From: Halomonas sp. GT
GTDB lineage: Bacteria; Pseudomonadota; Gammaproteobacteria; Pseudomonadales; Halomonadaceae
Direction of reading: 5' to 3'
NCBI RefSeq assembly: GCF_002082565.1
Contig: NZ_CP020562.1
Coordinates: forward strand, 2,604,001 to 2,668,000
Length of the DNA stretch: 64,000 nt
The notes below the pieces were generated by a model. The model had not been told where the DNA came from, ran no database searches, and saw only the letters and a list, made by a program, of their open reading frames with translations. The translations under genes and the position numbers were made by a program. This document shows positions 1 to 64,000 of this stretch, one piece after another (within the stretch, counting starts at the first letter, position 1; each line of letters opens with the position of its first letter).

Positions 1-1084
1 CCAACGTGTGAGGCTTGCCACCACAGACCAACCGCCCACCCTTTTCCATCGCATCAGCAATGTGGGACTCGACCTTTTCAACTGCGGCCTGATTGATCAA
101 CGGGCCTTGCATAACGCCTTCATCCAGCCCATTGCCCACGTTCAGTTGCGCCACGCGCTTAGCCAGCTTTTCGACAAAAACGTCGTAAACGCCACTCTGA
201 ACCAAGAAGCGGTTCGTACAGACGCAGGTCTGGCCAGAATTGCGATACTTGGAGGCAACAGCACCCTCAACGGCGGCGTCTAGGTCGGCGTCATCAAACA
301 CGATGAAAGGTGCGTTACCACCTAACTCCAACGATACTTTTTTGACCGTACCTGCACATTGAGCGAGCAGCTTTTTACCAACAGGTGTGGAGCCTGTGAA
401 AGAGAACTTACGCACGCGGGGATCGGTGGTTAGCACCTCCCCTATCGGTGCAGGTTGGCTGGCAGTGACCACATTGATCACCCCAGCGGGCAAGCCAGCA
501 AGCTCAGCCAAGCGCGCCACTGCCAACGCCGTTAGAGGCGTTGCTTCTGCAGGTTTGATCACCACCGTACAGCCTGCTGCTAAAGCGGGGGCGCACTTAC
601 GAGTGATCATTGCCAGCGGGAAGTTCCAAGGCGTAACAGCGGCCACAACGCCAATGGGTTCGCGAAACACCAGAATGCGTTTATCGACACCATGACCCGG
701 CAAGGTTTCACCTGCCATGCGCTTGGACTCTTCGGCATAAAATTCGACAAATGATGCGCCATAGGCCACTTCACCCCGGGATTCTGCCAGCGGCTTGCCC
801 TGCTCCAACGTCATTAGCCGAGCCAAGTCTTCTTGGTGCGCCATGATGGCATCGAACCAGGCGCGCAACAGCGTCGCACGCTCTTTCGCTGTACGCTTTT
901 TCCAGCCAGGTCCTGCTGCCTCCGCTGCGGCAACCGCTGCTCGTGCACCATCCGCATCCAGGTCTGGAACTTCTGCTAATAGCTCACCATTTGCAGGGTT
1001 AGTGACCGCAAAGCGCTTTTCAGCACCGCACCACTCTCCGCCAATAAATGCGTCAGGTATCAAAATATCGGGTAACTCACTCAT
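1..1084 (-). CDS. gabD: NAD(P)-dependent succinate-semialdehyde dehydrogenase (GabD-type), 3' end outside window
   Basis: An aldehyde dehydrogenase superfamily protein; the visible part is about 361 residues and the C-terminus runs off the left edge. Known role of the family: oxidation of succinate semialdehyde to succinate in GABA catabolism, in the cytoplasm. Seen in the sequence: a start at 1084 preceded by AAGGAAAACAAG, the substrate/cofactor stretch TPWNFPLAMITRK, the nucleotide-binding loop FTGSTPVGKK, the general-base motif LELGGNAPF and the nucleophile motif NSGQTCVCTNRF. The order and spacing match the GabD branch. A different semialdehyde substrate cannot be excluded. No partner gene such as gabT is visible because the downstream neighbour lies outside the window. 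Confidence 0.9.
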   Translation of the reverse strand, partial: MSELPDILIPDAFIGGEWCGAEKRFAVTNPANGELLAEVPDLDADGARAAVAAAEAAGPGWKKRTAKERATLLRAWFDAIMAHQEDLARLMTLEQGKPLAESRGEVAYGASFVEFYAEESKRMAGETLPGHGVDKRILVFREPIGVVAAVTPWNFPLAMITRKCAPALAAGCTVVIKPAEATPLTALAVARLAELAGLPAGVINVVTASQPAPIGEVLTTDPRVRKFSFTGSTPVGKKLLAQCAGTVKKVSLELGGNAPFIVFDDADLDAAVEGAVASKYRNSGQTCVCTNRFLVQSGVYDVFVEKLAKRVAQLNVGNGLDEGVMQGPLINQAAVEKVESHIADAMEKGGRLVCGGKPHTL

Positions 1085-1514
1085 CTTGTTTTCCTTTTTG
1101 CCATGACATTAGAGCTTGCTCTCGAACGCTGGCCGCGCCTCCCACGAACTCACTGCAACGCCATTGCCTGTACTTCCGAAAGCACTACCGAGCCAGCTTT
1201 TTCATTTTTCAGATAGGCAGTATCAACCGTAATGACCAACAAAAATATCTACATTTAAAAAAAACGTCAAAATATATTTTTAATATTTACATAAAAAAGT
1301 GCGGAGATATTTGATGACATCGAAAATGATGACTAGGCTGCTAACAGGATTTGTACAAAAAGCGAATCACCTCAGACAGCTTTGGTATAAATTCTTGTCA
1401 ACGAAGATGGATCAAAATCGGCATCTTGAAACTGTCGTTCTTGAAACTGTCGTTCTTGAAAACATGTCGTTCTTGAAAACATGTCGTTCTTGAAAACATA
1501 AGGAGTGTGACGCT
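1085..1514. other. intergenic region, about 430 bp
   Basis: An AT-rich gap between divergent genes (gabD-like on minus, stress protein on plus), so it should contain both promoters. The segment around 1240-1300 is almost pure A/T. The only organised structure is the tandem repeat array at 1425-1503, which ends directly in the ribosome-binding region of the next gene (AAGGAGTGTGACGCT before ATG 1515). Short open frames here (for example 1299-1493) have no recognisable protein and consist largely of the repeat. Confidence 0.6.
1425..1503. repeat. tandem repeat array, 15- and 17-bp units, upstream of the FMN-binding stress gene
   Basis: Two units of CTTGAAACTGTCGTT (1425-1454) are followed by two units of CTTGAAAACATGTCGTT (1455-1488) and a partial unit CTTGAAAACAT that runs into the Shine-Dalgarno sequence of the gene at 1515. 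Read on the minus strand the 15-bp unit is GACAGTTTCAAGAAC. Its GACAGT core and 15-bp period recur in arrays at 2101-2175 and 26436-26495. The array sits in the expected 5' untranslated region, so copy-number change would alter leader length. Confidence 0.85.
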
Positions 1515-2003
1515 ATGTCCAGCCCGGAGCATAAGCAGAAAATCTGGAAGATGATCAAGGATATTAAAGTAGGTATGTTGGTGACGTTGGATAACGAGGT
1601 TCCACGAGCGCGCCCCATGCACCTGGTGCAAGACGAGTATGATGGCAAGCTGTGGTTCTTCACACGACGCAGCGCCGAAAAGGTATTTGAAACAGAAAGC
1701 GATCACGACGTGTGCCTTAGCTTCTCCGACCAGGAAGATGGCGTTTATGTATCGCTTTCAGGTAAAGCCAACCTGACCGATAACCGCGAGCTGATTGAGC
1801 GCTACTGGAACCCCTTTATTGCCGCTTGGTTTCCAGAAGGTAAAGACGACCCTGACGTAGCACTGCTAGAAATTGACGTGCAAATGGGCGAGCACTGGAA
1901 AGCAAAAGAGAGCAAAGCCTTCCAGCTCTATGAAATCGCGAAAGCCAATCTGAAAAAAGATGCCACCCCCAACATGGGCGAAAATGAAAAATTCGGCGGC
2001 TAA
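1515..2003 (+). CDS. pyridoxamine 5'-phosphate oxidase-family protein (general stress protein 26-like)
   Basis: A 162-residue cytoplasmic flavin split-barrel protein of the COG3871 general stress protein type. Seen: an N-terminal helix, then MLVTLDNEVPRARPM, which is the first barrel strand and FMN-phosphate-contacting region, LWFFTRRSAEK, and CLSFSDQEDGVYVSLSGKA, with the typical C-terminal part where HWKAKESKAFQLYEIAKA packs on the barrel. Length fits the family. Known members bind FMN or related cofactors and are linked to stress resistance; the substrate is unknown. The start at 1515 has a good Shine-Dalgarno (AAGGAG) eight bases upstream. Its stop is followed by an intrinsic terminator at 2013-2040 that lies inside the next gene. 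Confidence 0.85.
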   Translation: MSSPEHKQKIWKMIKDIKVGMLVTLDNEVPRARPMHLVQDEYDGKLWFFTRRSAEKVFETESDHDVCLSFSDQEDGVYVSLSGKANLTDNRELIERYWNPFIAAWFPEGKDDPDVALLEIDVQMGEHWKAKESKAFQLYEIAKANLKKDATPNMGENEKFGG

Positions 2004-2607
2004 CGTCACCTTAAAGCGCCCTACCCACTGGGCGCTTTTTAGTCTGGTAACACTGATGCTGATAGGCAGCGGAACGTGGGCCGATGATGACTCCCGCGCC
2101 GACAGTACTAATAGCGGCAGTACTAATAGCGACAGTACTAATAGCGACAGTACCAACAGTGACAGTGCTAACAGCGAGTGTGGCCTGACTGATCAGCAAC
2201 AGGAAATGCTAACGCGGGTGAACGAGGCACGAAACAACGCCCGTCAATGTGGTGATCAATCATTTCCAGCAGCCAGCCCGTTAACCTGGAGCTGTAAACT
2301 GGAGGCCGCTGCCGCCATGCACGCCAACGATATGGCCAACAACGACTACGTTAGCCATTCAGATCCTGACGGCGCAGGGGTTGAGCAACGCGTCAATCAA
2401 CAGGAGTACGCATGGCAAGCGGTGGGTGAAAATATTGCCGCTGGGCATACGTCTGTCGCTGCCGTGGTTAACGGTTGGTTAGAGAGCCCCAGCCATTGCA
2501 GCAATATGATGAACGACACCTTCACCGAGATGGGCATGGCAAAAGCCGACAATGCTGACTCGCGGTATACCACCTTTTGGGCACAGGTGCTGGGACACCC
2601 CCGCTAA
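1984..2607 (+). CDS. secreted CAP (SCP/PR-1) domain protein
   Basis: A 207-residue protein from ATG 1984. The N-terminus (MKNSAANVTLKRPTHW, then a hydrophobic core ALFSLVTLMLIGSG and a TWA cleavage-like site) looks like a Sec signal peptide, predicting export. Next comes a low-complexity linker of five DSTNS-like pentapeptides encoded by 15-bp repeats, and then a CAP domain: LTRVNEARNNAR, the helix LEAAAAMHANDMA, HSDPDGAGVEQRV, GENIAAGHTSVAAVVNGWLESPSHC, and the final YTTFWAQVLG. Bacterial CAP proteins are secreted and of mostly unknown function. An upstream ATG at 1960 is in frame but would place eight extra residues before the signal peptide. Odd: the first codons overlap the preceding gene and contain its terminator hairpin. 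Confidence 0.85.
   Translation: MKNSAANVTLKRPTHWALFSLVTLMLIGSGTWADDDSRADSTNSGSTNSDSTNSDSTNSDSANSECGLTDQQQEMLTRVNEARNNARQCGDQSFPAASPLTWSCKLEAAAAMHANDMANNDYVSHSDPDGAGVEQRVNQQEYAWQAVGENIAAGHTSVAAVVNGWLESPSHCSNMMNDTFTEMGMAKADNADSRYTTFWAQVLGHPR
2013..2040 (+). terminator. intrinsic terminator of the stress gene, embedded in the CAP gene signal-peptide codons
   Basis: A perfect 9-bp stem AAAGCGCCC / GGGCGCTTT with an 8-base loop is followed by a T run. It starts 10 bp after the stop codon of the gene at 1515-2003, yet lies at codons 10-19 of the CAP-domain gene. Confidence 0.75.
2101..2175 (+). repeat. five 15-bp tandem units encoding DSTNS pentapeptides
   Basis: Units GACAGTACTAATAGC, with one GGCAGT variant and two diverged final copies, repeat five times in frame. 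They form a Ser/Asn/Asp linker between the signal peptide and CAP domain. The unit shares the GACAGT start and 15-bp period with the arrays at 1425-1503 (minus strand) and 26436-26495. Confidence 0.9.
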
Positions 2608-2613
2608 CCCTTC

Positions 2614-3093
2614 TTAAAACTCACCGTAGTTGACCGCTGAAATTGCGTTCTTAGGCGAACCATCTACCAGCTTGGTGCTGTAGGTCAAATACACAAAGGT
2701 TTCAGTTTCGACATCGTGCATACGCACCACGCGCATGTTTTTGAAAAGTGCGGATCGACGTTGGTTAAAAACAACCTCTTGCTCGTCTACCTCGTCAGGG
2801 TCGAAGACGATCTCTCCCGTTTGCCGACACGCCACGCTCGCCTCGCTAGCTTCCTCAGCAAGCCCTACCGCACCTGAAATCCCGCCCACTTGGGAGTAGG
2901 AAAGATAGCAGGAAATCCCTTGTACTTTCGGGTCGTCAAAGCGCTCCACTTCAATCGTACTGTTCGGTCCGATCAACCTAAACTCTGTACGCACGCTGCC
3001 AATATGGGCATCCTGCGCCAAAAGCGAAGTAGGCAGCAGCAACGAAGACATCATCACAAGCGATGTAATGGCAACCGGTGTTGAGAAACGCAT
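2614..3093 (-). CDS. creA: CreA family protein
   Basis: A 159-residue exported protein with a clear signal peptide (MRFSTPVAITSLVMMSSLLLPTS, then LLAQ/D). The mature part carries the family hallmarks IGSVRTEFRLIGPNSTIEVERFDDP, where the DDP and KVQGISCYLSYSQ segment is diagnostic, then SVACRQTG and the C-terminal LVYLTYSTKL-type strand followed by GSPKNAISAV. The function of CreA is not established; it is a conserved periplasmic protein of Proteobacteria. It converges with the CAP-domain gene (stops six bases apart) and no terminator is evident between them. The start is preceded by CTGCTAAGGACATTGCT, which contains an AAGGA ribosome-binding site. Confidence 0.88.
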   Translation of the reverse strand: MRFSTPVAITSLVMMSSLLLPTSLLAQDAHIGSVRTEFRLIGPNSTIEVERFDDPKVQGISCYLSYSQVGGISGAVGLAEEASEASVACRQTGEIVFDPDEVDEQEVVFNQRRSALFKNMRVVRMHDVETETFVYLTYSTKLVDGSPKNAISAVNYGEF

Positions 3094-3175
3094 AGCAATG
3101 TCCTTAGCAGGTGCAGCAGAAACGGCAAGCCAAGAGCATACCTGATACCGGCAGAGTCGGGGCAGTCAAGAAAGG

Positions 3176-3364
3176 CTAAATGTCGAAATGGGAAGCGGTG
3201 GCAATGGAAGAATGAAGTGGGAGCCCGTTAGGGCGTGTGTAGCGCAAACGCCAACCACGGCTGCCATTGGGTGAGATCCTAAGTTCTAATCCCAGGCCAT
3301 CAGAGAGGGTAATAATTTTCGTGCTAGGTTTGGTTGAGTTTATCTGTCGAACGGTTAGTGCCAT
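3176..3364 (-). pseudogene. truncated tyrosine-recombinase (P4-type integrase) N-terminus
   Basis: About 62 residues begin MALTVRQINSTKPSTKI and continue TLSDGLGLELRISPNGSRGWRLRYTRPNG. This is the DUF4102-type arm-binding N-terminal domain of phage P4-like integrases (pattern LSDGxGLxLxVxPxGxKxWRxRY). The frame then changes to unrelated residues and stops, so the core-binding and catalytic domains (R-HxxR-Y) are absent. It lies about 165 bp from the 3' end of tRNA-Arg on the same strand, the usual place for an island integrase. An in-frame upstream start at 3397 is possible but adds nothing family-like. Confidence 0.7.
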
Positions 3365-3528
3365 GGCGGTATACCGAGCATCTTCGAATGGGGGCATATA
3401 CCATTCTGTATACCATTTAGCAGCGGGATTTGGAAGGAACAGCTAGGAACGATGAGGAGCTAAAGACTTTTTATTTCAGAGTATTGTACTCTTTTTAGGC
3501 CTTCTCAGGACTTCTCAATAACCCCAGT

Positions 3529-3605
3529 TGGCGTCCCTGGCAGGAGTCGAACCTGCGACCTGCCGCTTAGGAGGCGGCTGCTCTATCCTACTGAGCTACA
3601 GGGAC
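3529..3605 (-). tRNA. tRNA-Arg (anticodon CCT)
   Basis: Read on the minus strand the cloverleaf is complete: acceptor GTCCCTG pairs with CAGGGAC, the D arm contains GCTCAGTAGGATAGAGC, the anticodon stem-loop GCCGC-CTCCTAA-GCGGC gives anticodon CCT (codon AGG), and the T arm is GCAGG-TTCGACT-CCTGC. A discriminator G and an encoded CCA follow. It is flanked downstream by an integrase remnant, consistent with use of its 3' end as an attachment site. Confidence 0.97.
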
Positions 3606-3655
3606 TTATGGGGCGCATAGTATAGCGTGTTGGTGAGTTTCAGCCAACCGCGCAG

Positions 3656-4603
3656 TTAAATCCATCCTAGAAGGCGCAGCACAAAGATACCCGTGGTGAC
3701 GGTGACGCTTGCCATTAAGGTGGTTATCGCGATGATATTGGCGGCCAGCGCTACATTGCCGTTAATTGCTTTTACCATCACAAAGCTGGCGGCAGCGGTT
3801 GGGCTGGCGAAGAATAGAAATAACAACCCCAACTGTTCACCGGAGAACCCCACCGCCCATGCGGTTAGTGTGGCGAGTAACGGCAGCACAATCATTTTCA
3901 TGCTACTGGCGCTTAGTGCTGTTTGACTGCCGCTACGCATGGTGGCGATCGAGAGCGTGGCGCCGACACAGATCAATGCCAGTGGTAACGTTAACGAGGC
4001 GAAGTAATCGCCGGAAGTAATTAGCCAACTGGGCAGCGGAATCGAAAACGCAGTGAATGGCAGCGCAGCAACCACAGAAATGATCAGTGGGTTAGTGACG
4101 ATATGCTTTAGCAGGCTGCGCCACTCTGTTGACTGGCCGGGCTGATAGGCCGCCAGAGCCACCACCGAAAGTGCGTTATACATCACAATAACCACACCAA
4201 GCAGCAGGCTACCGGCCGAAAGCCCGTAGTTGCCGTACATCCCCGCCGCCAGCGCTAACCCAACGATACCGCAGTTACCACGAAACGCGCCCTGCACATA
4301 AATACCGCGGTCGGCTTTGGGCACCCGATAGCTAGCCCATACCCAGCTGATAAAGAACTGGCCGAGGGTAGCGGCGGCAAAAAACAGCAGTAAAGGGACA
4401 TCCAACGCAACGCTTAGGTCGGCTTTTATTAAACTCAAAAAAATCAGCGTGGGAAGCGTTGCTTTGAAGACGAGAGCTGACGCTGTGGAGACAAATTCTC
4501 TGTCGATCCATTTTAGGCGTTTTAAGCCGATGCCGACGAATACCATGGCAAAAACAGGCAACGTGACATCCAGCGTGCGGGAAAATAGCTCAAGTAAGTT
4601 CAC
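3656..4603 (-). CDS. AEC family (auxin efflux carrier-like) transporter
   Basis: A 315-residue inner-membrane protein with about ten hydrophobic helices in the AEC two-half arrangement. Diagnostic stretches are FAMVFVGIGLKRLKWID near the N-terminus, the central GAFRGNCGIVGLALAAGMYG, and the second half ending SPTAAASFVMVKAINGNVALAANIIAITTLMASVT. Family members export or take up small carboxylates such as malate or malonate; the substrate here cannot be read from sequence. The start is GTG at 4603 with GAGAGGG seven bases upstream. The gene is apparently monocistronic, between tRNA-Arg and a diguanylate cyclase gene on the same strand. Confidence 0.85.
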   Translation of the reverse strand: MNLLELFSRTLDVTLPVFAMVFVGIGLKRLKWIDREFVSTASALVFKATLPTLIFLSLIKADLSVALDVPLLLFFAAATLGQFFISWVWASYRVPKADRGIYVQGAFRGNCGIVGLALAAGMYGNYGLSAGSLLLGVVIVMYNALSVVALAAYQPGQSTEWRSLLKHIVTNPLIISVVAALPFTAFSIPLPSWLITSGDYFASLTLPLALICVGATLSIATMRSGSQTALSASSMKMIVLPLLATLTAWAVGFSGEQLGLLFLFFASPTAAASFVMVKAINGNVALAANIIAITTLMASVTVTTGIFVLRLLGWI

Positions 4604-4724
4604 GAAAGCCCTCTCAATCGAATAAGCAGACGCTTATATTCTACCGTCACCCGAGGTTTGTCGACTGATGAGAGTGAATAAGAGACTTAACAGAGGGTTA
4701 ACCCGAAGACGCAAAGGCGACGGG

Positions 4725-6737
4725 TTATTCAAATAACGACAGTGGGTCTAATGTCTTTGGCAGTTTGACCACCACACTGTCACGCCCCCTTCCTTTGGCA
4801 TCGTAACTGGCGGCATCCGCTCTCGAAAGCGCCGCGTCGACGTTAGTGTCGGTCTCATCGAAGCTGGTCACACCAATGCTCAACGTCACGGTGTACTCTT
4901 TACCGTCATGCACAACCGATACTTCGCTCACCGCTTGGCGTAGCGATTCCGCGATGCGTTGCGCTTGGCCTAATGTGCAACTAGGCAGCAACACCCCGAA
5001 TTCATCGCCACCTTGACGCGCCACATGATCGCTGCGACGAACTTCCCAGGCCACCACCTGAGCGATGCGACGCAGCATTTCGTCCCCTAACGCATGCCCG
5101 CCCTCATCATTAATGGGCTTGAAGTGGTCAAGGTCGAACAATAGCAGCGCCGAGGGTGTGCTGGTTTTCTGAAAATCAGCAAACGCTTCTTCAAGACGAC
5201 GCTCAAAACCTCGACGGTTGAGCAAGCCAGTTAATGGGTCATGCTCTGCTTCCCAGCGTTGAAGCGCTTCTTGCTCCCGGCGCTCGGTAATGTCTTTCAC
5301 CACACCAACCAGACCAAGCGAATGCCCGCCCTGGGAAAGCATGACCACACGGGCGTGAACATCCAGCCATAGCATCTCTTTGTCACTGCGAATAAAGCGC
5401 AGCTGACGCATGTAATCATTGCCGGTTTTTAAGCTATGCACCCACATATCTTTCGCCCCGGAACGATCATCTATATGGATTTGCTCAAGCCAGGCTTCCA
5501 TAGGCATATCAGATTCGATACCTAAAATGTCTAATAGCGCGGAGTTCATATAGGTAATGTTGCCGCCAAAGTCAGCCACAAACATTCCCTGGGGCGAGGC
5601 ATTGAGCACCGAATCTAAAAATGCTTCACGCTCTTGGAGGTGCCCTACTAGCTGCTGACGCTCACCTTCAACACGATTAAAGGTGCTGGCTACTTGTTCC
5701 AGCTCTTGCATGTTGGTTGCAAGATCGACAGAAGAACGGCGACCGAGCCCCACTTCGCCAATTTGTGTTTCCAAGCGATTTAATGGCATTAAAATGCGCG
5801 CTAGCAGCCACCACAAAAGGGGCATCATTAACACTGCAGCAACGCACCAGATCCACCATAGCTTATGGATAAAGCCAGATAGCGGTAACTGAGCTTGTTC
5901 AAGAGGCAAATAAAGCCCAACCACCCAGTTCGCAGGCCATACCTGGGCATAAGACTGAAGACCAATTCGACCATCAAGCAACATCCCAACGCCATCGCCC
6001 TGCCAACCATCGAGGGCTAAGTCCAACAGCGGGATAGCCGTCGCATCAAAGCTATCGTTATTAATTAGTGTTCTATTGGGGTGATATAACACTTGGCCAG
6101 AGGAAGTGGAAACCGCAGCATAACCTTCACTGCCTAGACGAATAGTAGCCAACCGTTTGAACAGCCCGCTGCTATCTAAACTAACCACCCCGCCAATGAT
6201 GCCTCCGAACCGGCCTTCACTGTCTAATCGCGGCACGCTCACTAATATCATTGGCATGTCGCTTGCCCGACCAACAAACGGCTCACTGACATAAGGCCTG
6301 CGCGTGCCTTTCAGCATTTTATAATATTCAAGTTCTGCTGTTTCTAAGCCAACACGCCCCGCCACTGCTGGCCAGTCAGACACAACTTTTCCGTTGTGAT
6401 CAGTGACAACAATAGCGTCAAACCACGCCAATAGTGCGTCGTTTTTGCGCAGCTCATAGCCAAGCCACCCAGGGTCGTTCGACATTCCAAGAATGTTGCT
6501 TAGTCGCTCTAGCGATTGAAAACGGTGGTCAATTTGCTGGGTTACTTCATCTGCAATCAGGTCAGCTTCGTAGCGCATGTGGGCCATATTAGCTTCTTGC
6601 ACCATGGTTTTACCCACTTGCCAGGCCATTCCCAGCACCAAGCCAGCCAGCAACAGCAGCGCACACAAAAGCCCCAACAGTAGCCGGCCTTTTAAAGAAC
6701 CAAGTATCAATCCACTAATCATCGATTTTTTAAGCAT
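4725..6737 (-). CDS. membrane sensor diguanylate cyclase (Cache, HAMP, PAS, GGDEF)
   Basis: About 670 residues from ATG 6737; GTG 6782 would add 15. Order: TM helix (RLLLGLLCALLLLAGLVLGMAW), periplasmic Cache-type sensor (about 40-290, with YVSEPFVGRASDMPMILVSVP), second TM (WWIWCVAAVLMMPLLWWLL, about 293-315), HAMP-like linker, PAS domain (ASPQGMFVADFGGNITYMN through VGVVKDITERREQE) and a C-terminal GGDEF domain. The active-site motif GGDEF is intact near residue 576, and RRSD five residues upstream matches the RxxD inhibitory site, so an active, product-inhibited c-di-GMP synthase is predicted. It is divergent from the capsule operon starting near 7.06 kb. c-di-GMP often controls exopolysaccharides, but a direct link here is inference. 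Confidence 0.92.
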   Translation of the reverse strand: MLKKSMISGLILGSLKGRLLLGLLCALLLLAGLVLGMAWQVGKTMVQEANMAHMRYEADLIADEVTQQIDHRFQSLERLSNILGMSNDPGWLGYELRKNDALLAWFDAIVVTDHNGKVVSDWPAVAGRVGLETAELEYYKMLKGTRRPYVSEPFVGRASDMPMILVSVPRLDSEGRFGGIIGGVVSLDSSGLFKRLATIRLGSEGYAAVSTSSGQVLYHPNRTLINNDSFDATAIPLLDLALDGWQGDGVGMLLDGRIGLQSYAQVWPANWVVGLYLPLEQAQLPLSGFIHKLWWIWCVAAVLMMPLLWWLLARILMPLNRLETQIGEVGLGRRSSVDLATNMQELEQVASTFNRVEGERQQLVGHLQEREAFLDSVLNASPQGMFVADFGGNITYMNSALLDILGIESDMPMEAWLEQIHIDDRSGAKDMWVHSLKTGNDYMRQLRFIRSDKEMLWLDVHARVVMLSQGGHSLGLVGVVKDITERREQEALQRWEAEHDPLTGLLNRRGFERRLEEAFADFQKTSTPSALLLFDLDHFKPINDEGGHALGDEMLRRIAQVVAWEVRRSDHVARQGGDEFGVLLPSCTLGQAQRIAESLRQAVSEVSVVHDGKEYTVTLSIGVTSFDETDTNVDAALSRADAASYDAKGRGRDSVVVKLPKTLDPLSLFE

Positions 6738-7061
6738 CAATCTTATAAAGATCGATGTTTTGCAGACAGGGGCCAGACGCACCGATCACCCTATACTTGT
6801 TGAAATTTACTGCCACTGCGTCCAATGAATCTGCCCCAATCGCGTTGTAAACCGATAACTTACCAAAATGGAATGAGAAGTGCGCGTTAGTGAAATTCAA
6901 CGTGGCTGTTTTTTTGAGATGTATCATTATGTAACGAAAAACCCTCTTACCGTAAGACCACTTTAGGCTTAATTGATAAACTAGACCTTTTCACGTATGT
7001 TCGCCGCTTTATTTGTTTGCGTTTATATTTACGCTTGTTTTTGACACCATTCGGCTCTTTC

Positions 7062-9122
7062 ATGGCAAAACTAATAGCAGGCTATACATCTCCCGGTATT
7101 ACCAAGATCCATGCACTTGCTTCTTTTTTGCCTGAATACTCGCATTTTTCACGCATAAGGCCCCTGAGTCCTAAACCGAATGTGGTCATTGGCTGGGGGC
7201 TTAAGCCCACAAGTGACGGCGCGCGTAATTATGCCTCTCGTCATAGCCTACCGTATGTCGCTCTAGAGGATGGCTTTCTTCGTTCTTTAGGACTAGGCGT
7301 TGAAGGCTATCAGCCTCATAGCATGGTCGTCGATTATACGGGCATCTATTATGACGCCTCTCGACCTAGTGATTTAGAAAACTGGCTCAACCATGCCACG
7401 TTTGATGCTGAAGAACTTGCCCAAGCCACGCGCTGTATTGAGCAACTATCGCGTTATCGCTTATCGAAATACAACCACGCACCTGATTATTCGCTTCCCA
7501 TTGCTGAAACCATCAATGCTAAAACCAACAATGCTGAAACCAACAACGTATTAGTGGTGGATCAAACCGCAGGTGATGCTTCTATTCACCATGGTGGTGC
7601 GGATGCAGACAGTTTTCAGCAAATGTTAGACTGCGCTTTAAATAACCATCCTGATGCCGATATTTTTATCAAAGTACATCCTGATGTTATCGCAGGCAAA
7701 AAGCAGGGGCATTTAGCAGGGGGTCATGAAAACCCTCGCTGCCATATCGTTAGCGACAACATTAACCCTTGGGCACTATTCGACAAGGTTAAAACCGTTT
7801 ATGTGGTGACAAGCCAATTAGGTTTCGAAGCACTGATGGCAGGCAAACAAGTGCACTGCTTTGGTCTCCCCTTCTATGCAGGCTGGGGGTTAACCCATGA
7901 TCAGCTCAGTTGCACGCGCCGCAGGGTGACTCGGCGCTTAGAAGAAGTATTTGCCGCCGCCTACCTTCGTTACACTCGGTATGCCAACCCCTACACAGGC
8001 AGTGCTGCAACGCTAGAAGAAACAATTGCCCTGATTGCCGACCAAAAGCGCCAGCAAGAGCGCCTGCGTGGCAAATGGCTAGCCTGTGGCTTCTCTTCAT
8101 GGAAAAAGCGTTTTATTGGCCATTTTCTTGGCCCAGCGGCCACCATCGAATATCAAAAAGAGCTGCCAGCGGCTTTAGCAGTGGATGTTGAAAAACCCAA
8201 TCTGTTGGTATGGTCCAGTCGTATTAACGATGACTTTAAAACCCGCCACCGCGACCATCTAGCGGCATTATGGCGAATGGAAGACGGCTTCATCCGATCA
8301 ATCGGTCTTGGGGTAGACCTCGCTCAACCGCTATCCTTGGTCATTGATCGACAGGGCATTTACTACGACCCCAGCCAGCCCAGCGAGCTAGAAACGCTGC
8401 TTAACACCGCCGATTTCAGCGATGACTTATTAGAGCGAGCGGCACACCTGCGCGAACGGTTGGTCGCATTAAAGCTTTCCAAATATAATGTACCGGGAAA
8501 GGAAGTCATTGAATTACCCGCCAATAAGCACATTATTTTGGTGCCTGGCCAGGTAGAAAGCGATGCGTCAATTGCAACAGGTTCACCAGAGATTAGGACT
8601 AATAGTGCGCTGTTAAAGGCCGTACGACATGCCAATCCTAATGCTTTTATTGTTTACAAAGCCCACCCTGATGTAATCACCGGCGCACGCATCGGAGCAC
8701 TCGATACCAACGCCAAACGCCTGTATGATCTCGATGCCAGCCATATCGATATCACTGTGCTGCTAGCACGCGTTGATGCCGTGCATACTATGAGTTCGCT
8801 CACCGGCTTTGAAGCACTGCTTCGTCGGCGCCAAGTGTGCACCTATGGCCTCCCGTTTTACGCAGGCTGGGGATTAACCCAGGACGCCATGCACTGCCCA
8901 AGACGAAACCGGGCTTTATCATTGGATGCGTTAGTAGCAGGAACTCTGCTTCTGTACCCCAACTACGTCGACCCCGACTCTCGGCAGCTGTGTAATGCTG
9001 AAACGGTAGTCAGCCTGTTGGAGCAGGCTAAATTAGAACAAGTTAAGTCTCATAAACATATGCTTACATGGAAGCAGCGATTATACCGCTGCTATCGTAA
9101 CTTATTTATTGGAAGTCATTAA
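7062..9122 (+). CDS. kpsC: capsular polysaccharide Kdo-linker glycosyltransferase KpsC
   Basis: About 686 residues with the two tandem KpsC modules. Known role: with KpsS it builds the poly-beta-Kdo linker between lipid anchor and capsule chain at the cytoplasmic face; the two modules of characterised KpsC are Kdo transferases of alternating linkage. Seen: paired motifs ALEDGFLRSLGLGVEG (about residue 62) and RMEDGFIRSIGLGVD (about 401), IFIKVHPDVIAGKK and FIVYKAHPDVITGAR, and LGFEALMAGKQVHCFGLPFYAGWGLT echoed by LTGFEALLRRRQVCTYGLPFYAGWGLT. A TTG at 7017 is in frame and would add 15 residues; ATG 7062 fits the usual family N-terminus (IAGYTSPGI). Neither has a strong Shine-Dalgarno. First gene of a coupled operon. 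An in-frame 15-bp tandem repeat lies at 7503-7547. Confidence 0.92.
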   Translation: MAKLIAGYTSPGITKIHALASFLPEYSHFSRIRPLSPKPNVVIGWGLKPTSDGARNYASRHSLPYVALEDGFLRSLGLGVEGYQPHSMVVDYTGIYYDASRPSDLENWLNHATFDAEELAQATRCIEQLSRYRLSKYNHAPDYSLPIAETINAKTNNAETNNVLVVDQTAGDASIHHGGADADSFQQMLDCALNNHPDADIFIKVHPDVIAGKKQGHLAGGHENPRCHIVSDNINPWALFDKVKTVYVVTSQLGFEALMAGKQVHCFGLPFYAGWGLTHDQLSCTRRRVTRRLEEVFAAAYLRYTRYANPYTGSAATLEETIALIADQKRQQERLRGKWLACGFSSWKKRFIGHFLGPAATIEYQKELPAALAVDVEKPNLLVWSSRINDDFKTRHRDHLAALWRMEDGFIRSIGLGVDLAQPLSLVIDRQGIYYDPSQPSELETLLNTADFSDDLLERAAHLRERLVALKLSKYNVPGKEVIELPANKHIILVPGQVESDASIATGSPEIRTNSALLKAVRHANPNAFIVYKAHPDVITGARIGALDTNAKRLYDLDASHIDITVLLARVDAVHTMSSLTGFEALLRRRQVCTYGLPFYAGWGLTQDAMHCPRRNRALSLDALVAGTLLLYPNYVDPDSRQLCNAETVVSLLEQAKLEQVKSHKHMLTWKQRLYRCYRNLFIGSH
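7503..7547 (+). repeat. three 15-bp tandem units inside kpsC
   Basis: GCTGAAACCATCAAT, GCTAAAACCAACAAT and GCTGAAACCAACAAC follow each other directly and encode AETIN-AKTNN-AETNN. They lie between the first conserved block and the VLVVDQTAGDASI strand, so they extend a loop without breaking the frame. Confidence 0.85.
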
Positions 9123-9123
9123 G

Positions 9124-10359
9124 TTGAAGCAAAAGCGTGCATTCTTATTTTTACAAGGCGTCTGCTCGCCCTTCTACCAGCGTCTAGCCCGCCGGCTCAC
9201 CGACGACGGCCACCGCGTGGTAAAGGTTAACTTCAACGCTGGCGATATCATCTACTGGCAGCGCACCCACAGCCAGAACCATTTGTTTCGCGGCCAACTA
9301 AGCGAGCTTCCAGCTTATATTCAGTCGCTATGGCAACGTTACGACATTACCGACCAAGTACTGTTCGGTGATCGCCGACCGATTCACCGCCCAGCCGTTG
9401 ACTTAGCGCCCGCCGCAGGCATTCGCACACACGTCTTTGAAGAAGGCTACTTTCGCCCGTTCTGGGTCACGCTTGAACGCGAGGGCGTTAATGGTCACTC
9501 TCTGCTGCCTAGAGACCCTAAGTGGTTTTTCGAAACGGGCAAGGCTCTGCCCAAACTCCCTGCACCGGTTCGCTTTCGCTCCTCTTTTAAAATCCGTGCT
9601 GCTCACGACATGTGCTATCACCTGGCGGGGTTAGCGAATCCGCTGGTGGCTCCCCACTATCGTAATCATGCGCCCATCACTGCACCGGTAGAGTATGCAG
9701 GCTACGCCAAACGCTTTACCTTACTTCGGCATTGGAAAAAGCGCGATGCAGAGCGGATTAAAAACCTGATAGAAGGCGGAAAGTCTTATTTTATGTTGCC
9801 GCTGCAACTCAACACCGATGCGCAAATTCGCGACCATTCACCTTATTCCAATATGGAAGAAGTGATGGATCATGTGATGGGATCATTTGCTCTCAACGCC
9901 CCTAGCGACGCCCTCCTGTGCATAAAAAACCACCCACTCGACATGGGGCTGGTTAATTACCCAAACATTATTAAAAGGCTGGAAGATTTTTACGGCCTGC
10001 AGGGGCGTATCGTTTACCTGGAGTCTGGCAACCTCAATCCATTGCTGAAACACGCTACGGGCACCGTTACAGTGAACAGCACGGTCGGCATTGTTTCCCT
10101 TGAAAAACAGTGTCCCACCTTTGCGCTCAGCGACCCCATTTACAATTTGGCGGGCCTCACCTACGAAGGCTCTCTAGACGAGTTCTGGCACCAGCCGCCG
10201 CGCCCCAGTGAGGCGCTATTTAGCTATTTTCGCAACACTGTCATGTACACCACGCAGATTAATGGTGGCTTTTACTGCCAGCCCAGTATCGATTTAGCAG
10301 TGAACAATGCTGCGCGTATACTAGAAGCCTGCCCTTCACCGCTGGAGAAGTTGCTGTGA
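9124..10359 (+). CDS. kpsS: capsular polysaccharide Kdo-linker transferase KpsS
   Basis: 411 residues from TTG 9124. This start is chosen because GGAAG lies eight bases upstream, right at the end of kpsC; TTG 9109 is the longer alternative. Known role: KpsS adds the first Kdo to the (lyso)phosphatidylglycerol acceptor and KpsC extends it. Family hallmarks are FLFLQGVCSPFYQRLARRLTDDGH at the N-terminus (positions 5-28), VFEEGYFRPFWVTLEREGVNG in the middle, LPLQLNTDAQIRDHSPY, and CIKNHPLDMG with GTVTVNSTVGIVSLE near the C-terminus. It overlaps the SDR gene by four bases (GTGA), which implies translational coupling. In B. pseudomallei a KpsS homologue (WcbO) stands at the same place before SDR, sulfatase-like and PKS genes, as I recall that cluster. 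Confidence 0.92.
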   Translation: MKQKRAFLFLQGVCSPFYQRLARRLTDDGHRVVKVNFNAGDIIYWQRTHSQNHLFRGQLSELPAYIQSLWQRYDITDQVLFGDRRPIHRPAVDLAPAAGIRTHVFEEGYFRPFWVTLEREGVNGHSLLPRDPKWFFETGKALPKLPAPVRFRSSFKIRAAHDMCYHLAGLANPLVAPHYRNHAPITAPVEYAGYAKRFTLLRHWKKRDAERIKNLIEGGKSYFMLPLQLNTDAQIRDHSPYSNMEEVMDHVMGSFALNAPSDALLCIKNHPLDMGLVNYPNIIKRLEDFYGLQGRIVYLESGNLNPLLKHATGTVTVNSTVGIVSLEKQCPTFALSDPIYNLAGLTYEGSLDEFWHQPPRPSEALFSYFRNTVMYTTQINGGFYCQPSIDLAVNNAARILEACPSPLEKLL

Positions 10360-11162
10360 GCGCTGGCGTAACGACACCTCTCTCTTCTCACCCCCCCCGC
10401 TGCGTGCTGATTACGGGTGCCACCGGCGCAATAGGCGGGGCGCTAGCCCATGCTTACGCAACCCTTAATACGCACTTGGTGCTACATGGCCGCAACCAGC
10501 AGGCGCTTGAAGCGTTGGCACTGATGTGTCGAGAAAAAGGCGCACAGGTGTCGCTCTCATCGGCCAGTCTAACAGACGAAACCGAACTCAACGCCTGGCT
10601 TGATGCGCTATGTGCCGAACACGTTCCCGATATTGTGATTGCCAATGCGGGTATTAATACTCATCCAAGCGCAACCACACTAGAACCGTGGGACGAGGTT
10701 CAAGCGCTATTAGATATCAACTTGAAAGCACCGATGGCAATGGCGCAGCGGCTGGTCCCTGCCATGCAAGCGCGGGGCAGCGGCCAGTTGGTGTTTATTA
10801 GCTCATTGGCGGGCTGGCACGGCCTACCGACAACGCCAAGCTACAGCGCCAGCAAAGCGGGCATCAAAGCCTACGGAGAAGGCCTAAGAGGCTTGCTTGA
10901 GCCTCATGGCATTGGTGTGACCGTTGTCATGCCTGGCTACGTCACCTCCGCCATGTGCAATGCTATGCCTGGGCCTAAGCCTTGGGAGTGGTCGCCAGAG
11001 CGAGCCGCTAACGCCATACAGCGTGGCATTACCACTAACCGCGCCCGAATCAGCTTCCCTTTCCCCCTGAATTTCGGTACTTGGTGGCTGGCCGTTCTAC
11101 CTGCTGGCATTTCTCAATGGCTCGTTAAACGCTTTGGCTTTAATCATACCGGGGGCGTGTAG
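10356..11162 (+). CDS. short-chain dehydrogenase/reductase in the capsule-lipid operon
   Basis: A 268-residue SDR. Seen: Rossmann glycine motif TGATGAIGGALA (about residue 20), the structural NAG motif in IANAGINT, the catalytic Ser in FISSLAGWHG, and YSASKAG with the catalytic Tyr and Lys. The C-terminus carries a hydrophobic tail (WWLAVLPAGISQWLVKRFGF) that may sit on the membrane, as in 3-ketosphinganine-reductase-like and WcbP-like SDRs. Inferred role: reduction of the beta-keto group left by the alpha-oxoamine synthase encoded downstream, analogous to 3-ketodihydrosphingosine reductase. The GTG start at 10356 overlaps the kpsS stop, and the next gene begins one base after its own stop. 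Confidence 0.82.
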   Translation: MSAGVTTPLSSHPPRCVLITGATGAIGGALAHAYATLNTHLVLHGRNQQALEALALMCREKGAQVSLSSASLTDETELNAWLDALCAEHVPDIVIANAGINTHPSATTLEPWDEVQALLDINLKAPMAMAQRLVPAMQARGSGQLVFISSLAGWHGLPTTPSYSASKAGIKAYGEGLRGLLEPHGIGVTVVMPGYVTSAMCNAMPGPKPWEWSPERAANAIQRGITTNRARISFPFPLNFGTWWLAVLPAGISQWLVKRFGFNHTGGV

Positions 11163-11163
11163 C

Positions 11164-12810
11164 GTGGCGTTCTTTCTATCATCCACGTTTGTTAGCCCAC
11201 TGTTAGTAGGCTTGTTAGGTAGCTTGTTATTCGAGGCACTGCTAAGCCCTCGTCCGCGACCGTTTTGGAAGCGTGGTGTAGCCGCCAATATCCTGCACCT
11301 TGGTAGCTGGTTACTGCTATTTGGCACCTTTATTCTGCTGCTACAGCGCCCTTGGTTTGCTGTTGTGTTTATCTTATCGCTGCAACTTGTGGTCGTGCAG
11401 TCCAGCAATACCAAATCACGCACGCTGAACGAACCTTTTATTTGTCACGATTTTGAATACTTTTGGGATGCGGTTTTGCACCCACGTCTCTATGTGCCTT
11501 TTTTCGGCATTGGCCTCGCTATTGCTGCCAGCAGTGCCGGTGCGGTTGCCATTGGTAGCTTTTTGATATTTGAACCATCGCTGATCCGCCAATGGGGCGG
11601 CACCGTATTTCTAATGAATAGCCTAATGCTGATAGCCGCTGGCGCGTTACTCGTTTGGCTGGGGTGGCGAAAACTGCCGTCAGTCTCATTGAACCCTGTC
11701 ATGGATCTAGATCAGCTGGGACTATTTTCTAGTCTTTGGGCATATGGTATCGCCTTGGCACACTCCCAACCGCCCACGCCCGACGCATCGCCCTTTCAGC
11801 CACTTTCTCAGCCACTTTCTCAGCCACTTTCTCAGCAGCGCCTTGAGCTAGACGCCGATGCGGCAAAGCCAAACGTTGTGTTGGTGCAGAGTGAATCGTT
11901 TTTTGATCCTCGCCCATGGTGTAGCGAGATTGCCGCTGACTTATTGCCGAATTATGATGCTACCTGCAAAGAAGCTATCGTAAAGGGAGCACTGAATGTG
12001 CCCGCATGGGGCGCAAACACCGTGCGAACCGAATGCGCCGTTTTAACGGGCATTGCGCCTAATGCATGGGGGGCGCGCCAATTTAACCCTTACCGCACGC
12101 TGTCACGCCACACACTACCCAGCATTGCGAGTGCATTTAAGGCCCAAGGGTATCGAACTGTTTGTGTTCACCCCTACCCGGCTACCTTCTATATGCGTGA
12201 CAGCGTTATTCCAATACTGGGCTTTGAGACGTTTATCGACATTAGCGCATTCGAAAGCCAGGATAAGCATGGCCAGTACATTGGTGACCAAGCCGTTGCA
12301 CGAAAAGTTGGACGCCTGCTTGAAGATAACGATAATAGGCCTCTCTTTGTGTTTGTGATTACCATGGAGAATCACGGCCCTTTACACTTAGAAGCACCGG
12401 AAAAGGCTAGGGTAGCGTCAACATTGCCTACTGCACCGTGGCCGCTACCGCATCATTTACGGGATTTAGCTGTTTACCTGCACCATTTGGGTGAATCAGA
12501 TAAAATGCTTGGAAGCGTTAAAGCAGCGCTAAACTCTGCTATAAGACCAGGGCTGCTGGGCTGGTACGGTGACCACGTACCCATACTGCCTGACGCCTAT
12601 AGGCACTTTTCGCCTCCTGCTAGCAGCACCCCGTACATGATATGGTCAACGGAAATAGATCGTAATTTGCACGACAAGCCGCCCATTGAGCGCGCGTCGT
12701 GCACGCTGGAAGCAAACGAACTTGGCGTCTACCTATTTAAACGAGCGTTTGGACGCGATATAAGTAGCGATGTGATCAAGGCAGAACCAGAACCTCAGGA
12801 GCAAGAATGA
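11164..12810 (+). CDS. LTA synthase/sulfatase-fold membrane phosphotransferase (WcbQ-like)
   Basis: A 548-residue protein from GTG 11164, one base after the SDR stop; the in-frame TTG 11134 is less likely. About four or five N-terminal TM helices (to about residue 190) are followed by an extracytoplasmic alkaline-phosphatase/sulfatase fold. Seen: NVVLVQSESFFDPRPW (first metal-binding acid, about 236), NTVRTECAVLTGIAP with the probable Thr nucleophile (about 288), FVITMENHGP and LGWYGDHVPI with later metal ligands. This domain order is that of LtaS/OpgB-type enzymes that move phosphoglycerol or phosphoethanolamine groups. Inferred: it decorates the capsule lipid or linker in the periplasm. A linker contains three copies of QPLS. 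It overlaps the PKS gene by four bases (ATGA). Confidence 0.8.
   Translation: MAFFLSSTFVSPLLVGLLGSLLFEALLSPRPRPFWKRGVAANILHLGSWLLLFGTFILLLQRPWFAVVFILSLQLVVVQSSNTKSRTLNEPFICHDFEYFWDAVLHPRLYVPFFGIGLAIAASSAGAVAIGSFLIFEPSLIRQWGGTVFLMNSLMLIAAGALLVWLGWRKLPSVSLNPVMDLDQLGLFSSLWAYGIALAHSQPPTPDASPFQPLSQPLSQPLSQQRLELDADAAKPNVVLVQSESFFDPRPWCSEIAADLLPNYDATCKEAIVKGALNVPAWGANTVRTECAVLTGIAPNAWGARQFNPYRTLSRHTLPSIASAFKAQGYRTVCVHPYPATFYMRDSVIPILGFETFIDISAFESQDKHGQYIGDQAVARKVGRLLEDNDNRPLFVFVITMENHGPLHLEAPEKARVASTLPTAPWPLPHHLRDLAVYLHHLGESDKMLGSVKAALNSAIRPGLLGWYGDHVPILPDAYRHFSPPASSTPYMIWSTEIDRNLHDKPPIERASCTLEANELGVYLFKRAFGRDISSDVIKAEPEPQEQE
11797..11832 (+). repeat. three perfect 12-bp tandem units encoding QPLS
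   Basis: CAGCCACTTTCT occurs three times without mismatch. It encodes QPLSQPLSQPLS between the membrane part and the catalytic domain of the LTA-synthase-like protein; perfect identity suggests recent slippage. Confidence 0.9.
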
Positions 12811-15800
12811 CTAAACGCGTTGCCATTATCGGCGCCGCCCATCGTTTCCCCGGCACCACACCTGAAACGTTCTGGCAGGACCTGCAAGCCGAAAAAGACC
12901 TCGTCACCCAAGTGGCCCACGACCGTTGGAGCCATGATGCTTTCTTGCATCCGGACAAACGTCACCCTGGCACCAGCGTCACGTTTGCCGCGGGTAGCCT
13001 AGGCGATATAAGCGGATTCGACGCAGAGTTTTTCGGTATTTCGCCTCGTGAAGCGGCGAACATGGACCCGCAACAGCGCATGCTGCTAGAGCTTACCTGG
13101 GAAGCCATGGAAAGCGCGGGCATCGTGCCTAGCACCCTGCGTGGTAGCCAGTGCGGCGTTTTCGTTGGCGTCGCCAGTCTTGATTACTCTTATCGCCTGG
13201 CCGATGACATGTCGGCGATCGATGCCTCGACAGCGACAGGTAATACATCAAGTATCGCCTCTAATCGGCTTTCTTATGTCTTTGATCTGCATGGCCCCAG
13301 CATGTCGCTGGATACCGCCTGCTCATCTTCCATGGTGGCGTTCCACCAAGCGTGCCAATCGATTCGCAGCGGCGAAACCAATATGGCGTTAGCAGGTGGC
13401 ATCAGCCTGCACCTGCACCCCTATGGTTTTATTATTTTCTCGAAGGCCAGCATGCTCTCGCCCACCGGGCGCTGCCAAGTCTTCGATGAAGCGGGTAATG
13501 GGTACGTGCGCTCCGAAGGTGCCGGGCTATTTTTGCTAAAGGATTATGATCAAGCAGTAGCCGATGGCGATAACATCCTGGCCGTGGTGGCAGGCTCAGC
13601 AGTTAACACTGATGGCCACAAGTCCGGCCTGACGGTACCCAACCCCAGCGCGCAAATTGAGTTAATGCGCCGTGCCTACGAACAGGCAGGCATTTCGCCA
13701 GACGAAATCGACTACCTTGAAGCTCACGGCACTGGCACCGCTGTTGGCGACCCGATTGAAACTCGGGCTATCGGCGAAGCACTCGGCAAACACCGTAAAA
13801 CACCGCTGCTGATTGGCTCAGTGAAAAGTAATCTCGGCCATTTAGAAACGGCGTCAGGCGTTGCCGGGCTGGCTAAGGCGCTATACAGCCTGCAGCACCG
13901 TGAAGTGCCCGCCACCATTGGCATACGCAATCTGAATCCACGCATCAAATTTGATGAGTGGAACATTAGCGTTGTCACCAAAGCCCAAGCACTCAAAAAA
14001 CAGGGCCGTTTGGTCATCGGCGTTAACTCCTTTGGCTTTGGCGGTGCCAACGCTCACGTCATACTGGAAAGCGCCCCCGAAAAAGCACCGACATCTCGCC
14101 AAGTACCCGATGCTGCGCTACCCATTCTTATTAGCGCACGAAGCCAGGAAGCACTGGCGGCTAATGCCAGTGAATTAGCGAGCTACCTGCGCGAGAGCAA
14201 TCATGCTTTCTATGATATCGCCCATACGCTGAGCAGCCACCGTGAGCAACACACGTTTGGCGCGCTCTGTTTCGCCCAAACGCCAGACGCCGCCGCCAGT
14301 GCGCTCAGCCAGTTTGCCGAAGGTGAAAACAACGGCGTTGTGACACTTGAGCGCTTAGCTAACGCTCGCGGCCCTGTGTTTGTTTACGACGGTAACGGCT
14401 GCCAATGGGAAACCATGGGCCGCGACCTGTTAGACAGCGAACCAGCGTTTAGTGACGCTATTGATCGTGTGGATGCCCTGTTCCAGAAACATGGCGATTT
14501 TTCGCTGCGTGACGAACTCGCGGGCCGTAACCAGGAAGAAGCCAGTGGCGGCCGTTTTGAGCGCACTGAGATCGCTCAACCGGCTCTGTTTGCACTGCAA
14601 GTCGCGTTAACCGAATGGCTTAAATCCAAAGGCATCATGCCTACTGCAGTCTTTGGCCACAGTGTTGGCGAAGTTGCTGCCGCGTGGGCGTCCGGCGCAT
14701 TAACGCTAGAAGACGCCGTTAAGGTTATTTACTATCGTAGTTTCTACCAAGGCAAAACCCGTGGCCTTGGTGAAATGACGGCCGTTGCTATGAGCGCGGA
14801 AGAAATCGCCCCTTGGCTTGAAAAGCCTGAGTTTAGCAACATCAGCTTGGCAGGCATTAACAGCCCCAAAGGCATTACCTTAGCGGGTGATCGAGACCAA
14901 TTAAGCGCCATTGAAGCAGCCCTTAGCGAGCAGAGCACCTTTGCGAAGCGCCTACCGTTGGATTACGCCTTCCACAGCCCCGCTATGGACAGCATCAAAG
15001 CAGGCGTCGTGGAAGCGTTAGCTGACATTCGTCCCCACACCACGCAGATTCCTTATGTGTCCACTGTGACGGGCACCATCAGTGAAGGCACACAGTTGGA
15101 TGCCCATTACTGGTGGCTCAATATTCGTGAACCCGTCCTGTTTGATAGCGCCGCTACAGTGCTTATTGAGCAGGGTTACAATGTGTTTGTGGAAGTCGGT
15201 GCCCACCCTATCCTGCGCCGCTATCTGAACGAGTCTTTGCGCCAGCAAGAGCGCAGTGGATTAGTGCTAGGTACTATTGAGCGCCATATGCCGGGCGTAG
15301 ACGGTTTAACTCGCTGCCTCGGCCAGTTGCTGCTAAGTGGATTAGCCCTTGATAACCATCACTTCTTCCCCGTAGAAGGCGAGCGGGTACTGCTGCCACG
15401 CTACGCTTGGCAGCGCACTCAGCTTTGGGTGCAAGGCACCAATGATGGCCAAGGGCTGCTTTCCCGTTATTATCAGCATCCGCTACTTGGCTACCCATTG
15501 GCGCAGCAGGATCACACCTGGGAAAGCCAGTTGGATACCAAACGCCAGCCATGGCTGGCCGACCACGTTGTCGGCGAAGGCGCAGTCTTCCCCGGCGCGG
15601 GGTTTGTGGAGCTTACGCTAGCAGCGGCCCTGCAGCAGAAAGATACACCGATTTTAGACATTGAAGAGCTGGAAATTCGCGCCCCGTTATTACTGGATGG
15701 CCCCAATGGCCGCACCATGCGGTTAACGCTGGACCCAGACGACGGACGCTTAGCCATCCACTCCCGCGAGCCAGCCACCGGTAGCGAATGGCAGTTGAAT

Positions 15801-18800
15801 GCTGTCGCCCGACGCATGCGCGAAAGCCGAGGCTTCTTGCTCAACCGAAAAGCGCCAAACCTGCCTAGCCGCACGCCAGACTATACCCTGGTCGAGCACT
15901 TGCAGATGGCCGAACGTATCGGACTGCATTACGGGCCGGCGTTCCAAGCCATTAGCCGTGGCTGGATCGAAGGCGACAGCGTCATAGGGGAAATTACCCT
16001 ATCTGATAGTGTTCAGTCGCAGCTCGATACGCTCCACGTTCATCCGGGCATTCTGGACAGTGCTTTCCAGATGTTCATTCCGCTGCTGGCTCAGCACAAC
16101 GAGTTTGCAGCGCAACTAGCCTTCGTGCCGGTTCGTGTTGGGCGCATCCAGGTTAACGCTGAAGCCGGTGCCCCCGTGTTAGCACGAGCAGTGATGGGTA
16201 AACGCGCGCCCCACTCCTTCACCGCCGACTTCGAACTGTATGACGCTGCCGGGAACGCCGTGGCCGTGCTCAGCGAAACCCGCTTTAAGGCGATTCGCTT
16301 GAACCGCGCTCACCATCAGCACTTTAGCTATCTGGATGTTGAGTTAACGCCCGCCCCGCTAAACGCGACGACGCTTTCGCTGCCAGGCAGTGCACTCGCT
16401 CGACTGGCTGGGCTAAGCAATGCGTTTACCGCCAGCACCGGTCAGCGCTATGCCCAAGAAGTGTCACCGCTACTCGACAGCCTGAGCGAAGCCTTTGCTG
16501 GCGTTAATGTTAACGGCGGTGAAGATCAGCTCGCACCGGAAACCATTTGGCAGTTACTGGTGCAGGATTATCCCGATTATTTTGCCCCTATTCATATGGT
16601 GGGGCGTTTAGGGCTTCACCGTGAGCAACTTAACAGCGGCAATGACACGCTTGAAAGCCTAGGCATTACCACTGAGCACCTAGCAGGTATTAATCGCGTC
16701 CTTATCGGCGAAAATGGCTGGCAAGTATTAGCTGCCGAGCTTGGTGCATTAATGGAAGCCACGCTAGCCACGCTGCCCACCGCTCAGCGGCTGCAGTTGC
16801 TAGAAGCAGGCCCCTGCGCTCCTGCCCTTGGCCAGCGACTGCTCGAACAGTTAGCGAATACGACTATCGCTAAAGATGGGCACCACTACCGTGCCATCAC
16901 CACCAGCGACACGGCTCGCCATCAGGCGGAACAGCTTCAAGAGCGTTTCCCGCTGATGGATATCCAGCCGCTGGAAGATTCGCTGCCGACACTTAGCAAT
17001 GCAGAGAAAGCCCAACTGGCGTTTATCAGCGTAGACGTGACCCAGCCTGAGCGCACCCGCCAGTTGATTGAAGCGTTGCCAGGCCAGCTTGCACCAAGTG
17101 CTCAGGTAATGGTGATCGGTGTTCACCCAAGCCGCTGGCTTGATGATTTACTGGCCACACCCGGCATCGACCAAACCGCCCTGGAACAAGACACTCTCAT
17201 TGAGTGGTTAGCGCAACAAGGTCTCAGCGTTTCACCGCCGGTTGAGCTGGAAGAAAATGGTGCTTACCTATTGCATGGCCAATACGCAGCAGATAATGAC
17301 TCGCTGACACAAACGGCAGCAGAAGCTTACCATTTGATTGTCTCTGACGCTGAGCACGAAGCACTTGCCGCCCAGCTTGCAGAGCGGTTAGGCACCGCCA
17401 ACACATGGCTAACCGTCAGCGATGCCGCTCCGCAAGCACTGTTAAATACAGCGCTAGGAGAGCATCAAGATGCACCTGCCGCACTCAATGTGGTTGATCT
17501 ACGTGGGCTAAAGGGCTGTACAACCGCCGCTCAAACCCAACGTTGCTACACGGCACAGCAGTGGTCACTGGCATTAGAAGCAAGCGGGCTTGAAAGCCTA
17601 GGCAGCCGTGTCACGCTTTGGCTGCCGACCCAGGAAGCCAGCATCGGCGATGACGCCGCGCTATGGGGCTTTGGCCGCTCTCTAGCAAATGAAGCCGTTG
17701 GCCATAGCGTCACGTTGATCGACCTGCCAGATACACCCAGCGATGCGACGTTAAACACGTTTGCAGCGTCACTTACTGCGCCAGATAGTGAAAACGAGCT
17801 GGTAATAACGGTTGAAGGCGAGCGATTTGCGACACGCCTTCGCACGTTGCCTGCGCCTCACCCGGTCAAGCAGGCAAGTGCTGCGCCTCATCAAGCAATG
17901 ACGCTGGGCTTTGCCCTACCAGGGCAATTACGTCAGCTGCAGTGGCGGCCACGCCCACTGCCTGAACTTGGCTCGGATGAAGTGGAAATTCGTGTCAAAG
18001 CGACCGGACTCAACTTCCGCGATGTCATGTACACCCTTGGCTTACTGTCTGATGAAGCGATTGAAAATGGCTTCGCTGGCCCGACTTTGGGGCTTGAGTT
18101 CTCGGGAGAGGTGCTGGCAGTTGGCACCAATGTTAAGCACGTTGCGCCCGGCCAAGCGGTTGTCGGCTTTGGGCCTGCCAGTTTTAGCGATCGTCTCATT
18201 GCCAACCAGCATGCCGTCGCGCCTCTGCCAGAGGGCATCAGCTATGCTGCTGCCGCAACAATTCCCACTACGTTCTTCACGGTGTACTACGCGCTGAAAC
18301 ATCTGGCGCGCCTGGAGCCCGGCGAGAAAGTGCTGATTCACGGTGCCGCTGGCGGCGTTGGTATCGCCGCGTTGCAAATTGCCCAGTGGCTGGGTGCCGA
18401 CATTTACGCCACGGTGGGGTCAGAAGAGAAGCGCGACTTCCTGCGTCTCATGGGTGAAGAGCGCATTTACGACTCCCGCTCGCTGACGTTTGCCGAAGAG
18501 ATCCTAGAAGACACGCAAGGCGAAGGCGTGGATATAGTACTGAACTCGCTGGCAGGCGAAGCGATTAACCAAAACCTCCGTGCCTTGCGCCCGTTTGGTC
18601 GCTTCCTGGAACTAGGTAAACGTGACTTCTATGAAAACACTCATATTGGTCTTCGTCCGTTCCGCAACAACTTAAGCTACTTTGGCATCGACTCTGACCA
18701 GTTGATGAAGGTGCAGCCTGCCCTCACCCAGCGCCTGTTCGGTGAAATGATGGCGCTATTTAACGATGGCACACTCAGTCCGCTGCCATTCACGGCGTTT

Positions 18801-20120
18801 AGTCACAACCAAGTGATTGATGCCTTCCGTTATATGCAGCAAGCACGCCAGATCGGCAAAGTTGTGGTGACCTATGAGCAACCCATTGCACCGCCGCGTA
18901 ACGAACTATTAGGCACCGGCGCTATGACACTCGCTACCGACGCCAGCTATCTAGTGACCGGTGGTTTGGGTGGCTTTGGCCTAAAAACCGCCCAATGGTT
19001 AGTCAGCAAAGGCGCACGACAGCTTGTTCTACTTAGTCGAAGCGGCCCCGCTAGCGATGAAGCCCAGGCCGCGATGACTGCCTTTGAAGCCCAAGGCGTG
19101 AAGGTACTGGCTGCAGCCTGTGATATTACTGATTACGATGCGCTAGCAAGCGTTATGGAACGCGTGCAACGCGAACTTAGTCCGCTGCGTGGCATCGTGC
19201 ATGCCGCAACAGTGATCGACGATGGCTTGATTCGTAACTTAGATGCCGAGCGTATTCAAAAGGTGCTCGCTCCTAAAATCGACGGTGCTCGTCACCTGGA
19301 CGCCCTCACCCGCGACATTGAGCTGGACTTCTTTGTGCTCTACTCTTCGGCGACCACGCTATTCGGTAATCCTGGACAGGCCAATTACGTCGCCGCCAAC
19401 CACTGGCTAGAAGCTTTTGCTGCCCGCCGCCGTGCCGCTGGCCTAGCGGCTACCTGCGTACGCTGGGGGGCGATTGAAGATGTCGGCTTCCTGGCACGCA
19501 ACACGCGCACCCGAGATGCGCTGCAAGAGCGCTTAGGCGGTTCTGCACTTCGCTCGGATGACGCCCTCAACGTGCTTGAGCAAATGCTGCTGACCCCAGG
19601 GCCAAGCCTTGGTGTTCTTGAGCTTGAGTGGGGTGCACTTGCACGCTTCTTACCCACCGCCCAGGCACCACGGTTTAACGAAATTGCCCGCGCCAGCGAT
19701 GATGACGGCAGCGTTGACCACGATGATGATATCAGCGCGCTACTGGCCGACCTCTCGCCGGAAGAGTTGCATAGCACTATTACTGATCTACTGCGTGCAG
19801 AGCTGGCTAGTATCCTGCTGATTGATGAAGAGAAAATCGACATCAATCGCTCGGTGTACGATATGGGCTTTGATTCACTCATGGGCGTTGAATTGATGAC
19901 CGCTATCGAGAACCGCCTAAACGTGCAAGTGCCGGTGATGGTGCTGAGTGAAGCGTCAACGTTGAACAAGCTGGCAGGTGTGCTGATTCAAAAGTTACAT
20001 CAGCATGACAATGATGTTGAAGAAGCGCCACAAGATGCGTTAGCCTCTCTGGCCGCCCGCCACGGGGCGGACGGGCTCAATAATGAGACGGCTTCAACAT
20101 CGACCACCGAGACACCATGA
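12807..20120 (+). CDS. type I polyketide synthase KS-AT-DH-(psiMT/psiKR)-ER-KR-ACP (WcbR-like)
   Basis: A 2437-residue cytoplasmic megasynthase. KS (1-430) has the complete triad C172 (DTACSSS), H307 (EAHGTGT) and H345 (KSNLGHLE). AT (about 520-840) has the nucleophile S619 in GHSVGEVAAAW. DH (about 890-1165) has H920 (DHVVGEGAVFPG) and D1084 (HPGILDSAFQ). A roughly 500-residue middle part resembles a decayed C-methyltransferase (EAGPCAPALG where a SAM-binding glycine motif should be) plus a structural KR half. ER (about 1690-2020) contains HGAAGGVGIAALQIAQW. KR (about 2040-2240) has S2181 and Y2194. ACP has S2357 in GFDSLMG. This full reductive set predicts a saturated chain, made either iteratively or in one step. 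No thioesterase follows the ACP; the alpha-oxoamine synthase gene overlapping its stop (ATGA) is the probable release enzyme. Confidence 0.95.
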   Translation: MTKRVAIIGAAHRFPGTTPETFWQDLQAEKDLVTQVAHDRWSHDAFLHPDKRHPGTSVTFAAGSLGDISGFDAEFFGISPREAANMDPQQRMLLELTWEAMESAGIVPSTLRGSQCGVFVGVASLDYSYRLADDMSAIDASTATGNTSSIASNRLSYVFDLHGPSMSLDTACSSSMVAFHQACQSIRSGETNMALAGGISLHLHPYGFIIFSKASMLSPTGRCQVFDEAGNGYVRSEGAGLFLLKDYDQAVADGDNILAVVAGSAVNTDGHKSGLTVPNPSAQIELMRRAYEQAGISPDEIDYLEAHGTGTAVGDPIETRAIGEALGKHRKTPLLIGSVKSNLGHLETASGVAGLAKALYSLQHREVPATIGIRNLNPRIKFDEWNISVVTKAQALKKQGRLVIGVNSFGFGGANAHVILESAPEKAPTSRQVPDAALPILISARSQEALAANASELASYLRESNHAFYDIAHTLSSHREQHTFGALCFAQTPDAAASALSQFAEGENNGVVTLERLANARGPVFVYDGNGCQWETMGRDLLDSEPAFSDAIDRVDALFQKHGDFSLRDELAGRNQEEASGGRFERTEIAQPALFALQVALTEWLKSKGIMPTAVFGHSVGEVAAAWASGALTLEDAVKVIYYRSFYQGKTRGLGEMTAVAMSAEEIAPWLEKPEFSNISLAGINSPKGITLAGDRDQLSAIEAALSEQSTFAKRLPLDYAFHSPAMDSIKAGVVEALADIRPHTTQIPYVSTVTGTISEGTQLDAHYWWLNIREPVLFDSAATVLIEQGYNVFVEVGAHPILRRYLNESLRQQERSGLVLGTIERHMPGVDGLTRCLGQLLLSGLALDNHHFFPVEGERVLLPRYAWQRTQLWVQGTNDGQGLLSRYYQHPLLGYPLAQQDHTWESQLDTKRQPWLADHVVGEGAVFPGAGFVELTLAAALQQKDTPILDIEELEIRAPLLLDGPNGRTMRLTLDPDDGRLAIHSREPATGSEWQLNAVARRMRESRGFLLNRKAPNLPSRTPDYTLVEHLQMAERIGLHYGPAFQAISRGWIEGDSVIGEITLSDSVQSQLDTLHVHPGILDSAFQMFIPLLAQHNEFAAQLAFVPVRVGRIQVNAEAGAPVLARAVMGKRAPHSFTADFELYDAAGNAVAVLSETRFKAIRLNRAHHQHFSYLDVELTPAPLNATTLSLPGSALARLAGLSNAFTASTGQRYAQEVSPLLDSLSEAFAGVNVNGGEDQLAPETIWQLLVQDYPDYFAPIHMVGRLGLHREQLNSGNDTLESLGITTEHLAGINRVLIGENGWQVLAAELGALMEATLATLPTAQRLQLLEAGPCAPALGQRLLEQLANTTIAKDGHHYRAITTSDTARHQAEQLQERFPLMDIQPLEDSLPTLSNAEKAQLAFISVDVTQPERTRQLIEALPGQLAPSAQVMVIGVHPSRWLDDLLATPGIDQTALEQDTLIEWLAQQGLSVSPPVELEENGAYLLHGQYAADNDSLTQTAAEAYHLIVSDAEHEALAAQLAERLGTANTWLTVSDAAPQALLNTALGEHQDAPAALNVVDLRGLKGCTTAAQTQRCYTAQQWSLALEASGLESLGSRVTLWLPTQEASIGDDAALWGFGRSLANEAVGHSVTLIDLPDTPSDATLNTFAASLTAPDSENELVITVEGERFATRLRTLPAPHPVKQASAAPHQAMTLGFALPGQLRQLQWRPRPLPELGSDEVEIRVKATGLNFRDVMYTLGLLSDEAIENGFAGPTLGLEFSGEVLAVGTNVKHVAPGQAVVGFGPASFSDRLIANQHAVAPLPEGISYAAAATIPTTFFTVYYALKHLARLEPGEKVLIHGAAGGVGIAALQIAQWLGADIYATVGSEEKRDFLRLMGEERIYDSRSLTFAEEILEDTQGEGVDIVLNSLAGEAINQNLRALRPFGRFLELGKRDFYENTHIGLRPFRNNLSYFGIDSDQLMKVQPALTQRLFGEMMALFNDGTLSPLPFTAFSHNQVIDAFRYMQQARQIGKVVVTYEQPIAPPRNELLGTGAMTLATDASYLVTGGLGGFGLKTAQWLVSKGARQLVLLSRSGPASDEAQAAMTAFEAQGVKVLAAACDITDYDALASVMERVQRELSPLRGIVHAATVIDDGLIRNLDAERIQKVLAPKIDGARHLDALTRDIELDFFVLYSSATTLFGNPGQANYVAANHWLEAFAARRRAAGLAATCVRWGAIEDVGFLARNTRTRDALQERLGGSALRSDDALNVLEQMLLTPGPSLGVLELEWGALARFLPTAQAPRFNEIARASDDDGSVDHDDDISALLADLSPEELHSTITDLLRAELASILLIDEEKIDINRSVYDMGFDSLMGVELMTAIENRLNVQVPVMVLSEASTLNKLAGVLIQKLHQHDNDVEEAPQDALASLAARHGADGLNNETASTSTTETP

Positions 20121-21451
20121 CCGTAAAGCGCTCTGAACTGAAACGACAGCTGCTGGAACAGGCACGCAAGCGCCCAACGCCCCGTGCCGCCAGTACCCAA
20201 GCGCCTGCTAACTTAGGCGCTGAGGCCACTCGGACTGTTCCCGAGCGCTTTACACGATTTGATGCCCACCCGGGTTATCAACAGCTAGTCATGATGCGCC
20301 AGGGTGCAAAACAGCTAGGGGTGATAGACCCGTTCTTTAAAGTCCATGATGGCCTCGCGGGTGCTACCAGCGTGATTGATGGGCATGTGTGCCTTAATTT
20401 CGCCAGTTACAACTACCTGGGTTACTCCGGTGACCCACGGGTTGTTCAAGCGGCATCTGACGCCGCAGCTCACTACGGCACCTCCGTCTCTGCCAGTCGC
20501 GTGGTATCAGGTGAGCGCCCTATTCACGGTGAACTAGAGAAAGCGATCGCCAATATTTATGGTGTTGAAGACGCAGTAGCGTTTGTCAGCGGTCACGCGA
20601 CAAATGTGTCTACCCTTGGTTATCTATTAGGCCCGAAAGACCTCGTGCTTCACGACGAGTACATCCACAACAGCTCATTGGTCGGCGCGCAGCTGTCAGG
20701 CGCAAAGCGCATGTCCTTTAGTCATAACGACCCTGCCGCACTCGACGCGCTGTTAAGTCGTCATCGCCATCAATTTGAACGCGTTCTTGTGGTCATTGAA
20801 GGGCTTTACAGCATGGATGGCGACATCCCCGACCTACCCCGCTTTATTGAACTAAAGCAACGCCATCAGGCTTGGTTGATGGTCGATGAAGCGCATTCGT
20901 TTGGCGTCATGGGCGACACTGGCCTAGGCTTAAGAGAGCACTTTGCGATTGACCCAACCGATGTCGATATCTGGATGGGTACGATGAGCAAAACGCTATC
21001 AGGCTGCGGGGGCTATATCGCAGGCAATAAAGCGCTGGTCGAAACACTGCGCTACTTTGCACCCGGTTTTCTTTACAGCGTCGGCATGCCCGCCCAAGTG
21101 GCCGCGCCTTCACTTAAAGTACTGGAATTGATGCCCCAGGAAACCGAGCGCGTTACCCAGCTACAGGCTATTTCGCGCTACTTCCTAGAGCAGGCTCAAG
21201 CGAGAGGAATGGACACCGGCCACAGTATCGGCTCTGCCGTCGTGCCCGTTATTGTAGGAAGCTCGCCGCTCGCGGCTCACCTCTCCCACGCACTGCTTGC
21301 GCAGCACATTAACGTGCAGCCTATTCTGTATCCTGCGGTTCCCGAGAAAAGCGCTCGGCTGCGTTTTTTTCTTTCCTGTGAACACACCAAAGACCATATT
21401 GACCAAACGCTGGATGCACTCGCGCTACTGCTCGCCAATGCCAAAGGGTGA
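20117..21451 (+). CDS. alpha-oxoamine synthase (BioF/serine palmitoyltransferase-like, WcbT-like)
   Basis: A 444-residue fold-type I PLP enzyme. Known chemistry: decarboxylative condensation of an amino acid with an acyl thioester. Seen: NFASYNYLGYSGDPRV (acyl-binding entry), GTSVSASRVVSGERPIHGELE, VSGHATNVSTLG, MVDEAHSFGVMG (the His that stacks on PLP and the Asp), and the Schiff-base K292 in GTMSKTLSGCGGYI. An N-terminal extension of about 60 residues precedes the core. Annotation as 8-amino-7-oxononanoate synthase would be generic; its overlap with a PKS lacking a thioesterase argues that it offloads the ACP-bound chain as a long-chain alpha-amino ketone. The amino acid used is not evident. 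ATG 20117 overlaps the PKS stop by four bases. Confidence 0.9.
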   Translation: MTVKRSELKRQLLEQARKRPTPRAASTQAPANLGAEATRTVPERFTRFDAHPGYQQLVMMRQGAKQLGVIDPFFKVHDGLAGATSVIDGHVCLNFASYNYLGYSGDPRVVQAASDAAAHYGTSVSASRVVSGERPIHGELEKAIANIYGVEDAVAFVSGHATNVSTLGYLLGPKDLVLHDEYIHNSSLVGAQLSGAKRMSFSHNDPAALDALLSRHRHQFERVLVVIEGLYSMDGDIPDLPRFIELKQRHQAWLMVDEAHSFGVMGDTGLGLREHFAIDPTDVDIWMGTMSKTLSGCGGYIAGNKALVETLRYFAPGFLYSVGMPAQVAAPSLKVLELMPQETERVTQLQAISRYFLEQAQARGMDTGHSIGSAVVPVIVGSSPLAAHLSHALLAQHINVQPILYPAVPEKSARLRFFLSCEHTKDHIDQTLDALALLLANAKG

Positions 21452-21454
21452 TTT

Positions 21455-21976
21455 ATGGATGAATTCGAAACCCAAGCAGAGTGGATTAAACCCTGCTGGT
21501 ATGTAATTCAATGCAAAGGTGGTGAGTCATTTCGCGCCGCTGAACACCTCACCAATCAAGGATACGAAGTGTTCCACCCAGTGCTGAACGCCAAACGTAA
21601 GCGCCAAGGCAAGCTTTCACTGGTGACCGAGCCACTTTTCCCCTATTACCTGTTTATCCGGCTGGATCAAACCGTCAGCAACTGGCGGCCAATTCGCTCC
21701 ACCCGCGGGGTACTGCGCCTACTCACCTTTGGCAACACGCCCATTGCCGTGCCAGATGCACTAGTAGACACCCTACGCGCACAGCCGCATCACCAGGAAG
21801 GCAGCCACAGCTACTTCTGCGCAGGGGAAACAGTGACGATCACCGACGGCCCCTTCAAAGATTTAGAAGCCGTCTTCAAACGGTGTAAAGGCGAAGAGCG
21901 CGCTATCGTGCTGCTTAACGTGCTACAACGCCCACAGGATGTCGAGATTTCAGTCGACAACCTACAGAAAAAATAA
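21455..21976 (+). CDS. rfaH: RfaH-family NusG paralogue, operon antiterminator
   Basis: A 173-residue transcription factor. The N-terminal NGN domain is seen as CWYVIQCKGGESFRAAEHL, GYEVFHPVL, and LVTEPLFPYYLFIRLD with the following NWRPIRSTRGVLRLLTFG. The C-terminal KOW domain starts at GETVTITDGPFKDLEAVFKRCKGEERA. Known RfaH proteins bind an ops site in the leader of long surface-polysaccharide operons, suppress Rho termination and recruit ribosomes. Its position as last gene of the 15-kb capsule-lipid operon suggests it serves this operon, perhaps autogenously; I found no clear ops-like GGCGGTAG in the kpsC upstream gap. It starts three bases after the stop of the oxoamine synthase gene. 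Confidence 0.92.
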   Translation: MDEFETQAEWIKPCWYVIQCKGGESFRAAEHLTNQGYEVFHPVLNAKRKRQGKLSLVTEPLFPYYLFIRLDQTVSNWRPIRSTRGVLRLLTFGNTPIAVPDALVDTLRAQPHHQEGSHSYFCAGETVTITDGPFKDLEAVFKRCKGEERAIVLLNVLQRPQDVEISVDNLQKK

Positions 21977-21981
21977 CCCGT

Positions 21982-22009
21982 TGCCCGAGGCAAAACAGCA
22001 CCTCGGGCA
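21982..22009. terminator. hairpin between convergent rfaH and TRAP genes
   Basis: A perfect 9-bp stem TGCCCGAGG / CCTCGGGCA with a 10-base loop lies between the converging stops of the RfaH gene and the TRAP binding-protein gene. There is no strong T run on either side, so it may stall rather than release polymerase, or protect 3' ends. Confidence 0.6.
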
Positions 22010-22017
22010 GGGAAACA

Positions 22018-23079
22018 TCACATGCTCTGGTCAACCACTTCCTCAGCACTCAATCCGTCTTCACTATCGACAGCATCGAGCTGCTCCAAGAAGAAGCCGC
22101 GCGCGGCTTCACCGTTAACACCACGCTCCTTAGCCCCGGCCTCCCACTGACTTGGTAGATCTGCAGCTATTTGTTGGAAACGCTCAAGTTCTTCGGCCGG
22201 CAGCTCCACAAACGTGTTGTCCTGCTCTTTCGCAAACTCGATGCCACGCTCATCTACCACGTCCATCATGTAGCCAAACAAACGAGAAAGTCGTTCTCCC
22301 GACACGTCTTCAATGGCCGCACGATCCTCTTCAGACAGCGAGGCCCATGTATCAGGATTGATGACCATCGAGAAACTCCCCCGATAAAAACCACCCGGCA
22401 TCTGAACGGTGTAGGGCAACACTTCCGCTAGACGAAAACTTTTGAGCCCTTCAAGGGTTAGCATTGCGCCGTCAATAACGCCCTGTGTAGCAGCCTCATA
22501 GGTGCTGGCTGGAGGGAGCGCAACACCGGTAAGATCAAGTGCATTCGAAATGTCCGCCATAATGCCGCCACCGATACGAACACGCTTACCGTCTAGGTCG
22601 TCAAGGCTATCAATCTCTTCGGTAAGATAAAGAGCGCCAGGTCCATGTACCCCAACCCCAATCACCTCAACCCCTCGGTGCTCATTAGCCTCGGCCAGGA
22701 ACTCGTTATGGGTGCGCCAATACGCCACCGAGGCAGACTCGGAAGAGAAGTCCTCAAACGTGGGTAGTTCGGGCAGTTTGGTTAGCTCGAAACGGCCCGG
22801 CATTAATCCATGAAAAAGCCAGGTAACGTCGGCAACGCCATCTGCGATTAATTCCATTTGAGAGCCCGGCGGGCCCATATCGTGAACAACGTTCACAGTG
22901 ACGCGCCCTTCGGTAGCTTCCTCTACCCAACTTCCCCATGTCGGCCAAACAATCGTGTTAACACCGTGATTAGGGCCCGCCCAAGTACTAATCTGCAATT
23001 CAGTCGCGGCGGCGGCATGTTGTAACGTGCCTAATGCCATCAAGGCAGAAAGCGTTGTCAGTGTGGCGAGTTTTTTCAT
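22018..23079 (-). CDS. TRAP transporter solute-binding protein (DctP family), orphan
   Basis: 353 residues from ATG 23079, chosen because AGAGGAC lies nine bases upstream and a clean signal peptide follows (MKKLATLTTLSALMALGTLQ, then AAA). The longer start at 23118 would bury the signal. The mature part shows DctP features: STWAGPNHGVNT, VDPM-like LTLEGLKSF, and LRGKRVRIGG-type DLDGKRVRIGGGIM around residue 165, with the conserved Arg that salt-bridges carboxylate ligands. Periplasmic capture of an organic acid is expected. No DctQ or DctM gene is adjacent; the neighbour upstream is the P450 gene 95 bp away on the same strand, so it may bind a substrate or product of that pathway. Confidence 0.88.
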   Translation of the reverse strand: MKKLATLTTLSALMALGTLQHAAAATELQISTWAGPNHGVNTIVWPTWGSWVEEATEGRVTVNVVHDMGPPGSQMELIADGVADVTWLFHGLMPGRFELTKLPELPTFEDFSSESASVAYWRTHNEFLAEANEHRGVEVIGVGVHGPGALYLTEEIDSLDDLDGKRVRIGGGIMADISNALDLTGVALPPASTYEAATQGVIDGAMLTLEGLKSFRLAEVLPYTVQMPGGFYRGSFSMVINPDTWASLSEEDRAAIEDVSGERLSRLFGYMMDVVDERGIEFAKEQDNTFVELPAEELERFQQIAADLPSQWEAGAKERGVNGEAARGFFLEQLDAVDSEDGLSAEEVVDQSM

Positions 23080-23173
23080 TATTAATGTCCTCTCGTTCAT
23101 TAAAGGATTGGCGTGCAAGGTGCTGCGTTTTAATGTTGTTAGTTGTTGCTTGTTAATTATTAATTGTTAGCCA

Positions 23174-25549
23174 TTAGAGAGCGAGAACAAGACGATCCCC
23201 CTTAGCTCTCGAACAGCAGGCCATCATACGATCACTGGCAGCCCGCTCAGCACGGCTGAGTACCAAGTCACGGTGATCAATATCCCCCTCGACAACAGCG
23301 ACTTCACACGTACCACACAACCCTTCGCAGCAGTCGCTGGGCACATCCACGCCAAATGCCGTCAGTGCTTCAAGCAAGGTCTGATCATTCCCGACCTGAA
23401 GTGTCACGTTAGAGTCGGTAAGCACTACCTCGAAGGCATGCTCTTGTTCAGGATCAAGGATGTTAGAACGCGCCGAAAAATGCTCAACATGTAAGGTTCC
23501 TTCCGGCCAGTTCTGCGCCACTACCTCGAGCGCCTCTAACATTCGTTCAGGGCCACAGCAGTAGACCTGATCACCCTTGGCTACGCTGCTAAGTGCGGTC
23601 GAGATATCAAGCCGACACCCCTCATCACTCGCATGAACGGTTAGCGCTTCGCTGTGGTCGCGCTCGACGCGCTCCAAAAAGGCCATGGTTCGCCGCTCGG
23701 CACCGCAATAGTGAAGTGTGTACGGCTTACCTAACGCCTTAAGTTGATCGGCCATGGTGAGAATCGGCGTAATACCAATTCCGCCGGCTATCAAGGTATA
23801 GCGTTCTGCCGTCTCATCCAGGTGAAAATGATTCTTTGGGCCAGCAATATGCAGTACATCACCTGGTTTGATCGTCTCGTGAAAATATAATGAGCCGCCA
23901 CGCCCCGTAGGCTCACGTAGGATAGCAATTGACAAGCGATGCCGGTCATTGCGCTTTCCACACAAAGAGTAATAGCGCCGCCATTCGCCTGAGACCAACT
24001 CGATATGCGAGCCAGGTGACCAGTCCGGCAGCTCACGGCCATAGGGGTCGACAAGATCGACCCGGACGACTTCCTCGGCTTCACGCGCTACCTCTGCGAC
24101 TAAAACCCGACGCACAATATCCTCTTTAATAGGCGCACCAATGTGGAAATGTGTCGGGTTCTCTAACACTGCACGGTTACAACGTTCAGGGTTCTGCTCA
24201 GGGTCCCACTCCACCCAAAGCGAGGTTGGGCCACGGAAGGAAGTATTGGGCAGATACTCGAATGCTTGGTCCTTAATGAGGTGTATATGGGGTAAACGGC
24301 GGACAAATTCATCAAGGATAATACGCATTTCCATACGCGCAATATTCTTACCCATACATTGATGCGCACCGTAACCAAAGGTGAAGTGTTCTGCTGAGTT
24401 ATGCCGGTAAATATCAAACTCGTCGGGGTTTTCAAAATGGCGTGGATCACGGTTAGCCGACGCTTGTACCAGTAACAGCTTGCCACCTTTTGGGATTGTC
24501 ACTCCCCCAACGTTAGCATCCTCAGTAGCAATACGGCGCCAAGCAACCACGGAGCCAGCAGCACGAAGACACTCCTCAATCGCGCTGGGTATTAGCGTGG
24601 GGTTCTCACAAATATCGTTCCAAGAAGCACGGTTCGATAGCAGGATGCGGAAGGCATTCGTGGTGGCGAAAGCGGTCGTCTCATGGGCAGCTACCAAAAT
24701 CGCCATCATCATTGAGCGCAGGTAACTCTCAGGCACAACGTCGGGGTGCTGGTTGTGCATACGGATCGAATCGTACATCCACCCCTCACCGGTTGGCTCT
24801 TCTCGCATGCGATCGAGAATAGCCTGTGCCGTTTGCCAGAATTGCCCCACGTCTTCAGCAATCTTCAGCTGCTGTTCTGGCGAGGGGCGGCCCCAGGTGT
24901 TAAGCGTGTGGGCGACCGAGAATTTGCGAAGCTCTTTAGCATCTTCACTGGGCACCCCCAAAAAGCGCAGCGCCACGGTCATGGGAATTTCCCGAAACAT
25001 CTCCTCTACCAGATCCGCGCGGCCTTTATCGATGAAATGATCCATATAGCTACGCACTAATTCGCGAACCCATGCCTCATGCTTTTCGAGGTTCTCAGGC
25101 AGGAAAGCATCCATCAGCAGGCGGCGGCGCTCCATATGGTCTGGCTCATCCTCGTTGACCATGGTGCGACGCATTGCAAAGCCATAGCTTTCGAGAATTT
25201 TCACCGCTTCTGGCGGCGCTGGCGTCAGCTTCTCCAAGGCAATCGCGGGCGAAAAGGTGAGATTGTCACGGAAAACAGCTTTTACCTCGTCATAGCGGCT
25301 CACGACCCAATACCCAAGCTTAGGGCTGAAGAACACCGGCTCCTGCTCGCGAGACCAGCGTAGCGCCTCAGCGGGGTCAAGCTGGTAAGACGCACCGAAG
25401 GGATCAAAAGCAGCAGCATCCCCGGAGACGGGGCATCCCGTCGGTGATGTCACGGGCGCTTGGCTAGTTCCATGGCTAGTGGCATGAGCTGGCTGATGAA
25501 AAGGACAGCCTTCTGACATTCTATCGGGCTGGCGTGCAGGTGTGGTCAT
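23174..25549 (-). CDS. self-sufficient cytochrome P450 (CYP116B-type): P450-FMN reductase-[2Fe-2S] fusion
   Basis: A 791-residue single-chain monooxygenase. Heme domain (about 35-450): the I-helix AHETTAFATTNA, ExxR-type helix preceding RRIATEDANVGG, and the heme loop FGYGAHQCMGKNIAR with ligand near C398. A linker leads into a phthalate-dioxygenase-reductase-type module (about 475-690): RRYYSLCGKRND for flavin, LIAGGIGITPILTMADQL for NAD(P)H, and VYCCGPERMLEAL. The C-terminal plant-type ferredoxin has CCEGLCGTC around 740-750 plus a distal CC pair. Known relatives (P450-RhF, CYP116B) carry electrons from NADPH to heme in one chain and oxidise varied aromatics; the natural substrate is unknown. 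ATG 25549 follows GGAGACATC. Divergent from an IclR regulator. Confidence 0.93.
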   Translation of the reverse strand: MTTPARQPDRMSEGCPFHQPAHATSHGTSQAPVTSPTGCPVSGDAAAFDPFGASYQLDPAEALRWSREQEPVFFSPKLGYWVVSRYDEVKAVFRDNLTFSPAIALEKLTPAPPEAVKILESYGFAMRRTMVNEDEPDHMERRRLLMDAFLPENLEKHEAWVRELVRSYMDHFIDKGRADLVEEMFREIPMTVALRFLGVPSEDAKELRKFSVAHTLNTWGRPSPEQQLKIAEDVGQFWQTAQAILDRMREEPTGEGWMYDSIRMHNQHPDVVPESYLRSMMMAILVAAHETTAFATTNAFRILLSNRASWNDICENPTLIPSAIEECLRAAGSVVAWRRIATEDANVGGVTIPKGGKLLLVQASANRDPRHFENPDEFDIYRHNSAEHFTFGYGAHQCMGKNIARMEMRIILDEFVRRLPHIHLIKDQAFEYLPNTSFRGPTSLWVEWDPEQNPERCNRAVLENPTHFHIGAPIKEDIVRRVLVAEVAREAEEVVRVDLVDPYGRELPDWSPGSHIELVSGEWRRYYSLCGKRNDRHRLSIAILREPTGRGGSLYFHETIKPGDVLHIAGPKNHFHLDETAERYTLIAGGIGITPILTMADQLKALGKPYTLHYCGAERRTMAFLERVERDHSEALTVHASDEGCRLDISTALSSVAKGDQVYCCGPERMLEALEVVAQNWPEGTLHVEHFSARSNILDPEQEHAFEVVLTDSNVTLQVGNDQTLLEALTAFGVDVPSDCCEGLCGTCEVAVVEGDIDHRDLVLSRAERAASDRMMACCSRAKGDRLVLAL

Positions 25550-25590
25550 GATGTCTCCAAGGGGGAACGCTCAACAAGACGTTTGTTTTA

Positions 25591-25638
25591 TTTTTGTCTC
25601 TATTAACGCACAATCATTATCTATTATAGAAACAAAAA
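25591..25638. promoter_or_regulatory. interrupted inverted repeat in the P450/IclR divergent region
   Basis: TTTTTGTCTCTA (25591-25602) and TAGAAACAAAAA (25627-25638) are inverted copies with 11 of 12 matches, 24 bp apart. They lie in the gap between the divergent P450 and IclR genes, where an IclR-family operator controlling both would be expected. Regulator binding is inference. Confidence 0.4.
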
Positions 25639-25750
25639 ATAGATGAAGTGTCGCGCATCGTCAATACGTGTTTGCAGCCCCAAGGTACTACGCCATACTT
25701 GTCGATCCTTCATTATCCAAACGCCAACGTCTGTTCGAGGTTCTCCACTG

Positions 25751-26428
25751 ATGTCGTCCACGCTTCAAACGCTTGATCGCGGCCTGCTCGCCTTAAAAAT
25801 AGTTTCCGAGCACAATGAAGGCATCAGCATCGCCAAGCTTGCTGAGGAGCTTGAAGTGCACAGAGCGATCGCCTATCGCATCGTCGCTACGCTCGAGTCA
25901 CATGCCCTGCTTACCCGCACACAGGGGGGCACCCTTAGGTTAGGCGCAGGCATTACTTTGCTAGCCTCTCGTTTTGAACCTCAGCTCCATGCGGTCGCCC
26001 TGCCATTATTAAAAACCCTGGCCAAAGCAACACGCGCGACTGCCTTTATCTCTCTTGCCCAAGGGGAAGAGTGCATGGTGACGCTGGTCGCTGAGCCTGA
26101 AGAAGGAATGCTGCGAGTGGGATATCGCGTTGGCAGCCGCCACCCATTAACACAAGGTGCGGCGGGTATCGCAATTCTGGCAGGACGAGCACCGAAGGAA
26201 GAGGACAGCTCTGAGGTAAAGCAAGCCCGCGCTGATGGCTATAGCCTCACGCGGGGACAACTGCAACGCGGCGCGGTTGGCGTAGCCACCCACATCCCGA
26301 CTACCCGATCTCGTAGTGGCATGGAAGCGTGTGTCGGCGTCGTCGCGATGGATGACCTGGATAGTGAGCGAGCAATTCGCGAGGTAAAGATTTCCGCGAT
26401 ACAGCTAGCAGAGCTGATTGGCCAATAG
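25751..26428 (+). CDS. IclR family transcriptional regulator
   Basis: 225 residues from ATG 25751; the frame is open upstream to 25643 but that extension has no family similarity. N-terminal winged HTH: TLQTLDRGLLALKIVSEHNEG, ISIAKLAEELEVHRAIAYRIVATLESHALLTR. A shortened C-terminal effector domain of the IclR type follows (LRLGAGITLLASRF, AFISLAQGEECMVTLV, RVGSRHPLTQGAAGIAILAGR, SRGQLQRGAVGVATHI-like SLTRGQLQRGAVG). Divergent transcription from the P450 gene suggests it controls that gene, with the inverted repeat at 25591-25638 a candidate site. A 15-bp tandem array begins eight bases after its stop. Confidence 0.85.
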   Translation: MSSTLQTLDRGLLALKIVSEHNEGISIAKLAEELEVHRAIAYRIVATLESHALLTRTQGGTLRLGAGITLLASRFEPQLHAVALPLLKTLAKATRATAFISLAQGEECMVTLVAEPEEGMLRVGYRVGSRHPLTQGAAGIAILAGRAPKEEDSSEVKQARADGYSLTRGQLQRGAVGVATHIPTTRSRSGMEACVGVVAMDDLDSERAIREVKISAIQLAELIGQ

Positions 26429-26435
26429 TCATAAG

Positions 26436-26495
26436 GACAGTAGTGATCAAGACAGTAGTGATCAAGACAGTAGTGATAAAGACAGTAGCGATAAG
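26436..26495 (+). repeat. four 15-bp tandem units directly after iclR
   Basis: GACAGTAGTGATCAA twice, then GACAGTAGTGATAAA and GACAGTAGCGATAAG, followed by a partial GACA. The array starts just downstream of the regulator stop codon. An overlapping open frame (26418-26750) would translate it as DSSDQ/DSSDK repeats, but no family features support that frame. Confidence 0.88.
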
Positions 26496-26669
26496 GACAC
26501 GGCGATCGGCTTTAGCCTTAAAATCGCCTTCCATACCGGCGAACTGACGCACGTTGCTGTCTGTTCGCCATTGAGTATCCGTTCGTACTTGTCAGTTCGT
26601 ACCTGTCCATTCGTGCTTAACAGCTTTACTGAAGAGCCCCCTCCAGGTCGGAGAGCAGCCACCACTTAC

Positions 26670-27083
26670 TTATCGATGGAATTGCTTCTCCCGCTCGGGT
26701 TGCCAGAAAATCGCATCAATGCGCAGGCGCACCTCAGTGTTGTTGGGTAGTGGCCACTCAATTACATCGCCTACTCGTAAGCCAATTAACGCCGCGCCAA
26801 TTGGGGCCATCACTGAAATGCCATCTTCAACGCTTTCAAGCGCATGTGGATACACTAACGTACGAATCATCTGACGCTCGCGGGTCAGGTCAGTAAAGCG
26901 TATCTGGCTGTTCATACTGACCACATCCTCAGGGATATCCTGAGGGTCAAGCACCTCTCCGCGGGCCAACTCTTCTTCCAGTAGCTCCGCCACCATCATG
27001 TCTTTTTCAGATGCAGTATCAATCAGGCGCTGAAGTCGTTCAGCATCAAGACGATTAATGATAATAGGAGGACGCTGCCCCAT
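26670..27083 (-). CDS. rnk: regulator of nucleoside diphosphate kinase, GreA/GreB-like (Rnk)
   Basis: A 137-residue cytoplasmic protein. Seen: short N-terminal PPIIINRLDAERLQRLIDTA with a helical LLEEELARGEVLDPQDIPEDVVSMNS, matching the Rnk coiled-coil rather than the long GreA hairpin. A C-terminal FKBP-like domain has RFTDLTRERQMIRTLVYPHA, ISVMAPIGAALIGLRVGDVIEWPLP and the terminal IFWQPE. Rnk binds RNA polymerase and was named for its effect on Ndk levels. Length and motif order are normal. It is on the same strand as gdhA upstream, but a terminator-like hairpin separates them. The start has GGAGAGTAGAG upstream. Confidence 0.9.
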   Translation of the reverse strand: MGQRPPIIINRLDAERLQRLIDTASEKDMMVAELLEEELARGEVLDPQDIPEDVVSMNSQIRFTDLTRERQMIRTLVYPHALESVEDGISVMAPIGAALIGLRVGDVIEWPLPNNTEVRLRIDAIFWQPEREKQFHR

Positions 27084-27144
27084 CTCTACTCTCCTCGGAA
27101 AGCAATGAATAGTGATGCCAGTGGTATAAAACGCACCAACGAAA

Positions 27145-27173
27145 ACAGCCCTTCCCCAGAGGGAAAGGACTGT
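27145..27173 (-). terminator. probable gdhA terminator
   Basis: Near-perfect hairpin ACAGCCCTTCCCC-AGA-GGGAAAGGACTGT (11 of 13 pairs). On the minus strand the stem is followed by TTTT, 38 bp after the gdhA stop, and precedes rnk. Confidence 0.6.
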
Positions 27174-27210
27174 ATTACGACAGTGTATGTGGTTTAGTTA
27201 ATAAAAGCGA

Positions 27211-29101
<1,891 letters not shown>

Positions 29102-29749
29102 CTACCTATCTAGTGTCTTTGAAAGGATAGAAACAAAAGGCATAAACTCAGGCCTTTGCATATCTAAGTGATGAAACATAAGTTCTGAAGCGAGACTATC
29201 ATCTCTTTCAGCAATGGCTTTCGCGATCGCTAAGTGCTCCCTTGCAGACATCGCCGTCATTCCAGCAACCCGGTGTATATGTTTACGGTATGGAGAGACT
29301 TTTCTCCTGACGCGATAAACCATATTCACCAGTTCATCATTCGTTGCCATTCTATAAATTGTCTCGTGAAAATCCTTGTTTGAAGATGTGTATTCTTTTG
29401 CGCCCGCCTCCGCTGCATCAACTGTAAGCTTTGCCTTTATAGTTAACAGTTCCTTATCATCTGCATGGCCTGATCTAGCAGCTAATCTAGCACATGATGA
29501 TTCTAAAACTGCCAGTAGTTCTAAAAGACTGAGCACATAGGTGAGACTACTCCTTCTAATGTAAACTCCCCTCCTAGCAAAGTGCTCTACTAGGCCCTCA
29601 GCCTCCAAGCACCTCAACACATCTCTAATTGGGGTTCTAGAAACACCGAATTCAGCTGCAAGATCTCTTTCATTCAGTTTTTCACCAGGCAAAAAATGTC
29701 CATCAAGGATCCTTTGCTCAATTTCCAGTTTTATTTCATCTCGCCCCAT
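29102..29749 (-). CDS. GntR family regulator, FadR/FCD subfamily (MatR-like position)
   Basis: 215 residues from ATG 29749, chosen because CGGAG precedes it and because the longer frame (to 29809) would include a hairpin (29780-29799). The N-terminal winged HTH shows IEQRILDGHFLPGEKLNERDLAAEFGVSRTPIRDVLRCLEAEGLVE, a textbook GntR helix-turn-helix. The C-terminal all-helical FCD domain shows LLELLAVLESSCARLAA, DFHETIYRMATNDELV with a metal-ligand-like DxxxH pattern, and a late HLAIAKAIAERD. It is last in the operon with TRAP, MatB and carboxyltransferase-like genes; in Alpha- and Gammaproteobacteria an FCD regulator (MatR) commonly controls malonate genes. Likely autoregulated through the palindrome at 35403-35416. 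Confidence 0.87.
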   Translation of the reverse strand: MGRDEIKLEIEQRILDGHFLPGEKLNERDLAAEFGVSRTPIRDVLRCLEAEGLVEHFARRGVYIRRSSLTYVLSLLELLAVLESSCARLAARSGHADDKELLTIKAKLTVDAAEAGAKEYTSSNKDFHETIYRMATNDELVNMVYRVRRKVSPYRKHIHRVAGMTAMSAREHLAIAKAIAERDDSLASELMFHHLDMQRPEFMPFVSILSKTLDR

Positions 29750-29838
29750 ACCAACTCCGCTCATCATCGTTTTCAAATAGGAAGCCCTCCGAAGCTTCCA
29801 GAGGGCCATTAAATGAATCTTTCTAACTAAAGGTGGTT

Positions 29839-30825
29839 TTATAAATATTCGTTAAATAACTCGACAAGCCTCTCACCTTCATCACCATATTCGTCAGAAA
29901 ATTGCTGCAAATATTTATTTCTAATTTGGCTCGCTTGATCAAGGTCTTCATCCGAAAGAGCATAAACTTCTGACGCTTCAGATCTAACTTTTTCTCCCAG
30001 CCTTTCCGACTCTTCTTCAAAGTTTTCGATTGACCAAGCTACCGTTTCTGCTGCAGCTGTCATCAATGCCTCCTGCTGATCAGACGAGAGCCTATCCCAT
30101 TTTCTTTTATTCATAATCAGAGGATATGGCGTACGTACTATAGAGCCGTCCATCATAACAGGAGCCACCTCGGAAAGACCAAGGTTCGCATAAGAAGAAT
30201 CAGTTGTAATTACCCCGTCCACTCCTCCTGTCTGAAGCTGCAAAAACTGCTCTGCAGCGCTCATAAACACTACAGATGAACCTAAATCCTGTAATGCAGG
30301 ATCAGTATACCCACCTACACCTCGAATTCGCTTTCCCCTAAGGTCCTCAAGGCTATCGATTGAATCAGCCAAGAAGACGGTGGTTTGACCAGATGAATTT
30401 ATAAACCCCAAGAGCTTTACATTCGAACGCTCAAATTCTTCATCCAAAATATCAAGCGTTCTTTCATCATTTGCAAACTCAAGTAACTTACTATCAGTAA
30501 ACTCATCAGGAGGAAATGGAATAGTAAAAATTCTCATTAAATCAACACTTCCAACCGCATAACCACCAAAAAGGCTATAAATATCTACGCTGCCTCTTGC
30601 TGTCGCCATAAAACCATCTCGTCCCCTAACTAAGGATTCGGACGGATAAACTTGGATGTCAAATAGCTCTTGATCAACAGCATCTGCAAAATACTGAGCC
30701 GTTTTTCCTCGAAAGTCCTCTGCTGGAAAATAGTGACCTAGCCTAAGCGACTCTTGGGCAATTACAGTTGTAGAAAACGCAACAATTGAAGCTGCAAGTA
30801 CGGATTTTTTAAAATTATTAATCAT
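29839..30825 (-). CDS. dctP: TRAP transporter solute-binding protein DctP
   Basis: 328 residues with a signal peptide (MINNFKKSVLAASIVAFSTT, cleaved after VIAQ). Mature features: LRLGHYFPAEDFRGKTAQYFAD, an LRGKRIRGVGGYTDPALQDLG block with the ligand-carboxylate Arg, and QTGGVDGVITTDSSYANLGLSEV, which is the DctP signature helix region. It is the periplasmic receptor for a carboxylate. It is the third part of a complete TRAP set with DctM (30900-32183) and DctQ (32203-32688). Given MatB and a malonate-decarboxylase-like gene upstream in the same operon, malonate or a substituted malonate is the favoured ligand by inference. Confidence 0.93.
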   Translation of the reverse strand: MINNFKKSVLAASIVAFSTTVIAQESLRLGHYFPAEDFRGKTAQYFADAVDQELFDIQVYPSESLVRGRDGFMATARGSVDIYSLFGGYAVGSVDLMRIFTIPFPPDEFTDSKLLEFANDERTLDILDEEFERSNVKLLGFINSSGQTTVFLADSIDSLEDLRGKRIRGVGGYTDPALQDLGSSVVFMSAAEQFLQLQTGGVDGVITTDSSYANLGLSEVAPVMMDGSIVRTPYPLIMNKRKWDRLSSDQQEALMTAAAETVAWSIENFEEESERLGEKVRSEASEVYALSDEDLDQASQIRNKYLQQFSDEYGDEGERLVELFNEYL

Positions 30826-30899
30826 GGTGTTATTCCTTTAGTTGTTAATATTATTTATTACCATCAAAACAAATTATCTTTTTAAACACCTCCATGCTA

Positions 30900-32183
30900 T
30901 CAGGTTGAAACAAGACCAGGAAAGACAGAAAGAATCACTATAGAAATTACATATAGTCCAATAAAGGGCAATGTACCACGAACTACTTGATGCAATTTAA
31001 GACCGATCACACTATCGCGAACGACATACAAACACAGTCCTACTGGCGGAGTTATAACGGCAAAACACATATTTACCATCATAACAACACCAAGCCAAAC
31101 TGGGTCAAATCCATAAAGCATCATTGTAGGAAAAACAATGGGCACAGCGATTATAACAAGAGAGATTGCATCTAAAAGCATCCCCATAAAGAAAAGCATA
31201 ACCATTACTATGAAAAAGAACGTCCACTTATTTAGCTCTGCAGAAATTACATACTCAGCAATTTTTTGTGGAACCTGTGCATTGCTTAAAGCATAACTGA
31301 AGACCATAGCACATGCTAAAATGGTTAACAGCATACAACTTATCTTGGTTGATTTAACAAAGGCTTGAGTTAGATTCTTTAATGTGAGCTTACGTTTGGA
31401 AAGCGCAATTAATAACGACCCCACAACACCAATTGCCGCAGCCTCAGTAGGTGTAGCTATTCCATTGTAAATACTACCGATGACCACGAATATCAATAAT
31501 ACAACGGGGCCTGCCAGTAATAATGAGCCAACAAAACTAAGGTCATCCTTCTCTCTTTTAGGCTTATAAGTCTGATAACCACGATCTTTATGAGCACCAA
31601 TTAGCGATATTGAAAAAACATAAGCACACATAACAAGCATAATCACAATACCAGGAATAATTGCTCCCGAAAAAAGCTTCGCTATTGACGTTTCTGTCAC
31701 AACACCATACATAATTAAAGGCAAACTAGGTGGTATAATCATGCCTAACCCACTAGATGCTGCCACTGTCCCTGCAGAAACCTCATTAGAGTAATGCCTT
31801 TTTAACATTTCTGGTATTGCCACTGCCCCAATAACTGCCGCAACACCAATCGCAGTACCACTAACAGCACCAAATATTGCTCCAGCTACAATTGCGCTCA
31901 TTGCTATCCCACCAGGCATCCGACCAATCCACTTATCCACACTTCTAAACAAGTCTTTGCCCACACCTGATGTATTGATAATTTCGCTCATCAAAACAAA
32001 AAGTGGTATCGCAACAAGCACAAACTCTGAAACTGTTCCCCATACAATGTCTGAGATCGCAATTGATGACTCGAAACCACCAACATAAATAATCCCAGCC
32101 AAAGCGGATAACGCTAAGGAAAAAGCAACAGGCACACCAAGAACTAAAAGAAAGATTAGTGATAAAACAACAACTATGACCAT
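30900..32183 (-). CDS. dctM: TRAP transporter large permease DctM
   Basis: A 427-residue inner-membrane protein with about 12 helices. Seen: VPVAFSLALSALAGI near the N-terminus, IPLFVLMSEIINTSGVGKDLF, GGIAMSAIVAGAIFGAVSGTAIGVAAVIG with the IFGAVSG hairpin typical of DctM, SSGLGMIIPPSLPLIMYGVV, GIATPTEAAAIGVVGSLLIAL and a C-terminal TPPVGLCLYVVRDS. This is the Na+-coupled transmembrane subunit. The gene lies between DctP and DctQ genes, with 20 bp to DctQ. Codon use is AT-rich compared with the gdhA side, as in the whole operon. Confidence 0.95.
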   Translation of the reverse strand: MVIVVVLSLIFLLVLGVPVAFSLALSALAGIIYVGGFESSIAISDIVWGTVSEFVLVAIPLFVLMSEIINTSGVGKDLFRSVDKWIGRMPGGIAMSAIVAGAIFGAVSGTAIGVAAVIGAVAIPEMLKRHYSNEVSAGTVAASSGLGMIIPPSLPLIMYGVVTETSIAKLFSGAIIPGIVIMLVMCAYVFSISLIGAHKDRGYQTYKPKREKDDLSFVGSLLLAGPVVLLIFVVIGSIYNGIATPTEAAAIGVVGSLLIALSKRKLTLKNLTQAFVKSTKISCMLLTILACAMVFSYALSNAQVPQKIAEYVISAELNKWTFFFIVMVMLFFMGMLLDAISLVIIAVPIVFPTMMLYGFDPVWLGVVMMVNMCFAVITPPVGLCLYVVRDSVIGLKLHQVVRGTLPFIGLYVISIVILSVFPGLVST

Positions 32184-32202
32184 GATAACCTCCTCGTTAT
32201 AT

Positions 32203-32688
32203 TTATTGTTCGGTCAGGAACCTAGTTGCCAGCATCCTTACTGCTTCAATAGCAAGAATAGAGCTACCAATTGGCATAAAGGACTGGGGGAGATATAAAG
32301 GCATAGCCAGCGTGGTCGAGGAACGCCAGCCAAGCTCATAAGAGAGCATGGCCATATCGTATGTGGCCCACGCCATTACGAGTGCAAAGACAAATACAAA
32401 AAAATCTACCAGCCCAAGCACGAGATAATGAAGCCGAGCGGGAAGCCTATCTACGAGTATGGTCATACCCACATGTCCATTTTCTCGATACACTTTACCA
32501 GCGGCCATAAAAAGAATACCTGCCACTAAATACCCAGAAACCTCTGACACCCATACTGAAGAAACACCTAATAAAAACCTGTTTAACACCTCCCAAGATA
32601 TAGAAATTACTAAAAAAAACATTATAAAGAGAGATATATAAAAACTTGCATCACCAACTTTTCTTACTATAAAACCAGGCATACTCAT
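32203..32688 (-). CDS. dctQ: TRAP transporter small permease DctQ
   Basis: 161 residues from ATG 32688, where GAGGAAG lies seven bases upstream; the longer frame to 32730 lacks such a site. Four hydrophobic helices: FYISLFIMFFLVISISWEVLNRFLL (with the DctQ-type EVxxR pattern), SEVSGYLVAGILFMAAGKVYREN, LGLVDFFVFVFALVMAWATY and SFMPIGSSILAIEAVRML. The motif HVGMTILVDRLP after helix 2 is typical. It partners DctM in the membrane. Gap of 54 bp to the MatB gene upstream. Confidence 0.92.
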   Translation of the reverse strand: MSMPGFIVRKVGDASFYISLFIMFFLVISISWEVLNRFLLGVSSVWVSEVSGYLVAGILFMAAGKVYRENGHVGMTILVDRLPARLHYLVLGLVDFFVFVFALVMAWATYDMAMLSYELGWRSSTTLAMPLYLPQSFMPIGSSILAIEAVRMLATRFLTEQ

Positions 32689-32742
32689 ATCTACTTCCTC
32701 AGAATTAATTGTTATTAACTTAAAGACCAATAGGAAGTGAAA

Positions 32743-34263
32743 TTATTTATGATAATAAAGCTCTGAAAGATCCTGGCGTAGCCTTGCTTTTACTACCTTT
32801 CCCATTGCATTTCTAGGAAGCTCGTCATAGAAAACAATGCATTTAGGATTTTTATAAGAAGCAAGCTGCGACTTGCACTCTCGAAGAACATCTTCCTGTA
32901 ACAATTGACTGCTATTTTCACAGACAACTACTGCTGTTACCGCTTCACCAAAATCACTATGCGGAAGTCCTATTACTGCAGATTCACTAACACCTTCCAT
33001 AGCGTCAATCACCATTTCTACTTCTTTAGGGTAAACATTGTATCCTCCAGTTATTACTAGATCCTTCTGTCTTCCAACAATGTAAAGGTAACCTTCCGAA
33101 TCCTGCTTACCTATATCACCTGTCTTGAACCAACCATCATCTGTAAACTCTTCAGCTGTTTTTTTTGGCTTTCTCCAGTATCCTTTCATAATTGCTGGGC
33201 CTCTTATCTCAACACCTCCTACCTCTCCTACTTCAGCTAAATCCCCAGACTCTTTTCTTACTCTTAATTCAACTCCATCGATTGGTTTGCCAACCGCCCC
33301 TAGCTTTCTATTTCCAATGTAGGGGTTAGAAGTAATAATAGCTGACTCCGTCATCCCATATCTTTCTAAAATAACATGGCCTGTCCTGCTATAAAATTCT
33401 TGCCCAACTTCCTCAAGAAGAGGTGCTGAGCCCGAAATAAACAGACGCATTGAGCTCGTTGACACTTTGTTAAACTCATCACATGAAAGCAGCCGAGTGT
33501 AAAACGTAGGCACCCCCATCATGACTGTGCACTGAGGAAGATAATCAACAACTTTACTGGCATCAAACTTATCTAGAAATACCATCTTACTTCCTGACAG
33601 TAGCACGCAATGTGTTGAAATAAACAATCCATGAGCATGAAAAATAGGCAGTGTATGCAGTAGTGTGTCGCTACTAGTGAAGCTCCAAGCTTTTGTCAAA
33701 GCGTGACCATTTGAACTTAAGCATCCATGTGTAAGCATCGCTCCTTTTGGTTGGCCCGTCGTGCCAGACGTATACATTATGATAGCTATATCATCAGCAC
33801 TTCTAGGTACCACATTGTGAGCAGATGATTGTTTTTTTGCCCCTATAGTAAACGAACCTTCACCACATTTGTCTAAGGTCAATACACCCAAGCGAACATT
33901 CTTTTTTACCGCCTCAGAGTTTTCTTCTGCTTTTTCTTTAGATGCAATAAAAACTACTGGCTCTGCATCACAAAGAAAATACTCCATTTCTTTGGCCGTA
34001 TAGGCAGTATTAAGAGGTAAAAATATCCCACCCATGCGCAATACCGCCAGATACAAAAAGAAACCCTCTGGACTTTTTTCTAATTGAGCAGCTACTCGGT
34101 CACCAGGCTTAACACCTAAGCAAGTCAAAAAATTTGCATATTTTGCAGTCAGATCATCTACATCTTGATAATAGTATTTATAATTATCACCACCAATCAT
34201 AAATAACTCACTTGCTTGATCATTAGCGATTTCAAGCACTTCTGAAATAAAATTATTATTCAT
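32743..34263 (-). CDS. matB: malonate--CoA ligase (MatB-type acyl-CoA synthetase)
   Basis: 506 residues from ATG 34263, supported by GAGGT five bases upstream. An ANL-superfamily adenylate-forming enzyme. Seen: P-loop-like MYTSGTTGQPKGAMLTHG, the MatB-diagnostic run LPIFHAHGLFISTHC and TVMMGVPTFYTRLL, MRLFISGSAPLLEE, ILERYGMTES, GWFKTGDIG and the C-terminal NAMGKVVKARLRQDL with the adenylation Lys. Known MatB makes malonyl-CoA from malonate, CoA and ATP, and some accept methylmalonate. It lies between the carboxyltransferase-like gene (7 bp away) and the TRAP genes. No MatA malonyl-CoA decarboxylase gene is present in the operon. Confidence 0.87.
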   Translation of the reverse strand: MNNNFISEVLEIANDQASELFMIGGDNYKYYYQDVDDLTAKYANFLTCLGVKPGDRVAAQLEKSPEGFFLYLAVLRMGGIFLPLNTAYTAKEMEYFLCDAEPVVFIASKEKAEENSEAVKKNVRLGVLTLDKCGEGSFTIGAKKQSSAHNVVPRSADDIAIIMYTSGTTGQPKGAMLTHGCLSSNGHALTKAWSFTSSDTLLHTLPIFHAHGLFISTHCVLLSGSKMVFLDKFDASKVVDYLPQCTVMMGVPTFYTRLLSCDEFNKVSTSSMRLFISGSAPLLEEVGQEFYSRTGHVILERYGMTESAIITSNPYIGNRKLGAVGKPIDGVELRVRKESGDLAEVGEVGGVEIRGPAIMKGYWRKPKKTAEEFTDDGWFKTGDIGKQDSEGYLYIVGRQKDLVITGGYNVYPKEVEMVIDAMEGVSESAVIGLPHSDFGEAVTAVVVCENSSQLLQEDVLRECKSQLASYKNPKCIVFYDELPRNAMGKVVKARLRQDLSELYYHK

Positions 34264-34270
34264 AAAGACC

Positions 34271-35386
34271 TCAGAAAAAACAATCAACAACTCCTGACTC
34301 CAAAAGGCAAGAGTTACTTACAAAAGAACTTCCATTATCATTTTTTTTAATGGCGCTGACTATTTGAGATGGAAGAGATTCAACCTCAACTCCTTTTTTT
34401 GCATATATCTTATCACTACCAGCTGATAGAGCTATATAAATACCACCTGATATATTATCTAGCAGATAGCAAACAACACTATTCCCAGATTTTCTTTTTT
34501 TATACAACACTTCCGAAAGCATATATAAAATCTTACTTTGATAGCTTTCTTCATGCTTAGCTAAAATACTATGAGAAGACCATTCACAATTTATTTTTAT
34601 TACACCAGGCAATACCCAATCATCAATAACGCTTGCAAGTGATAGTAGGTCAAGAGGGCTCGGAGGAGCATTACCTAAACAGCTCACACCTTCAGCCTCT
34701 ATGACAATTCTATTCGATAAAAAGCCACTCCCTTTTAACATTCTTGAAACAGAGTAAAATTCTTCATATAAGTTTCCCGAACATGAAAACAATGCATTCT
34801 TTAATACATCTTCCGCTTCTTTATCGCTACCATAATCAAGGTATACTGCGCCCGGGTCTGCTTTTACGCGCACATCACGCGATATGATACTTTCAACATA
34901 CTTTTGATCTTCGTCTTCTTTAACTATAAGAACCCTTGGCCCCGTCATTGAAACCCGAGTATCTTCAGAGTAAAATCTAGCATCTCCAGACATTGCAAGA
35001 ATACTTGCACCACCAAAAATATTTCTTCCTAACAGAAATACTAGCTTACCCCCTGTTTGCTTAAACTCCAGAGCTCTTCCAATTAATTTTCTGAAAGAAG
35101 CTTGTATGGCAATACCATCATCTAATTTTGCACCGGACGAATTCAAATAAAAAACGATAGATAGTTTTTCTCTATCAGCAAAGTCAAAAGCATCGCAAAT
35201 CAATTTTATGTCGCTTATGCCTAAAGCTCCTTTTACTGAGTTATCCTTTGAACTTATAAAGACAATATCATTATTAAAAAACTTTCCCAGCTGCCAATAA
35301 ACGGAGTACGCACTCCGCTCTTGCACTGGTGGCCCTTGGCTTTCGTCAGATACATCAATAGTCGTTAGAAGTTTTAAGGCATCCAT
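34271..35386 (-). CDS. fused malonate decarboxylase beta/gamma-like (MdcD-MdcE) carboxyltransferase
   Basis: 371 residues from ATG 35386, with AAGGA eight bases upstream. The N-terminal half resembles MdcD: VFYLNSSGAKLDDG in place of DSGGARLQE, LVFLLGRNIFGGASILAMSGDARFY in place of GRVGCFGG..., then RVSMTGPRVL in place of the LNGPEVIE motif. The C-terminal half resembles MdcE: RIVIEAEGVSCLGNAPPSPLDLL and VVCYLLDNISGGIYIALSAGSDKIYA, corresponding to the SGAFLAHGxxADRxxAL region. Both are crotonase-fold carboxyltransferase halves, normally separate subunits that decarboxylate malonyl-ACP. No MdcA or MdcC gene is nearby, so the substrate may be malonyl-CoA from the adjacent MatB. Divergent, hence only moderate certainty. 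Confidence 0.68.
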   Translation of the reverse strand: MDALKLLTTIDVSDESQGPPVQERSAYSVYWQLGKFFNNDIVFISSKDNSVKGALGISDIKLICDAFDFADREKLSIVFYLNSSGAKLDDGIAIQASFRKLIGRALEFKQTGGKLVFLLGRNIFGGASILAMSGDARFYSEDTRVSMTGPRVLIVKEDEDQKYVESIISRDVRVKADPGAVYLDYGSDKEAEDVLKNALFSCSGNLYEEFYSVSRMLKGSGFLSNRIVIEAEGVSCLGNAPPSPLDLLSLASVIDDWVLPGVIKINCEWSSHSILAKHEESYQSKILYMLSEVLYKKRKSGNSVVCYLLDNISGGIYIALSAGSDKIYAKKGVEVESLPSQIVSAIKKNDNGSSFVSNSCLLESGVVDCFF

Positions 35387-35402
35387 TATTCTTATCCTTA
35401 TA

Positions 35403-35416
35403 TTTGGTATACCAAA
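35403..35416. promoter_or_regulatory. perfect palindrome, candidate GntR/FCD operator
   Basis: TTTGGTATACCAAA is a perfect 14-bp palindrome of the TGGTATACCA type bound by many FadR/FCD regulators. It lies between the predicted promoter and the first gene of the operon, which encodes such a regulator in its last gene. Confidence 0.6.
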
Positions 35417-35444
35417 GGTAGAACTTGGAGCACAATACAACTAG

Positions 35445-35475
35445 TAGACTATAGTCTATGTTTTTGACAAGACAA
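35445..35475 (-). promoter_or_regulatory. predicted promoter of the malonate-type operon with a second palindrome
   Basis: On the minus strand TTGTCT (35470-35475) and TATAGT (35448-35453) are spaced by 16 bp, close to a sigma-70 promoter. The -10 box lies inside the perfect palindrome TAGACTATAGTCTA (35445-35458), so a bound repressor would block it. Confidence 0.5.
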
Positions 35476-35783
35476 TGTAATTAATTCCTAAGCGACTGTT
35501 TATTAAAACTTTAATTTCCAGACGCGGTGAAAAATATTTAAAAAACGGTACTCTCGAGTCCTTTTTATCCTCGTCTTGGTGTCGTTTCTATGAATGCCAA
35601 GGATTCCTCCAGGTATAACGGGCACATCCAAGCGGGCGCGTCGGAAGGCTTGCCTACATAAAATAAACACATCTTTTCTTACTGGATAAATTACCAAAAA
35701 ATGAAAATCAAATTCTTACAGCACACCGAGGCAGTGTGAGGATTGGGCAATACTTGGTAAGCAGTATTTAATGATGGGCGGAT

Positions 35784-36410
35784 GCAGAATCTGAGTGCAA
35801 CACACTCATTGGATGGTTGATGGGCTCTCATGGTATATGGTTATCCTCTCGCTCATCACTTCTATCGGACATTTAAAATCAAAGCATTTTCTAGGCCGCA
35901 TATTCACCTTAAAGGCAATGACATCAAGCACTTCCTGGCTATGCACTAAGATCTATTCCTTTCGGTAAATATTAGCGAATAAGGCCATTGATATTCTTGT
36001 TGGCATTCGGTTCAGGGCGACACTAAAACCTGCTACGGCGAATTGCGTGTGGTTTTACCCTGTCGCTAGCGCGAATTAGTTTCTTGCGAAGGTGGCCAAC
36101 AGGCAAAGCATAAATAGCCGTGTAGATGATCTCTCGGCAGACGTAGGCATCGCGCAAATCAGGTAGTTTCATCGTCTTGAGCTTGCCGCAACATAGGCAC
36201 GATGAAATCAAACCGCTCGGTGCTTGGCAAAAGCTTACGCGCAGGACGACAAATCACTCGACGCTTTTTTCGCTGACGCTGGGGAATATGCCGAGACTCA
36301 TACCTTGGGCTTGACCCACTTGGATGCTGGCACGTACTTCAATGCTGAGTTCGAGGTAAGACATGGGACAACAGCTAGCGAAATGCTCAGGTGTTGCACT
36401 CAGTTTCTGC
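35784..36410 (-). pseudogene. degenerate IS30-family insertion sequence with terminal inverted repeats
   Basis: A 627-bp remnant. Ends: GCAGAATCTGAGTGCAACAC at 35784-35803 and, inverted, GCAGAAACTGAGTGCAACAC at 36391-36410 (19 of 20 match). Transposase pieces on the minus strand in order: start at 36364 with MSYLELSIEVRASIQVGQAQ (IS30 HTH), then VCREIIYTAIYALPVGHLRKKLI near 36130, then EPNANKNINGLIR and GIDLS...SQEVLDVIAFKVNMRPRK near 35890-36010 (the C-terminal catalytic end). The pieces are in different frames with stops, and the central DDE part is deleted. No convincing target duplication. Intact members of the family are about 1.0-1.2 kb. An immobile relic beside the acquired operon. Confidence 0.82.
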
Positions 36411-36519
36411 GGCCAAGCATGCGGGATAGCAGTAATGGTGCATGAAGCGACTGGAAACCCACGCATCTAATATCAAGATGCGTAGGAGCGTTAGGAAAAG
36501 CCCAATAGCGTAATGGAGC

Positions 36520-37773
36520 CTAGCGTTCTGCATTCATACCAAAATATCGTCCCACCAGCTGCCGGTACCAGAACATTCTAAAAATATTGATTATCCCAAG
36601 AAGCAACGGCAATAGATAAACGATGAAGGACGCATTTTGCATAGCAGGAAAGAAATTAGGCAGCATAAACACCACCATGACGCCTAAAAAAACAATGAGA
36701 TTAAAGTAAAACGCTTGTCGCTCATACCCACATAAATTAATCATGACGGACTCAACAACACCAAGCTGCGCGGTGGCAATATAAAACCCAAGTGCAACTA
36801 CAAATACAACCGATGTTAAAAAGTCATTGATCTCGACAAAGACATACAAGTAAACAAAAATAAAAAGCGTTAAAGAAGGAAATAGCGTAGCGATAATAAC
36901 TTTCACCTTGCGACGCAGGCTCAATACAAACTGACTGTCAAAATGTTTTGCCAATACCATTTTAGATAATGCAGCCGTGCCGTTATTGATCACTCCCCTA
37001 GGAACAGCAGAGATAGAGCTAAAAACCAAGGCTGCAATGGAAGCAACAACCGCAATCTCACTCCCGCCCAAAGCGGCAAAAAAGGAAGGAAGAATAAAAC
37101 TCACGCCTCCGCTTGCCGCATTCGACAGGCCCACCACCAAGCTAGAGACCGTTTTATCCTTAGAGATCAAGGCCACACTACCTTCACTAGGCGTTTCATA
37201 CGATTGATAATAACGCCAGAAAAAGACAACACACAGCGATGCCAAATATGAAAAAGACAGGAAAATAAAAATGGCAGAGCTGTCAATATTATCTTTATAT
37301 ACATACGCCACCAACATACAAGCAACGAAAAAAAATCCTATTAAAATATCGTTCACCAATAGCCGATAGAAATCTTTCTTAAAAATAAGATAATTCCTAA
37401 ACACCTGATAAACGGATGTTGAAATCACCAAGAAAAACAGTGAAAAAAAATCTGGAACAACCAGAAACCATGACACTAACAGTAAAGCAACGAGAGATAC
37501 CGCACCTCCAACAACAACAGATGACAACGAATAACTTAAAAAGGTAGTAACGCTACTTTCTTTCGCCATACCTTTAACGAGTATCGTAGAAAATCCTATC
37601 CCACAAATCATCACAAAAAACGCAGCAAGCGTATACTGCGTGGAAAAAGTTACCACCTCTTCGCTGGCAATAAAAAACATTGAAAATGTAATAACAAATA
37701 TTCTAAAAGCACCAGGCGTGGCTGCTGTAAGGATCGGTAGTGAACGTAAAACAAAGCTCGGCAGCGGTGCCAT
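36520..37773 (-). CDS. multi-pass polysaccharide flippase-like membrane protein (Wzx/MATE-like)
   Basis: 417 residues from ATG 37773 (AGAG eight bases upstream; TTG 37794 is longer). About twelve hydrophobic helices separated by short polar loops such as KGMAKESS, FKKDFYRLL, YQSYETPSEG and LRRKVKV, the pattern of Wzx or related lipid-linked oligosaccharide exporters. N-terminal RIFVITFSMFFIASEEVVTFSTQY and the Ser/Gly-rich SNAASGGVSFILPSFFAALGGSEIAV are flippase-like, but no single diagnostic motif is present. The AT-rich composition suggests acquisition. It lies alone between the IS30 remnant and glmS, at the edge of the sugar-nucleotide and sulfation gene block, so a role in exporting the same glycan is a reasonable inference. 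Confidence 0.6.
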   Translation of the reverse strand: MAPLPSFVLRSLPILTAATPGAFRIFVITFSMFFIASEEVVTFSTQYTLAAFFVMICGIGFSTILVKGMAKESSVTTFLSYSLSSVVVGGAVSLVALLLVSWFLVVPDFFSLFFLVISTSVYQVFRNYLIFKKDFYRLLVNDILIGFFFVACMLVAYVYKDNIDSSAIFIFLSFSYLASLCVVFFWRYYQSYETPSEGSVALISKDKTVSSLVVGLSNAASGGVSFILPSFFAALGGSEIAVVASIAALVFSSISAVPRGVINNGTAALSKMVLAKHFDSQFVLSLRRKVKVIIATLFPSLTLFIFVYLYVFVEINDFLTSVVFVVALGFYIATAQLGVVESVMINLCGYERQAFYFNLIVFLGVMVVFMLPNFFPAMQNASFIVYLLPLLLGIINIFRMFWYRQLVGRYFGMNAER

Positions 37774-37919
37774 AAAGCAATCTCTTGTAGCCAAATGAAG
37801 AAACTAGCACGGCTCAAAGTATACGCACCAATCGCTATACGATGGAAATCAATCTAAGAATAGCCGCTCTCGATGCAACGACGAATCTCGTGAGGGACGA
37901 GCGAAGGGGGCAATCGCGT

Positions 37920-37974
37920 CATTCCCGAGTGGGATTATCGGGAATGACAGAACGGCGGGAATGCCCCGCATTCC
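37920..37974. repeat. pair of intergenic hairpins (REP-like / terminator region)
   Basis: CATTCCCGA-9 nt-TCGGGAATG (37920-37946) is followed by GGAATGC-CCC-GCATTCC (37958-37974). Both stems are perfect and share the GGAATG element in opposite arrangement. They lie between glmS (3' side) and the flippase-like gene, with no T run, so they look like a repetitive extragenic palindrome pair rather than a classical terminator. Confidence 0.6.
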
Positions 37975-38028
37975 TACTAAGGCACCCGCGTCGTAACTAA
38001 GTAAGCAACAGTTGATGAAGCCCTCGCA

Positions 38029-39876
38029 TCACTCCACCGTGACGCTTTTCGCCAAGTTACGGGGCTTGTCTACGTCGGTGCCTTTTACCAGCGCTACGTG
38101 GTAAGACAACAGTTGGAGTGCTACCACGTGCAGTACGGGCGAAAGCAAACCGTAGTTTTCCGGCATCACCAGCACATTAACGCCCTCACTTGGCTTAACG
38201 GTGCTACCGCCATCAGCAAACACATAAAGCTGCCCGCCACGGGCACTCACTTCTTGCATGTTGGCTTTTAGCTTTTCAAGTAGCTCATCATTGGGCGCCA
38301 CCACCACCACAGGCATATCAGCATCGACTAATGCCAACGGGCCGTGTTTCAACTCCCCTGCAGGGTAAGCTTCCGCATGAATATAAGAGATTTCTTTTAG
38401 CTTCAGCGCCCCTTCCAACGCAATCGGGAAATGGCGGCCACGGCCTAAGAACAGCGCATGCTGCTTATTGGCGAAATGTTTCGACCACGCCTTGATGCTC
38501 GGCTCTAGCGCCAGCACTTTTTTAACCGCGATTGGCAAATGGCGTAGCTCGTCTAGATAAGCTTTCTCAACTGTTTCATCTAACCGATGATTCGCTTTTG
38601 CCAACAAAAGCGTAAGCAAAAATAGTGCACTCAGCTGAGTGGTAAAGGCCTTCGTAGAAGCAACACCAATTTCCGGGCCAGCGCGAGTAATAAAACGCAG
38701 CAGGGTTTCACGGACAATGGCTGACTCAGGCACATTACAAATCGCAAGTGTATGGGTGTGCCCCATTGATTTAGCGTGCTGCAATGCAGCCAGCGTATCA
38801 GCAGTTTCACCCGACTGAGAAATAACCACGACGAGCTGATTGGGATTCGCTACGCTTTGGCGATAACGGTATTCGCTGGCAATTTCAACATTGCACGCAA
38901 TACCAGCGACTTGTTCAATCCAGTATTTAGCCGTCATGCCTGCATAACTAGACGTCCCACAGGCTAGGATCAGTACAGAACCTACTTTATCAAAAACGTC
39001 TTGCGCTTCTGCGCCAAAGATACCCGGCTGCAGTTGACCGGCGCCGCTCAGCATTTCCAACGTGTTGCCCAACGCTTGGGGCTGCTCAAATATTTCTTTT
39101 TGCATGTAGTGATTAAACTCGCCTAGCTCAACCGCATTCGCAGAAAGGCTAGAGATAACCACTTCTCGCTGAGCGGGCTGGCCAAGCGTATCAACCAATG
39201 TGATCGAATCACGCGTTAAGCGCGCCACATCACCGTTTTCCAGGTACATCATACGCTGAGTGACAGACAGCAGCGCCGAGGCATCTGAAGCGGCATAGTG
39301 GCCATCATCACCAATACCTAACATCAGCGGCGAACCTTCACGAGCCACGACTAAGCAATCCGGCTCTTCTTCGCTGACCACCGCCAGCGCGAAAGCACCA
39401 TGCAAATGCGCCACAGCACAACGTACCGCAGAAAATAGGGATTCCGCTGGCTCGCCAATTTCGCCTTTAAAGCAGGCTTGGATTAGGTGCGCAATGGTTT
39501 CAGTATCGGTGTCAGAAGTAAACTCGTAGCCAAACCCCTGAAGCTTTTCACGTAGGGTTTCATAGTTTTCAATGATGCCATTGTGCACAACGGCTAACCC
39601 GCTAGAAATATGGGGATGAGCGTTACGTTCAGCAGGCACTCCGTGGGTTGCCCAACGGGTGTGAGCAATGCCTACTTTCCCCTCGACTCTTTCCTCCTTA
39701 ACGCGGGCTTCAAGTACCGACACTCGGCCTTTAGCGCGGGCACGTGCTAACTTACCAGAGTCACTTAACACTGCTAACCCAGCAGAGTCATAGCCGCGGT
39801 ATTCAAGCACTTTCAAGCCTGAAAGCAAAAACGGGGTACATTCCATTACGCCAACAGCGCCAACGATTCCGCACAT
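38029..39876 (-). CDS. glmS: glutamine--fructose-6-phosphate aminotransferase (isomerizing)
   Basis: 615 residues. Makes glucosamine-6-phosphate, the first step to UDP-GlcNAc. Seen: N-terminal nucleophile Cys2 (MCGIVGAVG), glutaminase motifs [19 protein letters not shown] and [19 protein letters not shown], then two SIS domains with [42 protein letters not shown] and [40 protein letters not shown]. The end [12 protein letters not shown] is canonical. Length is normal. About 280 bp separate it from cysQ upstream; that gap holds loosely repeated AAAG/AGC-rich segments but no glmS ribozyme would be expected in this group. Supplies amino-sugar precursors for the neighbouring glycan genes as well as for the cell wall. 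Confidence 0.98.
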
Positions 39877-40153
39877 ACTAAATCCTTTAATAACGACTTA
39901 TAACGACGATGGCATTCATCGTATGTAAAGAGCCATGTGCAAAACACAGCTAGCAAAGAACCATCTGCAAAGGGCTATTTACAAACATCCGTGACACAAA
40001 CCAGCTACAAGAGACTGATCATAGCCAGCTCCAAAGGAACAACCATAGCAAGCACCCCATAAACAGACTCTTATAAGGGGAGCATATTACACTCCCCATA
40101 GCCCAGAGCCTTCAAAGCTCGGTCTTTAAAACTCGGTCCTCAAAGCATAGCCT

Positions 40154-40924
40154 TTACGCATTTCCCCAAACAACAAAATACGGATTCAGCTTTTCACTGG
40201 GGTTGGCATAGCTAAGCGGCTCGCCTTCTAACGTTTCAACCCGGCCACCCGCTTGTAGCACGACCGCATGAGCAGCGCCAGTGTCCCAAAGGCAGGTAGG
40301 GCCTAAACGGGGATAAGCATCGGCCTTTCCTTCTGCAATTAAGCATAGTTTAAGCGAACTGCCCATGGGCAGCATTTCGTGCTTGCCTAGCTTTTCAAGC
40401 CACGCTGCCAAGTCCGGACTGGGGTGCGAGCGACTACCCACGACACGCCAAGTGGAAGCTGCTTCCGGCCTACCTGCAACTCGAATCTCATGGCGTTCGC
40501 CATTCGCTTCCACCTTAAATGCACCTAAACCTTCAGCGGCGACATAAGCGGTTTCAAGCGCCGGAGCGGTAACAACGCCTAACACGGGTTTGCCGTTTTC
40601 AATCAGTGCAATATTAACGGTGAACTCACCGTTGCGCTTGATAAACTCTTTTGTGCCATCAAGCGGATCTACCAGCCAATAGCAACCATTGCTGTCCACA
40701 CCAGCAAAGCCTTCTGCATCCTCTTCAGAGAGTATAGGCAACTGTAAAGAAAGCGCCTGCAAGCCGCACACAATCACATGGTGAGCTGCTTGATCCGCTT
40801 CAGTTAATGGGCTTTTGTCTTCTTTCTCTTCCACGCTAAATTCGCGTGCATAAACCGTCATAATGGCATCGCCCGCGTCACGAGCAATACGTTCCACAGA
40901 ATCCAATAACGCTTGATCAATCAT
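40154..40924 (-). CDS. cysQ: 3'(2'),5'-bisphosphate nucleotidase CysQ
   Basis: A 256-residue Mg2+-dependent, Li+-sensitive phosphatase that converts PAP to AMP. Seen: KEDKSPLTEADQAAH, LPILSEEDAEGF (metal ligands), the hallmark WLVDPLDGTKEFIKRNGEFTVNIALI, VVGSRSHPSPDL and the C-terminal LWDTGAAHAVVLQAGGRV. PAP accumulates when sulfotransferases use PAPS, so its place next to cysNC/cysD and near three sulfotransferase-like genes fits recycling. ATG 40924 follows AAGGAAATGACAAG. It lies 97 bp downstream of cysNC on the same strand, with a strong hairpin in between. Confidence 0.96.
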   Translation of the reverse strand: MIDQALLDSVERIARDAGDAIMTVYAREFSVEEKEDKSPLTEADQAAHHVIVCGLQALSLQLPILSEEDAEGFAGVDSNGCYWLVDPLDGTKEFIKRNGEFTVNIALIENGKPVLGVVTAPALETAYVAAEGLGAFKVEANGERHEIRVAGRPEAASTWRVVGSRSHPSPDLAAWLEKLGKHEMLPMGSSLKLCLIAEGKADAYPRLGPTCLWDTGAAHAVVLQAGGRVETLEGEPLSYANPSEKLNPYFVVWGNA

Positions 40925-40943
40925 CTTGTCATTTCCTTATGAT

Positions 40944-40980
40944 TAAGCCACCAAACAGGGACTGGCTGCTTGGTGGCTTA
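40944..40980 (-). terminator. hairpin between cysNC and cysQ
   Basis: A perfect 11-bp stem TAAGCCACCAA / TTGGTGGCTTA with a 15-base loop sits between the cysNC stop and the cysQ Shine-Dalgarno. There is no T run, so it could be a weak terminator, an mRNA-stabilising or processing element that lowers cysQ output relative to cysNC. Confidence 0.45.
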
Positions 40981-41021
40981 TCAGTATTTACATTACGTGT
41001 TTAACCTACACTGCATGGAAA

Positions 41022-42926
41022 TCAGCTAATTAGGCCACGCTCACGCAACGTCTTAATCACGCTATCAGCCGCTTCTTCGGCACTCATTTCTGAGGTTTTC
41101 AGATGAATATCTGGCGACTCAGGTGCTTCATACGTTGAATCAATGCCTGTGAAGTTTTTCAGCTCACCGCGACGAGCCTTTTTATAAAGACCTTTAGGAT
41201 CACGAGCTTCTACTACATTTAGCGGTGCATCTACGAAAATCTCGATGAATTCACCTGCTTCCAGCAAATCTCGCGCTAGTTGACGCTCGCTACGGAAAGG
41301 CGAAATAAACGCGGACATAACGATCAACCCAGCATCAACCATCAGCTTGGCAGTTTCCGCTACGCGACGCACGTTTTCAACGCGATCAGCATCAGTAAAG
41401 CCTAAGTCACGGTTTAAACCATGACGAACGTTATCACCGTCTAGTAAGTAGGTATGCTGGCCCTGGGTAAATAGCTTTTTCTCAACCAAATTAGCGATCG
41501 TTGATTTACCAGCACCAGAAAGACCTGTGAACCACAGAACTGCGGGCTTCTGGCTCTTCGCCAACGCACGTGCCTGTTTATCAATATCCACGTGTTGCAT
41601 ATGAATATTCTGGCTACGACGAAGGGCAAAATGCAGCATACCTGCACCCACCGTATTGTTCGTCATACGGTCAATCAGGATAAAGCCGCCAGTGTCGTGG
41701 TTGTCTTTATAGGCATCAAAAGCAACCGCACGGTTGAGGCTAATCGTGCAGACACCAATGCCGTTCAAATCAAGCTGCTTGCCAGCCGTGTGTTCCAGCG
41801 TATTAACGTTAACCTGATATTTAATATCGGTAACGGTCGCTGACACCATTTGGGTGCCTAGCTTCATTAAGTAAGGGCGGCCTGGCAGCAGCGGCGCCTC
41901 ATGCATCCACACTAACGTTGTTTCGAACTGATCAGCCGTATGCGCAGGCTGCTCTACACCGGAGATGACATCGCCCCGAGAGATATCAATTTCATCTTCC
42001 AGCAGCAGTGTTACCGACTGTCCTGCCACCGCCTCATCCAAATCACCATCAAAGGTATAGATGCGTGACACCGTGCTGGTTTTACCAGAAGGCTGAACAC
42101 GAATCTGATCGCCAGGGCGAACAACACCACTGGCTACCATGCCACTAAAGCCACGGAAGTCCAGGTTAGGACGGTTCACCCATTGCACTGGCATTCGGAA
42201 GGGAGAGCGCTGCAAATGCTCAGCATCCAGCTCTACCGTTTCCAAATAGCCCATCAGCGTAGTGCCGTGATACCAAGGCATGTGCGGGCTCGGCTCAATA
42301 ACGTTATCGCCTTTCAACGCCGACATAGGGATAAACGTAATGTTTTCCAAACCGAGCTGTTTGGCAAACGTACGGTACTCTTCAACGATCTGGTCGAAAC
42401 GCGCTTTAGAGTAATCCACCAAGTCCATTTTATTGATGGCAACGACGACATGCCGCATGCCCATCAATGACATTAAAAAACTGTGGCGACGCGTCTGCGT
42501 TAAAATTCCGTGGCGCGCATCAACCATCAAAATAGCTGCGTCTGCCGTGGAAGCACCAGTCACCATGTTACGGGTGTACTGTTCATGCCCAGGCGTATCA
42601 GCAACGATAAACTTACGCTTTTCAGTGGAGAAAAAGCGATAGGCCACATCGATAGTGATGCCTTGCTCACGCTCTGCTGCCAGACCATCAACCAGCAGCG
42701 CAAAATCCATATCGCCGCCCTGAGTACCATACTTTTTAGAGTCAGCTTCAATAGCAGCCAACTGATCTTCAAATAACAGCTTGGATTCAAACAACAAGCG
42801 ACCGATCAGAGTACTTTTGCCGTCATCGACGCTGCCACAGGTAATAAAACGCAGTAAGCCTTTGTGCTCATGAGCCTTCAGATAACCTTCGATGTCTTCG
42901 GCAATGAGTTCAGATGAATGCGACAT
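41022..42926 (-). CDS. cysNC: bifunctional sulfate adenylyltransferase large subunit / APS kinase (CysN-CysC fusion)
   Basis: 634 residues. CysN part (1 to about 440): G1 [15 protein letters not shown], the [15 protein letters not shown] switch, G3 [12 protein letters not shown] and G4 NKMD, followed by EF-Tu-like beta barrels. CysC part (about 465-634): [51 protein letters not shown] and the [12 protein letters not shown] loop. With CysD it makes APS from sulfate and ATP, and the kinase half makes PAPS. It overlaps cysD by one base (TAATG), so the two are translationally coupled. This NodQ-like fusion is common and is well suited to feeding sulfotransferases. Confidence 0.97.
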
Positions 42927-43828
42927 TAGAAATACCCCTCTTGCTTTTTCTTCTCCATAGATGCTGCGCTGTCATGATCAATCACTCGCCCCTGGCGCTC
43001 AGAGGTCTTAGTCAGCAGCATCTCTTGGATAATAGCTGGCAGCGTATCGGCGTCAGACTCCACCGCTCCTGTTAGGGGGTAGCAGCCTAGCGTGCGGAAA
43101 CGAACCTTGCGCATCATCGGGACTTCACCCGGCTCCAGCGGCATACGCTCATCGTCTACCATGATCAGCGCACCATCACGCTCAACTACGGGGCGCTCTG
43201 CCGAGTAGTACAGCGGAACAATGGGAATATTCTGCAGATGGATATACTGCCAAATATCCAGCTCAGTCCAGTTAGAGATGGGGAATACGCGAATAGACTC
43301 TTTAGGGTTCTTACGCGTGTTGTACAGCTTCCACAGCTCAGGACGCTGATTTTTCGGGTCCCAGCGGTGCTGAGCAGAACGGAAAGAGAACACACGCTCT
43401 TTAGCACGTGACTTCTCTTCATCACGGCGGGCACCGCCAAAAGCCGCATCGAACCCGTACTTATCAAGTGCTTGTTTCAGGCCTTCGGTTTTCATCACAT
43501 CGGTGTGAATCGCCGAGCCATGTGTAAACGGGTTGATGTCTTTCTCAACGCCTTCCGGGTTGATATGCACCAGAAGATCCATACCGATCTCTTCGGCCAT
43601 TTTATCGCGGAATTCATACATCGCACGGAATTTCCAGCGCGTATCCACGTGTAACAATGGAAACGGCGGCGGCCCAGGCGCAAACGCCTTACGTGCCAAG
43701 TGCAGCATGACCGCAGAGTCTTTACCTACGGAATAAAGCATTACCGGGTTTTCGGCCTCGGCGACCACTTCGCGCATAATCTGGATGCTTTCCGCTTCCA
43801 GTCGCTGTAAATGGGTGAGTGATGTCAT
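42926..43828 (-). CDS. cysD: sulfate adenylyltransferase small subunit CysD
   Basis: 300 residues from ATG 43828, with CGGGAAAG close upstream; the adjacent in-frame ATG 43831 is equally possible and an upstream start at 43864 is not needed. An N-type ATP pyrophosphatase fold: [25 protein letters not shown], the PP-loop variant [57 protein letters not shown] (positions in the middle) and the closing [20 protein letters not shown]. It adenylates sulfate, driven by GTP hydrolysis on CysN. First gene of cysD-cysNC. Its upstream gap of 140 bp to the transposase-like gene probably holds the promoter. Confidence 0.97.
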
Positions 43829-43967
43829 CATCTTTCCCGACGTTGTGTTAAAAACTGTTTTCAAGTGGTCGCTCGCAGCACCGCCTTAAAAACCCTGTAA
43901 AATTAGCAGCATGTTGATGCTGAATAACGACTTACCTTGCTTACCTCAGGACTTACCTCAGCTGCTG

Positions 43968-44786
43968 TTAGGCGCTAAGCGCTAAATCAGCAGACACAGG
44001 CACTAGACAAAACGACGCCTGCTGCGCCAACCAATCGGTAATGTCAGGGCTAGCGGTTAGCAACGCCCCATGAAACACCAGCACCTTCACGCCATAAGCC
44101 TTCAAGGCGGCAAATACAGATAGATATGCCTGAGCGTCTGGCGGGCTTTCAAAGCAACGCATCAGCAAACGGCCTCTCGACCCATGCAAATAAATCTGGA
44201 ACAGCGACTTCGTAGGATGGGCAATATGTCGAACGCCCCCCTGCCACCGCTGATCAGCCTCTTTCAACTTATTGAAGCGCGGAGCTACTGCGGTTCGAAA
44301 CCAGCGGCCCTGTTGTGAACGCTGCGTTGCTAAGGCACTTAGCTTCCAAGGCTCATGCTTTAGCCCCTGCGCTTCCCACCAATGTTCAATGGCCCGCTGA
44401 GAGAGCACAACACCATGCTGAATAGCCAACCACTCGGCTAATCCGGCACTGCTCCAGCCTGGCTCAATCAAATGCGGCGTATCTTCTGCCCGTTGGATTG
44501 GAACTTGTTCTGGCACTTGAACAGGTTGTTGAAAAAGCGCCTGCCACAATAACGCCTGAACATCCGCACTAAGCACATTTGCCTGACCCTTTAACCGTCC
44601 GCGTGGCTTGACAGGTACAGCCGCCCACCCGCCTTCTCGAAAGGCTTTCCACGCTGCCGAGACAGTAGGCGCTGATAACCCTGTTTGTTGACTGACCACC
44701 GCGACAGTGTAACCATCTAAGCGTAGCTGAACAGCCTGCTTACGACGCGCATTCAACAGTTCAGGCGATAAATGTTTAGTGCTCAA
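43968..44786 (-). CDS. helix-turn-helix protein derived from an IS630-type transposase
   Basis: 272 residues, TTG start at 44786. The N-terminal part is the IS630 double HTH: LNARRKQAVQLRLDGYTVAVVSQQTGLSAPTVSAAWKAFREGGW, followed by the KPRGRLKGQANVLSADVQALLW linker and a second winged-helix region ending LSQRAIEHWWEAQGLKHEPWKLS. The C-terminal part recalls a reduced DDE domain (KSLFQIYLHGSRGRLLMRCFE, YGVKVLVFHGALL), but the catalytic Asp/Glu positions of IS630 are not recognisable. The gene is intact, single, has no visible inverted repeats and sits between cysD and an SLC13 permease. A domesticated DNA-binding protein, possibly a local regulator, is inferred. Confidence 0.65.
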   Translation of the reverse strand: MSTKHLSPELLNARRKQAVQLRLDGYTVAVVSQQTGLSAPTVSAAWKAFREGGWAAVPVKPRGRLKGQANVLSADVQALLWQALFQQPVQVPEQVPIQRAEDTPHLIEPGWSSAGLAEWLAIQHGVVLSQRAIEHWWEAQGLKHEPWKLSALATQRSQQGRWFRTAVAPRFNKLKEADQRWQGGVRHIAHPTKSLFQIYLHGSRGRLLMRCFESPPDAQAYLSVFAALKAYGVKVLVFHGALLTASPDITDWLAQQASFCLVPVSADLALSA

Positions 44787-44927
44787 TATGTATTTTAACC
44801 TTTTGATTTTTAATCAATATTTAGCGTTGAAAAATACTATTTAAATCAATTATTAGACACCATCATAAAAGCCTGCGTAAAATCCATCAAGCACCTAGTG
44901 TATTTTTTGGTTTTATAAGGACCCATC

Positions 44928-46655
44928 ATGACCCCCTGGGCCGTTTTATTTTCAATTACCGTTTTGCTCGTCCTATTAATCAGCGGCAAGGTTAAGCCCG
45001 CTATTGCTTTTGTTACGTTTGCCAGCATGTTTTTGCTGCTAGGCTTTGTCGACACAAGTACGCTACTAATGCAATACACCAACCCAGCACTTGCTACCTT
45101 GCTATTATTGCTGCTTGTATCGCTTGCATTAGAGCGCTCGCCATTACTCGATTGGCTTTCCCGCCACCTGCTTAAAGGCCATCCACGTCTTGCTACGGCT
45201 AAATTAATGGGCAGCACTGCGGTTCTGTCGGCATTCTTGAATAACACTGCCGTCGTCGCTGCTTTTTTAGGTGCCATCTCGCGCCAAGAGCGTATTGCTC
45301 CTTCACGACTGTTAATTCCGCTCTCTTATGCCTCGATTTTAGGCGGGATTACCACCCTGGTCGGTACGTCTACCAATCTAGTAGTGAACTCCTTTAACCT
45401 CAGTGCCAGCGGTAGTGAGCTAGGCATGTTTCAATTCAGTTTAGTGGGCGTGCCTGTCGCATTAATTACGCTGTGCATACTGTTATGGCGCGCAAGCGCT
45501 CTACCTCACCATCGCCTGGAAGATACTGACGAAAAACTCTCCTACTTTCTCGCTGCCGATGTAGAAGCCGACTCACCGATGATTGGCAAGAGTATTGAAG
45601 AAAACGGCTTAAGAAGCCTAAATGGGCTGTATCTATTAGAAATTGAACGTCAAGGCCGCCTAATCAGCCCCGTCGCGCCAGAAGAACGCCTTCAAGCGGC
45701 CGATACGCTAGTATTTACTGGAGAAGTAAGCAAAGTTCAGGCACTACAACGCTTTCCCGGACTCAATCTATTTGGACATCAAGCCGATAACCTGCTCGCC
45801 ACTAATTTGGTAGAAGTGGTGATTTCCCATGAATCAGAACTTTCCAGCAAAACACTACAGGACGTCGATTTCCGTAGTATGTTTAGTGCAGGCGTTGTTG
45901 GCATACGCCGTGGCGGCAAACGCTTAGAAGGCCAGCTTGGCAAAATCCCACTGCGGGTGGGCGACTGCTTGCTGCTGGCCGTGAGTGCTGACTTTCGTCA
46001 ACACCGCAATATAGACCGCAACTTTCATCTGCTCAGTGGTAGTTTTACACGACCACAACTCACGCGAAAAGAAAGCATCATTACGCTAGGCGGGTTTGCA
46101 ACGGTTATCGCACTGGCGACTGCCAACTTACTGCCGCTGTTTCATGGCTTGCTACTGTTACTGGGCGGCCTATTGCTATTAAAAGTGATTAGCTTGGCAG
46201 AGCTACGCCGCCGCTTTCCGTTTGAGCTTTGGCTGATCATTGGTTCTGCATTGGGAATAGCGCAAGCGTTAGAAAATTCGGGGGCCGCCTCTGTTCTGGC
46301 AGAGGGAATGCAGTGGATGTTTAGTGGTTACGGCGTTTACGCCGCTTTTATTGGCTGCTACCTACTAACATTATTGTTAACCGAAACAGTTACCAATAAC
46401 GCTGCCGCCGCACTGGCTTTTCCTATTGCCTGGAGCACCGCCCAAGCCTTTGGTGTCGACCCTTTGCCATTTGTGATGGCAGTTGCCTATGGTGCCAGCG
46501 CCTGCTTTTTAATTCCCTTTGGCTATCAGACCCACCTGATGGTGTATTCCCCAGGGCGCTATAAAATTACAGATTTCTTCAAAATCGGCTTGCCGGTTAG
46601 CCTAACCTACTCAGCCGCGGTCTTAGTGATTACCCCAATGGTGTTTCCTTTTTGA
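44928..46655 (+). CDS. SLC13-family anion permease with RCK_C domains, probable sulfate transporter
   Basis: 575 residues. N-terminal membrane half begins PWAVLFSITVLLVLLISGKVKPAIAFV, with the family segment LNNTAVVAAFLGAISRQERIAPSRLLIPLSYASILGGITTLVGTSTNLVVNSF (positions about 104-156). Two cytoplasmic TrkA-C/RCK_C domains (about 205-380; NGLYLLEIERQGRLISPV and VVGIRRGGKRLEGQLGKIPLRVGDCLLL) interrupt it. The second membrane half has TETVTNNAAAALAFPIAWS and GASACFLIPFGYQTHLMVYSPG. This architecture is shared by bacterial sulfate and other anion transporters. Divergent from the cysDNC block, which supports sulfate. Start ATG 44928 has AAGGACCC upstream. Confidence 0.85.
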   Translation: MTPWAVLFSITVLLVLLISGKVKPAIAFVTFASMFLLLGFVDTSTLLMQYTNPALATLLLLLLVSLALERSPLLDWLSRHLLKGHPRLATAKLMGSTAVLSAFLNNTAVVAAFLGAISRQERIAPSRLLIPLSYASILGGITTLVGTSTNLVVNSFNLSASGSELGMFQFSLVGVPVALITLCILLWRASALPHHRLEDTDEKLSYFLAADVEADSPMIGKSIEENGLRSLNGLYLLEIERQGRLISPVAPEERLQAADTLVFTGEVSKVQALQRFPGLNLFGHQADNLLATNLVEVVISHESELSSKTLQDVDFRSMFSAGVVGIRRGGKRLEGQLGKIPLRVGDCLLLAVSADFRQHRNIDRNFHLLSGSFTRPQLTRKESIITLGGFATVIALATANLLPLFHGLLLLLGGLLLLKVISLAELRRRFPFELWLIIGSALGIAQALENSGAASVLAEGMQWMFSGYGVYAAFIGCYLLTLLLTETVTNNAAAALAFPIAWSTAQAFGVDPLPFVMAVAYGASACFLIPFGYQTHLMVYSPGRYKITDFFKIGLPVSLTYSAAVLVITPMVFPF

Positions 46656-46663
46656 GCACGACC

Positions 46664-46703
46664 AAAAAAAAGCCGCTGCAGTGTGAACTGAGCGGCTTTT
46701 TTT
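46664..46703. terminator. bidirectional intrinsic terminator
   Basis: An A run and AGCCGCT are followed by a 13-base loop, AGCGGCT and a T run. The symmetric arrangement serves both the SLC13 gene (plus) and galU (minus), whose stop codons converge on it. Confidence 0.9.
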
Positions 46704-46726
46704 AGCATTGGTTATACAGGCGCGCT

Positions 46727-47581
46727 TTACACCTCATAACCCGCTTCGCGAGCGAGCGTCGTATTGGCTTTTAACCATCCTTCAATATGTCCACAATCAA
46801 AAGTACGGCCATGCATACGGAACGCTTGTACAGTTTTGCCTTCTTGCATCAACCGGTCAATCGCATCGGTCAACTGGATTTCATTACCAGCACCAGGCGG
46901 TTGGTCGCGCAATAACTCCATGATGCGATAAGGAAGCACATAACGACCAATGACTGAAAGGCGAGAAGGTGCTTCTTCAGGCGATGGCTTTTCTACAACA
47001 CCGCGCATGTTGGCGCTTTCCCCCGCGGCTGGCTCGTCACAATCAACAATGCCATAGCGGTAAACATCTTCTTTGGGCACGGCTTCAACCATAATTTGCG
47101 AAGCATCGTTGGCATCCCAGCGCCCTACCATGCTGCCTAAATCACAGGCATTGCTACCCACCTGGGGCTTTACCAACACATCAGGAAGGATGACAGCAAA
47201 CGGCTCGTCTTTATCCAACAGATGCGCAGCACAGAAAATTGCATGGCCTAAACCTTTTGCATTGGGCTGGCGGACACTGGTCACTTTGAGTTTTTTGGGA
47301 GAAATAGCAGACAGTGTTTCCAGTAACGCATCTTTTCCCTTACTGGCAAGTGAATGCTCAAGTTCAAAGTGGGCATCAAAGTGGTCTTCTATGGCTGATT
47401 TACCCGCTCGCGTCACCAAGATTATTTCATTGATACCCGCCGCCAGCGCTTCTTCTACCACATGCTGAATCAGTGGACGATCCACAACAGGCACCATCTC
47501 CTTAGGGATCGCTTTGCTGATGGGCAGAAGGCGTGTGCCAAAACCAGCTACCGGAATAATCGCTTTGCGCACTTGAGTCAT
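46727..47581 (-). CDS. galU: UTP--glucose-1-phosphate uridylyltransferase
   Basis: 284 residues. Makes UDP-glucose for capsule, LPS and trehalose pathways. Seen: IPVAGFGTRLLPISKAIPKEMVPVVDRPLIQHVVEEA (nucleotide loop and Lys), ILVTRAGKSAIEDHFD, VRQPNAKGLGHAIFCAAHLL, FAVILPDVLV, MRGVVEKPSPEEAPS and GAGNEIQLTDAIDRLM. Length and motifs are standard. It overlaps the pgi stop by one base, giving a pgi-galU unit on the minus strand, so UDP-glucose synthesis and hexose-phosphate interconversion are co-expressed near the polysaccharide genes. Confidence 0.97.
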   Translation of the reverse strand: MTQVRKAIIPVAGFGTRLLPISKAIPKEMVPVVDRPLIQHVVEEALAAGINEIILVTRAGKSAIEDHFDAHFELEHSLASKGKDALLETLSAISPKKLKVTSVRQPNAKGLGHAIFCAAHLLDKDEPFAVILPDVLVKPQVGSNACDLGSMVGRWDANDASQIMVEAVPKEDVYRYGIVDCDEPAAGESANMRGVVEKPSPEEAPSRLSVIGRYVLPYRIMELLRDQPPGAGNEIQLTDAIDRLMQEGKTVQAFRMHGRTFDCGHIEGWLKANTTLAREAGYEV

Positions 47582-49278
47582 TAACTACTTCCTTTATCAT
47601 TTCGTTGCTTACGCCACTCATTCACTTTATGCAGCAGTTGAGTAGTACTCGGATCTTCTACATTTTGATGCTCAACTGGCTCATTTGCCAACGTTTGGTA
47701 CAGGCTTGTTGCCAATCGCTTTCCAAGCTCGACCCCCGGCTGATCGAAAGGGTTCAAATTCCATAAGACCGATTGAACAAACACCTTGTGTTCATAAAGC
47801 GCCAGCAAGGCTCCAATTGACCATGCATTTAACGTTTTCAACAATACAACAGAATTGGGCTGATTGCCCCGATACCCTTGAGCCATATAGCCACGAAGCG
47901 ATGGAGGAATCGCATCATCACCCAACGCAAATAGCTGCGATTGCGCCAAACAGTGAGCTAAGGTTAGCTGCTCCTGGGCTTCCAGTGCACGGCTTACTTT
48001 TTCACAGGCCGCCACTGGGCGCTGCGTAACCGCCACAAAATCAGCGCTCACCGTGTGGCTACCTTGATGCAAAAGTTGGTAAAACGCATGCTGGCCATTA
48101 GGCCCCACATCTCCCCATAAAATGGGGCATGTTGCATGGGAAACAGAACGCCCATCCAAGCCAACACTTTTACCGTTAGACTCCATTTCTAACTGTTGCA
48201 AATACGCGGCTAAGCTCTTCAAACGGCCATCGTATGGCAGCACGGCATGAGTGGGAATATTCAAAAATTGCGAGTTCCACGCCCCTACCAAGGCCATCAA
48301 TACTGGTAAATTTGATGCTAACGGCGCCTCCAAAAAATGCTTATCCATGGCATGCGCCCCTTCTAATAGCGCATCGAAGCACTCCAAGCCAAGCTGCATT
48401 GCTACACTTATCCCAATAGGCGACCACAGCGAAAAGCGACCACCGATCCACTCCTTGAACACCAACTGCTGCGATTCAGGAATGCCAAAATCCGTCATTT
48501 TTTCAGGCTTAGATGACACACCAATCAACTGATAACGACAAACGGTCGCTTCATCTACCTCTAGTGCGTGACTTAACCACGCCAGCGCCGTACGTACGTT
48601 AAACTGAGTATCTGCGGTAGTGAAGGATTTGGAGGCCAACACCAACAGCGTAGTCGCAGGGTTTAAGCTCTCCATCAAGGGCAGCAGCTGCGCGCCATCC
48701 ATCGTAGAAACATAGTGCACGTCTACTTTAATGCTACTGGGGCGATCTGCTAACGCTTCACTGATCAGTTTTGGCCCCAAATCAGAGCCCCCCACACCAA
48801 TATGCACAATATCGGTGATCGCTTGCCCGGTAGCGCCATACCACTCACCACGATGGACCCGCTTAACCATCTCCGACATACGTTCACGCTGGTGCTGACA
48901 AAAAGCTGCTGCACTTTCCATGCCCTCTGGTGGCACTTCGTTAGTTGGCCACCTTGCAGCCACATGCAGTGCCGCCCGCTTCTCAGAAGGATTGACTTCA
49001 GCACCAGCAAACAGCGCCTGCCGTTTAGCAGTTAGCCCACAGCTTTCTGCCCATGCCGTTAAAAGCCCGATGGTTTCAGTCGTTAAACGCTGCTTACTGA
49101 AATCAATATGCAAGCTACCGAAGGTGAATGCCAATGCACGGGCACGCTGTTGAGCACAGCCGGAATCATTACCTAAAAGATCACTTAAGGACTGGGCATA
49201 AAGATGTTCTGCATGCACATGCAGTTCATTTACTGGTGTATAAACACGTGGATTTACGTTAGAAAGCGGTGAGTTCAT
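47581..49278 (-). CDS. pgi: glucose-6-phosphate isomerase
   Basis: 565 residues. Interconverts glucose-6-phosphate and fructose-6-phosphate. Seen: VHIGVGGSDLGPKLISEAL, YVSTMDGAQL, VLASKSFTTADTQFNVRTA, GGRFSLWSPIGISVAMQLG (signature 1 region), PYDGRLKSLAAYLQQLEMESNGKSV, WGDVGPNGQHAFYQLLHQGSHTV and the signature-2 VFVQSVLWNLNPFDQPGVELGK. ATG 49278 follows AAGGAAGACAAT. The neighbours galU and pgm complete a route from fructose-6-phosphate to UDP-glucose. About 300 bp without genes precede it. Confidence 0.97.
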   Translation of the reverse strand: MNSPLSNVNPRVYTPVNELHVHAEHLYAQSLSDLLGNDSGCAQQRARALAFTFGSLHIDFSKQRLTTETIGLLTAWAESCGLTAKRQALFAGAEVNPSEKRAALHVAARWPTNEVPPEGMESAAAFCQHQRERMSEMVKRVHRGEWYGATGQAITDIVHIGVGGSDLGPKLISEALADRPSSIKVDVHYVSTMDGAQLLPLMESLNPATTLLVLASKSFTTADTQFNVRTALAWLSHALEVDEATVCRYQLIGVSSKPEKMTDFGIPESQQLVFKEWIGGRFSLWSPIGISVAMQLGLECFDALLEGAHAMDKHFLEAPLASNLPVLMALVGAWNSQFLNIPTHAVLPYDGRLKSLAAYLQQLEMESNGKSVGLDGRSVSHATCPILWGDVGPNGQHAFYQLLHQGSHTVSADFVAVTQRPVAACEKVSRALEAQEQLTLAHCLAQSQLFALGDDAIPPSLRGYMAQGYRGNQPNSVVLLKTLNAWSIGALLALYEHKVFVQSVLWNLNPFDQPGVELGKRLATSLYQTLANEPVEHQNVEDPSTTQLLHKVNEWRKQRNDKGSS

Positions 49279-49581
49279 ATTGTCTTCCTTGATTAATTAA
49301 GGGATGACCTGACAAATATACAAGGCAAAAGCTAAGCCAAATCACCCCTCATCACATTCAACGCGAGAGTTTACAATAGGATGACAAAGAATTGTTAAGT
49401 ATGAGTAGCAATCTCGTACTCCGATAGCTGCTTTTGCGTGTACGTTGGTCCAGGTTGAAGAGCCTCAATCATCGCGAGCTTAAGCTACCTCCCACAAGGT
49501 ACCGTGCCGCTGTTCTATTGTAGGAAGCCGATTTATCGGTGGTCCGACATCCCGGCGATGGCGGCGTAGCCGCCCCGCTGT
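49279..49581. other. intergenic region between pgm and pgi, with a REP-like palindrome
   Basis: Holds the pgi promoter region on the minus strand. Near the pgm stop lies GGCGGC-GTA-GCCGCC (49560-49574) beside the GC-rich stretch TAGGAAGCCGATTTATCGG, an arrangement like repetitive extragenic palindromes. I see no coding frame of interest. Confidence 0.5.
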
Positions 49582-51177
49582 TTACCCCTTTAGCACACTG
49601 GAAAGCAGCGTGGTGGCACTATCAATCAGTTCATCTAAATGCTGCGGGCCTTTAAAGCTTTCAGCGTACACTTTATAGAGCGATTCAGTACCGCTGGGGC
49701 GCGCAGCAAACCAGCCACTGTCAGTGGTTACCTTCAAACCACCAATGGCCTCTCCGTTGCCCGGGGCATTAACCAACACAGCGGTAATCAGGTCACCGGC
49801 TAACGTGGTTTCCGTAACACTGTCAGCAGTAAGCTTCTTAAAGGCCGCTTTTTCTTCTGCTGTACAGGCAGTATCTACACGCTTGTAGAATGGCTCACCA
49901 AAGCGCTCGGTTAAGGAACGGTAGTATTCACTGGGTGTTTTCCCAGTGACTGCGGTGATTTCAGCGGCTAACAAGCAAAGCACAATGCCGTCTTTATCGG
50001 TAGACCAAGCATTTCCATCGCGAGTTAATAAGCTCGCCCCAGCACTCTCTTCACCACCGAAGGCAAGCCACCCCTGGTGCAGCCCTTCAACAAACCACTT
50101 AAAGCCAACCGGTACTTCATAGAGTTCACGATGATGAGAGGCCACAACCCTATCAATCATCGAAGAGGACACTAGCGTCTTACCGATGTTGAGCGTTTCA
50201 GCCCACTCAGGTCGATGGCCAATCAAATAGTCTACGCACACCGCTAAAAAGTGGTTCGGGTTCATTAAGCCATTGGCATCAACAATGCCGTGGCGATCAG
50301 CGTCAGGGTCGTTGCCAAAAGCGAGATCGAATCGATCTTTAATCTTTAACAGGTTAGCCATGGCATCAGGACTAGAGCAATCCATACGAATCTTACCGTC
50401 ATGATCCAGTGGCATAAAACCAAAGCTGGCATCGACAGACGTATTGACCACCTCAAGATTCAAGCCATAGTGTTCAGCCACTGCTTGCCATACAGGCAAG
50501 GCGGTACCGCCCATCGGGTCGACACCCAACGTAAGATTGTCTTTTTGAATAGCGGTCATATCCACTACGCTACTCAGCTGAGCCACATAATGGGCCGTGA
50601 AATCGTACGCTTGCGCGTGCGCTAGCGCCTGCTCTAGCGGGGCTGGAGAAATGTCACATAACTGTCGTAGCAAATAGGCATTGGCGCGAAGCTCAATCCA
50701 TTTAGTTACTTCAGTGTCAGCAGGCCCACCATGAGAGGGATTGTACTTAATACCGCCATCTTCAGGTGGATTATGGGAAGGCGTAATAATTAAGCCATCA
50801 GCCAATGCAGCGTCTGGTGCTGTCAGGTCATTAATGTGGTTATGCTGCAAGATCGCTCGACTTACAAGCGGCGTTGCCGTAAAACCATGATTTTTTTCGA
50901 TAAGCACCGGTACTTTGTTAGCCGCAAGCACCTGTAAAGCACACTCCCATGCGGGTTTTGAAAGGGCATGAGTATCATAGCCAAGGAACATAGGGCCTTG
51001 GTAACCTGCCTCATTCCGGTAATCTACTACAGCTTGAGTAATCGCAAAAATGTGTGCCGCGTTAAAGGTGCGATCTGTGGCACGCCCTCGGTGACCTGAG
51101 GTTCCAAATGCTACACGCTCTTTTGCGATGTTGGCATCTGGGGTTTCATCAAAAAACGCCTTAACGATGGCATCCAT
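49582..51177 (-). CDS. pgm: phosphoglucomutase (alpha-D-glucose phosphate-specific)
   Basis: 531 residues. Converts glucose-6-phosphate to glucose-1-phosphate, the GalU substrate. Seen: RVAFGTSGHRGRATDRTFNAAH, the phosphoserine loop LIITPSHNPPEDGGIKYNPSHGG (Ser in TPSHNP), the metal loop FGNDPDADRHGIVD, VGFKWFVEGLHQGWLAFGGEESAGASLL for sugar binding and RPSGTESLYKVYAESF for phosphate binding. These are the hallmarks of the Pgm branch rather than the bifunctional AlgC branch. The glycosyltransferase gene upstream ends directly before its ATG (no gap), so it belongs to the galE/glycosyltransferase transcript. Confidence 0.96.
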   Translation of the reverse strand: MDAIVKAFFDETPDANIAKERVAFGTSGHRGRATDRTFNAAHIFAITQAVVDYRNEAGYQGPMFLGYDTHALSKPAWECALQVLAANKVPVLIEKNHGFTATPLVSRAILQHNHINDLTAPDAALADGLIITPSHNPPEDGGIKYNPSHGGPADTEVTKWIELRANAYLLRQLCDISPAPLEQALAHAQAYDFTAHYVAQLSSVVDMTAIQKDNLTLGVDPMGGTALPVWQAVAEHYGLNLEVVNTSVDASFGFMPLDHDGKIRMDCSSPDAMANLLKIKDRFDLAFGNDPDADRHGIVDANGLMNPNHFLAVCVDYLIGHRPEWAETLNIGKTLVSSSMIDRVVASHHRELYEVPVGFKWFVEGLHQGWLAFGGEESAGASLLTRDGNAWSTDKDGIVLCLLAAEITAVTGKTPSEYYRSLTERFGEPFYKRVDTACTAEEKAAFKKLTADSVTETTLAGDLITAVLVNAPGNGEAIGGLKVTTDSGWFAARPSGTESLYKVYAESFKGPQHLDELIDSATTLLSSVLKG

Positions 51178-52251
51178 TCAACTTGCTCCCTCATTTACAT
51201 TTGATTGGTTCGCGCGTGCCTGCCAAAAGTTTATAGCACGCTGCGGATTACCGATTTCACTGGCATCTTTCGCGGCTTGGTGCGCCATTTTAGCCGTCGC
51301 GATAGGATTATTAAGTAGCTGTTCAATAGCAGCTTGCCAAGCCTCTGGGTCATCCTCTACTAACAGCCCATTAATCCCATCATTTACCACGTCGGTATAA
51401 GGATAACGGTTAGAGTAGACGCCCACTCCGCCCATCGCAGCAATATCCAGAAACTTAATAAACGACTTGCCCTGATTAAAGGGCGTATTTAATAACGGCG
51501 CCAAACCAATGTGCAGGTGGCACTTAGCCTGATAACTGCGAAAAGCGTGCCAAGGTAGCGGGCCTGGTGCCAAAACATTGGGTAATTCTACCAAGGCGCT
51601 TGGTGTATGCTTACCCAGCATCAGCTCAAGCTGTGTGTCGTCGCGAGTGTACTGAATAGCCTGCAAAGCAGGAGCAATGTTCAACAAGTCATCCAGGTGG
51701 GCTCGAGTACCGTGGAAACCGATTCGCCACGGTGCCGAGGCTGAAGGAGATGACTCAAAGTGGGTCTTCATTGGCAGCGTAGCGATAAGAGGCGGCGTTA
51801 AGACTGATACGCACGGGTGATGAGGACGAAAACGCTCAGCCAAAACATCGCTGCACGCAATTACTTCATTGCTTAATACCATTAAGCGGGGCTGAAACTT
51901 AGCAACGCGCGCCATACGTTTTCGGTAAGCTGGCGGCAACGTAGTGTCATGGGCGGCCGCCCCAATATCATCATCAATTAGATAACCGATATAGCCAAAT
52001 GCTTGGCGATGCCGTTCTAGCCAGCGCAGCCAGCCCAACGGCAGCGAGCGGCATAGCAACAAATTTGCGCCAGCATACTGGTGTAAAAAAGAGCGGCCAT
52101 GACGCCAAGCCGCACCAAAAGAGCGCGAAGCAACAGCGCGCTCAATCGTTGCCCCCTGACGTCGCAGCGCCGGAGCTGCTGATTCGAGAAAGTAGATATC
52201 TTCAGTGGGCAGGCCACTATCGCTAAGAACGATAAACGTATTATTTTGCAC
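51178..52251 (-). CDS. glycosyltransferase, GT4/GT1-like (GT-B fold)
   Basis: A 357-residue protein of unknown acceptor. The N-terminal domain includes LLCRSLPLGWLRWLERHRQAFGYIGYLIDDDIG, a pattern seen in sugar transferases that inspect a donor site. The C-terminal half has WRIGFHGTRAHLDDLLNIAPAL, HLHIGLAPLLNTPFNQGKSFIKFLDIAAMGGVGVYSNRYPYTDVV and NGLLVEDDPEAWQAAIEQLL, which is the nucleotide-sugar-binding E/D-rich half of GT-B enzymes. It stops immediately before pgm and starts 27 bp after galE, in the same direction, so it is probably the polymer-building partner of the UDP-sugar genes. The sugar cannot be predicted. Confidence 0.78.
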   Translation of the reverse strand: MQNNTFIVLSDSGLPTEDIYFLESAAPALRRQGATIERAVASRSFGAAWRHGRSFLHQYAGANLLLCRSLPLGWLRWLERHRQAFGYIGYLIDDDIGAAAHDTTLPPAYRKRMARVAKFQPRLMVLSNEVIACSDVLAERFRPHHPCVSVLTPPLIATLPMKTHFESSPSASAPWRIGFHGTRAHLDDLLNIAPALQAIQYTRDDTQLELMLGKHTPSALVELPNVLAPGPLPWHAFRSYQAKCHLHIGLAPLLNTPFNQGKSFIKFLDIAAMGGVGVYSNRYPYTDVVNDGINGLLVEDDPEAWQAAIEQLLNNPIATAKMAHQAAKDASEIGNPQRAINFWQARANQSNVNEGAS

Positions 52252-52278
52252 ATAAAACCTGTACAGGCCGGATAAGCA

Positions 52279-53277
52279 CTATTCTGCGCTAAGAACGACT
52301 TTCTTTTCCCAAGCCCATGCATGACGAATAATTGTTTCTAAATCAGCATATTGTGGCCGCCAATCCAAAGCTTCTTTTGCCAGGGTAGCATCTGCCACTA
52401 ACGTTGCAGGATCACCAGGACGCCGCTGACCTTCTTCGACAATGACCTCTTTGCCATCTTCAGCCACTACCTTTTGCACAGCAGAAATTACTTGTTGAAC
52501 AGAATATCCCAGCCCATTACCCAAGTTATAAGCAAGCGCTCCCTTTAACTGTTGCGCGTTCAATGCATGTAATGCAAGAGCATGAGCAGAACACAAATCT
52601 TCGACATGGATATAATCACGTACACAAGTGCCATCTTCGGTCGCGTAGTCGCGTCCAAAAACTGTAATGTGACTGCGTCTGCCTGATGCCGCCTGTAAAA
52701 TAATAGGTATCAGGTGCGTTTCAGGATCGTGGCACTCACCAATATCGCCTTCAGGGTCTCCTCCGCAGGCGTTGAAATAACGCAAACAAACGGAGTTAAG
52801 GCCATGAGCATTGTAAAAATCCTGCAATATACGCTCAACCATTAGCTTGCTAGCACCGTAAGGGTTGATAGGTGTTTGAGCATGGGCTTCATCAATAGGC
52901 ACATACTCTGGCTCGCCAAATGTGGCCGCAGTGGAAGAAAATATAAAGTGTCGTGTGCCATGCCTAACCATCACCTCTAGTAGGTTAAGCGTGTTGGATA
53001 CATTGTTACGGTAATACTTACCTGGTTGCTGAACAGACTCGCCCACTAAGCTTGCAGCAGCAAAGTGCATCACGCCATCAAAAGTATATTGTTGGAATAG
53101 CTGCTCAAGTAAATTGGTATCAGCTAAATCGCCAACTACCAGTTTTCCGTACCTGGCCAAAGAACGAAAACCGGTGGAAAGATTATCTAAAACCACCACA
53201 TCATGACCTTGGCGAGCTAACTGCTTCACCATATGAGATCCAATATAACCTGCGCCACCCACTACCAATACCTTCAT
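52279..53277 (-). CDS. galE: UDP-glucose 4-epimerase
   Basis: A 332-residue extended SDR. Seen: NAD motif VVGGAGYIGSHMVKQLARQG, VVLDNLSTG, DGVMHFAAASLVGESVQQP, FSSTAATFGEPEYVPIDE with the catalytic Ser/Thr, NPYGASKLMVERIL with Tyr and Lys, LRYFNACGGDPEGDIGECHDPETHLIP, DGTCVRDYIHVEDLCSAHALAL and RPGDPATLVAD. All active-site residues are present and the length is typical. It converts UDP-glucose to UDP-galactose for the glycan. ATG 53277 overlaps the upstream FkbM methyltransferase gene by four bases (ATGA), implying coupling. Confidence 0.95.
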   Translation of the reverse strand: MKVLVVGGAGYIGSHMVKQLARQGHDVVVLDNLSTGFRSLARYGKLVVGDLADTNLLEQLFQQYTFDGVMHFAAASLVGESVQQPGKYYRNNVSNTLNLLEVMVRHGTRHFIFSSTAATFGEPEYVPIDEAHAQTPINPYGASKLMVERILQDFYNAHGLNSVCLRYFNACGGDPEGDIGECHDPETHLIPIILQAASGRRSHITVFGRDYATEDGTCVRDYIHVEDLCSAHALALHALNAQQLKGALAYNLGNGLGYSVQQVISAVQKVVAEDGKEVIVEEGQRRPGDPATLVADATLAKEALDWRPQYADLETIIRHAWAWEKKVVLSAE

Positions 53278-54254
53278 GCTGCCTCCTTAATGTCACGCCG
53301 ATACCAAAATAGCTCTTGCCTACCCGACACTTTAAAATCTAATAAAAAACCAGCGTCAATAAGCGTTTTGTAAATAGCAGTTAACTCAGAATCCGTTAGT
53401 ATCTGCGGATGAATTTCAACAATAATCTTCATAACACTGTTTAAATTCAATCCTTCAAAAAATGCAGATTCACCACCTTCAATATCAATAATAAGCACTG
53501 TGGGAAGCAGCTCTGCCATAACAAGATGCTTATTAAGTGCCGGAACTTCTACCTGCTGATACGCTCCTTCTTTAGGCTGTAGTAAGCTACTGCCCCAAAA
53601 CGCAGGTGTTACATAAAATGGCTGTGTACTTTCTTCCTCTAAAAGCACAGCATTATGTATATCAAAACTAATATTATTTAATTTTTGATTATGTTGAATA
53701 TAAGAGAGCAGCTCTGGATTAGCCTCATACGCCACGTAATGAGCAGGTTCGCAGCAACGCATCACCGTTATCCCCATAAACCCAACCCCCGCGCCAAGCT
53801 CGAGAACACGATCGTCTCGATCAATAGCATATGCTACCAGCTCGGCCTCCTTATGTTCATAGCTGCCATCTGCCAGAGATCGAAGTAAAGATATAGGTGG
53901 CTGCTTCGGAAAAGAGAGTGAAACACCATTTACCTCACACAGGCCGTTTTTAGCTACTTCTAAATACCGACAATATTGTTGCATCTTTTTGTTCAGAAAA
54001 GGCCCATCTGGACGATAATACAAAGCACGCTTCATTAACTTGTGCGCCTGAACAAGATCCAACCACTCCAAAGATGTCGCCATATCACGCAATACATCGG
54101 CAATATCATGGCGTTGACGAATTGACAGCACGCCGTCAATCGACATGCTTGTCAATAAGTTATATGCCTTATCGTTTAACAATTTTGAGAGATCATAATT
54201 CCCTAATACATCTTCAATAAGGTTAACATCTGATTTTAAAAAAATAATATTCAC
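53274..54254 (-). CDS. FkbM family methyltransferase
   Basis: 326 residues. The C-terminal half is a class I SAM methyltransferase of the FkbM type: DRDDRVLELGAGVGFMGITVMR (SAM glycine loop), HYVAYEANPELLSYIQHNQKLN (acidic ribose ligand), then TVLIIDIEGGESAFFEGLNL, the FkbM signature DIEGxE, and IVEIHPQILTDSEL. The N-terminal 110 residues are helical and lack recognisable motifs. FkbM enzymes O-methylate sugars or aminoglycoside-like acceptors; in this glycan neighbourhood, methylation of a polysaccharide sugar is inferred. It overlaps galE by four bases and lies eight bases after the sulfotransferase-like gene. Confidence 0.85.
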   Translation of the reverse strand: MNIIFLKSDVNLIEDVLGNYDLSKLLNDKAYNLLTSMSIDGVLSIRQRHDIADVLRDMATSLEWLDLVQAHKLMKRALYYRPDGPFLNKKMQQYCRYLEVAKNGLCEVNGVSLSFPKQPPISLLRSLADGSYEHKEAELVAYAIDRDDRVLELGAGVGFMGITVMRCCEPAHYVAYEANPELLSYIQHNQKLNNISFDIHNAVLLEEESTQPFYVTPAFWGSSLLQPKEGAYQQVEVPALNKHLVMAELLPTVLIIDIEGGESAFFEGLNLNSVMKIIVEIHPQILTDSELTAIYKTLIDAGFLLDFKVSGRQELFWYRRDIKEAA

Positions 54255-54262
54255 ACTTGCCC

Positions 54263-55375
54263 TTAGCTAGTACGAGTAAAGCGACGCAACCAAGACCTAA
54301 GTAACGACTTAGTTGTAGGACTGCCTGCGGTAGTTGATTGCTGCTGAAGCAAATCATAGCGCCGCTGCAAATTCCGATGAGAACGATCTAATGACACTAA
54401 AGCATGCATAGCATTTTTAGCAATTAATTCTACGTCGTTTATATAAAGTGGAGTCTGATATGGTGACTCTAAACAATAGTCGCTATAATAATCAGCTGCC
54501 CACCAGGCAGAGCATTGTCTCATTTCTAATTTCTGCTTTTCATTAAGAGCATTCAAAAGCTTAAGGTTACTCGATTCATAGTAGCTTAAGCAAAAAGAAA
54601 TATGCTGGTCACTAAGCACCCAAGGTGTAGATGCTTTAGGAAAATCAACATGACGAGCCATTACAAACTCAATTTCAGAGGAGTGCGCACCACTCCGAAG
54701 CTCTTCATGCTGTTGAAAGAAACGTAACAAATAAGCAGGCAAACTTGCATTTGCGCGAGAAGTAGCAGCCTCAGGCTGCTCCAAGAATTGATTAAAGTCG
54801 GAAACGACATCATTAGGAAGCAGTCGTACCGTAACATTATCTACACCGGGAACTGCTAACCATTCTTGATAAACATTAAACCAATCGGCTTTCTGTATAC
54901 TACTTTTGAACCATAAATCAAAAGGTTGTCCAGTCCAAGCGCCCCACTGCCACCAGGCAGAGTTTAACCACTGTACTTGAGGGCGAACATACATAACAAC
55001 ATCTGCTTTTAAACCTAAGCGTCTTAGTATATCTAACTTAGCAAACTGAGAAAATTGATTGCCCCAAGCTTCATTGGAAAAAACTGGAATATTTCCCAGC
55101 TCGGCAATCTTAGCGATAGCATTTCTACAATCCTGCCACTGCGTAGACTTCCAATCAGCGATTTTTCGCGCAGAAACAGAGGGCATATACCCAGTTGCAG
55201 AAGTTTTCGCCAAACGTTTGACTAGCTCTCCATTAAGCACTTCTGCATTTTCACGGATCACAGTATAGCTGTATGAACCGCTAAGGAGATGGTTAGACAA
55301 TGCTATTTGTAAAGCACTGCTACCACATTTTGGCATACCAACATGTATAATGGCATGTACTGCATGGCTAGCCAT
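54263..55375 (-). CDS. sulfotransferase-like protein 1
   Basis: 370 residues. The N-terminal HVGMPKCGSSALQIALSNHLL matches the PAPS 5'-phosphosulfate loop of the sulfotransferase fold (GMxKxGSSxLQ). Later VVMYVRPQVQWLNSAWWQWG corresponds to the 3'-phosphate-binding Arg/Ser segment (RxxxxWLxSxY type). Central NEAWGNQF and the DWFNVYQEWLAVPGVDNVTVRLLP region resemble bacterial glycan sulfotransferases. The C-terminal coiled region (RNLQRRYDLLQQQ) leads into a basic tail. Overlaps the next sulfotransferase-like gene by eight bases. Fold call is firm; sulfation of a polysaccharide is inference supported by the nearby cysDNC and cysQ genes. Confidence 0.75.
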   Translation of the reverse strand: MASHAVHAIIHVGMPKCGSSALQIALSNHLLSGSYSYTVIRENAEVLNGELVKRLAKTSATGYMPSVSARKIADWKSTQWQDCRNAIAKIAELGNIPVFSNEAWGNQFSQFAKLDILRRLGLKADVVMYVRPQVQWLNSAWWQWGAWTGQPFDLWFKSSIQKADWFNVYQEWLAVPGVDNVTVRLLPNDVVSDFNQFLEQPEAATSRANASLPAYLLRFFQQHEELRSGAHSSEIEFVMARHVDFPKASTPWVLSDQHISFCLSYYESSNLKLLNALNEKQKLEMRQCSAWWAADYYSDYCLESPYQTPLYINDVELIAKNAMHALVSLDRSHRNLQRRYDLLQQQSTTAGSPTTKSLLRSWLRRFTRTS

Positions 55376-56387
55376 TCAATTGCTCCATTACGTCAACCAC
55401 GTGCTGAGCGATCTCTTCATGGGAAGGCCATGGAACACTTTTCCACTCGGGATCTAGGGCTGGAAGTGGTTCATAAAATAATCGGCCATCTTCACGACCC
55501 AAGTACGTCTGAGCTATATAATGATAGGAAGCTAACTGCTCTTCTATTAGCCGTATACGAAACTCGGGCTTAATCATATCTTGAATATGTCTTGATACAT
55601 CATCAAAAGGCACTTTTTTAGCATGCTTTAAAAGAGCATATCGCAGCTCTTTACTGGCATTTAGTCGTTGAAAAATATCCATTAATTGAAGTGAACGAAT
55701 TGGCAAGGATACATTATCTCGCTGTGCCATGTTTGGTAATTTATAGAGTAAATTTTGCTGGCCTATAGCCGTAATAAAATCACTAGCTAAATCAGGTTGA
55801 TTTTGCTCAAATTCGTATGGACGAACAATTATATTTTCTTTTCCAACTACCTCTGCCCACCGATCAATTAAGTGACGGTAATCACCATAACGGGGATTTT
55901 TTTTACGTTGAAAATTAATAAAGCCATAGGCCCCCTTATTCCAAGGGGGGAGGTGCTTCATTTTAACCGCTTGGGCATAGGCGGAAAGCCACCAATGGTC
56001 GTGACGGCGTAAGTAAATAACGACCTTTAACGGGTAGCCTTTAAAAAATTTATTCAAACGGTCAAATGGTTTGTTAAGCAAAAAATCTTCAGAACTGATA
56101 ATAATTTGTTGGGTATCGGAAGTGATTTCATTTTCTAAAGATTTTAAGAGTGCTTCAGGCGAACATATCCACTCTGAAGGAACTCCAGGATTACAAAAAC
56201 CGAGGGAAGCACTTAAAGAGTAATGTGCCGCTCCAATACGACCTGTCTTAGGATACAAAATACCGTGCTTAGCTAGCTTATCACTGGCTTGTTGAAAATA
56301 AGCTTGCAGCGCGGTGGTACCAGTTTTATTCATACCAATATGCAAAGTAATATTTGGCTTAGATTTTTTAAAATATTGACTAATCAT
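55368..56387 (-). CDS. sulfotransferase-like protein 2
   Basis: 339 residues. The PAPS loop TLHIGMNKTGTTALQAYFQQ lies at the N-terminus, followed by HGILYPKTGRIGAAHYSLSAS, a familiar continuation in bacterial capsule/exopolysaccharide sulfotransferases. The 3'-phosphate segment is seen as KVVIYLRRHDHWWLSAYAQAVKM. A middle NIIVRPYEFEQNQPDLASDFI (residue order typical of the family) and the C-terminal FRIRLIEEQLASYHYIAQTYLGRED complete the fold. It precedes sulfotransferase 1 with an eight-base overlap, so both are made together, possibly acting on different positions or sugars of one glycan. About 1.2 kb of gene-free sequence lies upstream. Confidence 0.8.
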   Translation of the reverse strand: MISQYFKKSKPNITLHIGMNKTGTTALQAYFQQASDKLAKHGILYPKTGRIGAAHYSLSASLGFCNPGVPSEWICSPEALLKSLENEITSDTQQIIISSEDFLLNKPFDRLNKFFKGYPLKVVIYLRRHDHWWLSAYAQAVKMKHLPPWNKGAYGFINFQRKKNPRYGDYRHLIDRWAEVVGKENIIVRPYEFEQNQPDLASDFITAIGQQNLLYKLPNMAQRDNVSLPIRSLQLMDIFQRLNASKELRYALLKHAKKVPFDDVSRHIQDMIKPEFRIRLIEEQLASYHYIAQTYLGREDGRLFYEPLPALDPEWKSVPWPSHEEIAQHVVDVMEQLNG

Positions 56388-57614
56388 TACCTAACCTTCC
56401 ATAGCCCTAGTAAACACCTGGCTTTGTGGGATGCAAAAAATAGCTATGAATACCCTACGTGACGGTGTTGGTTACGTGCTGCCATCAAAAATGGCTGATC
56501 AAACAAGTTGGATCCTTTGAGCGGATTGATCCAATTAATGAGCTAAATAGTTTCTAAGGCAATGCCTACGTGACCGATGAGAAGAACTTCAGCCATCAGA
56601 AAAAACATTAGCACTTACTAATTTAATTTAAAATAATTTTTATAAATTTGGCTACAAATATCCTTAATTAAAACAATCTTTAATGGAATCGTTCAGACTC
56701 GCGAAGTCCAAACCTGCATCGAGTCAGCAGAGTTAAGTGCCGAAAAACTTGTTTAAGTGGCCGCCAGAAATGATTCGAAGAGAATATGTAACACCTCACA
56801 AGAAATTTTTGTAAGGACTTAAGTGATTCAGATACAGCGGTATGCCATCAGTTTTTTGATCGGATTGGACTTGGCCTAGCAACTTGCATTAGCCGCATTG
56901 AAGAAGCATAAAGGGAATAGCAACTTTCTATTTCTATTGGAAATACCCACGCAATGCCTCATCCTTAAAGGCTGCCTCTGAACCATGGATCATGACTCTA
57001 GCAGGTTTTTATAGAATCATAAAACACAATATCAAGGTGAATTGTCCGCACCAGCCAGGATAATTAAGCGCAACAAAATGTCATGGCTAAGAATATAACT
57101 TTTAAAATCACATTAAAAGCCTATAAAATCGGCCATTAGGAGCTCAAATGTTTGATTTCATGTCATAACTCAAAGTCAGAAATACTGTACATACTGACAA
57201 AAAATAGCAGAGAGTTGATACTGAGCCTCTCATAGATAATTAAAATTATAGAAAAAATAGAAATACAACACGACAAAGCAGTTAATGAAGAAGTTAACAC
57301 TTAGATGGATACTTTAAATCAATCTTATTGGGCGCTGCAAAACCGCGCTGAGCGCGGTTTTGCTTGCACTTTCCTAGACTAATAGATTGTAAAATCAAGT
57401 GGAGCATTATACAAGCAACACTAGATCAATCTATACCTGAGTTAAACACCAGCTTCACTAAGAGCTTTAGCTCTATTTATCGAAACAGCTTTGGATTAAT
57501 GAAGTATTCTGCTTTTCATTTCAATTAAAACAATAAATCTGAGAGCAATGTCTTACATCTCGATTTTAAGGACTGCATTATAAACAGACCTTGAAACAAG
57601 AATATAAACCGTAC
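56388..57614. other. long AT-rich gene-free region, about 1.2 kb
   Basis: No frame of credible length or family is visible on either strand, which is unusual for this dense region. The best structure is the perfect 12-bp hairpin GCAAAACCGCGC-TGA-GCGCGGTTTTGC at 57337-57363, a likely terminator-type element that stands about 250 bp from the pyruvyltransferase-like gene. Fragments such as TGGCCGCCAGAAATGAT look like decayed coding or insertion-sequence debris, but I cannot assign them. It presumably also contains the promoter for the sulfotransferase genes. Confidence 0.55.
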
Positions 57615-58763
57615 TCAAACAATCAAACTGCTACGATAATTTTCACTCAAAAACTGATCGACATTATTAACCTTCAAATATCTAGCAAAATCACTTAATC
57701 GATTATCAAAAGCGTTCCAGTAACTAGAGTAATCACACAGCTCATACAACTCATCAGCACTAGAAAATTGCTGCAGTTTATCATGCATTATATAAGGAAG
57801 TTTCAAATGCTCACACAGTTCAAAAGTTCTCATATCATGCGCTATCCAAAGCGAAGGAACACCGGCCCAAAAAGCGATCATATTACCATGGAAACGGGTT
57901 CCATAACAGAATCCATATCCATCTGAAAAATGGTTAACCCAATCTTCTACAGTATAGAACTTATAAAAACTTTTTTTAATGTAATTAAAATAATCACTCT
58001 TGCTTACCTTACCACTTTCGAACATCCTAAGTAAATAAGGTGGTTCCCAATGAGCATTACCATTTTTCAAAAAGTCTTCACGACTTAGATCTCCAGTAGA
58101 AATTCTCTCTTCAGTTGGATCACCTTGACCAATAATATTACTCCCACTATTAATTGCGATTTCCAGCAACTTGCTTTCATCAGGCCCAAGAGACAGGTAC
58201 ACACCAGATTTTTCTTCGCTAGCATTAAATTTATTAAAGAAAGCATCTTTTCTATCTCGGTTTTGAAGTCCTCCAAAATAAGCAGATTGACAACCTATGA
58301 CTTCGACATTCTTGACGCCATATTTATTACAAAGCTCCGCTGTAAATTCACCTCTTACTGCAATTGATTCTGCGCGATCAGATATAGCCTTTAGAAGTCG
58401 AACTGAACGATCATCGACTTTAGCGTCTTTAATACTCTGCCCGAGTTCTGCTTGACATCCAAATCCAAATGTAGTGACTGGTAAATCAAGTTTTTCAATA
58501 AAATCAGCCACATTTTCGTGTGAAGCAATATATTTAGGAGTCCTGTTTACATGTAGCATAGTTGCTGTAACGAATCCCAAATGAGTAATACTTTCACGAG
58601 TCCTAGCAATATTATCTGCGCTAGTATTTGTCCCTACCTTAACCCAATCTTTAAAAAAAGAACGGGCAGCATATCCATGAACAATATTTCCCGTATTATC
58701 TTTGCTGCCATGAGGAAGACCACTAGGATTGCCAATAAATCCAATTTTACTAGCATTTTGCAT
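57615..58763 (-). CDS. polysaccharide pyruvyltransferase family protein
   Basis: A 382-residue protein of the PS_pyruv_trans/CsaB-like GT-B-related fold. Seen: KIGFIGNPSGLPHGSKDNTGNIVHGYAARSFFKDW near the N-terminus, VTTFGFGCQAELGQS, AISDRAESIAVRGEFTAELCNKYGVKNVEVIGCQSAYF (the family core, RGxxxxxxxxxxGV...GCP-like), and the C-terminal DGYGFCYGTRFHGNMIAFWAGVPSLWIAHDMRTFELCEHLKLP with the conserved RxHG. Known members transfer pyruvate from PEP to sugars or handle amino groups as ketals. ATG 58763 follows AGGATTATGTT. It lies downstream of the GT and sulfotransferase-like genes on the minus strand. Confidence 0.83.
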   Translation of the reverse strand: MQNASKIGFIGNPSGLPHGSKDNTGNIVHGYAARSFFKDWVKVGTNTSADNIARTRESITHLGFVTATMLHVNRTPKYIASHENVADFIEKLDLPVTTFGFGCQAELGQSIKDAKVDDRSVRLLKAISDRAESIAVRGEFTAELCNKYGVKNVEVIGCQSAYFGGLQNRDRKDAFFNKFNASEEKSGVYLSLGPDESKLLEIAINSGSNIIGQGDPTEERISTGDLSREDFLKNGNAHWEPPYLLRMFESGKVSKSDYFNYIKKSFYKFYTVEDWVNHFSDGYGFCYGTRFHGNMIAFWAGVPSLWIAHDMRTFELCEHLKLPYIMHDKLQQFSSADELYELCDYSSYWNAFDNRLSDFARYLKVNNVDQFLSENYRSSLIV

Positions 58764-58794
58764 AACATAATCCTTTTCTAGTTAACTAATTCAC

Positions 58795-58980
58795 TCAAAA
58801 AAAATCAAGCTTTACATTAGGTAAAGATTGATCCGGCTTTAAATCTAAAACCCCAGACTCAGAATCATTTTGAAACATTCCTTCAGTCTCAAGAGATGGA
58901 AGAGTTAGTTTGCCATTTGCGACATCTACTCTAACCACAATTTTAATTATCTCACAACAAAATATCTGAAACAAATATTT
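58795..58980 (-). pseudogene. possible 3' remnant of a lost gene
   Basis: The gap 58764-59169 (about 400 bp) is AT-rich. On the minus strand a frame without a usable start ends at 58795. It reads VVRVDVANGKLTLPSLETEG, then MFQNDSESGVLDLKPDQSLP and NVKLDFF. This composition looks like real protein and not random AT-rich sequence, but it has an in-frame stop upstream and no start codon with a ribosome site. I do not recognise the family. It may be the tail of a decayed glycan-modifying gene. The rest of the gap shows nothing. Confidence 0.3.
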
Positions 58981-59169
58981 CCTACAAGACAGAGTTTGTT
59001 AAGCATAGATTATTATTTAGTATAACTTATATTTAAAATCTCGAAAATTATCTTGATTTTGGCAAACAATAGAGCATGCGGTAGAAGCTTTTTTTATTAT
59101 ACTTAACAGAGAGCCGCTAATAAGAAAAAAACCCAGAAAATAAAATCATTTCAAAATCACTAGCCGTAA

Positions 59170-60267
59170 TTATCCCCAGTCATCAATAAAGCATAGTTGT
59201 TTTTCGCTCCCTTCGTAAGAAAGAATTAGCCACCCTGGTGACTTTTGAATAACCGGGGATATAAATCTGGCAACAGATGAGTAAGATTTATTTTTAAATT
59301 TTTCTTCAATCCTTGGAGAAGGCAAACCAAATTTAATCTCAACATCACAACCATTTTCGCTTCTAAAAATAATCTTAAAATTCTTTTCTATATCCGAATC
59401 AAAGAAAACACCGGAAAAAACAGTTTCATCTTCTCGGACACCAGGCAGAGCACTCCAGACTTCAAAACAATCCAGTGAATATGAATAATCGCTATACGTC
59501 AGACTAGAAACCGGAAGCTTAACGAGATTAAACTTACCCAAACTTTGTGATTGCTTTACTAAGATATCGGAACCAGGAAACACTAAGTACTTATCTTTTG
59601 TACCTTGACCTCCTCCCCTAAGCATTTTTTTCAACACATCCGCAGTTGGAGTACTTTCTTTAACTCCCAAAATCTTAAATGCTTGCTCTGCCAGACTCTG
59701 GCTATAATGATAAACTCCTGTATACAAGGATTCAAAAGTTAGTGAGAGAGGCTTTGCTCCTGTTTTATTTAAATAGTCATACACAAACCTCATCTTTCTT
59801 CTAGATTCAATCTCGTGTGAAATCAAGCTACTTACATTCACATCAGACTGATAAACCTCTTCATTAATTCTTTTCTTATTCTTATGCTCCCTCCCCCATA
59901 TGCCTGTTTTTTGGGCATAATTCAAACTCAAAAGCCTATCAGTAGAATACTCCCTATACAGAAACAAATGACGATAACCGTACTCAATGCTTTTTTTCAT
60001 TAAAGCTAAATTCAGCTCATCCGGCATTATTTCAAGACAATGCTTTATCAAGGGCTTACTTTTAAGAATATCATCTATACTTTCCTCAAGTTCACAATAA
60101 TTTTTATTTTTTTTCCAGTTCAGGGTAACATTCCCATAAATTCTATCTATATTAAACGGCTCATGCTCGACAGTTGGAAAAGGCATTGCTTTAAAAAGGG
60201 CTTGACCTAAATTAGTTCCCCCAGATCTGCGAAAGGTCCAAATAATCAAAGGCTTTTTATCAGACAT
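59170..60267 (-). CDS. sulfotransferase-like P-loop protein 3
   Basis: 365 residues. The N-terminal PLIIWTFRRSGGTNLGQALF is a PAPS-loop-like motif (WTFxRSGGTNL) that precedes HEPFNIDRIYGNVTLNW, a combination seen in a distinct group of bacterial sulfotransferase-like proteins. A second binding segment is suggested by YRHLFLYREYSTDRLLSLNYAQKTGIWG (RxxxxRxLS). The C-terminal third, from about 250, is beta-rich with SYSLDCFEVWSALPG and PGWLILSYEGSEKQLCFIDDW, and may be a separate carbohydrate-binding-like domain. Ends 15 bp downstream of the large glycosyltransferase gene, in the same direction. The AT-rich codon use suggests transfer. Confidence 0.65.
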   Translation of the reverse strand: MSDKKPLIIWTFRRSGGTNLGQALFKAMPFPTVEHEPFNIDRIYGNVTLNWKKNKNYCELEESIDDILKSKPLIKHCLEIMPDELNLALMKKSIEYGYRHLFLYREYSTDRLLSLNYAQKTGIWGREHKNKKRINEEVYQSDVNVSSLISHEIESRRKMRFVYDYLNKTGAKPLSLTFESLYTGVYHYSQSLAEQAFKILGVKESTPTADVLKKMLRGGGQGTKDKYLVFPGSDILVKQSQSLGKFNLVKLPVSSLTYSDYSYSLDCFEVWSALPGVREDETVFSGVFFDSDIEKNFKIIFRSENGCDVEIKFGLPSPRIEEKFKNKSYSSVARFISPVIQKSPGWLILSYEGSEKQLCFIDDWG

Positions 60268-60282
60268 AGCATACTCGTAAAA

Positions 60283-63200
60283 TTAAAATTTAACAGAATT
60301 TTCACTGCAACCAAAACTTCCATTAGCCTCAGCTAACATACTTGCATAACGTTGGTACTCTTTAGCACCACCATAGTGCTGCTTGCGTTTGATCTCTTCT
60401 TTTACCTTGGCTTTAAAACCAGCATGATACTTAAAGTGAGCAAACCATACGTTATCGCTCAGTACATTAACATTTGCAATATCGTGAATGCCTTGAGATG
60501 TACGAATCCATGGTGTGTACTTGAGTAACGCATATTTTTGCGATGTAAAGGCATTTGGTTCAGCATTTTGATCAATTCGATGGCGCAGGCTGCTTACAGA
60601 GCTAATATTATTAGAATAAAAACCACTGCCAATACACCAGTCCACCAAGGGTTTTTTATCGTGCCAATTCGCTACTTCAAATGGTTTATCGACCGTAAAA
60701 TCGGCATTATTCAAATCACCGAATGGGTACATATCAATCATATCCGTACGAATGCAATCGTATCCTTTTGACTCTACTTCCTCTACATAGCTTTGCAGTG
60801 AACGTTGCTGGTAGCCAGGGAATACCAGTAGCTCATCTGCATCGGCAATCAACGCCCATTTTCCTATGCAGTGGTTGGCTAAAATAGCCTGTTGCCAAGC
60901 TACTCCATAATGTGAGTATTTATACTCAGTGTCTGCTGAGTAGAGCACAACATCCGGTTGCTCATAGAGGTATTCTCGCGTGCCATCATCCGAACAATTA
61001 TCAGAAATGATAAATGCTTTAACCCCTAACTTCCGGTAATGATCCAAGAAATGTGGCAGCATAATCATTTCATTACGCACAGTGGCTACGACAATAACAC
61101 AGCTGCTAGTAAGCTCTTGTACTTTTTCCAGTGAAGAAATCAATTCAAGCTGGTTACTTTTCTCCTTAACTGAAGCCCCCCAACAAGATGGCCATATTTT
61201 TTTAGGCCATAGTTGATCTGTTCCTTTTACTTGATAGGCAATCTTTTGATGTTCCGCAAGATCTAGGTGGGTAACCTGAGTAGGCGTAGCCGCAGATGGC
61301 ATAAATGTATTTTCAAACATGCCGATAGGTACAGCAGCGCCATAAGTCCGGCGGCGCTGATAACATTCGTAATCTTCATTATTTGGTGCAATTCCTTGCA
61401 TCGCTAGCAAGTCGCCTACCAACTTATCCTCCATGAAGGAGTTAACGATTAAGCGTTTACCCTCAGGCGTTGCTTTCGCTTCTATTAGTGCTTTAAGCGC
61501 TATGCGTGAAAGAGTATAGGCACCGCCGCCATCTGCATATAAGGAGGGTTCTGGCGATTTATCCAGCGCTTTTTGGGCACGCATAGTCTTAGATTTTGTA
61601 TGGTGCCAACTTCGGTCCATACCACCAATAGGGCGATAAATTACCCGCCCATAATAATGGTGCTTGCGGTAGGCTAAGGTATTGAAGTAATTGTCTACAT
61701 CCAAATAGCAGTCATCGTCAATTTTTAATACGTATTGAGCAGCCGTGTTCTGATACACCCACTCCATCAACTTTAGCGATTTATGGGGTAAATCTTCATA
61801 GGTATCTGAAACGTTAAGCTCTAATATGTCCCCCGTTAGCGTGTCATTGCCGTCACCAACCATAATCACATAAGGTATTCCACGTGCCTTTAGGTCTTGC
61901 AGCCAGGTTTCACGAATTGCCTTAATACGGGTGTCCAAATAAGCACGGCAAGAGTAGATCACCACTAAGGTGTCTTGCGGCCAAGCCGGCTGAATGCTAA
62001 GTTTTTTTGCACTGAGCGCAACCGGTGTGATTTTAGAAAACAGTGCATCGTGAATATTACCAAATTTAGCTTCTAACGTGGCACGTATCCCTTTTAACCA
62101 CTGCTTAATCATAGCGTGCTGATTCGATAACTGCTGGAGGTTAGCCAACGCCGTACATGCAGGTGCAGGTAACCAATAGGCCGGATTCGAGTCTGCTATT
62201 ATTTGCTGGAGACAGTGATCGATAAGCTGTAAGTGTGTAGAGGCGTCTTCTGGATAAAGACTTAAAGCACTAGTCAGCATATCTACACTTAAGAACATGG
62301 CGTGCCAGTTGTGAATTGCCATGAGTTGATCATTACCAAGCCGGTTTTCTAACAACGCTTTTGCGGCAAAATTTTGTGCATTATTTGAAACACTGCTGGC
62401 TCGTTCAGTATTTTGACGCAGTACGCTACGAATATCATCACGATATAATGCTACTAACTGTTCACTAATGGCCTGATTAATCAGTGGGTGTGCGGCATAA
62501 CGCACAGCTTCCATGTGATCGGCACCAATAACATCCTGCAGTAGTTCGAATAATTCTTGATTTCCAAGAGTTTGTTTTGGTAGAAGCGCTGCTACCAATT
62601 CACGCTGCATAAAACGCGCTTCAGGGTTGCGTTTTAGTTTGAAATATTCGAGCCCACGATGAACCTGACGCCACTGTGTAGTGAGTTCATCAAGATGAGT
62701 AAACGCATATTGAATAGTCTGCCAGTGCTGATGCGCTCTTACCAAGGAAGCAGGCGCGCTAGGCATCATGCCCGCTTGATCTAACTTCTGCCAAAAAGAG
62801 GGTGAAAGACCATAGTGACGAACAGCTGCTAAAGCGACATCTTTTTGCTGGTAATCGGTCATCTGTGGAAGCTTACTCAGCATCGCTACCAATGAGTCTT
62901 GTAACAATGCATCATGAAGCCGCGAAAACCATTCGCCCTGAAGGTTATCTAATAGTGTTAATACGGCATAACGCATTTTCTCGGCTTGTGCCTGGGTAGC
63001 CTCCCCTCGCGATTCTAACACTTGTATATGATGAACTGCATACCAAACACACTCTGTGTTAAGCCAACCTTTGTCCAGCATTTTTCCCAACCGCCACATC
63101 GCATCGGTTGCCCGACCTAGCTGACGGTCGGCTACCAACGGAGCAATTGCTAAGGAAACCGCCCAGGTATTATCAGCATGATCAAGTGAGTAGTAACCCG

Positions 63201-64000
63201 TAAAATCCGTCAACTGCTTTAAGCTAAGTAGCTTGGCTTCTTTGGCCATCAGCGGAATAACAGACTGCAAGAAAGTTTTTTTAACGTTACCTACCAGTTG
63301 AAGCTCGTGAACAACCGCTGAAATCGCATCGAATGTATTGCTGTGTTTTTCCTGGAGTTTATGATTTAATTTTTTTTGCGCCTGCCACATTAATTGCGTA
63401 TCAAAGCCAACAGAATAGGAGGCTATAGAAATTTCACTTTCTTCCTGCCCACCCCCTGCATTCAAAAAACTATCTAGCTGCATAGTAGTTGCAAAATCAC
63501 GATAATAAGCTTGGGTACTTTCCTCCAGTGAAGTTAATGCCCCAGAAAAACGTAGGTGCTCTAACGCCAATAAGCCTAGATACTGCTTATTGTCTGATTC
63601 TTGCAATTTGGCGATATCTTCAAGCCATAAAAATTTCTGTTCGCTTGTGAGGCTAAGTTTAAGTGCCCCCGGATAACTTACAGAATGAATACTTATCTCA
63701 ATAGTGTTATTAAGAGCCGATTTACAATTTTCCCAAACATACCCAGGCACTTCAATTTCAAATGGATGTTGTACAGTTGCTTTGATTGATGCAGCTTTCT
63801 GTATGGCACTACCTATCTTTGCGAGCGAGCCCGATGCCTCAGTGCTTATATCACTAATAGGGGTGCGAAGTAGTACTGGCCAATCCTGAGTTTCTTTACC
63901 TAACTTTACTGTTAATAGAGGTGTCTCGTGAGTAGCTAACGTAATGAAACCTTTGATAACAAAATGATCAAAGCCTTCAATTCCTGCTATCACATCGCCA
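60283..64000 (-). CDS. large multidomain glycosyltransferase, GT31-like plus GT2/GT92-like, 5' end outside window
   Basis: At least 1238 residues are visible; the frame remains open at the right edge, so the apparent GTG at 63993 is not taken as the start. The first 670 residues are helical without clear motifs (LPQMTDYQQKDVALAAVRHYG-like repeats). Residues about 675-900 resemble a GT31-type galactosyltransferase fold: VVIYSCRAYLDTRIKAIRETWLQ, YEDLPHKSLKLMEWVYQN, the DxD-like KIDDDCYLDVDNYF near 761, and LYADGGGAYTLSRIAL. Residues about 960-1236 form a Glyco_tranf_2_4-like domain: VVATVRNEMIMLPHFLDHYRKLGV, IISDNCSDDGTREYL, ALIADADELLVFPG. Two catalytic modules imply synthesis of a disaccharide segment. 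Confidence 0.8.
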   Translation of the reverse strand, partial: GDVIAGIEGFDHFVIKGFITLATHETPLLTVKLGKETQDWPVLLRTPISDISTEASGSLAKIGSAIQKAASIKATVQHPFEIEVPGYVWENCKSALNNTIEISIHSVSYPGALKLSLTSEQKFLWLEDIAKLQESDNKQYLGLLALEHLRFSGALTSLEESTQAYYRDFATTMQLDSFLNAGGGQEESEISIASYSVGFDTQLMWQAQKKLNHKLQEKHSNTFDAISAVVHELQLVGNVKKTFLQSVIPLMAKEAKLLSLKQLTDFTGYYSLDHADNTWAVSLAIAPLVADRQLGRATDAMWRLGKMLDKGWLNTECVWYAVHHIQVLESRGEATQAQAEKMRYAVLTLLDNLQGEWFSRLHDALLQDSLVAMLSKLPQMTDYQQKDVALAAVRHYGLSPSFWQKLDQAGMMPSAPASLVRAHQHWQTIQYAFTHLDELTTQWRQVHRGLEYFKLKRNPEARFMQRELVAALLPKQTLGNQELFELLQDVIGADHMEAVRYAAHPLINQAISEQLVALYRDDIRSVLRQNTERASSVSNNAQNFAAKALLENRLGNDQLMAIHNWHAMFLSVDMLTSALSLYPEDASTHLQLIDHCLQQIIADSNPAYWLPAPACTALANLQQLSNQHAMIKQWLKGIRATLEAKFGNIHDALFSKITPVALSAKKLSIQPAWPQDTLVVIYSCRAYLDTRIKAIRETWLQDLKARGIPYVIMVGDGNDTLTGDILELNVSDTYEDLPHKSLKLMEWVYQNTAAQYVLKIDDDCYLDVDNYFNTLAYRKHHYYGRVIYRPIGGMDRSWHHTKSKTMRAQKALDKSPEPSLYADGGGAYTLSRIALKALIEAKATPEGKRLIVNSFMEDKLVGDLLAMQGIAPNNEDYECYQRRRTYGAAVPIGMFENTFMPSAATPTQVTHLDLAEHQKIAYQVKGTDQLWPKKIWPSCWGASVKEKSNQLELISSLEKVQELTSSCVIVVATVRNEMIMLPHFLDHYRKLGVKAFIISDNCSDDGTREYLYEQPDVVLYSADTEYKYSHYGVAWQQAILANHCIGKWALIADADELLVFPGYQQRSLQSYVEEVESKGYDCIRTDMIDMYPFGDLNNADFTVDKPFEVANWHDKKPLVDWCIGSGFYSNNISSVSSLRHRIDQNAEPNAFTSQKYALLKYTPWIRTSQGIHDIANVNVLSDNVWFAHFKYHAGFKAKVKEEIKRKQHYGGAKEYQRYASMLAEANGSFGCSENSVKF

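What the first reader, a model, noticed from the sequence alone, without database searches (positions are those of the whole stretch)
7062..21976. Capsule operon that carries its own sphingoid-like lipid synthesis (KpsC-KpsS-SDR-LtaS-like-PKS-oxoamine synthase-RfaH)
Seven plus-strand genes overlap or abut (ATGA/GTGA overlaps at three of six junctions), linking Kdo-linker transferases to a fully reducing PKS and an alpha-oxoamine synthase. Established: group-2 capsules use a lipid plus poly-Kdo anchor, and serine-palmitoyltransferase-type enzymes make sphingoid bases. As I recall it, the B. pseudomallei capsule cluster has the same order wcbO-P-Q-R-(S)-T. Inference: PKS makes a saturated chain, the PLP enzyme adds an amino acid, the SDR reduces the ketone, the LtaS-like enzyme adds a phospho group, and KpsS/KpsC build on this instead of lysophosphatidylglycerol. 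The system appears little characterised chemically.
Basis: partly seen in the sequence, partly recalled or inferred. Interest (0 to 1): 0.82.

Follow-up and report, generated by a model that had tools for sequence, protein, structure and literature searches.

The report
Capsule genes with own lipid anchor
A salt-loving bacterium carries, in one gene row, the enzymes that start its sugar capsule and what looks like a set for making a sphingosine-like lipid to hang that capsule on; comparing many genomes suggests a class of capsules whose lipid foot differs from the one known in E. coli.

Summary
In detail: seven plus-strand genes (window 7062-21976) encode KpsC, KpsS, an SDR, an LtaS-family membrane transferase, a fully reducing PKS without thioesterase, an alpha-oxoamine synthase (AOS) and RfaH, in a Vreelandella/Halomonas. 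The gene set is not new: it is the rkp-1/wcb type; a S. meliloti plasmid shows all five rkpA/G/H/I/J counterparts, RkpI being LtaS-like. New is comparative evidence on its role. Some capsule loci without the PKS carry other sphingoid-type genes (fatty-acid hydroxylase, SDR, SPT-like AOS) or lie in genomes with serine palmitoyltransferase (SPT). Among 57 other KpsS-bearing genomes, 16 of 16 in one KpsS clade have a WcbT-type AOS or SPT, against 1 of 41 outside (2 by a looser cut). The KpsS tree needs one change of this trait, the KpsC tree six. Best reading: KpsS of this clade starts the Kdo linker on a sphingoid lipid; the LtaS-like protein may add phosphoglycerol, making a lyso-PG look-alike; its loop charges hint at a cytoplasmic active site. 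Against: a published S. meliloti capsule 'phospholipid anchor' (title only seen), PKS-AOS clusters without KpsS, three clade genomes without the LtaS-like gene, amino acid undetermined. No chemistry was tested.

The parts
7062..9122 (+). KpsC, beta-Kdo transferase with two Capsule_synth domains (a TTG start at 7017 is also open)
   Evidence: nearest solved chains are KpsC 6mgc (259 bits) and, for the second half, 6mgd
9109..10359 (+). KpsS, first Kdo transferase; member of the KpsS clade tied to sphingoid genes
   Evidence: (272 bits to the NCBIfam KpsS model, below its cut-off of 600), trees
10356..11162 (+). SDR, proposed 3-keto reductase (RkpH/WcbP-like)
   Evidence: S. meliloti counterpart
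11134..12810 (+). LtaS-family (PF00884) membrane transferase with five membrane helices, proposed phosphoglycerol transferase (RkpI/WcbQ-like); start codon uncertain
12807..20120 (+). Iterative fully reducing PKS, KS-AT-DH-ER-KR-ACP, no thioesterase (RkpA/WcbR-like)
   Evidence: domains; catalytic motifs of all domains present (motif meanings recalled)
20117..21451 (+). Alpha-oxoamine synthase (RkpG/WcbT-like)
   Evidence: nearest solved chains are serine palmitoyltransferases (223 bits), then AONS/KBL (214 bits); PLP lysine motif
21455..21976 (+). RfaH, transcription antiterminator
   Evidence: above the TIGR01955 cut-off; ops sequence in front of the exporter genes
46727..63993 (-). Capsule glycan genes (GalU-like, PGI, PGM, glycosyltransferases, GalE, methyltransferase, pyruvyl transferase); inferred, not shown, to belong to the long exporter/glycan row that begins behind the ops sequence about 15 kb beyond the window

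Best explanation
The operon makes a dedicated sphingoid-type lipid and starts the capsule on it. Proposed steps: (1) the PKS builds a saturated acyl chain on its own ACP; (2) the AOS releases it by decarboxylative condensation with an amino acid, most likely serine because a 1-hydroxyl is needed in step 4; (3) the SDR reduces the 3-ketone; (4) the LtaS-like enzyme moves glycerol phosphate from phosphatidylglycerol to the 1-hydroxyl, giving sphingosyl-phosphoglycerol, which has the shape of lyso-PG, the E. coli acceptor; (5) KpsS puts the first Kdo on that glycerol and KpsC extends the Kdo linker; (6) the glycan is built on it and exported by KpsM/T/E/D, whose operon begins with an ops sequence that the RfaH from this operon would read. 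Shown here: gene content, domains, catalytic residues, synteny, KpsS clade and co-occurrence, ops sequence. Inferred: every chemical step, the amino acid, the side of the membrane.
Against: S. meliloti 1021 KPS was published as a Kdo homopolymer with a phospholipid anchor (Fraysse 2005, seen only as reference titles); if that is an ordinary glycerophospholipid the reading fails there. Three of 17 genomes with WcbT-type AOS>=430 bits have no KpsS match at E<=1e-20 (G324, G012, G169; G169 is 71% complete), so the lipid is not strictly tied to KpsS. Three clade genomes (G262, G265, G167) lack a listed LtaS-like hit. G103, outside the clade, has SPT; G067, outside, has an Acidisoma-like AOS (314 bits to ours) beside an RkpH-like SDR. 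G183, outside, has a 2547-aa PKS (618 bits). No AOS model reaches its cut-off, so serine is a guess. Loop charges could instead serve binding of acidic lipids. Only 13 of 31 relatives and 7 of 12 controls gave five helices. V. azerica L087 keeps SDR-LtaS-PKS-AOS-RfaH without KpsC/KpsS nearby.
Confidence: 0.6

Rival explanations
1. The capsule anchor is ordinary (lyso)phosphatidylglycerol as in E. coli; the PKS, AOS and SDR make a separate sphingoid-like outer-membrane lipid that helps hold or export the capsule, and the LtaS-like enzyme decorates it or the glycan with phosphoglycerol in the periplasm.
For: PG is the only acceptor shown for KpsS (PMC7694667 passages). Title of Fraysse 2005: phospholipid anchor in S. 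meliloti. PKS-AOS clusters without KpsS exist. LtaS, GacH and EptA relatives act outside the cytoplasm (established knowledge).
Against: It does not explain why KpsS, and not KpsC, splits exactly with the sphingoid genes, nor why the KpsS gene sits next to the lipid genes. Loop charges do not fit a periplasmic domain.
Confidence: 0.25
2. The lipid is the anchor but not a serine-derived sphingoid base: the AOS uses alanine, glycine or another amino acid (as recalled for fungal fumonisin), and the link to Kdo runs through the amine or the 3-hydroxyl; the LtaS-like enzyme acts later.
For: AOS amino-acid choice is undetermined: best NCBIfam model is BioF 334 bits (cut-off 426), SPT 277 (cut-off 640). 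Some clusters add an LpxC-like deacetylase and GNAT enzymes, pointing to chemistry at the amine.
Against: Nearest solved chains are SPT (by a small margin over AONS/KBL); SPT genomes stand in for the AOS in G303, G317, G327, and SPT uses serine.
Confidence: 0.12
3. PKS-AOS makes a secreted or regulatory amino-lipid unrelated to the anchor that was merely co-inherited with the capsule genes.
For: PKS-AOS pairs also occur outside capsule loci, for example Planktothrix and Streptomyces plasmids and G322.
Against: Long-kept synteny, KpsS-specific co-division and replacement of the PKS route by other sphingoid genes in the same capsule loci. Literature listing: rkp genes needed for K antigen (titles).
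Confidence: 0.03

Closest known systems
rkp-1 region of Sinorhizobium meliloti (rkpA, G, H, I, J; rkpU)
   Same: PKS, AOS, SDR, LtaS-like (RkpI position, unannotated ORF) and KpsS side by side on pSymB of strain Ak57; named as capsule genes in PMC7902896 (passages).
   Different: Different order, no KpsC or RfaH in the stretch; AOS 49% identical. In Vreelandella all are in one row with KpsC and RfaH.
wcb capsule cluster of Burkholderia (wcbO-P-Q-R-S-T; names recalled)
   Same: Paraburkholderia dioscoreae plasmid pII has KpsS-SDR-LtaS-PKS-LpxC-like-AOS-GNAT. PMC3908369 (parts 1 and 2 of 5 read) calls wcb and rkp PKS clusters orthologous.
   Different: LpxC-like deacetylase between PKS and AOS; absent here.
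E. coli group 2 capsule (KpsC, KpsS on lyso-PG)
   Same: KpsC and KpsS families, Kdo linker, ABC export; plasmid examples L177, L178.
   Different: No PKS, AOS, SDR or LtaS-like gene in those stretches; KpsS falls outside the clade.
Bacterial sphingolipid synthesis (SPT with its own ACP), Caulobacter and sphingomonads
   Same: An AOS releases an acyl chain from an ACP by condensation with an amino acid (PMC9386255, listing and passages).
   Different: Acyl chain there comes from fatty-acid synthesis through a small ACP; here from an iterative PKS.
Fumonisin FUM1-FUM8-FUM13 in fungi (recalled, no call)
   Same: Reducing PKS released by an AOS, then keto reduction.
   Different: Alanine, secreted toxin, fungal; no capsule.
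Lipoteichoic acid synthase LtaS and phosphoglycerol transferase GacH
   Same: Fold and catalytic residues.
   Different: Loop charges reversed; no LtaS model reaches its cut-off (24.5 against 970 bits).

Membership tests
rkp-1/wcb capsule-lipid gene set | PKS, AOS, SDR, LtaS-like membrane protein and KpsS genes linked | tested here: met
   S. meliloti counterparts
rkp-1/wcb capsule-lipid gene set | Genes needed for surface capsule | not testable with these tools
   needs mutants; rkp-1 literature seen only as titles and passages
ABC-transporter (group 2 type) capsule | KpsC and KpsS Kdo transferases | tested here: met
ABC-transporter (group 2 type) capsule | KpsM/T/E/D exporter in the genome | tested here: met
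   ABC2_membrane, Poly_export, KpsT-, KpsE-like genes at about 2.68 Mb
ABC-transporter (group 2 type) capsule | lyso-PG terminus | not testable with these tools
   needs mass spectrometry of the reducing end
Serine palmitoyltransferase | NCBIfam SPT models at cut-off | tested here: not met
   277, 266 and 198 bits against 640, 500 and 670. So it is an AOS, not filed as SPT; it may still work like one
Alpha-oxoamine synthase superfamily | PLP lysine and fold-type I residues; best solved relatives AOS enzymes | tested here: met
LtaS/GacH phosphoglycerol transferases | PF00884 fold with catalytic Thr, metal ligands and phosphate-binding Arg/His | tested here: met
   (role of residues recalled)
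LtaS/GacH phosphoglycerol transferases | active site outside the cytoplasmic membrane | tested here: inconclusive
   charge pattern points inward; a charge rule is not proof
RfaH | TIGR01955 at cut-off and an ops element before a long polysaccharide operon | tested here: met

The most novel reading that the evidence does not exclude
Pseudomonadota capsules come with two acceptor classes, read off the KpsS clade: lyso-PG and a sphingoid phospholipid. In the second class an LtaS-family enzyme with its catalytic domain turned into the cytoplasm moves glycerol phosphate from PG onto a sphingoid base to make a lyso-PG look-alike, and the base itself comes from any of three interchangeable sources: PKS plus AOS, AOS fed by fatty-acid synthesis, or the cell's own serine palmitoyltransferase.
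Probability: 0.33. Interest if true: 0.85.

Novelty: new variant of a known kind. Interest (0 to 1): 0.68.

Why it matters
[quoted passage not shown] meliloti capsule in 1993, and in ten literature searches of an open-licence library I saw no paper that says what lipid it makes or links it to KpsS. If the sphingoid reading is right, the KpsS sequence alone would tell which lipid a capsule hangs on, a 30-year-old question becomes one mass-spectrometry experiment in a harmless halophile, and a second bacterial use of sphingoid chemistry, with a cytoplasmic LtaS-family enzyme, would be added.

Tried and rejected
Literature: phrase searches for sphingoid or PKS with capsule anchor found nothing on topic; Kiss 1997 is not held. 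The swf and sup sponge PKS are said not to be wcb members (PMC3908369) and were not pursued. The K96 group 3 capsule paper (PMC13410964, abstract and passages) has no PKS route; it supports RfaH control of a capsule.

The ops search in the window gave one 9-mer match inside a gene at 38203 (expected 0.49 by chance): rejected as control site of this operon. The meaningful ones lie outside: L013:18838-18846 minus, 23 bases before the first ATG of the exporter row, and L011:2046-2054 minus, 29 bases before the other Poly_export gene.

I considered that KpsS groups with lipid genes only because whole clusters move together. The KpsC tree was the control: six changes instead of one; an earlier quick KpsC tree with slightly different labels gave seven. 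KpsC rows include short and long-branched ones, so the number is rough.

Rows dropped or relabelled: 141 loci with KpsS were thinned to 85, plus window and four plasmid loci, for the 90-row tree; second KpsS copies of G262 and G265 were not used. In one search L149 (G327) stood under 'none' and L105 (G032) under 'unknown'; for L149 was counted as sphingoid (SPT in genome, LtaS-like beside KpsS) and L105 as none; L083, L085, L094, L174 were left out of the count as undecided. KpsC rows under 150 bits and L098 (partial) were left out.

VIA-align listed no match that would give the lipid substrate. A region of E. coli UTI89 held no capsule genes and was not used.

Full report
What is there. The window lies in a 4.16 Mb single-contig genome of a Vreelandella/Halomonas; the LtaS-like protein is 91% identical to one of V. 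venusta. Seven plus-strand genes run from 7062 to 21976: KpsC, KpsS, SDR, LtaS-like, PKS, AOS, RfaH. The PKS has one KS-AT-DH-ER-KR-ACP set, each with its catalytic motif, and no thioesterase in the Pfam list, so something else must release the chain; the AOS next door, joined by an ATGA overlap, is the natural candidate.

The kind is known. Pattern search with an alignment of the LtaS-like protein gave 492 relatives in named genomes, of which the best 80 were kept; 67 of these 80 keep KpsC-KpsS-SDR-LtaS-PKS-AOS in order, 37 have RfaH. Protein search of plasmid records found the AOS in 15 records. On S. meliloti Ak57 pSymB it sits in PKS-AOS-SDR-(gap)-KpsS behind a polysaccharide export gene, and the gap holds an open frame of the LtaS family. 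That is the rkp-1 region, rkpA-G-H-I-J, named as capsule genes in PMC7902896 (passages).

Loci that reach a sphingoid base another way. Two Novosphingobium plasmids have FA_hydroxylase (PF04116), SDR, LtaS-like and KpsS but no PKS or AOS in the stretch (Pfam for the first). Acidisoma has LtaS-like, KpsC, KpsS, FA_hydroxylase, an AOS and an SDR, no PKS in the stretch. In G303 the SPT stands behind an 82-residue frame that looks by eye like an ACP, as described for sphingolipid makers (PMC9386255, abstract start).

Counts. KpsS was found in 58 of 398 Pseudomonadota genomes (one is our own). For the other 57 I searched AOS, PKS, SPT and LtaS-like (64 genomes in all). A tree of 90 KpsS has one clade of 47 rows (97/92) with all 37 PKS-AOS rows, all five rows of the other route, L149 and four undecided rows; the E. 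coli and Klebsiella plasmid KpsS and all f55 rows are outside. By genome: WcbT-type AOS (at least 430 bits) 13 of 16 inside, 0 of 41 outside; AOS or SPT 16 of 16 against 1 of 41 (G103); LtaS-like 13 of 16 against 1 of 41 (G307, 159 bits, partial). By a looser cut G067, outside, also has an AOS beside an SDR. Best PKS match: at least 723 bits in the 13, at most 618 outside (G183).

A control within the same pathway. If the lipid differs, KpsS should notice and KpsC, which acts on Kdo, need not. The trait changes once on the KpsS tree (86 rows; 72 rows, 96/92; 67 rows after removing rows with X and three long ones, 93/79) but six times on the KpsC tree (58 rows, at least five forced). Kinship and shared transfer of neighbouring genes remain confounders.

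RfaH. A sequence GGCGGTAGCGTG, which I recall as the ops core, stands 23 bases (counted from the 9-mer) before the first ATG of the minus-strand row with Poly_export, ABC2_membrane and KpsE/KpsT-like genes, about 15 kb beyond the window. A second stands 29 bases before the other Poly_export gene. None was found before kpsC. So the lipid operon seems to encode the factor that lets the exporter and glycan genes be read through.

Exceptions. Of 17 genomes with AOS at 430 bits or more, G324, G012 and G169 have no KpsS match at E<=1e-20. G324 has LtaS-like, PKS, LpxC-like and AOS next to dTDP-rhamnose genes; one of two G012 copies is near KpsT- and KpsE-like genes. Caballeronia insecticola p2 has SDR, LtaS, PKS, LpxC-like, AOS and an ABC exporter without KpsS in 50 kb, and is not among the 50 listed of 99 plasmid records with KpsS. 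These clusters may use the lipid without a Kdo linker.

Verdict. Gene set known, chemistry unknown, role as sphingoid capsule anchor likely (0.6); the phosphoglycerol step and the turned topology are bolder (0.33 together).

Noticed in passing
window 40154-43864, minus: CysQ, CysN-CysC fusion and CysD stand between capsule genes: a PAPS supply set, which may mean a sulfated capsule; no sulfotransferase was recognised among the genes scanned.
   Followed up: partly
L013:13156-14565, minus: A beta-CASP metallo-beta-lactamase (RNA-processing nuclease type) sits inside the exporter/glycan gene row, between the KpsE-like gene and the glycan genes.
   Followed up: no
L169:14018-14944, L173:29181-30095, L152:8442-9383: An LpxC-family deacetylase between PKS and AOS in Caballeronia, Paraburkholderia and unnamed G324; it may work on the amine or on an N-acetylated lipid. 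Possibly the unexplained wcbS (recalled name).
   Followed up: partly
L087: Vreelandella azerica keeps SDR-LtaS-PKS-AOS-RfaH but shows no KpsC or KpsS in the 10 kb upstream.
   Followed up: partly
L168:17352-18912: The RkpI-position gene of S. meliloti Ak57 is not in the PLSDB gene table although an open LtaS-like frame is there.
   Followed up: yes
L167 (Pseudomonas sp. TMW 2.1634 plasmid, 99.7 kb, typed mobilizable): The capsule-lipid set with KpsC twice, KpsS, KpsF, KdsA, KdsB, GNAT and a PhyH dioxygenase lies on a plasmid.
   Followed up: no
window 23174-25549, minus: A cytochrome P450 fused to a reductase and 2Fe-2S ferredoxin, next to a TRAP binding protein, ends close to the capsule operon; no link to it was seen.
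   Followed up: no
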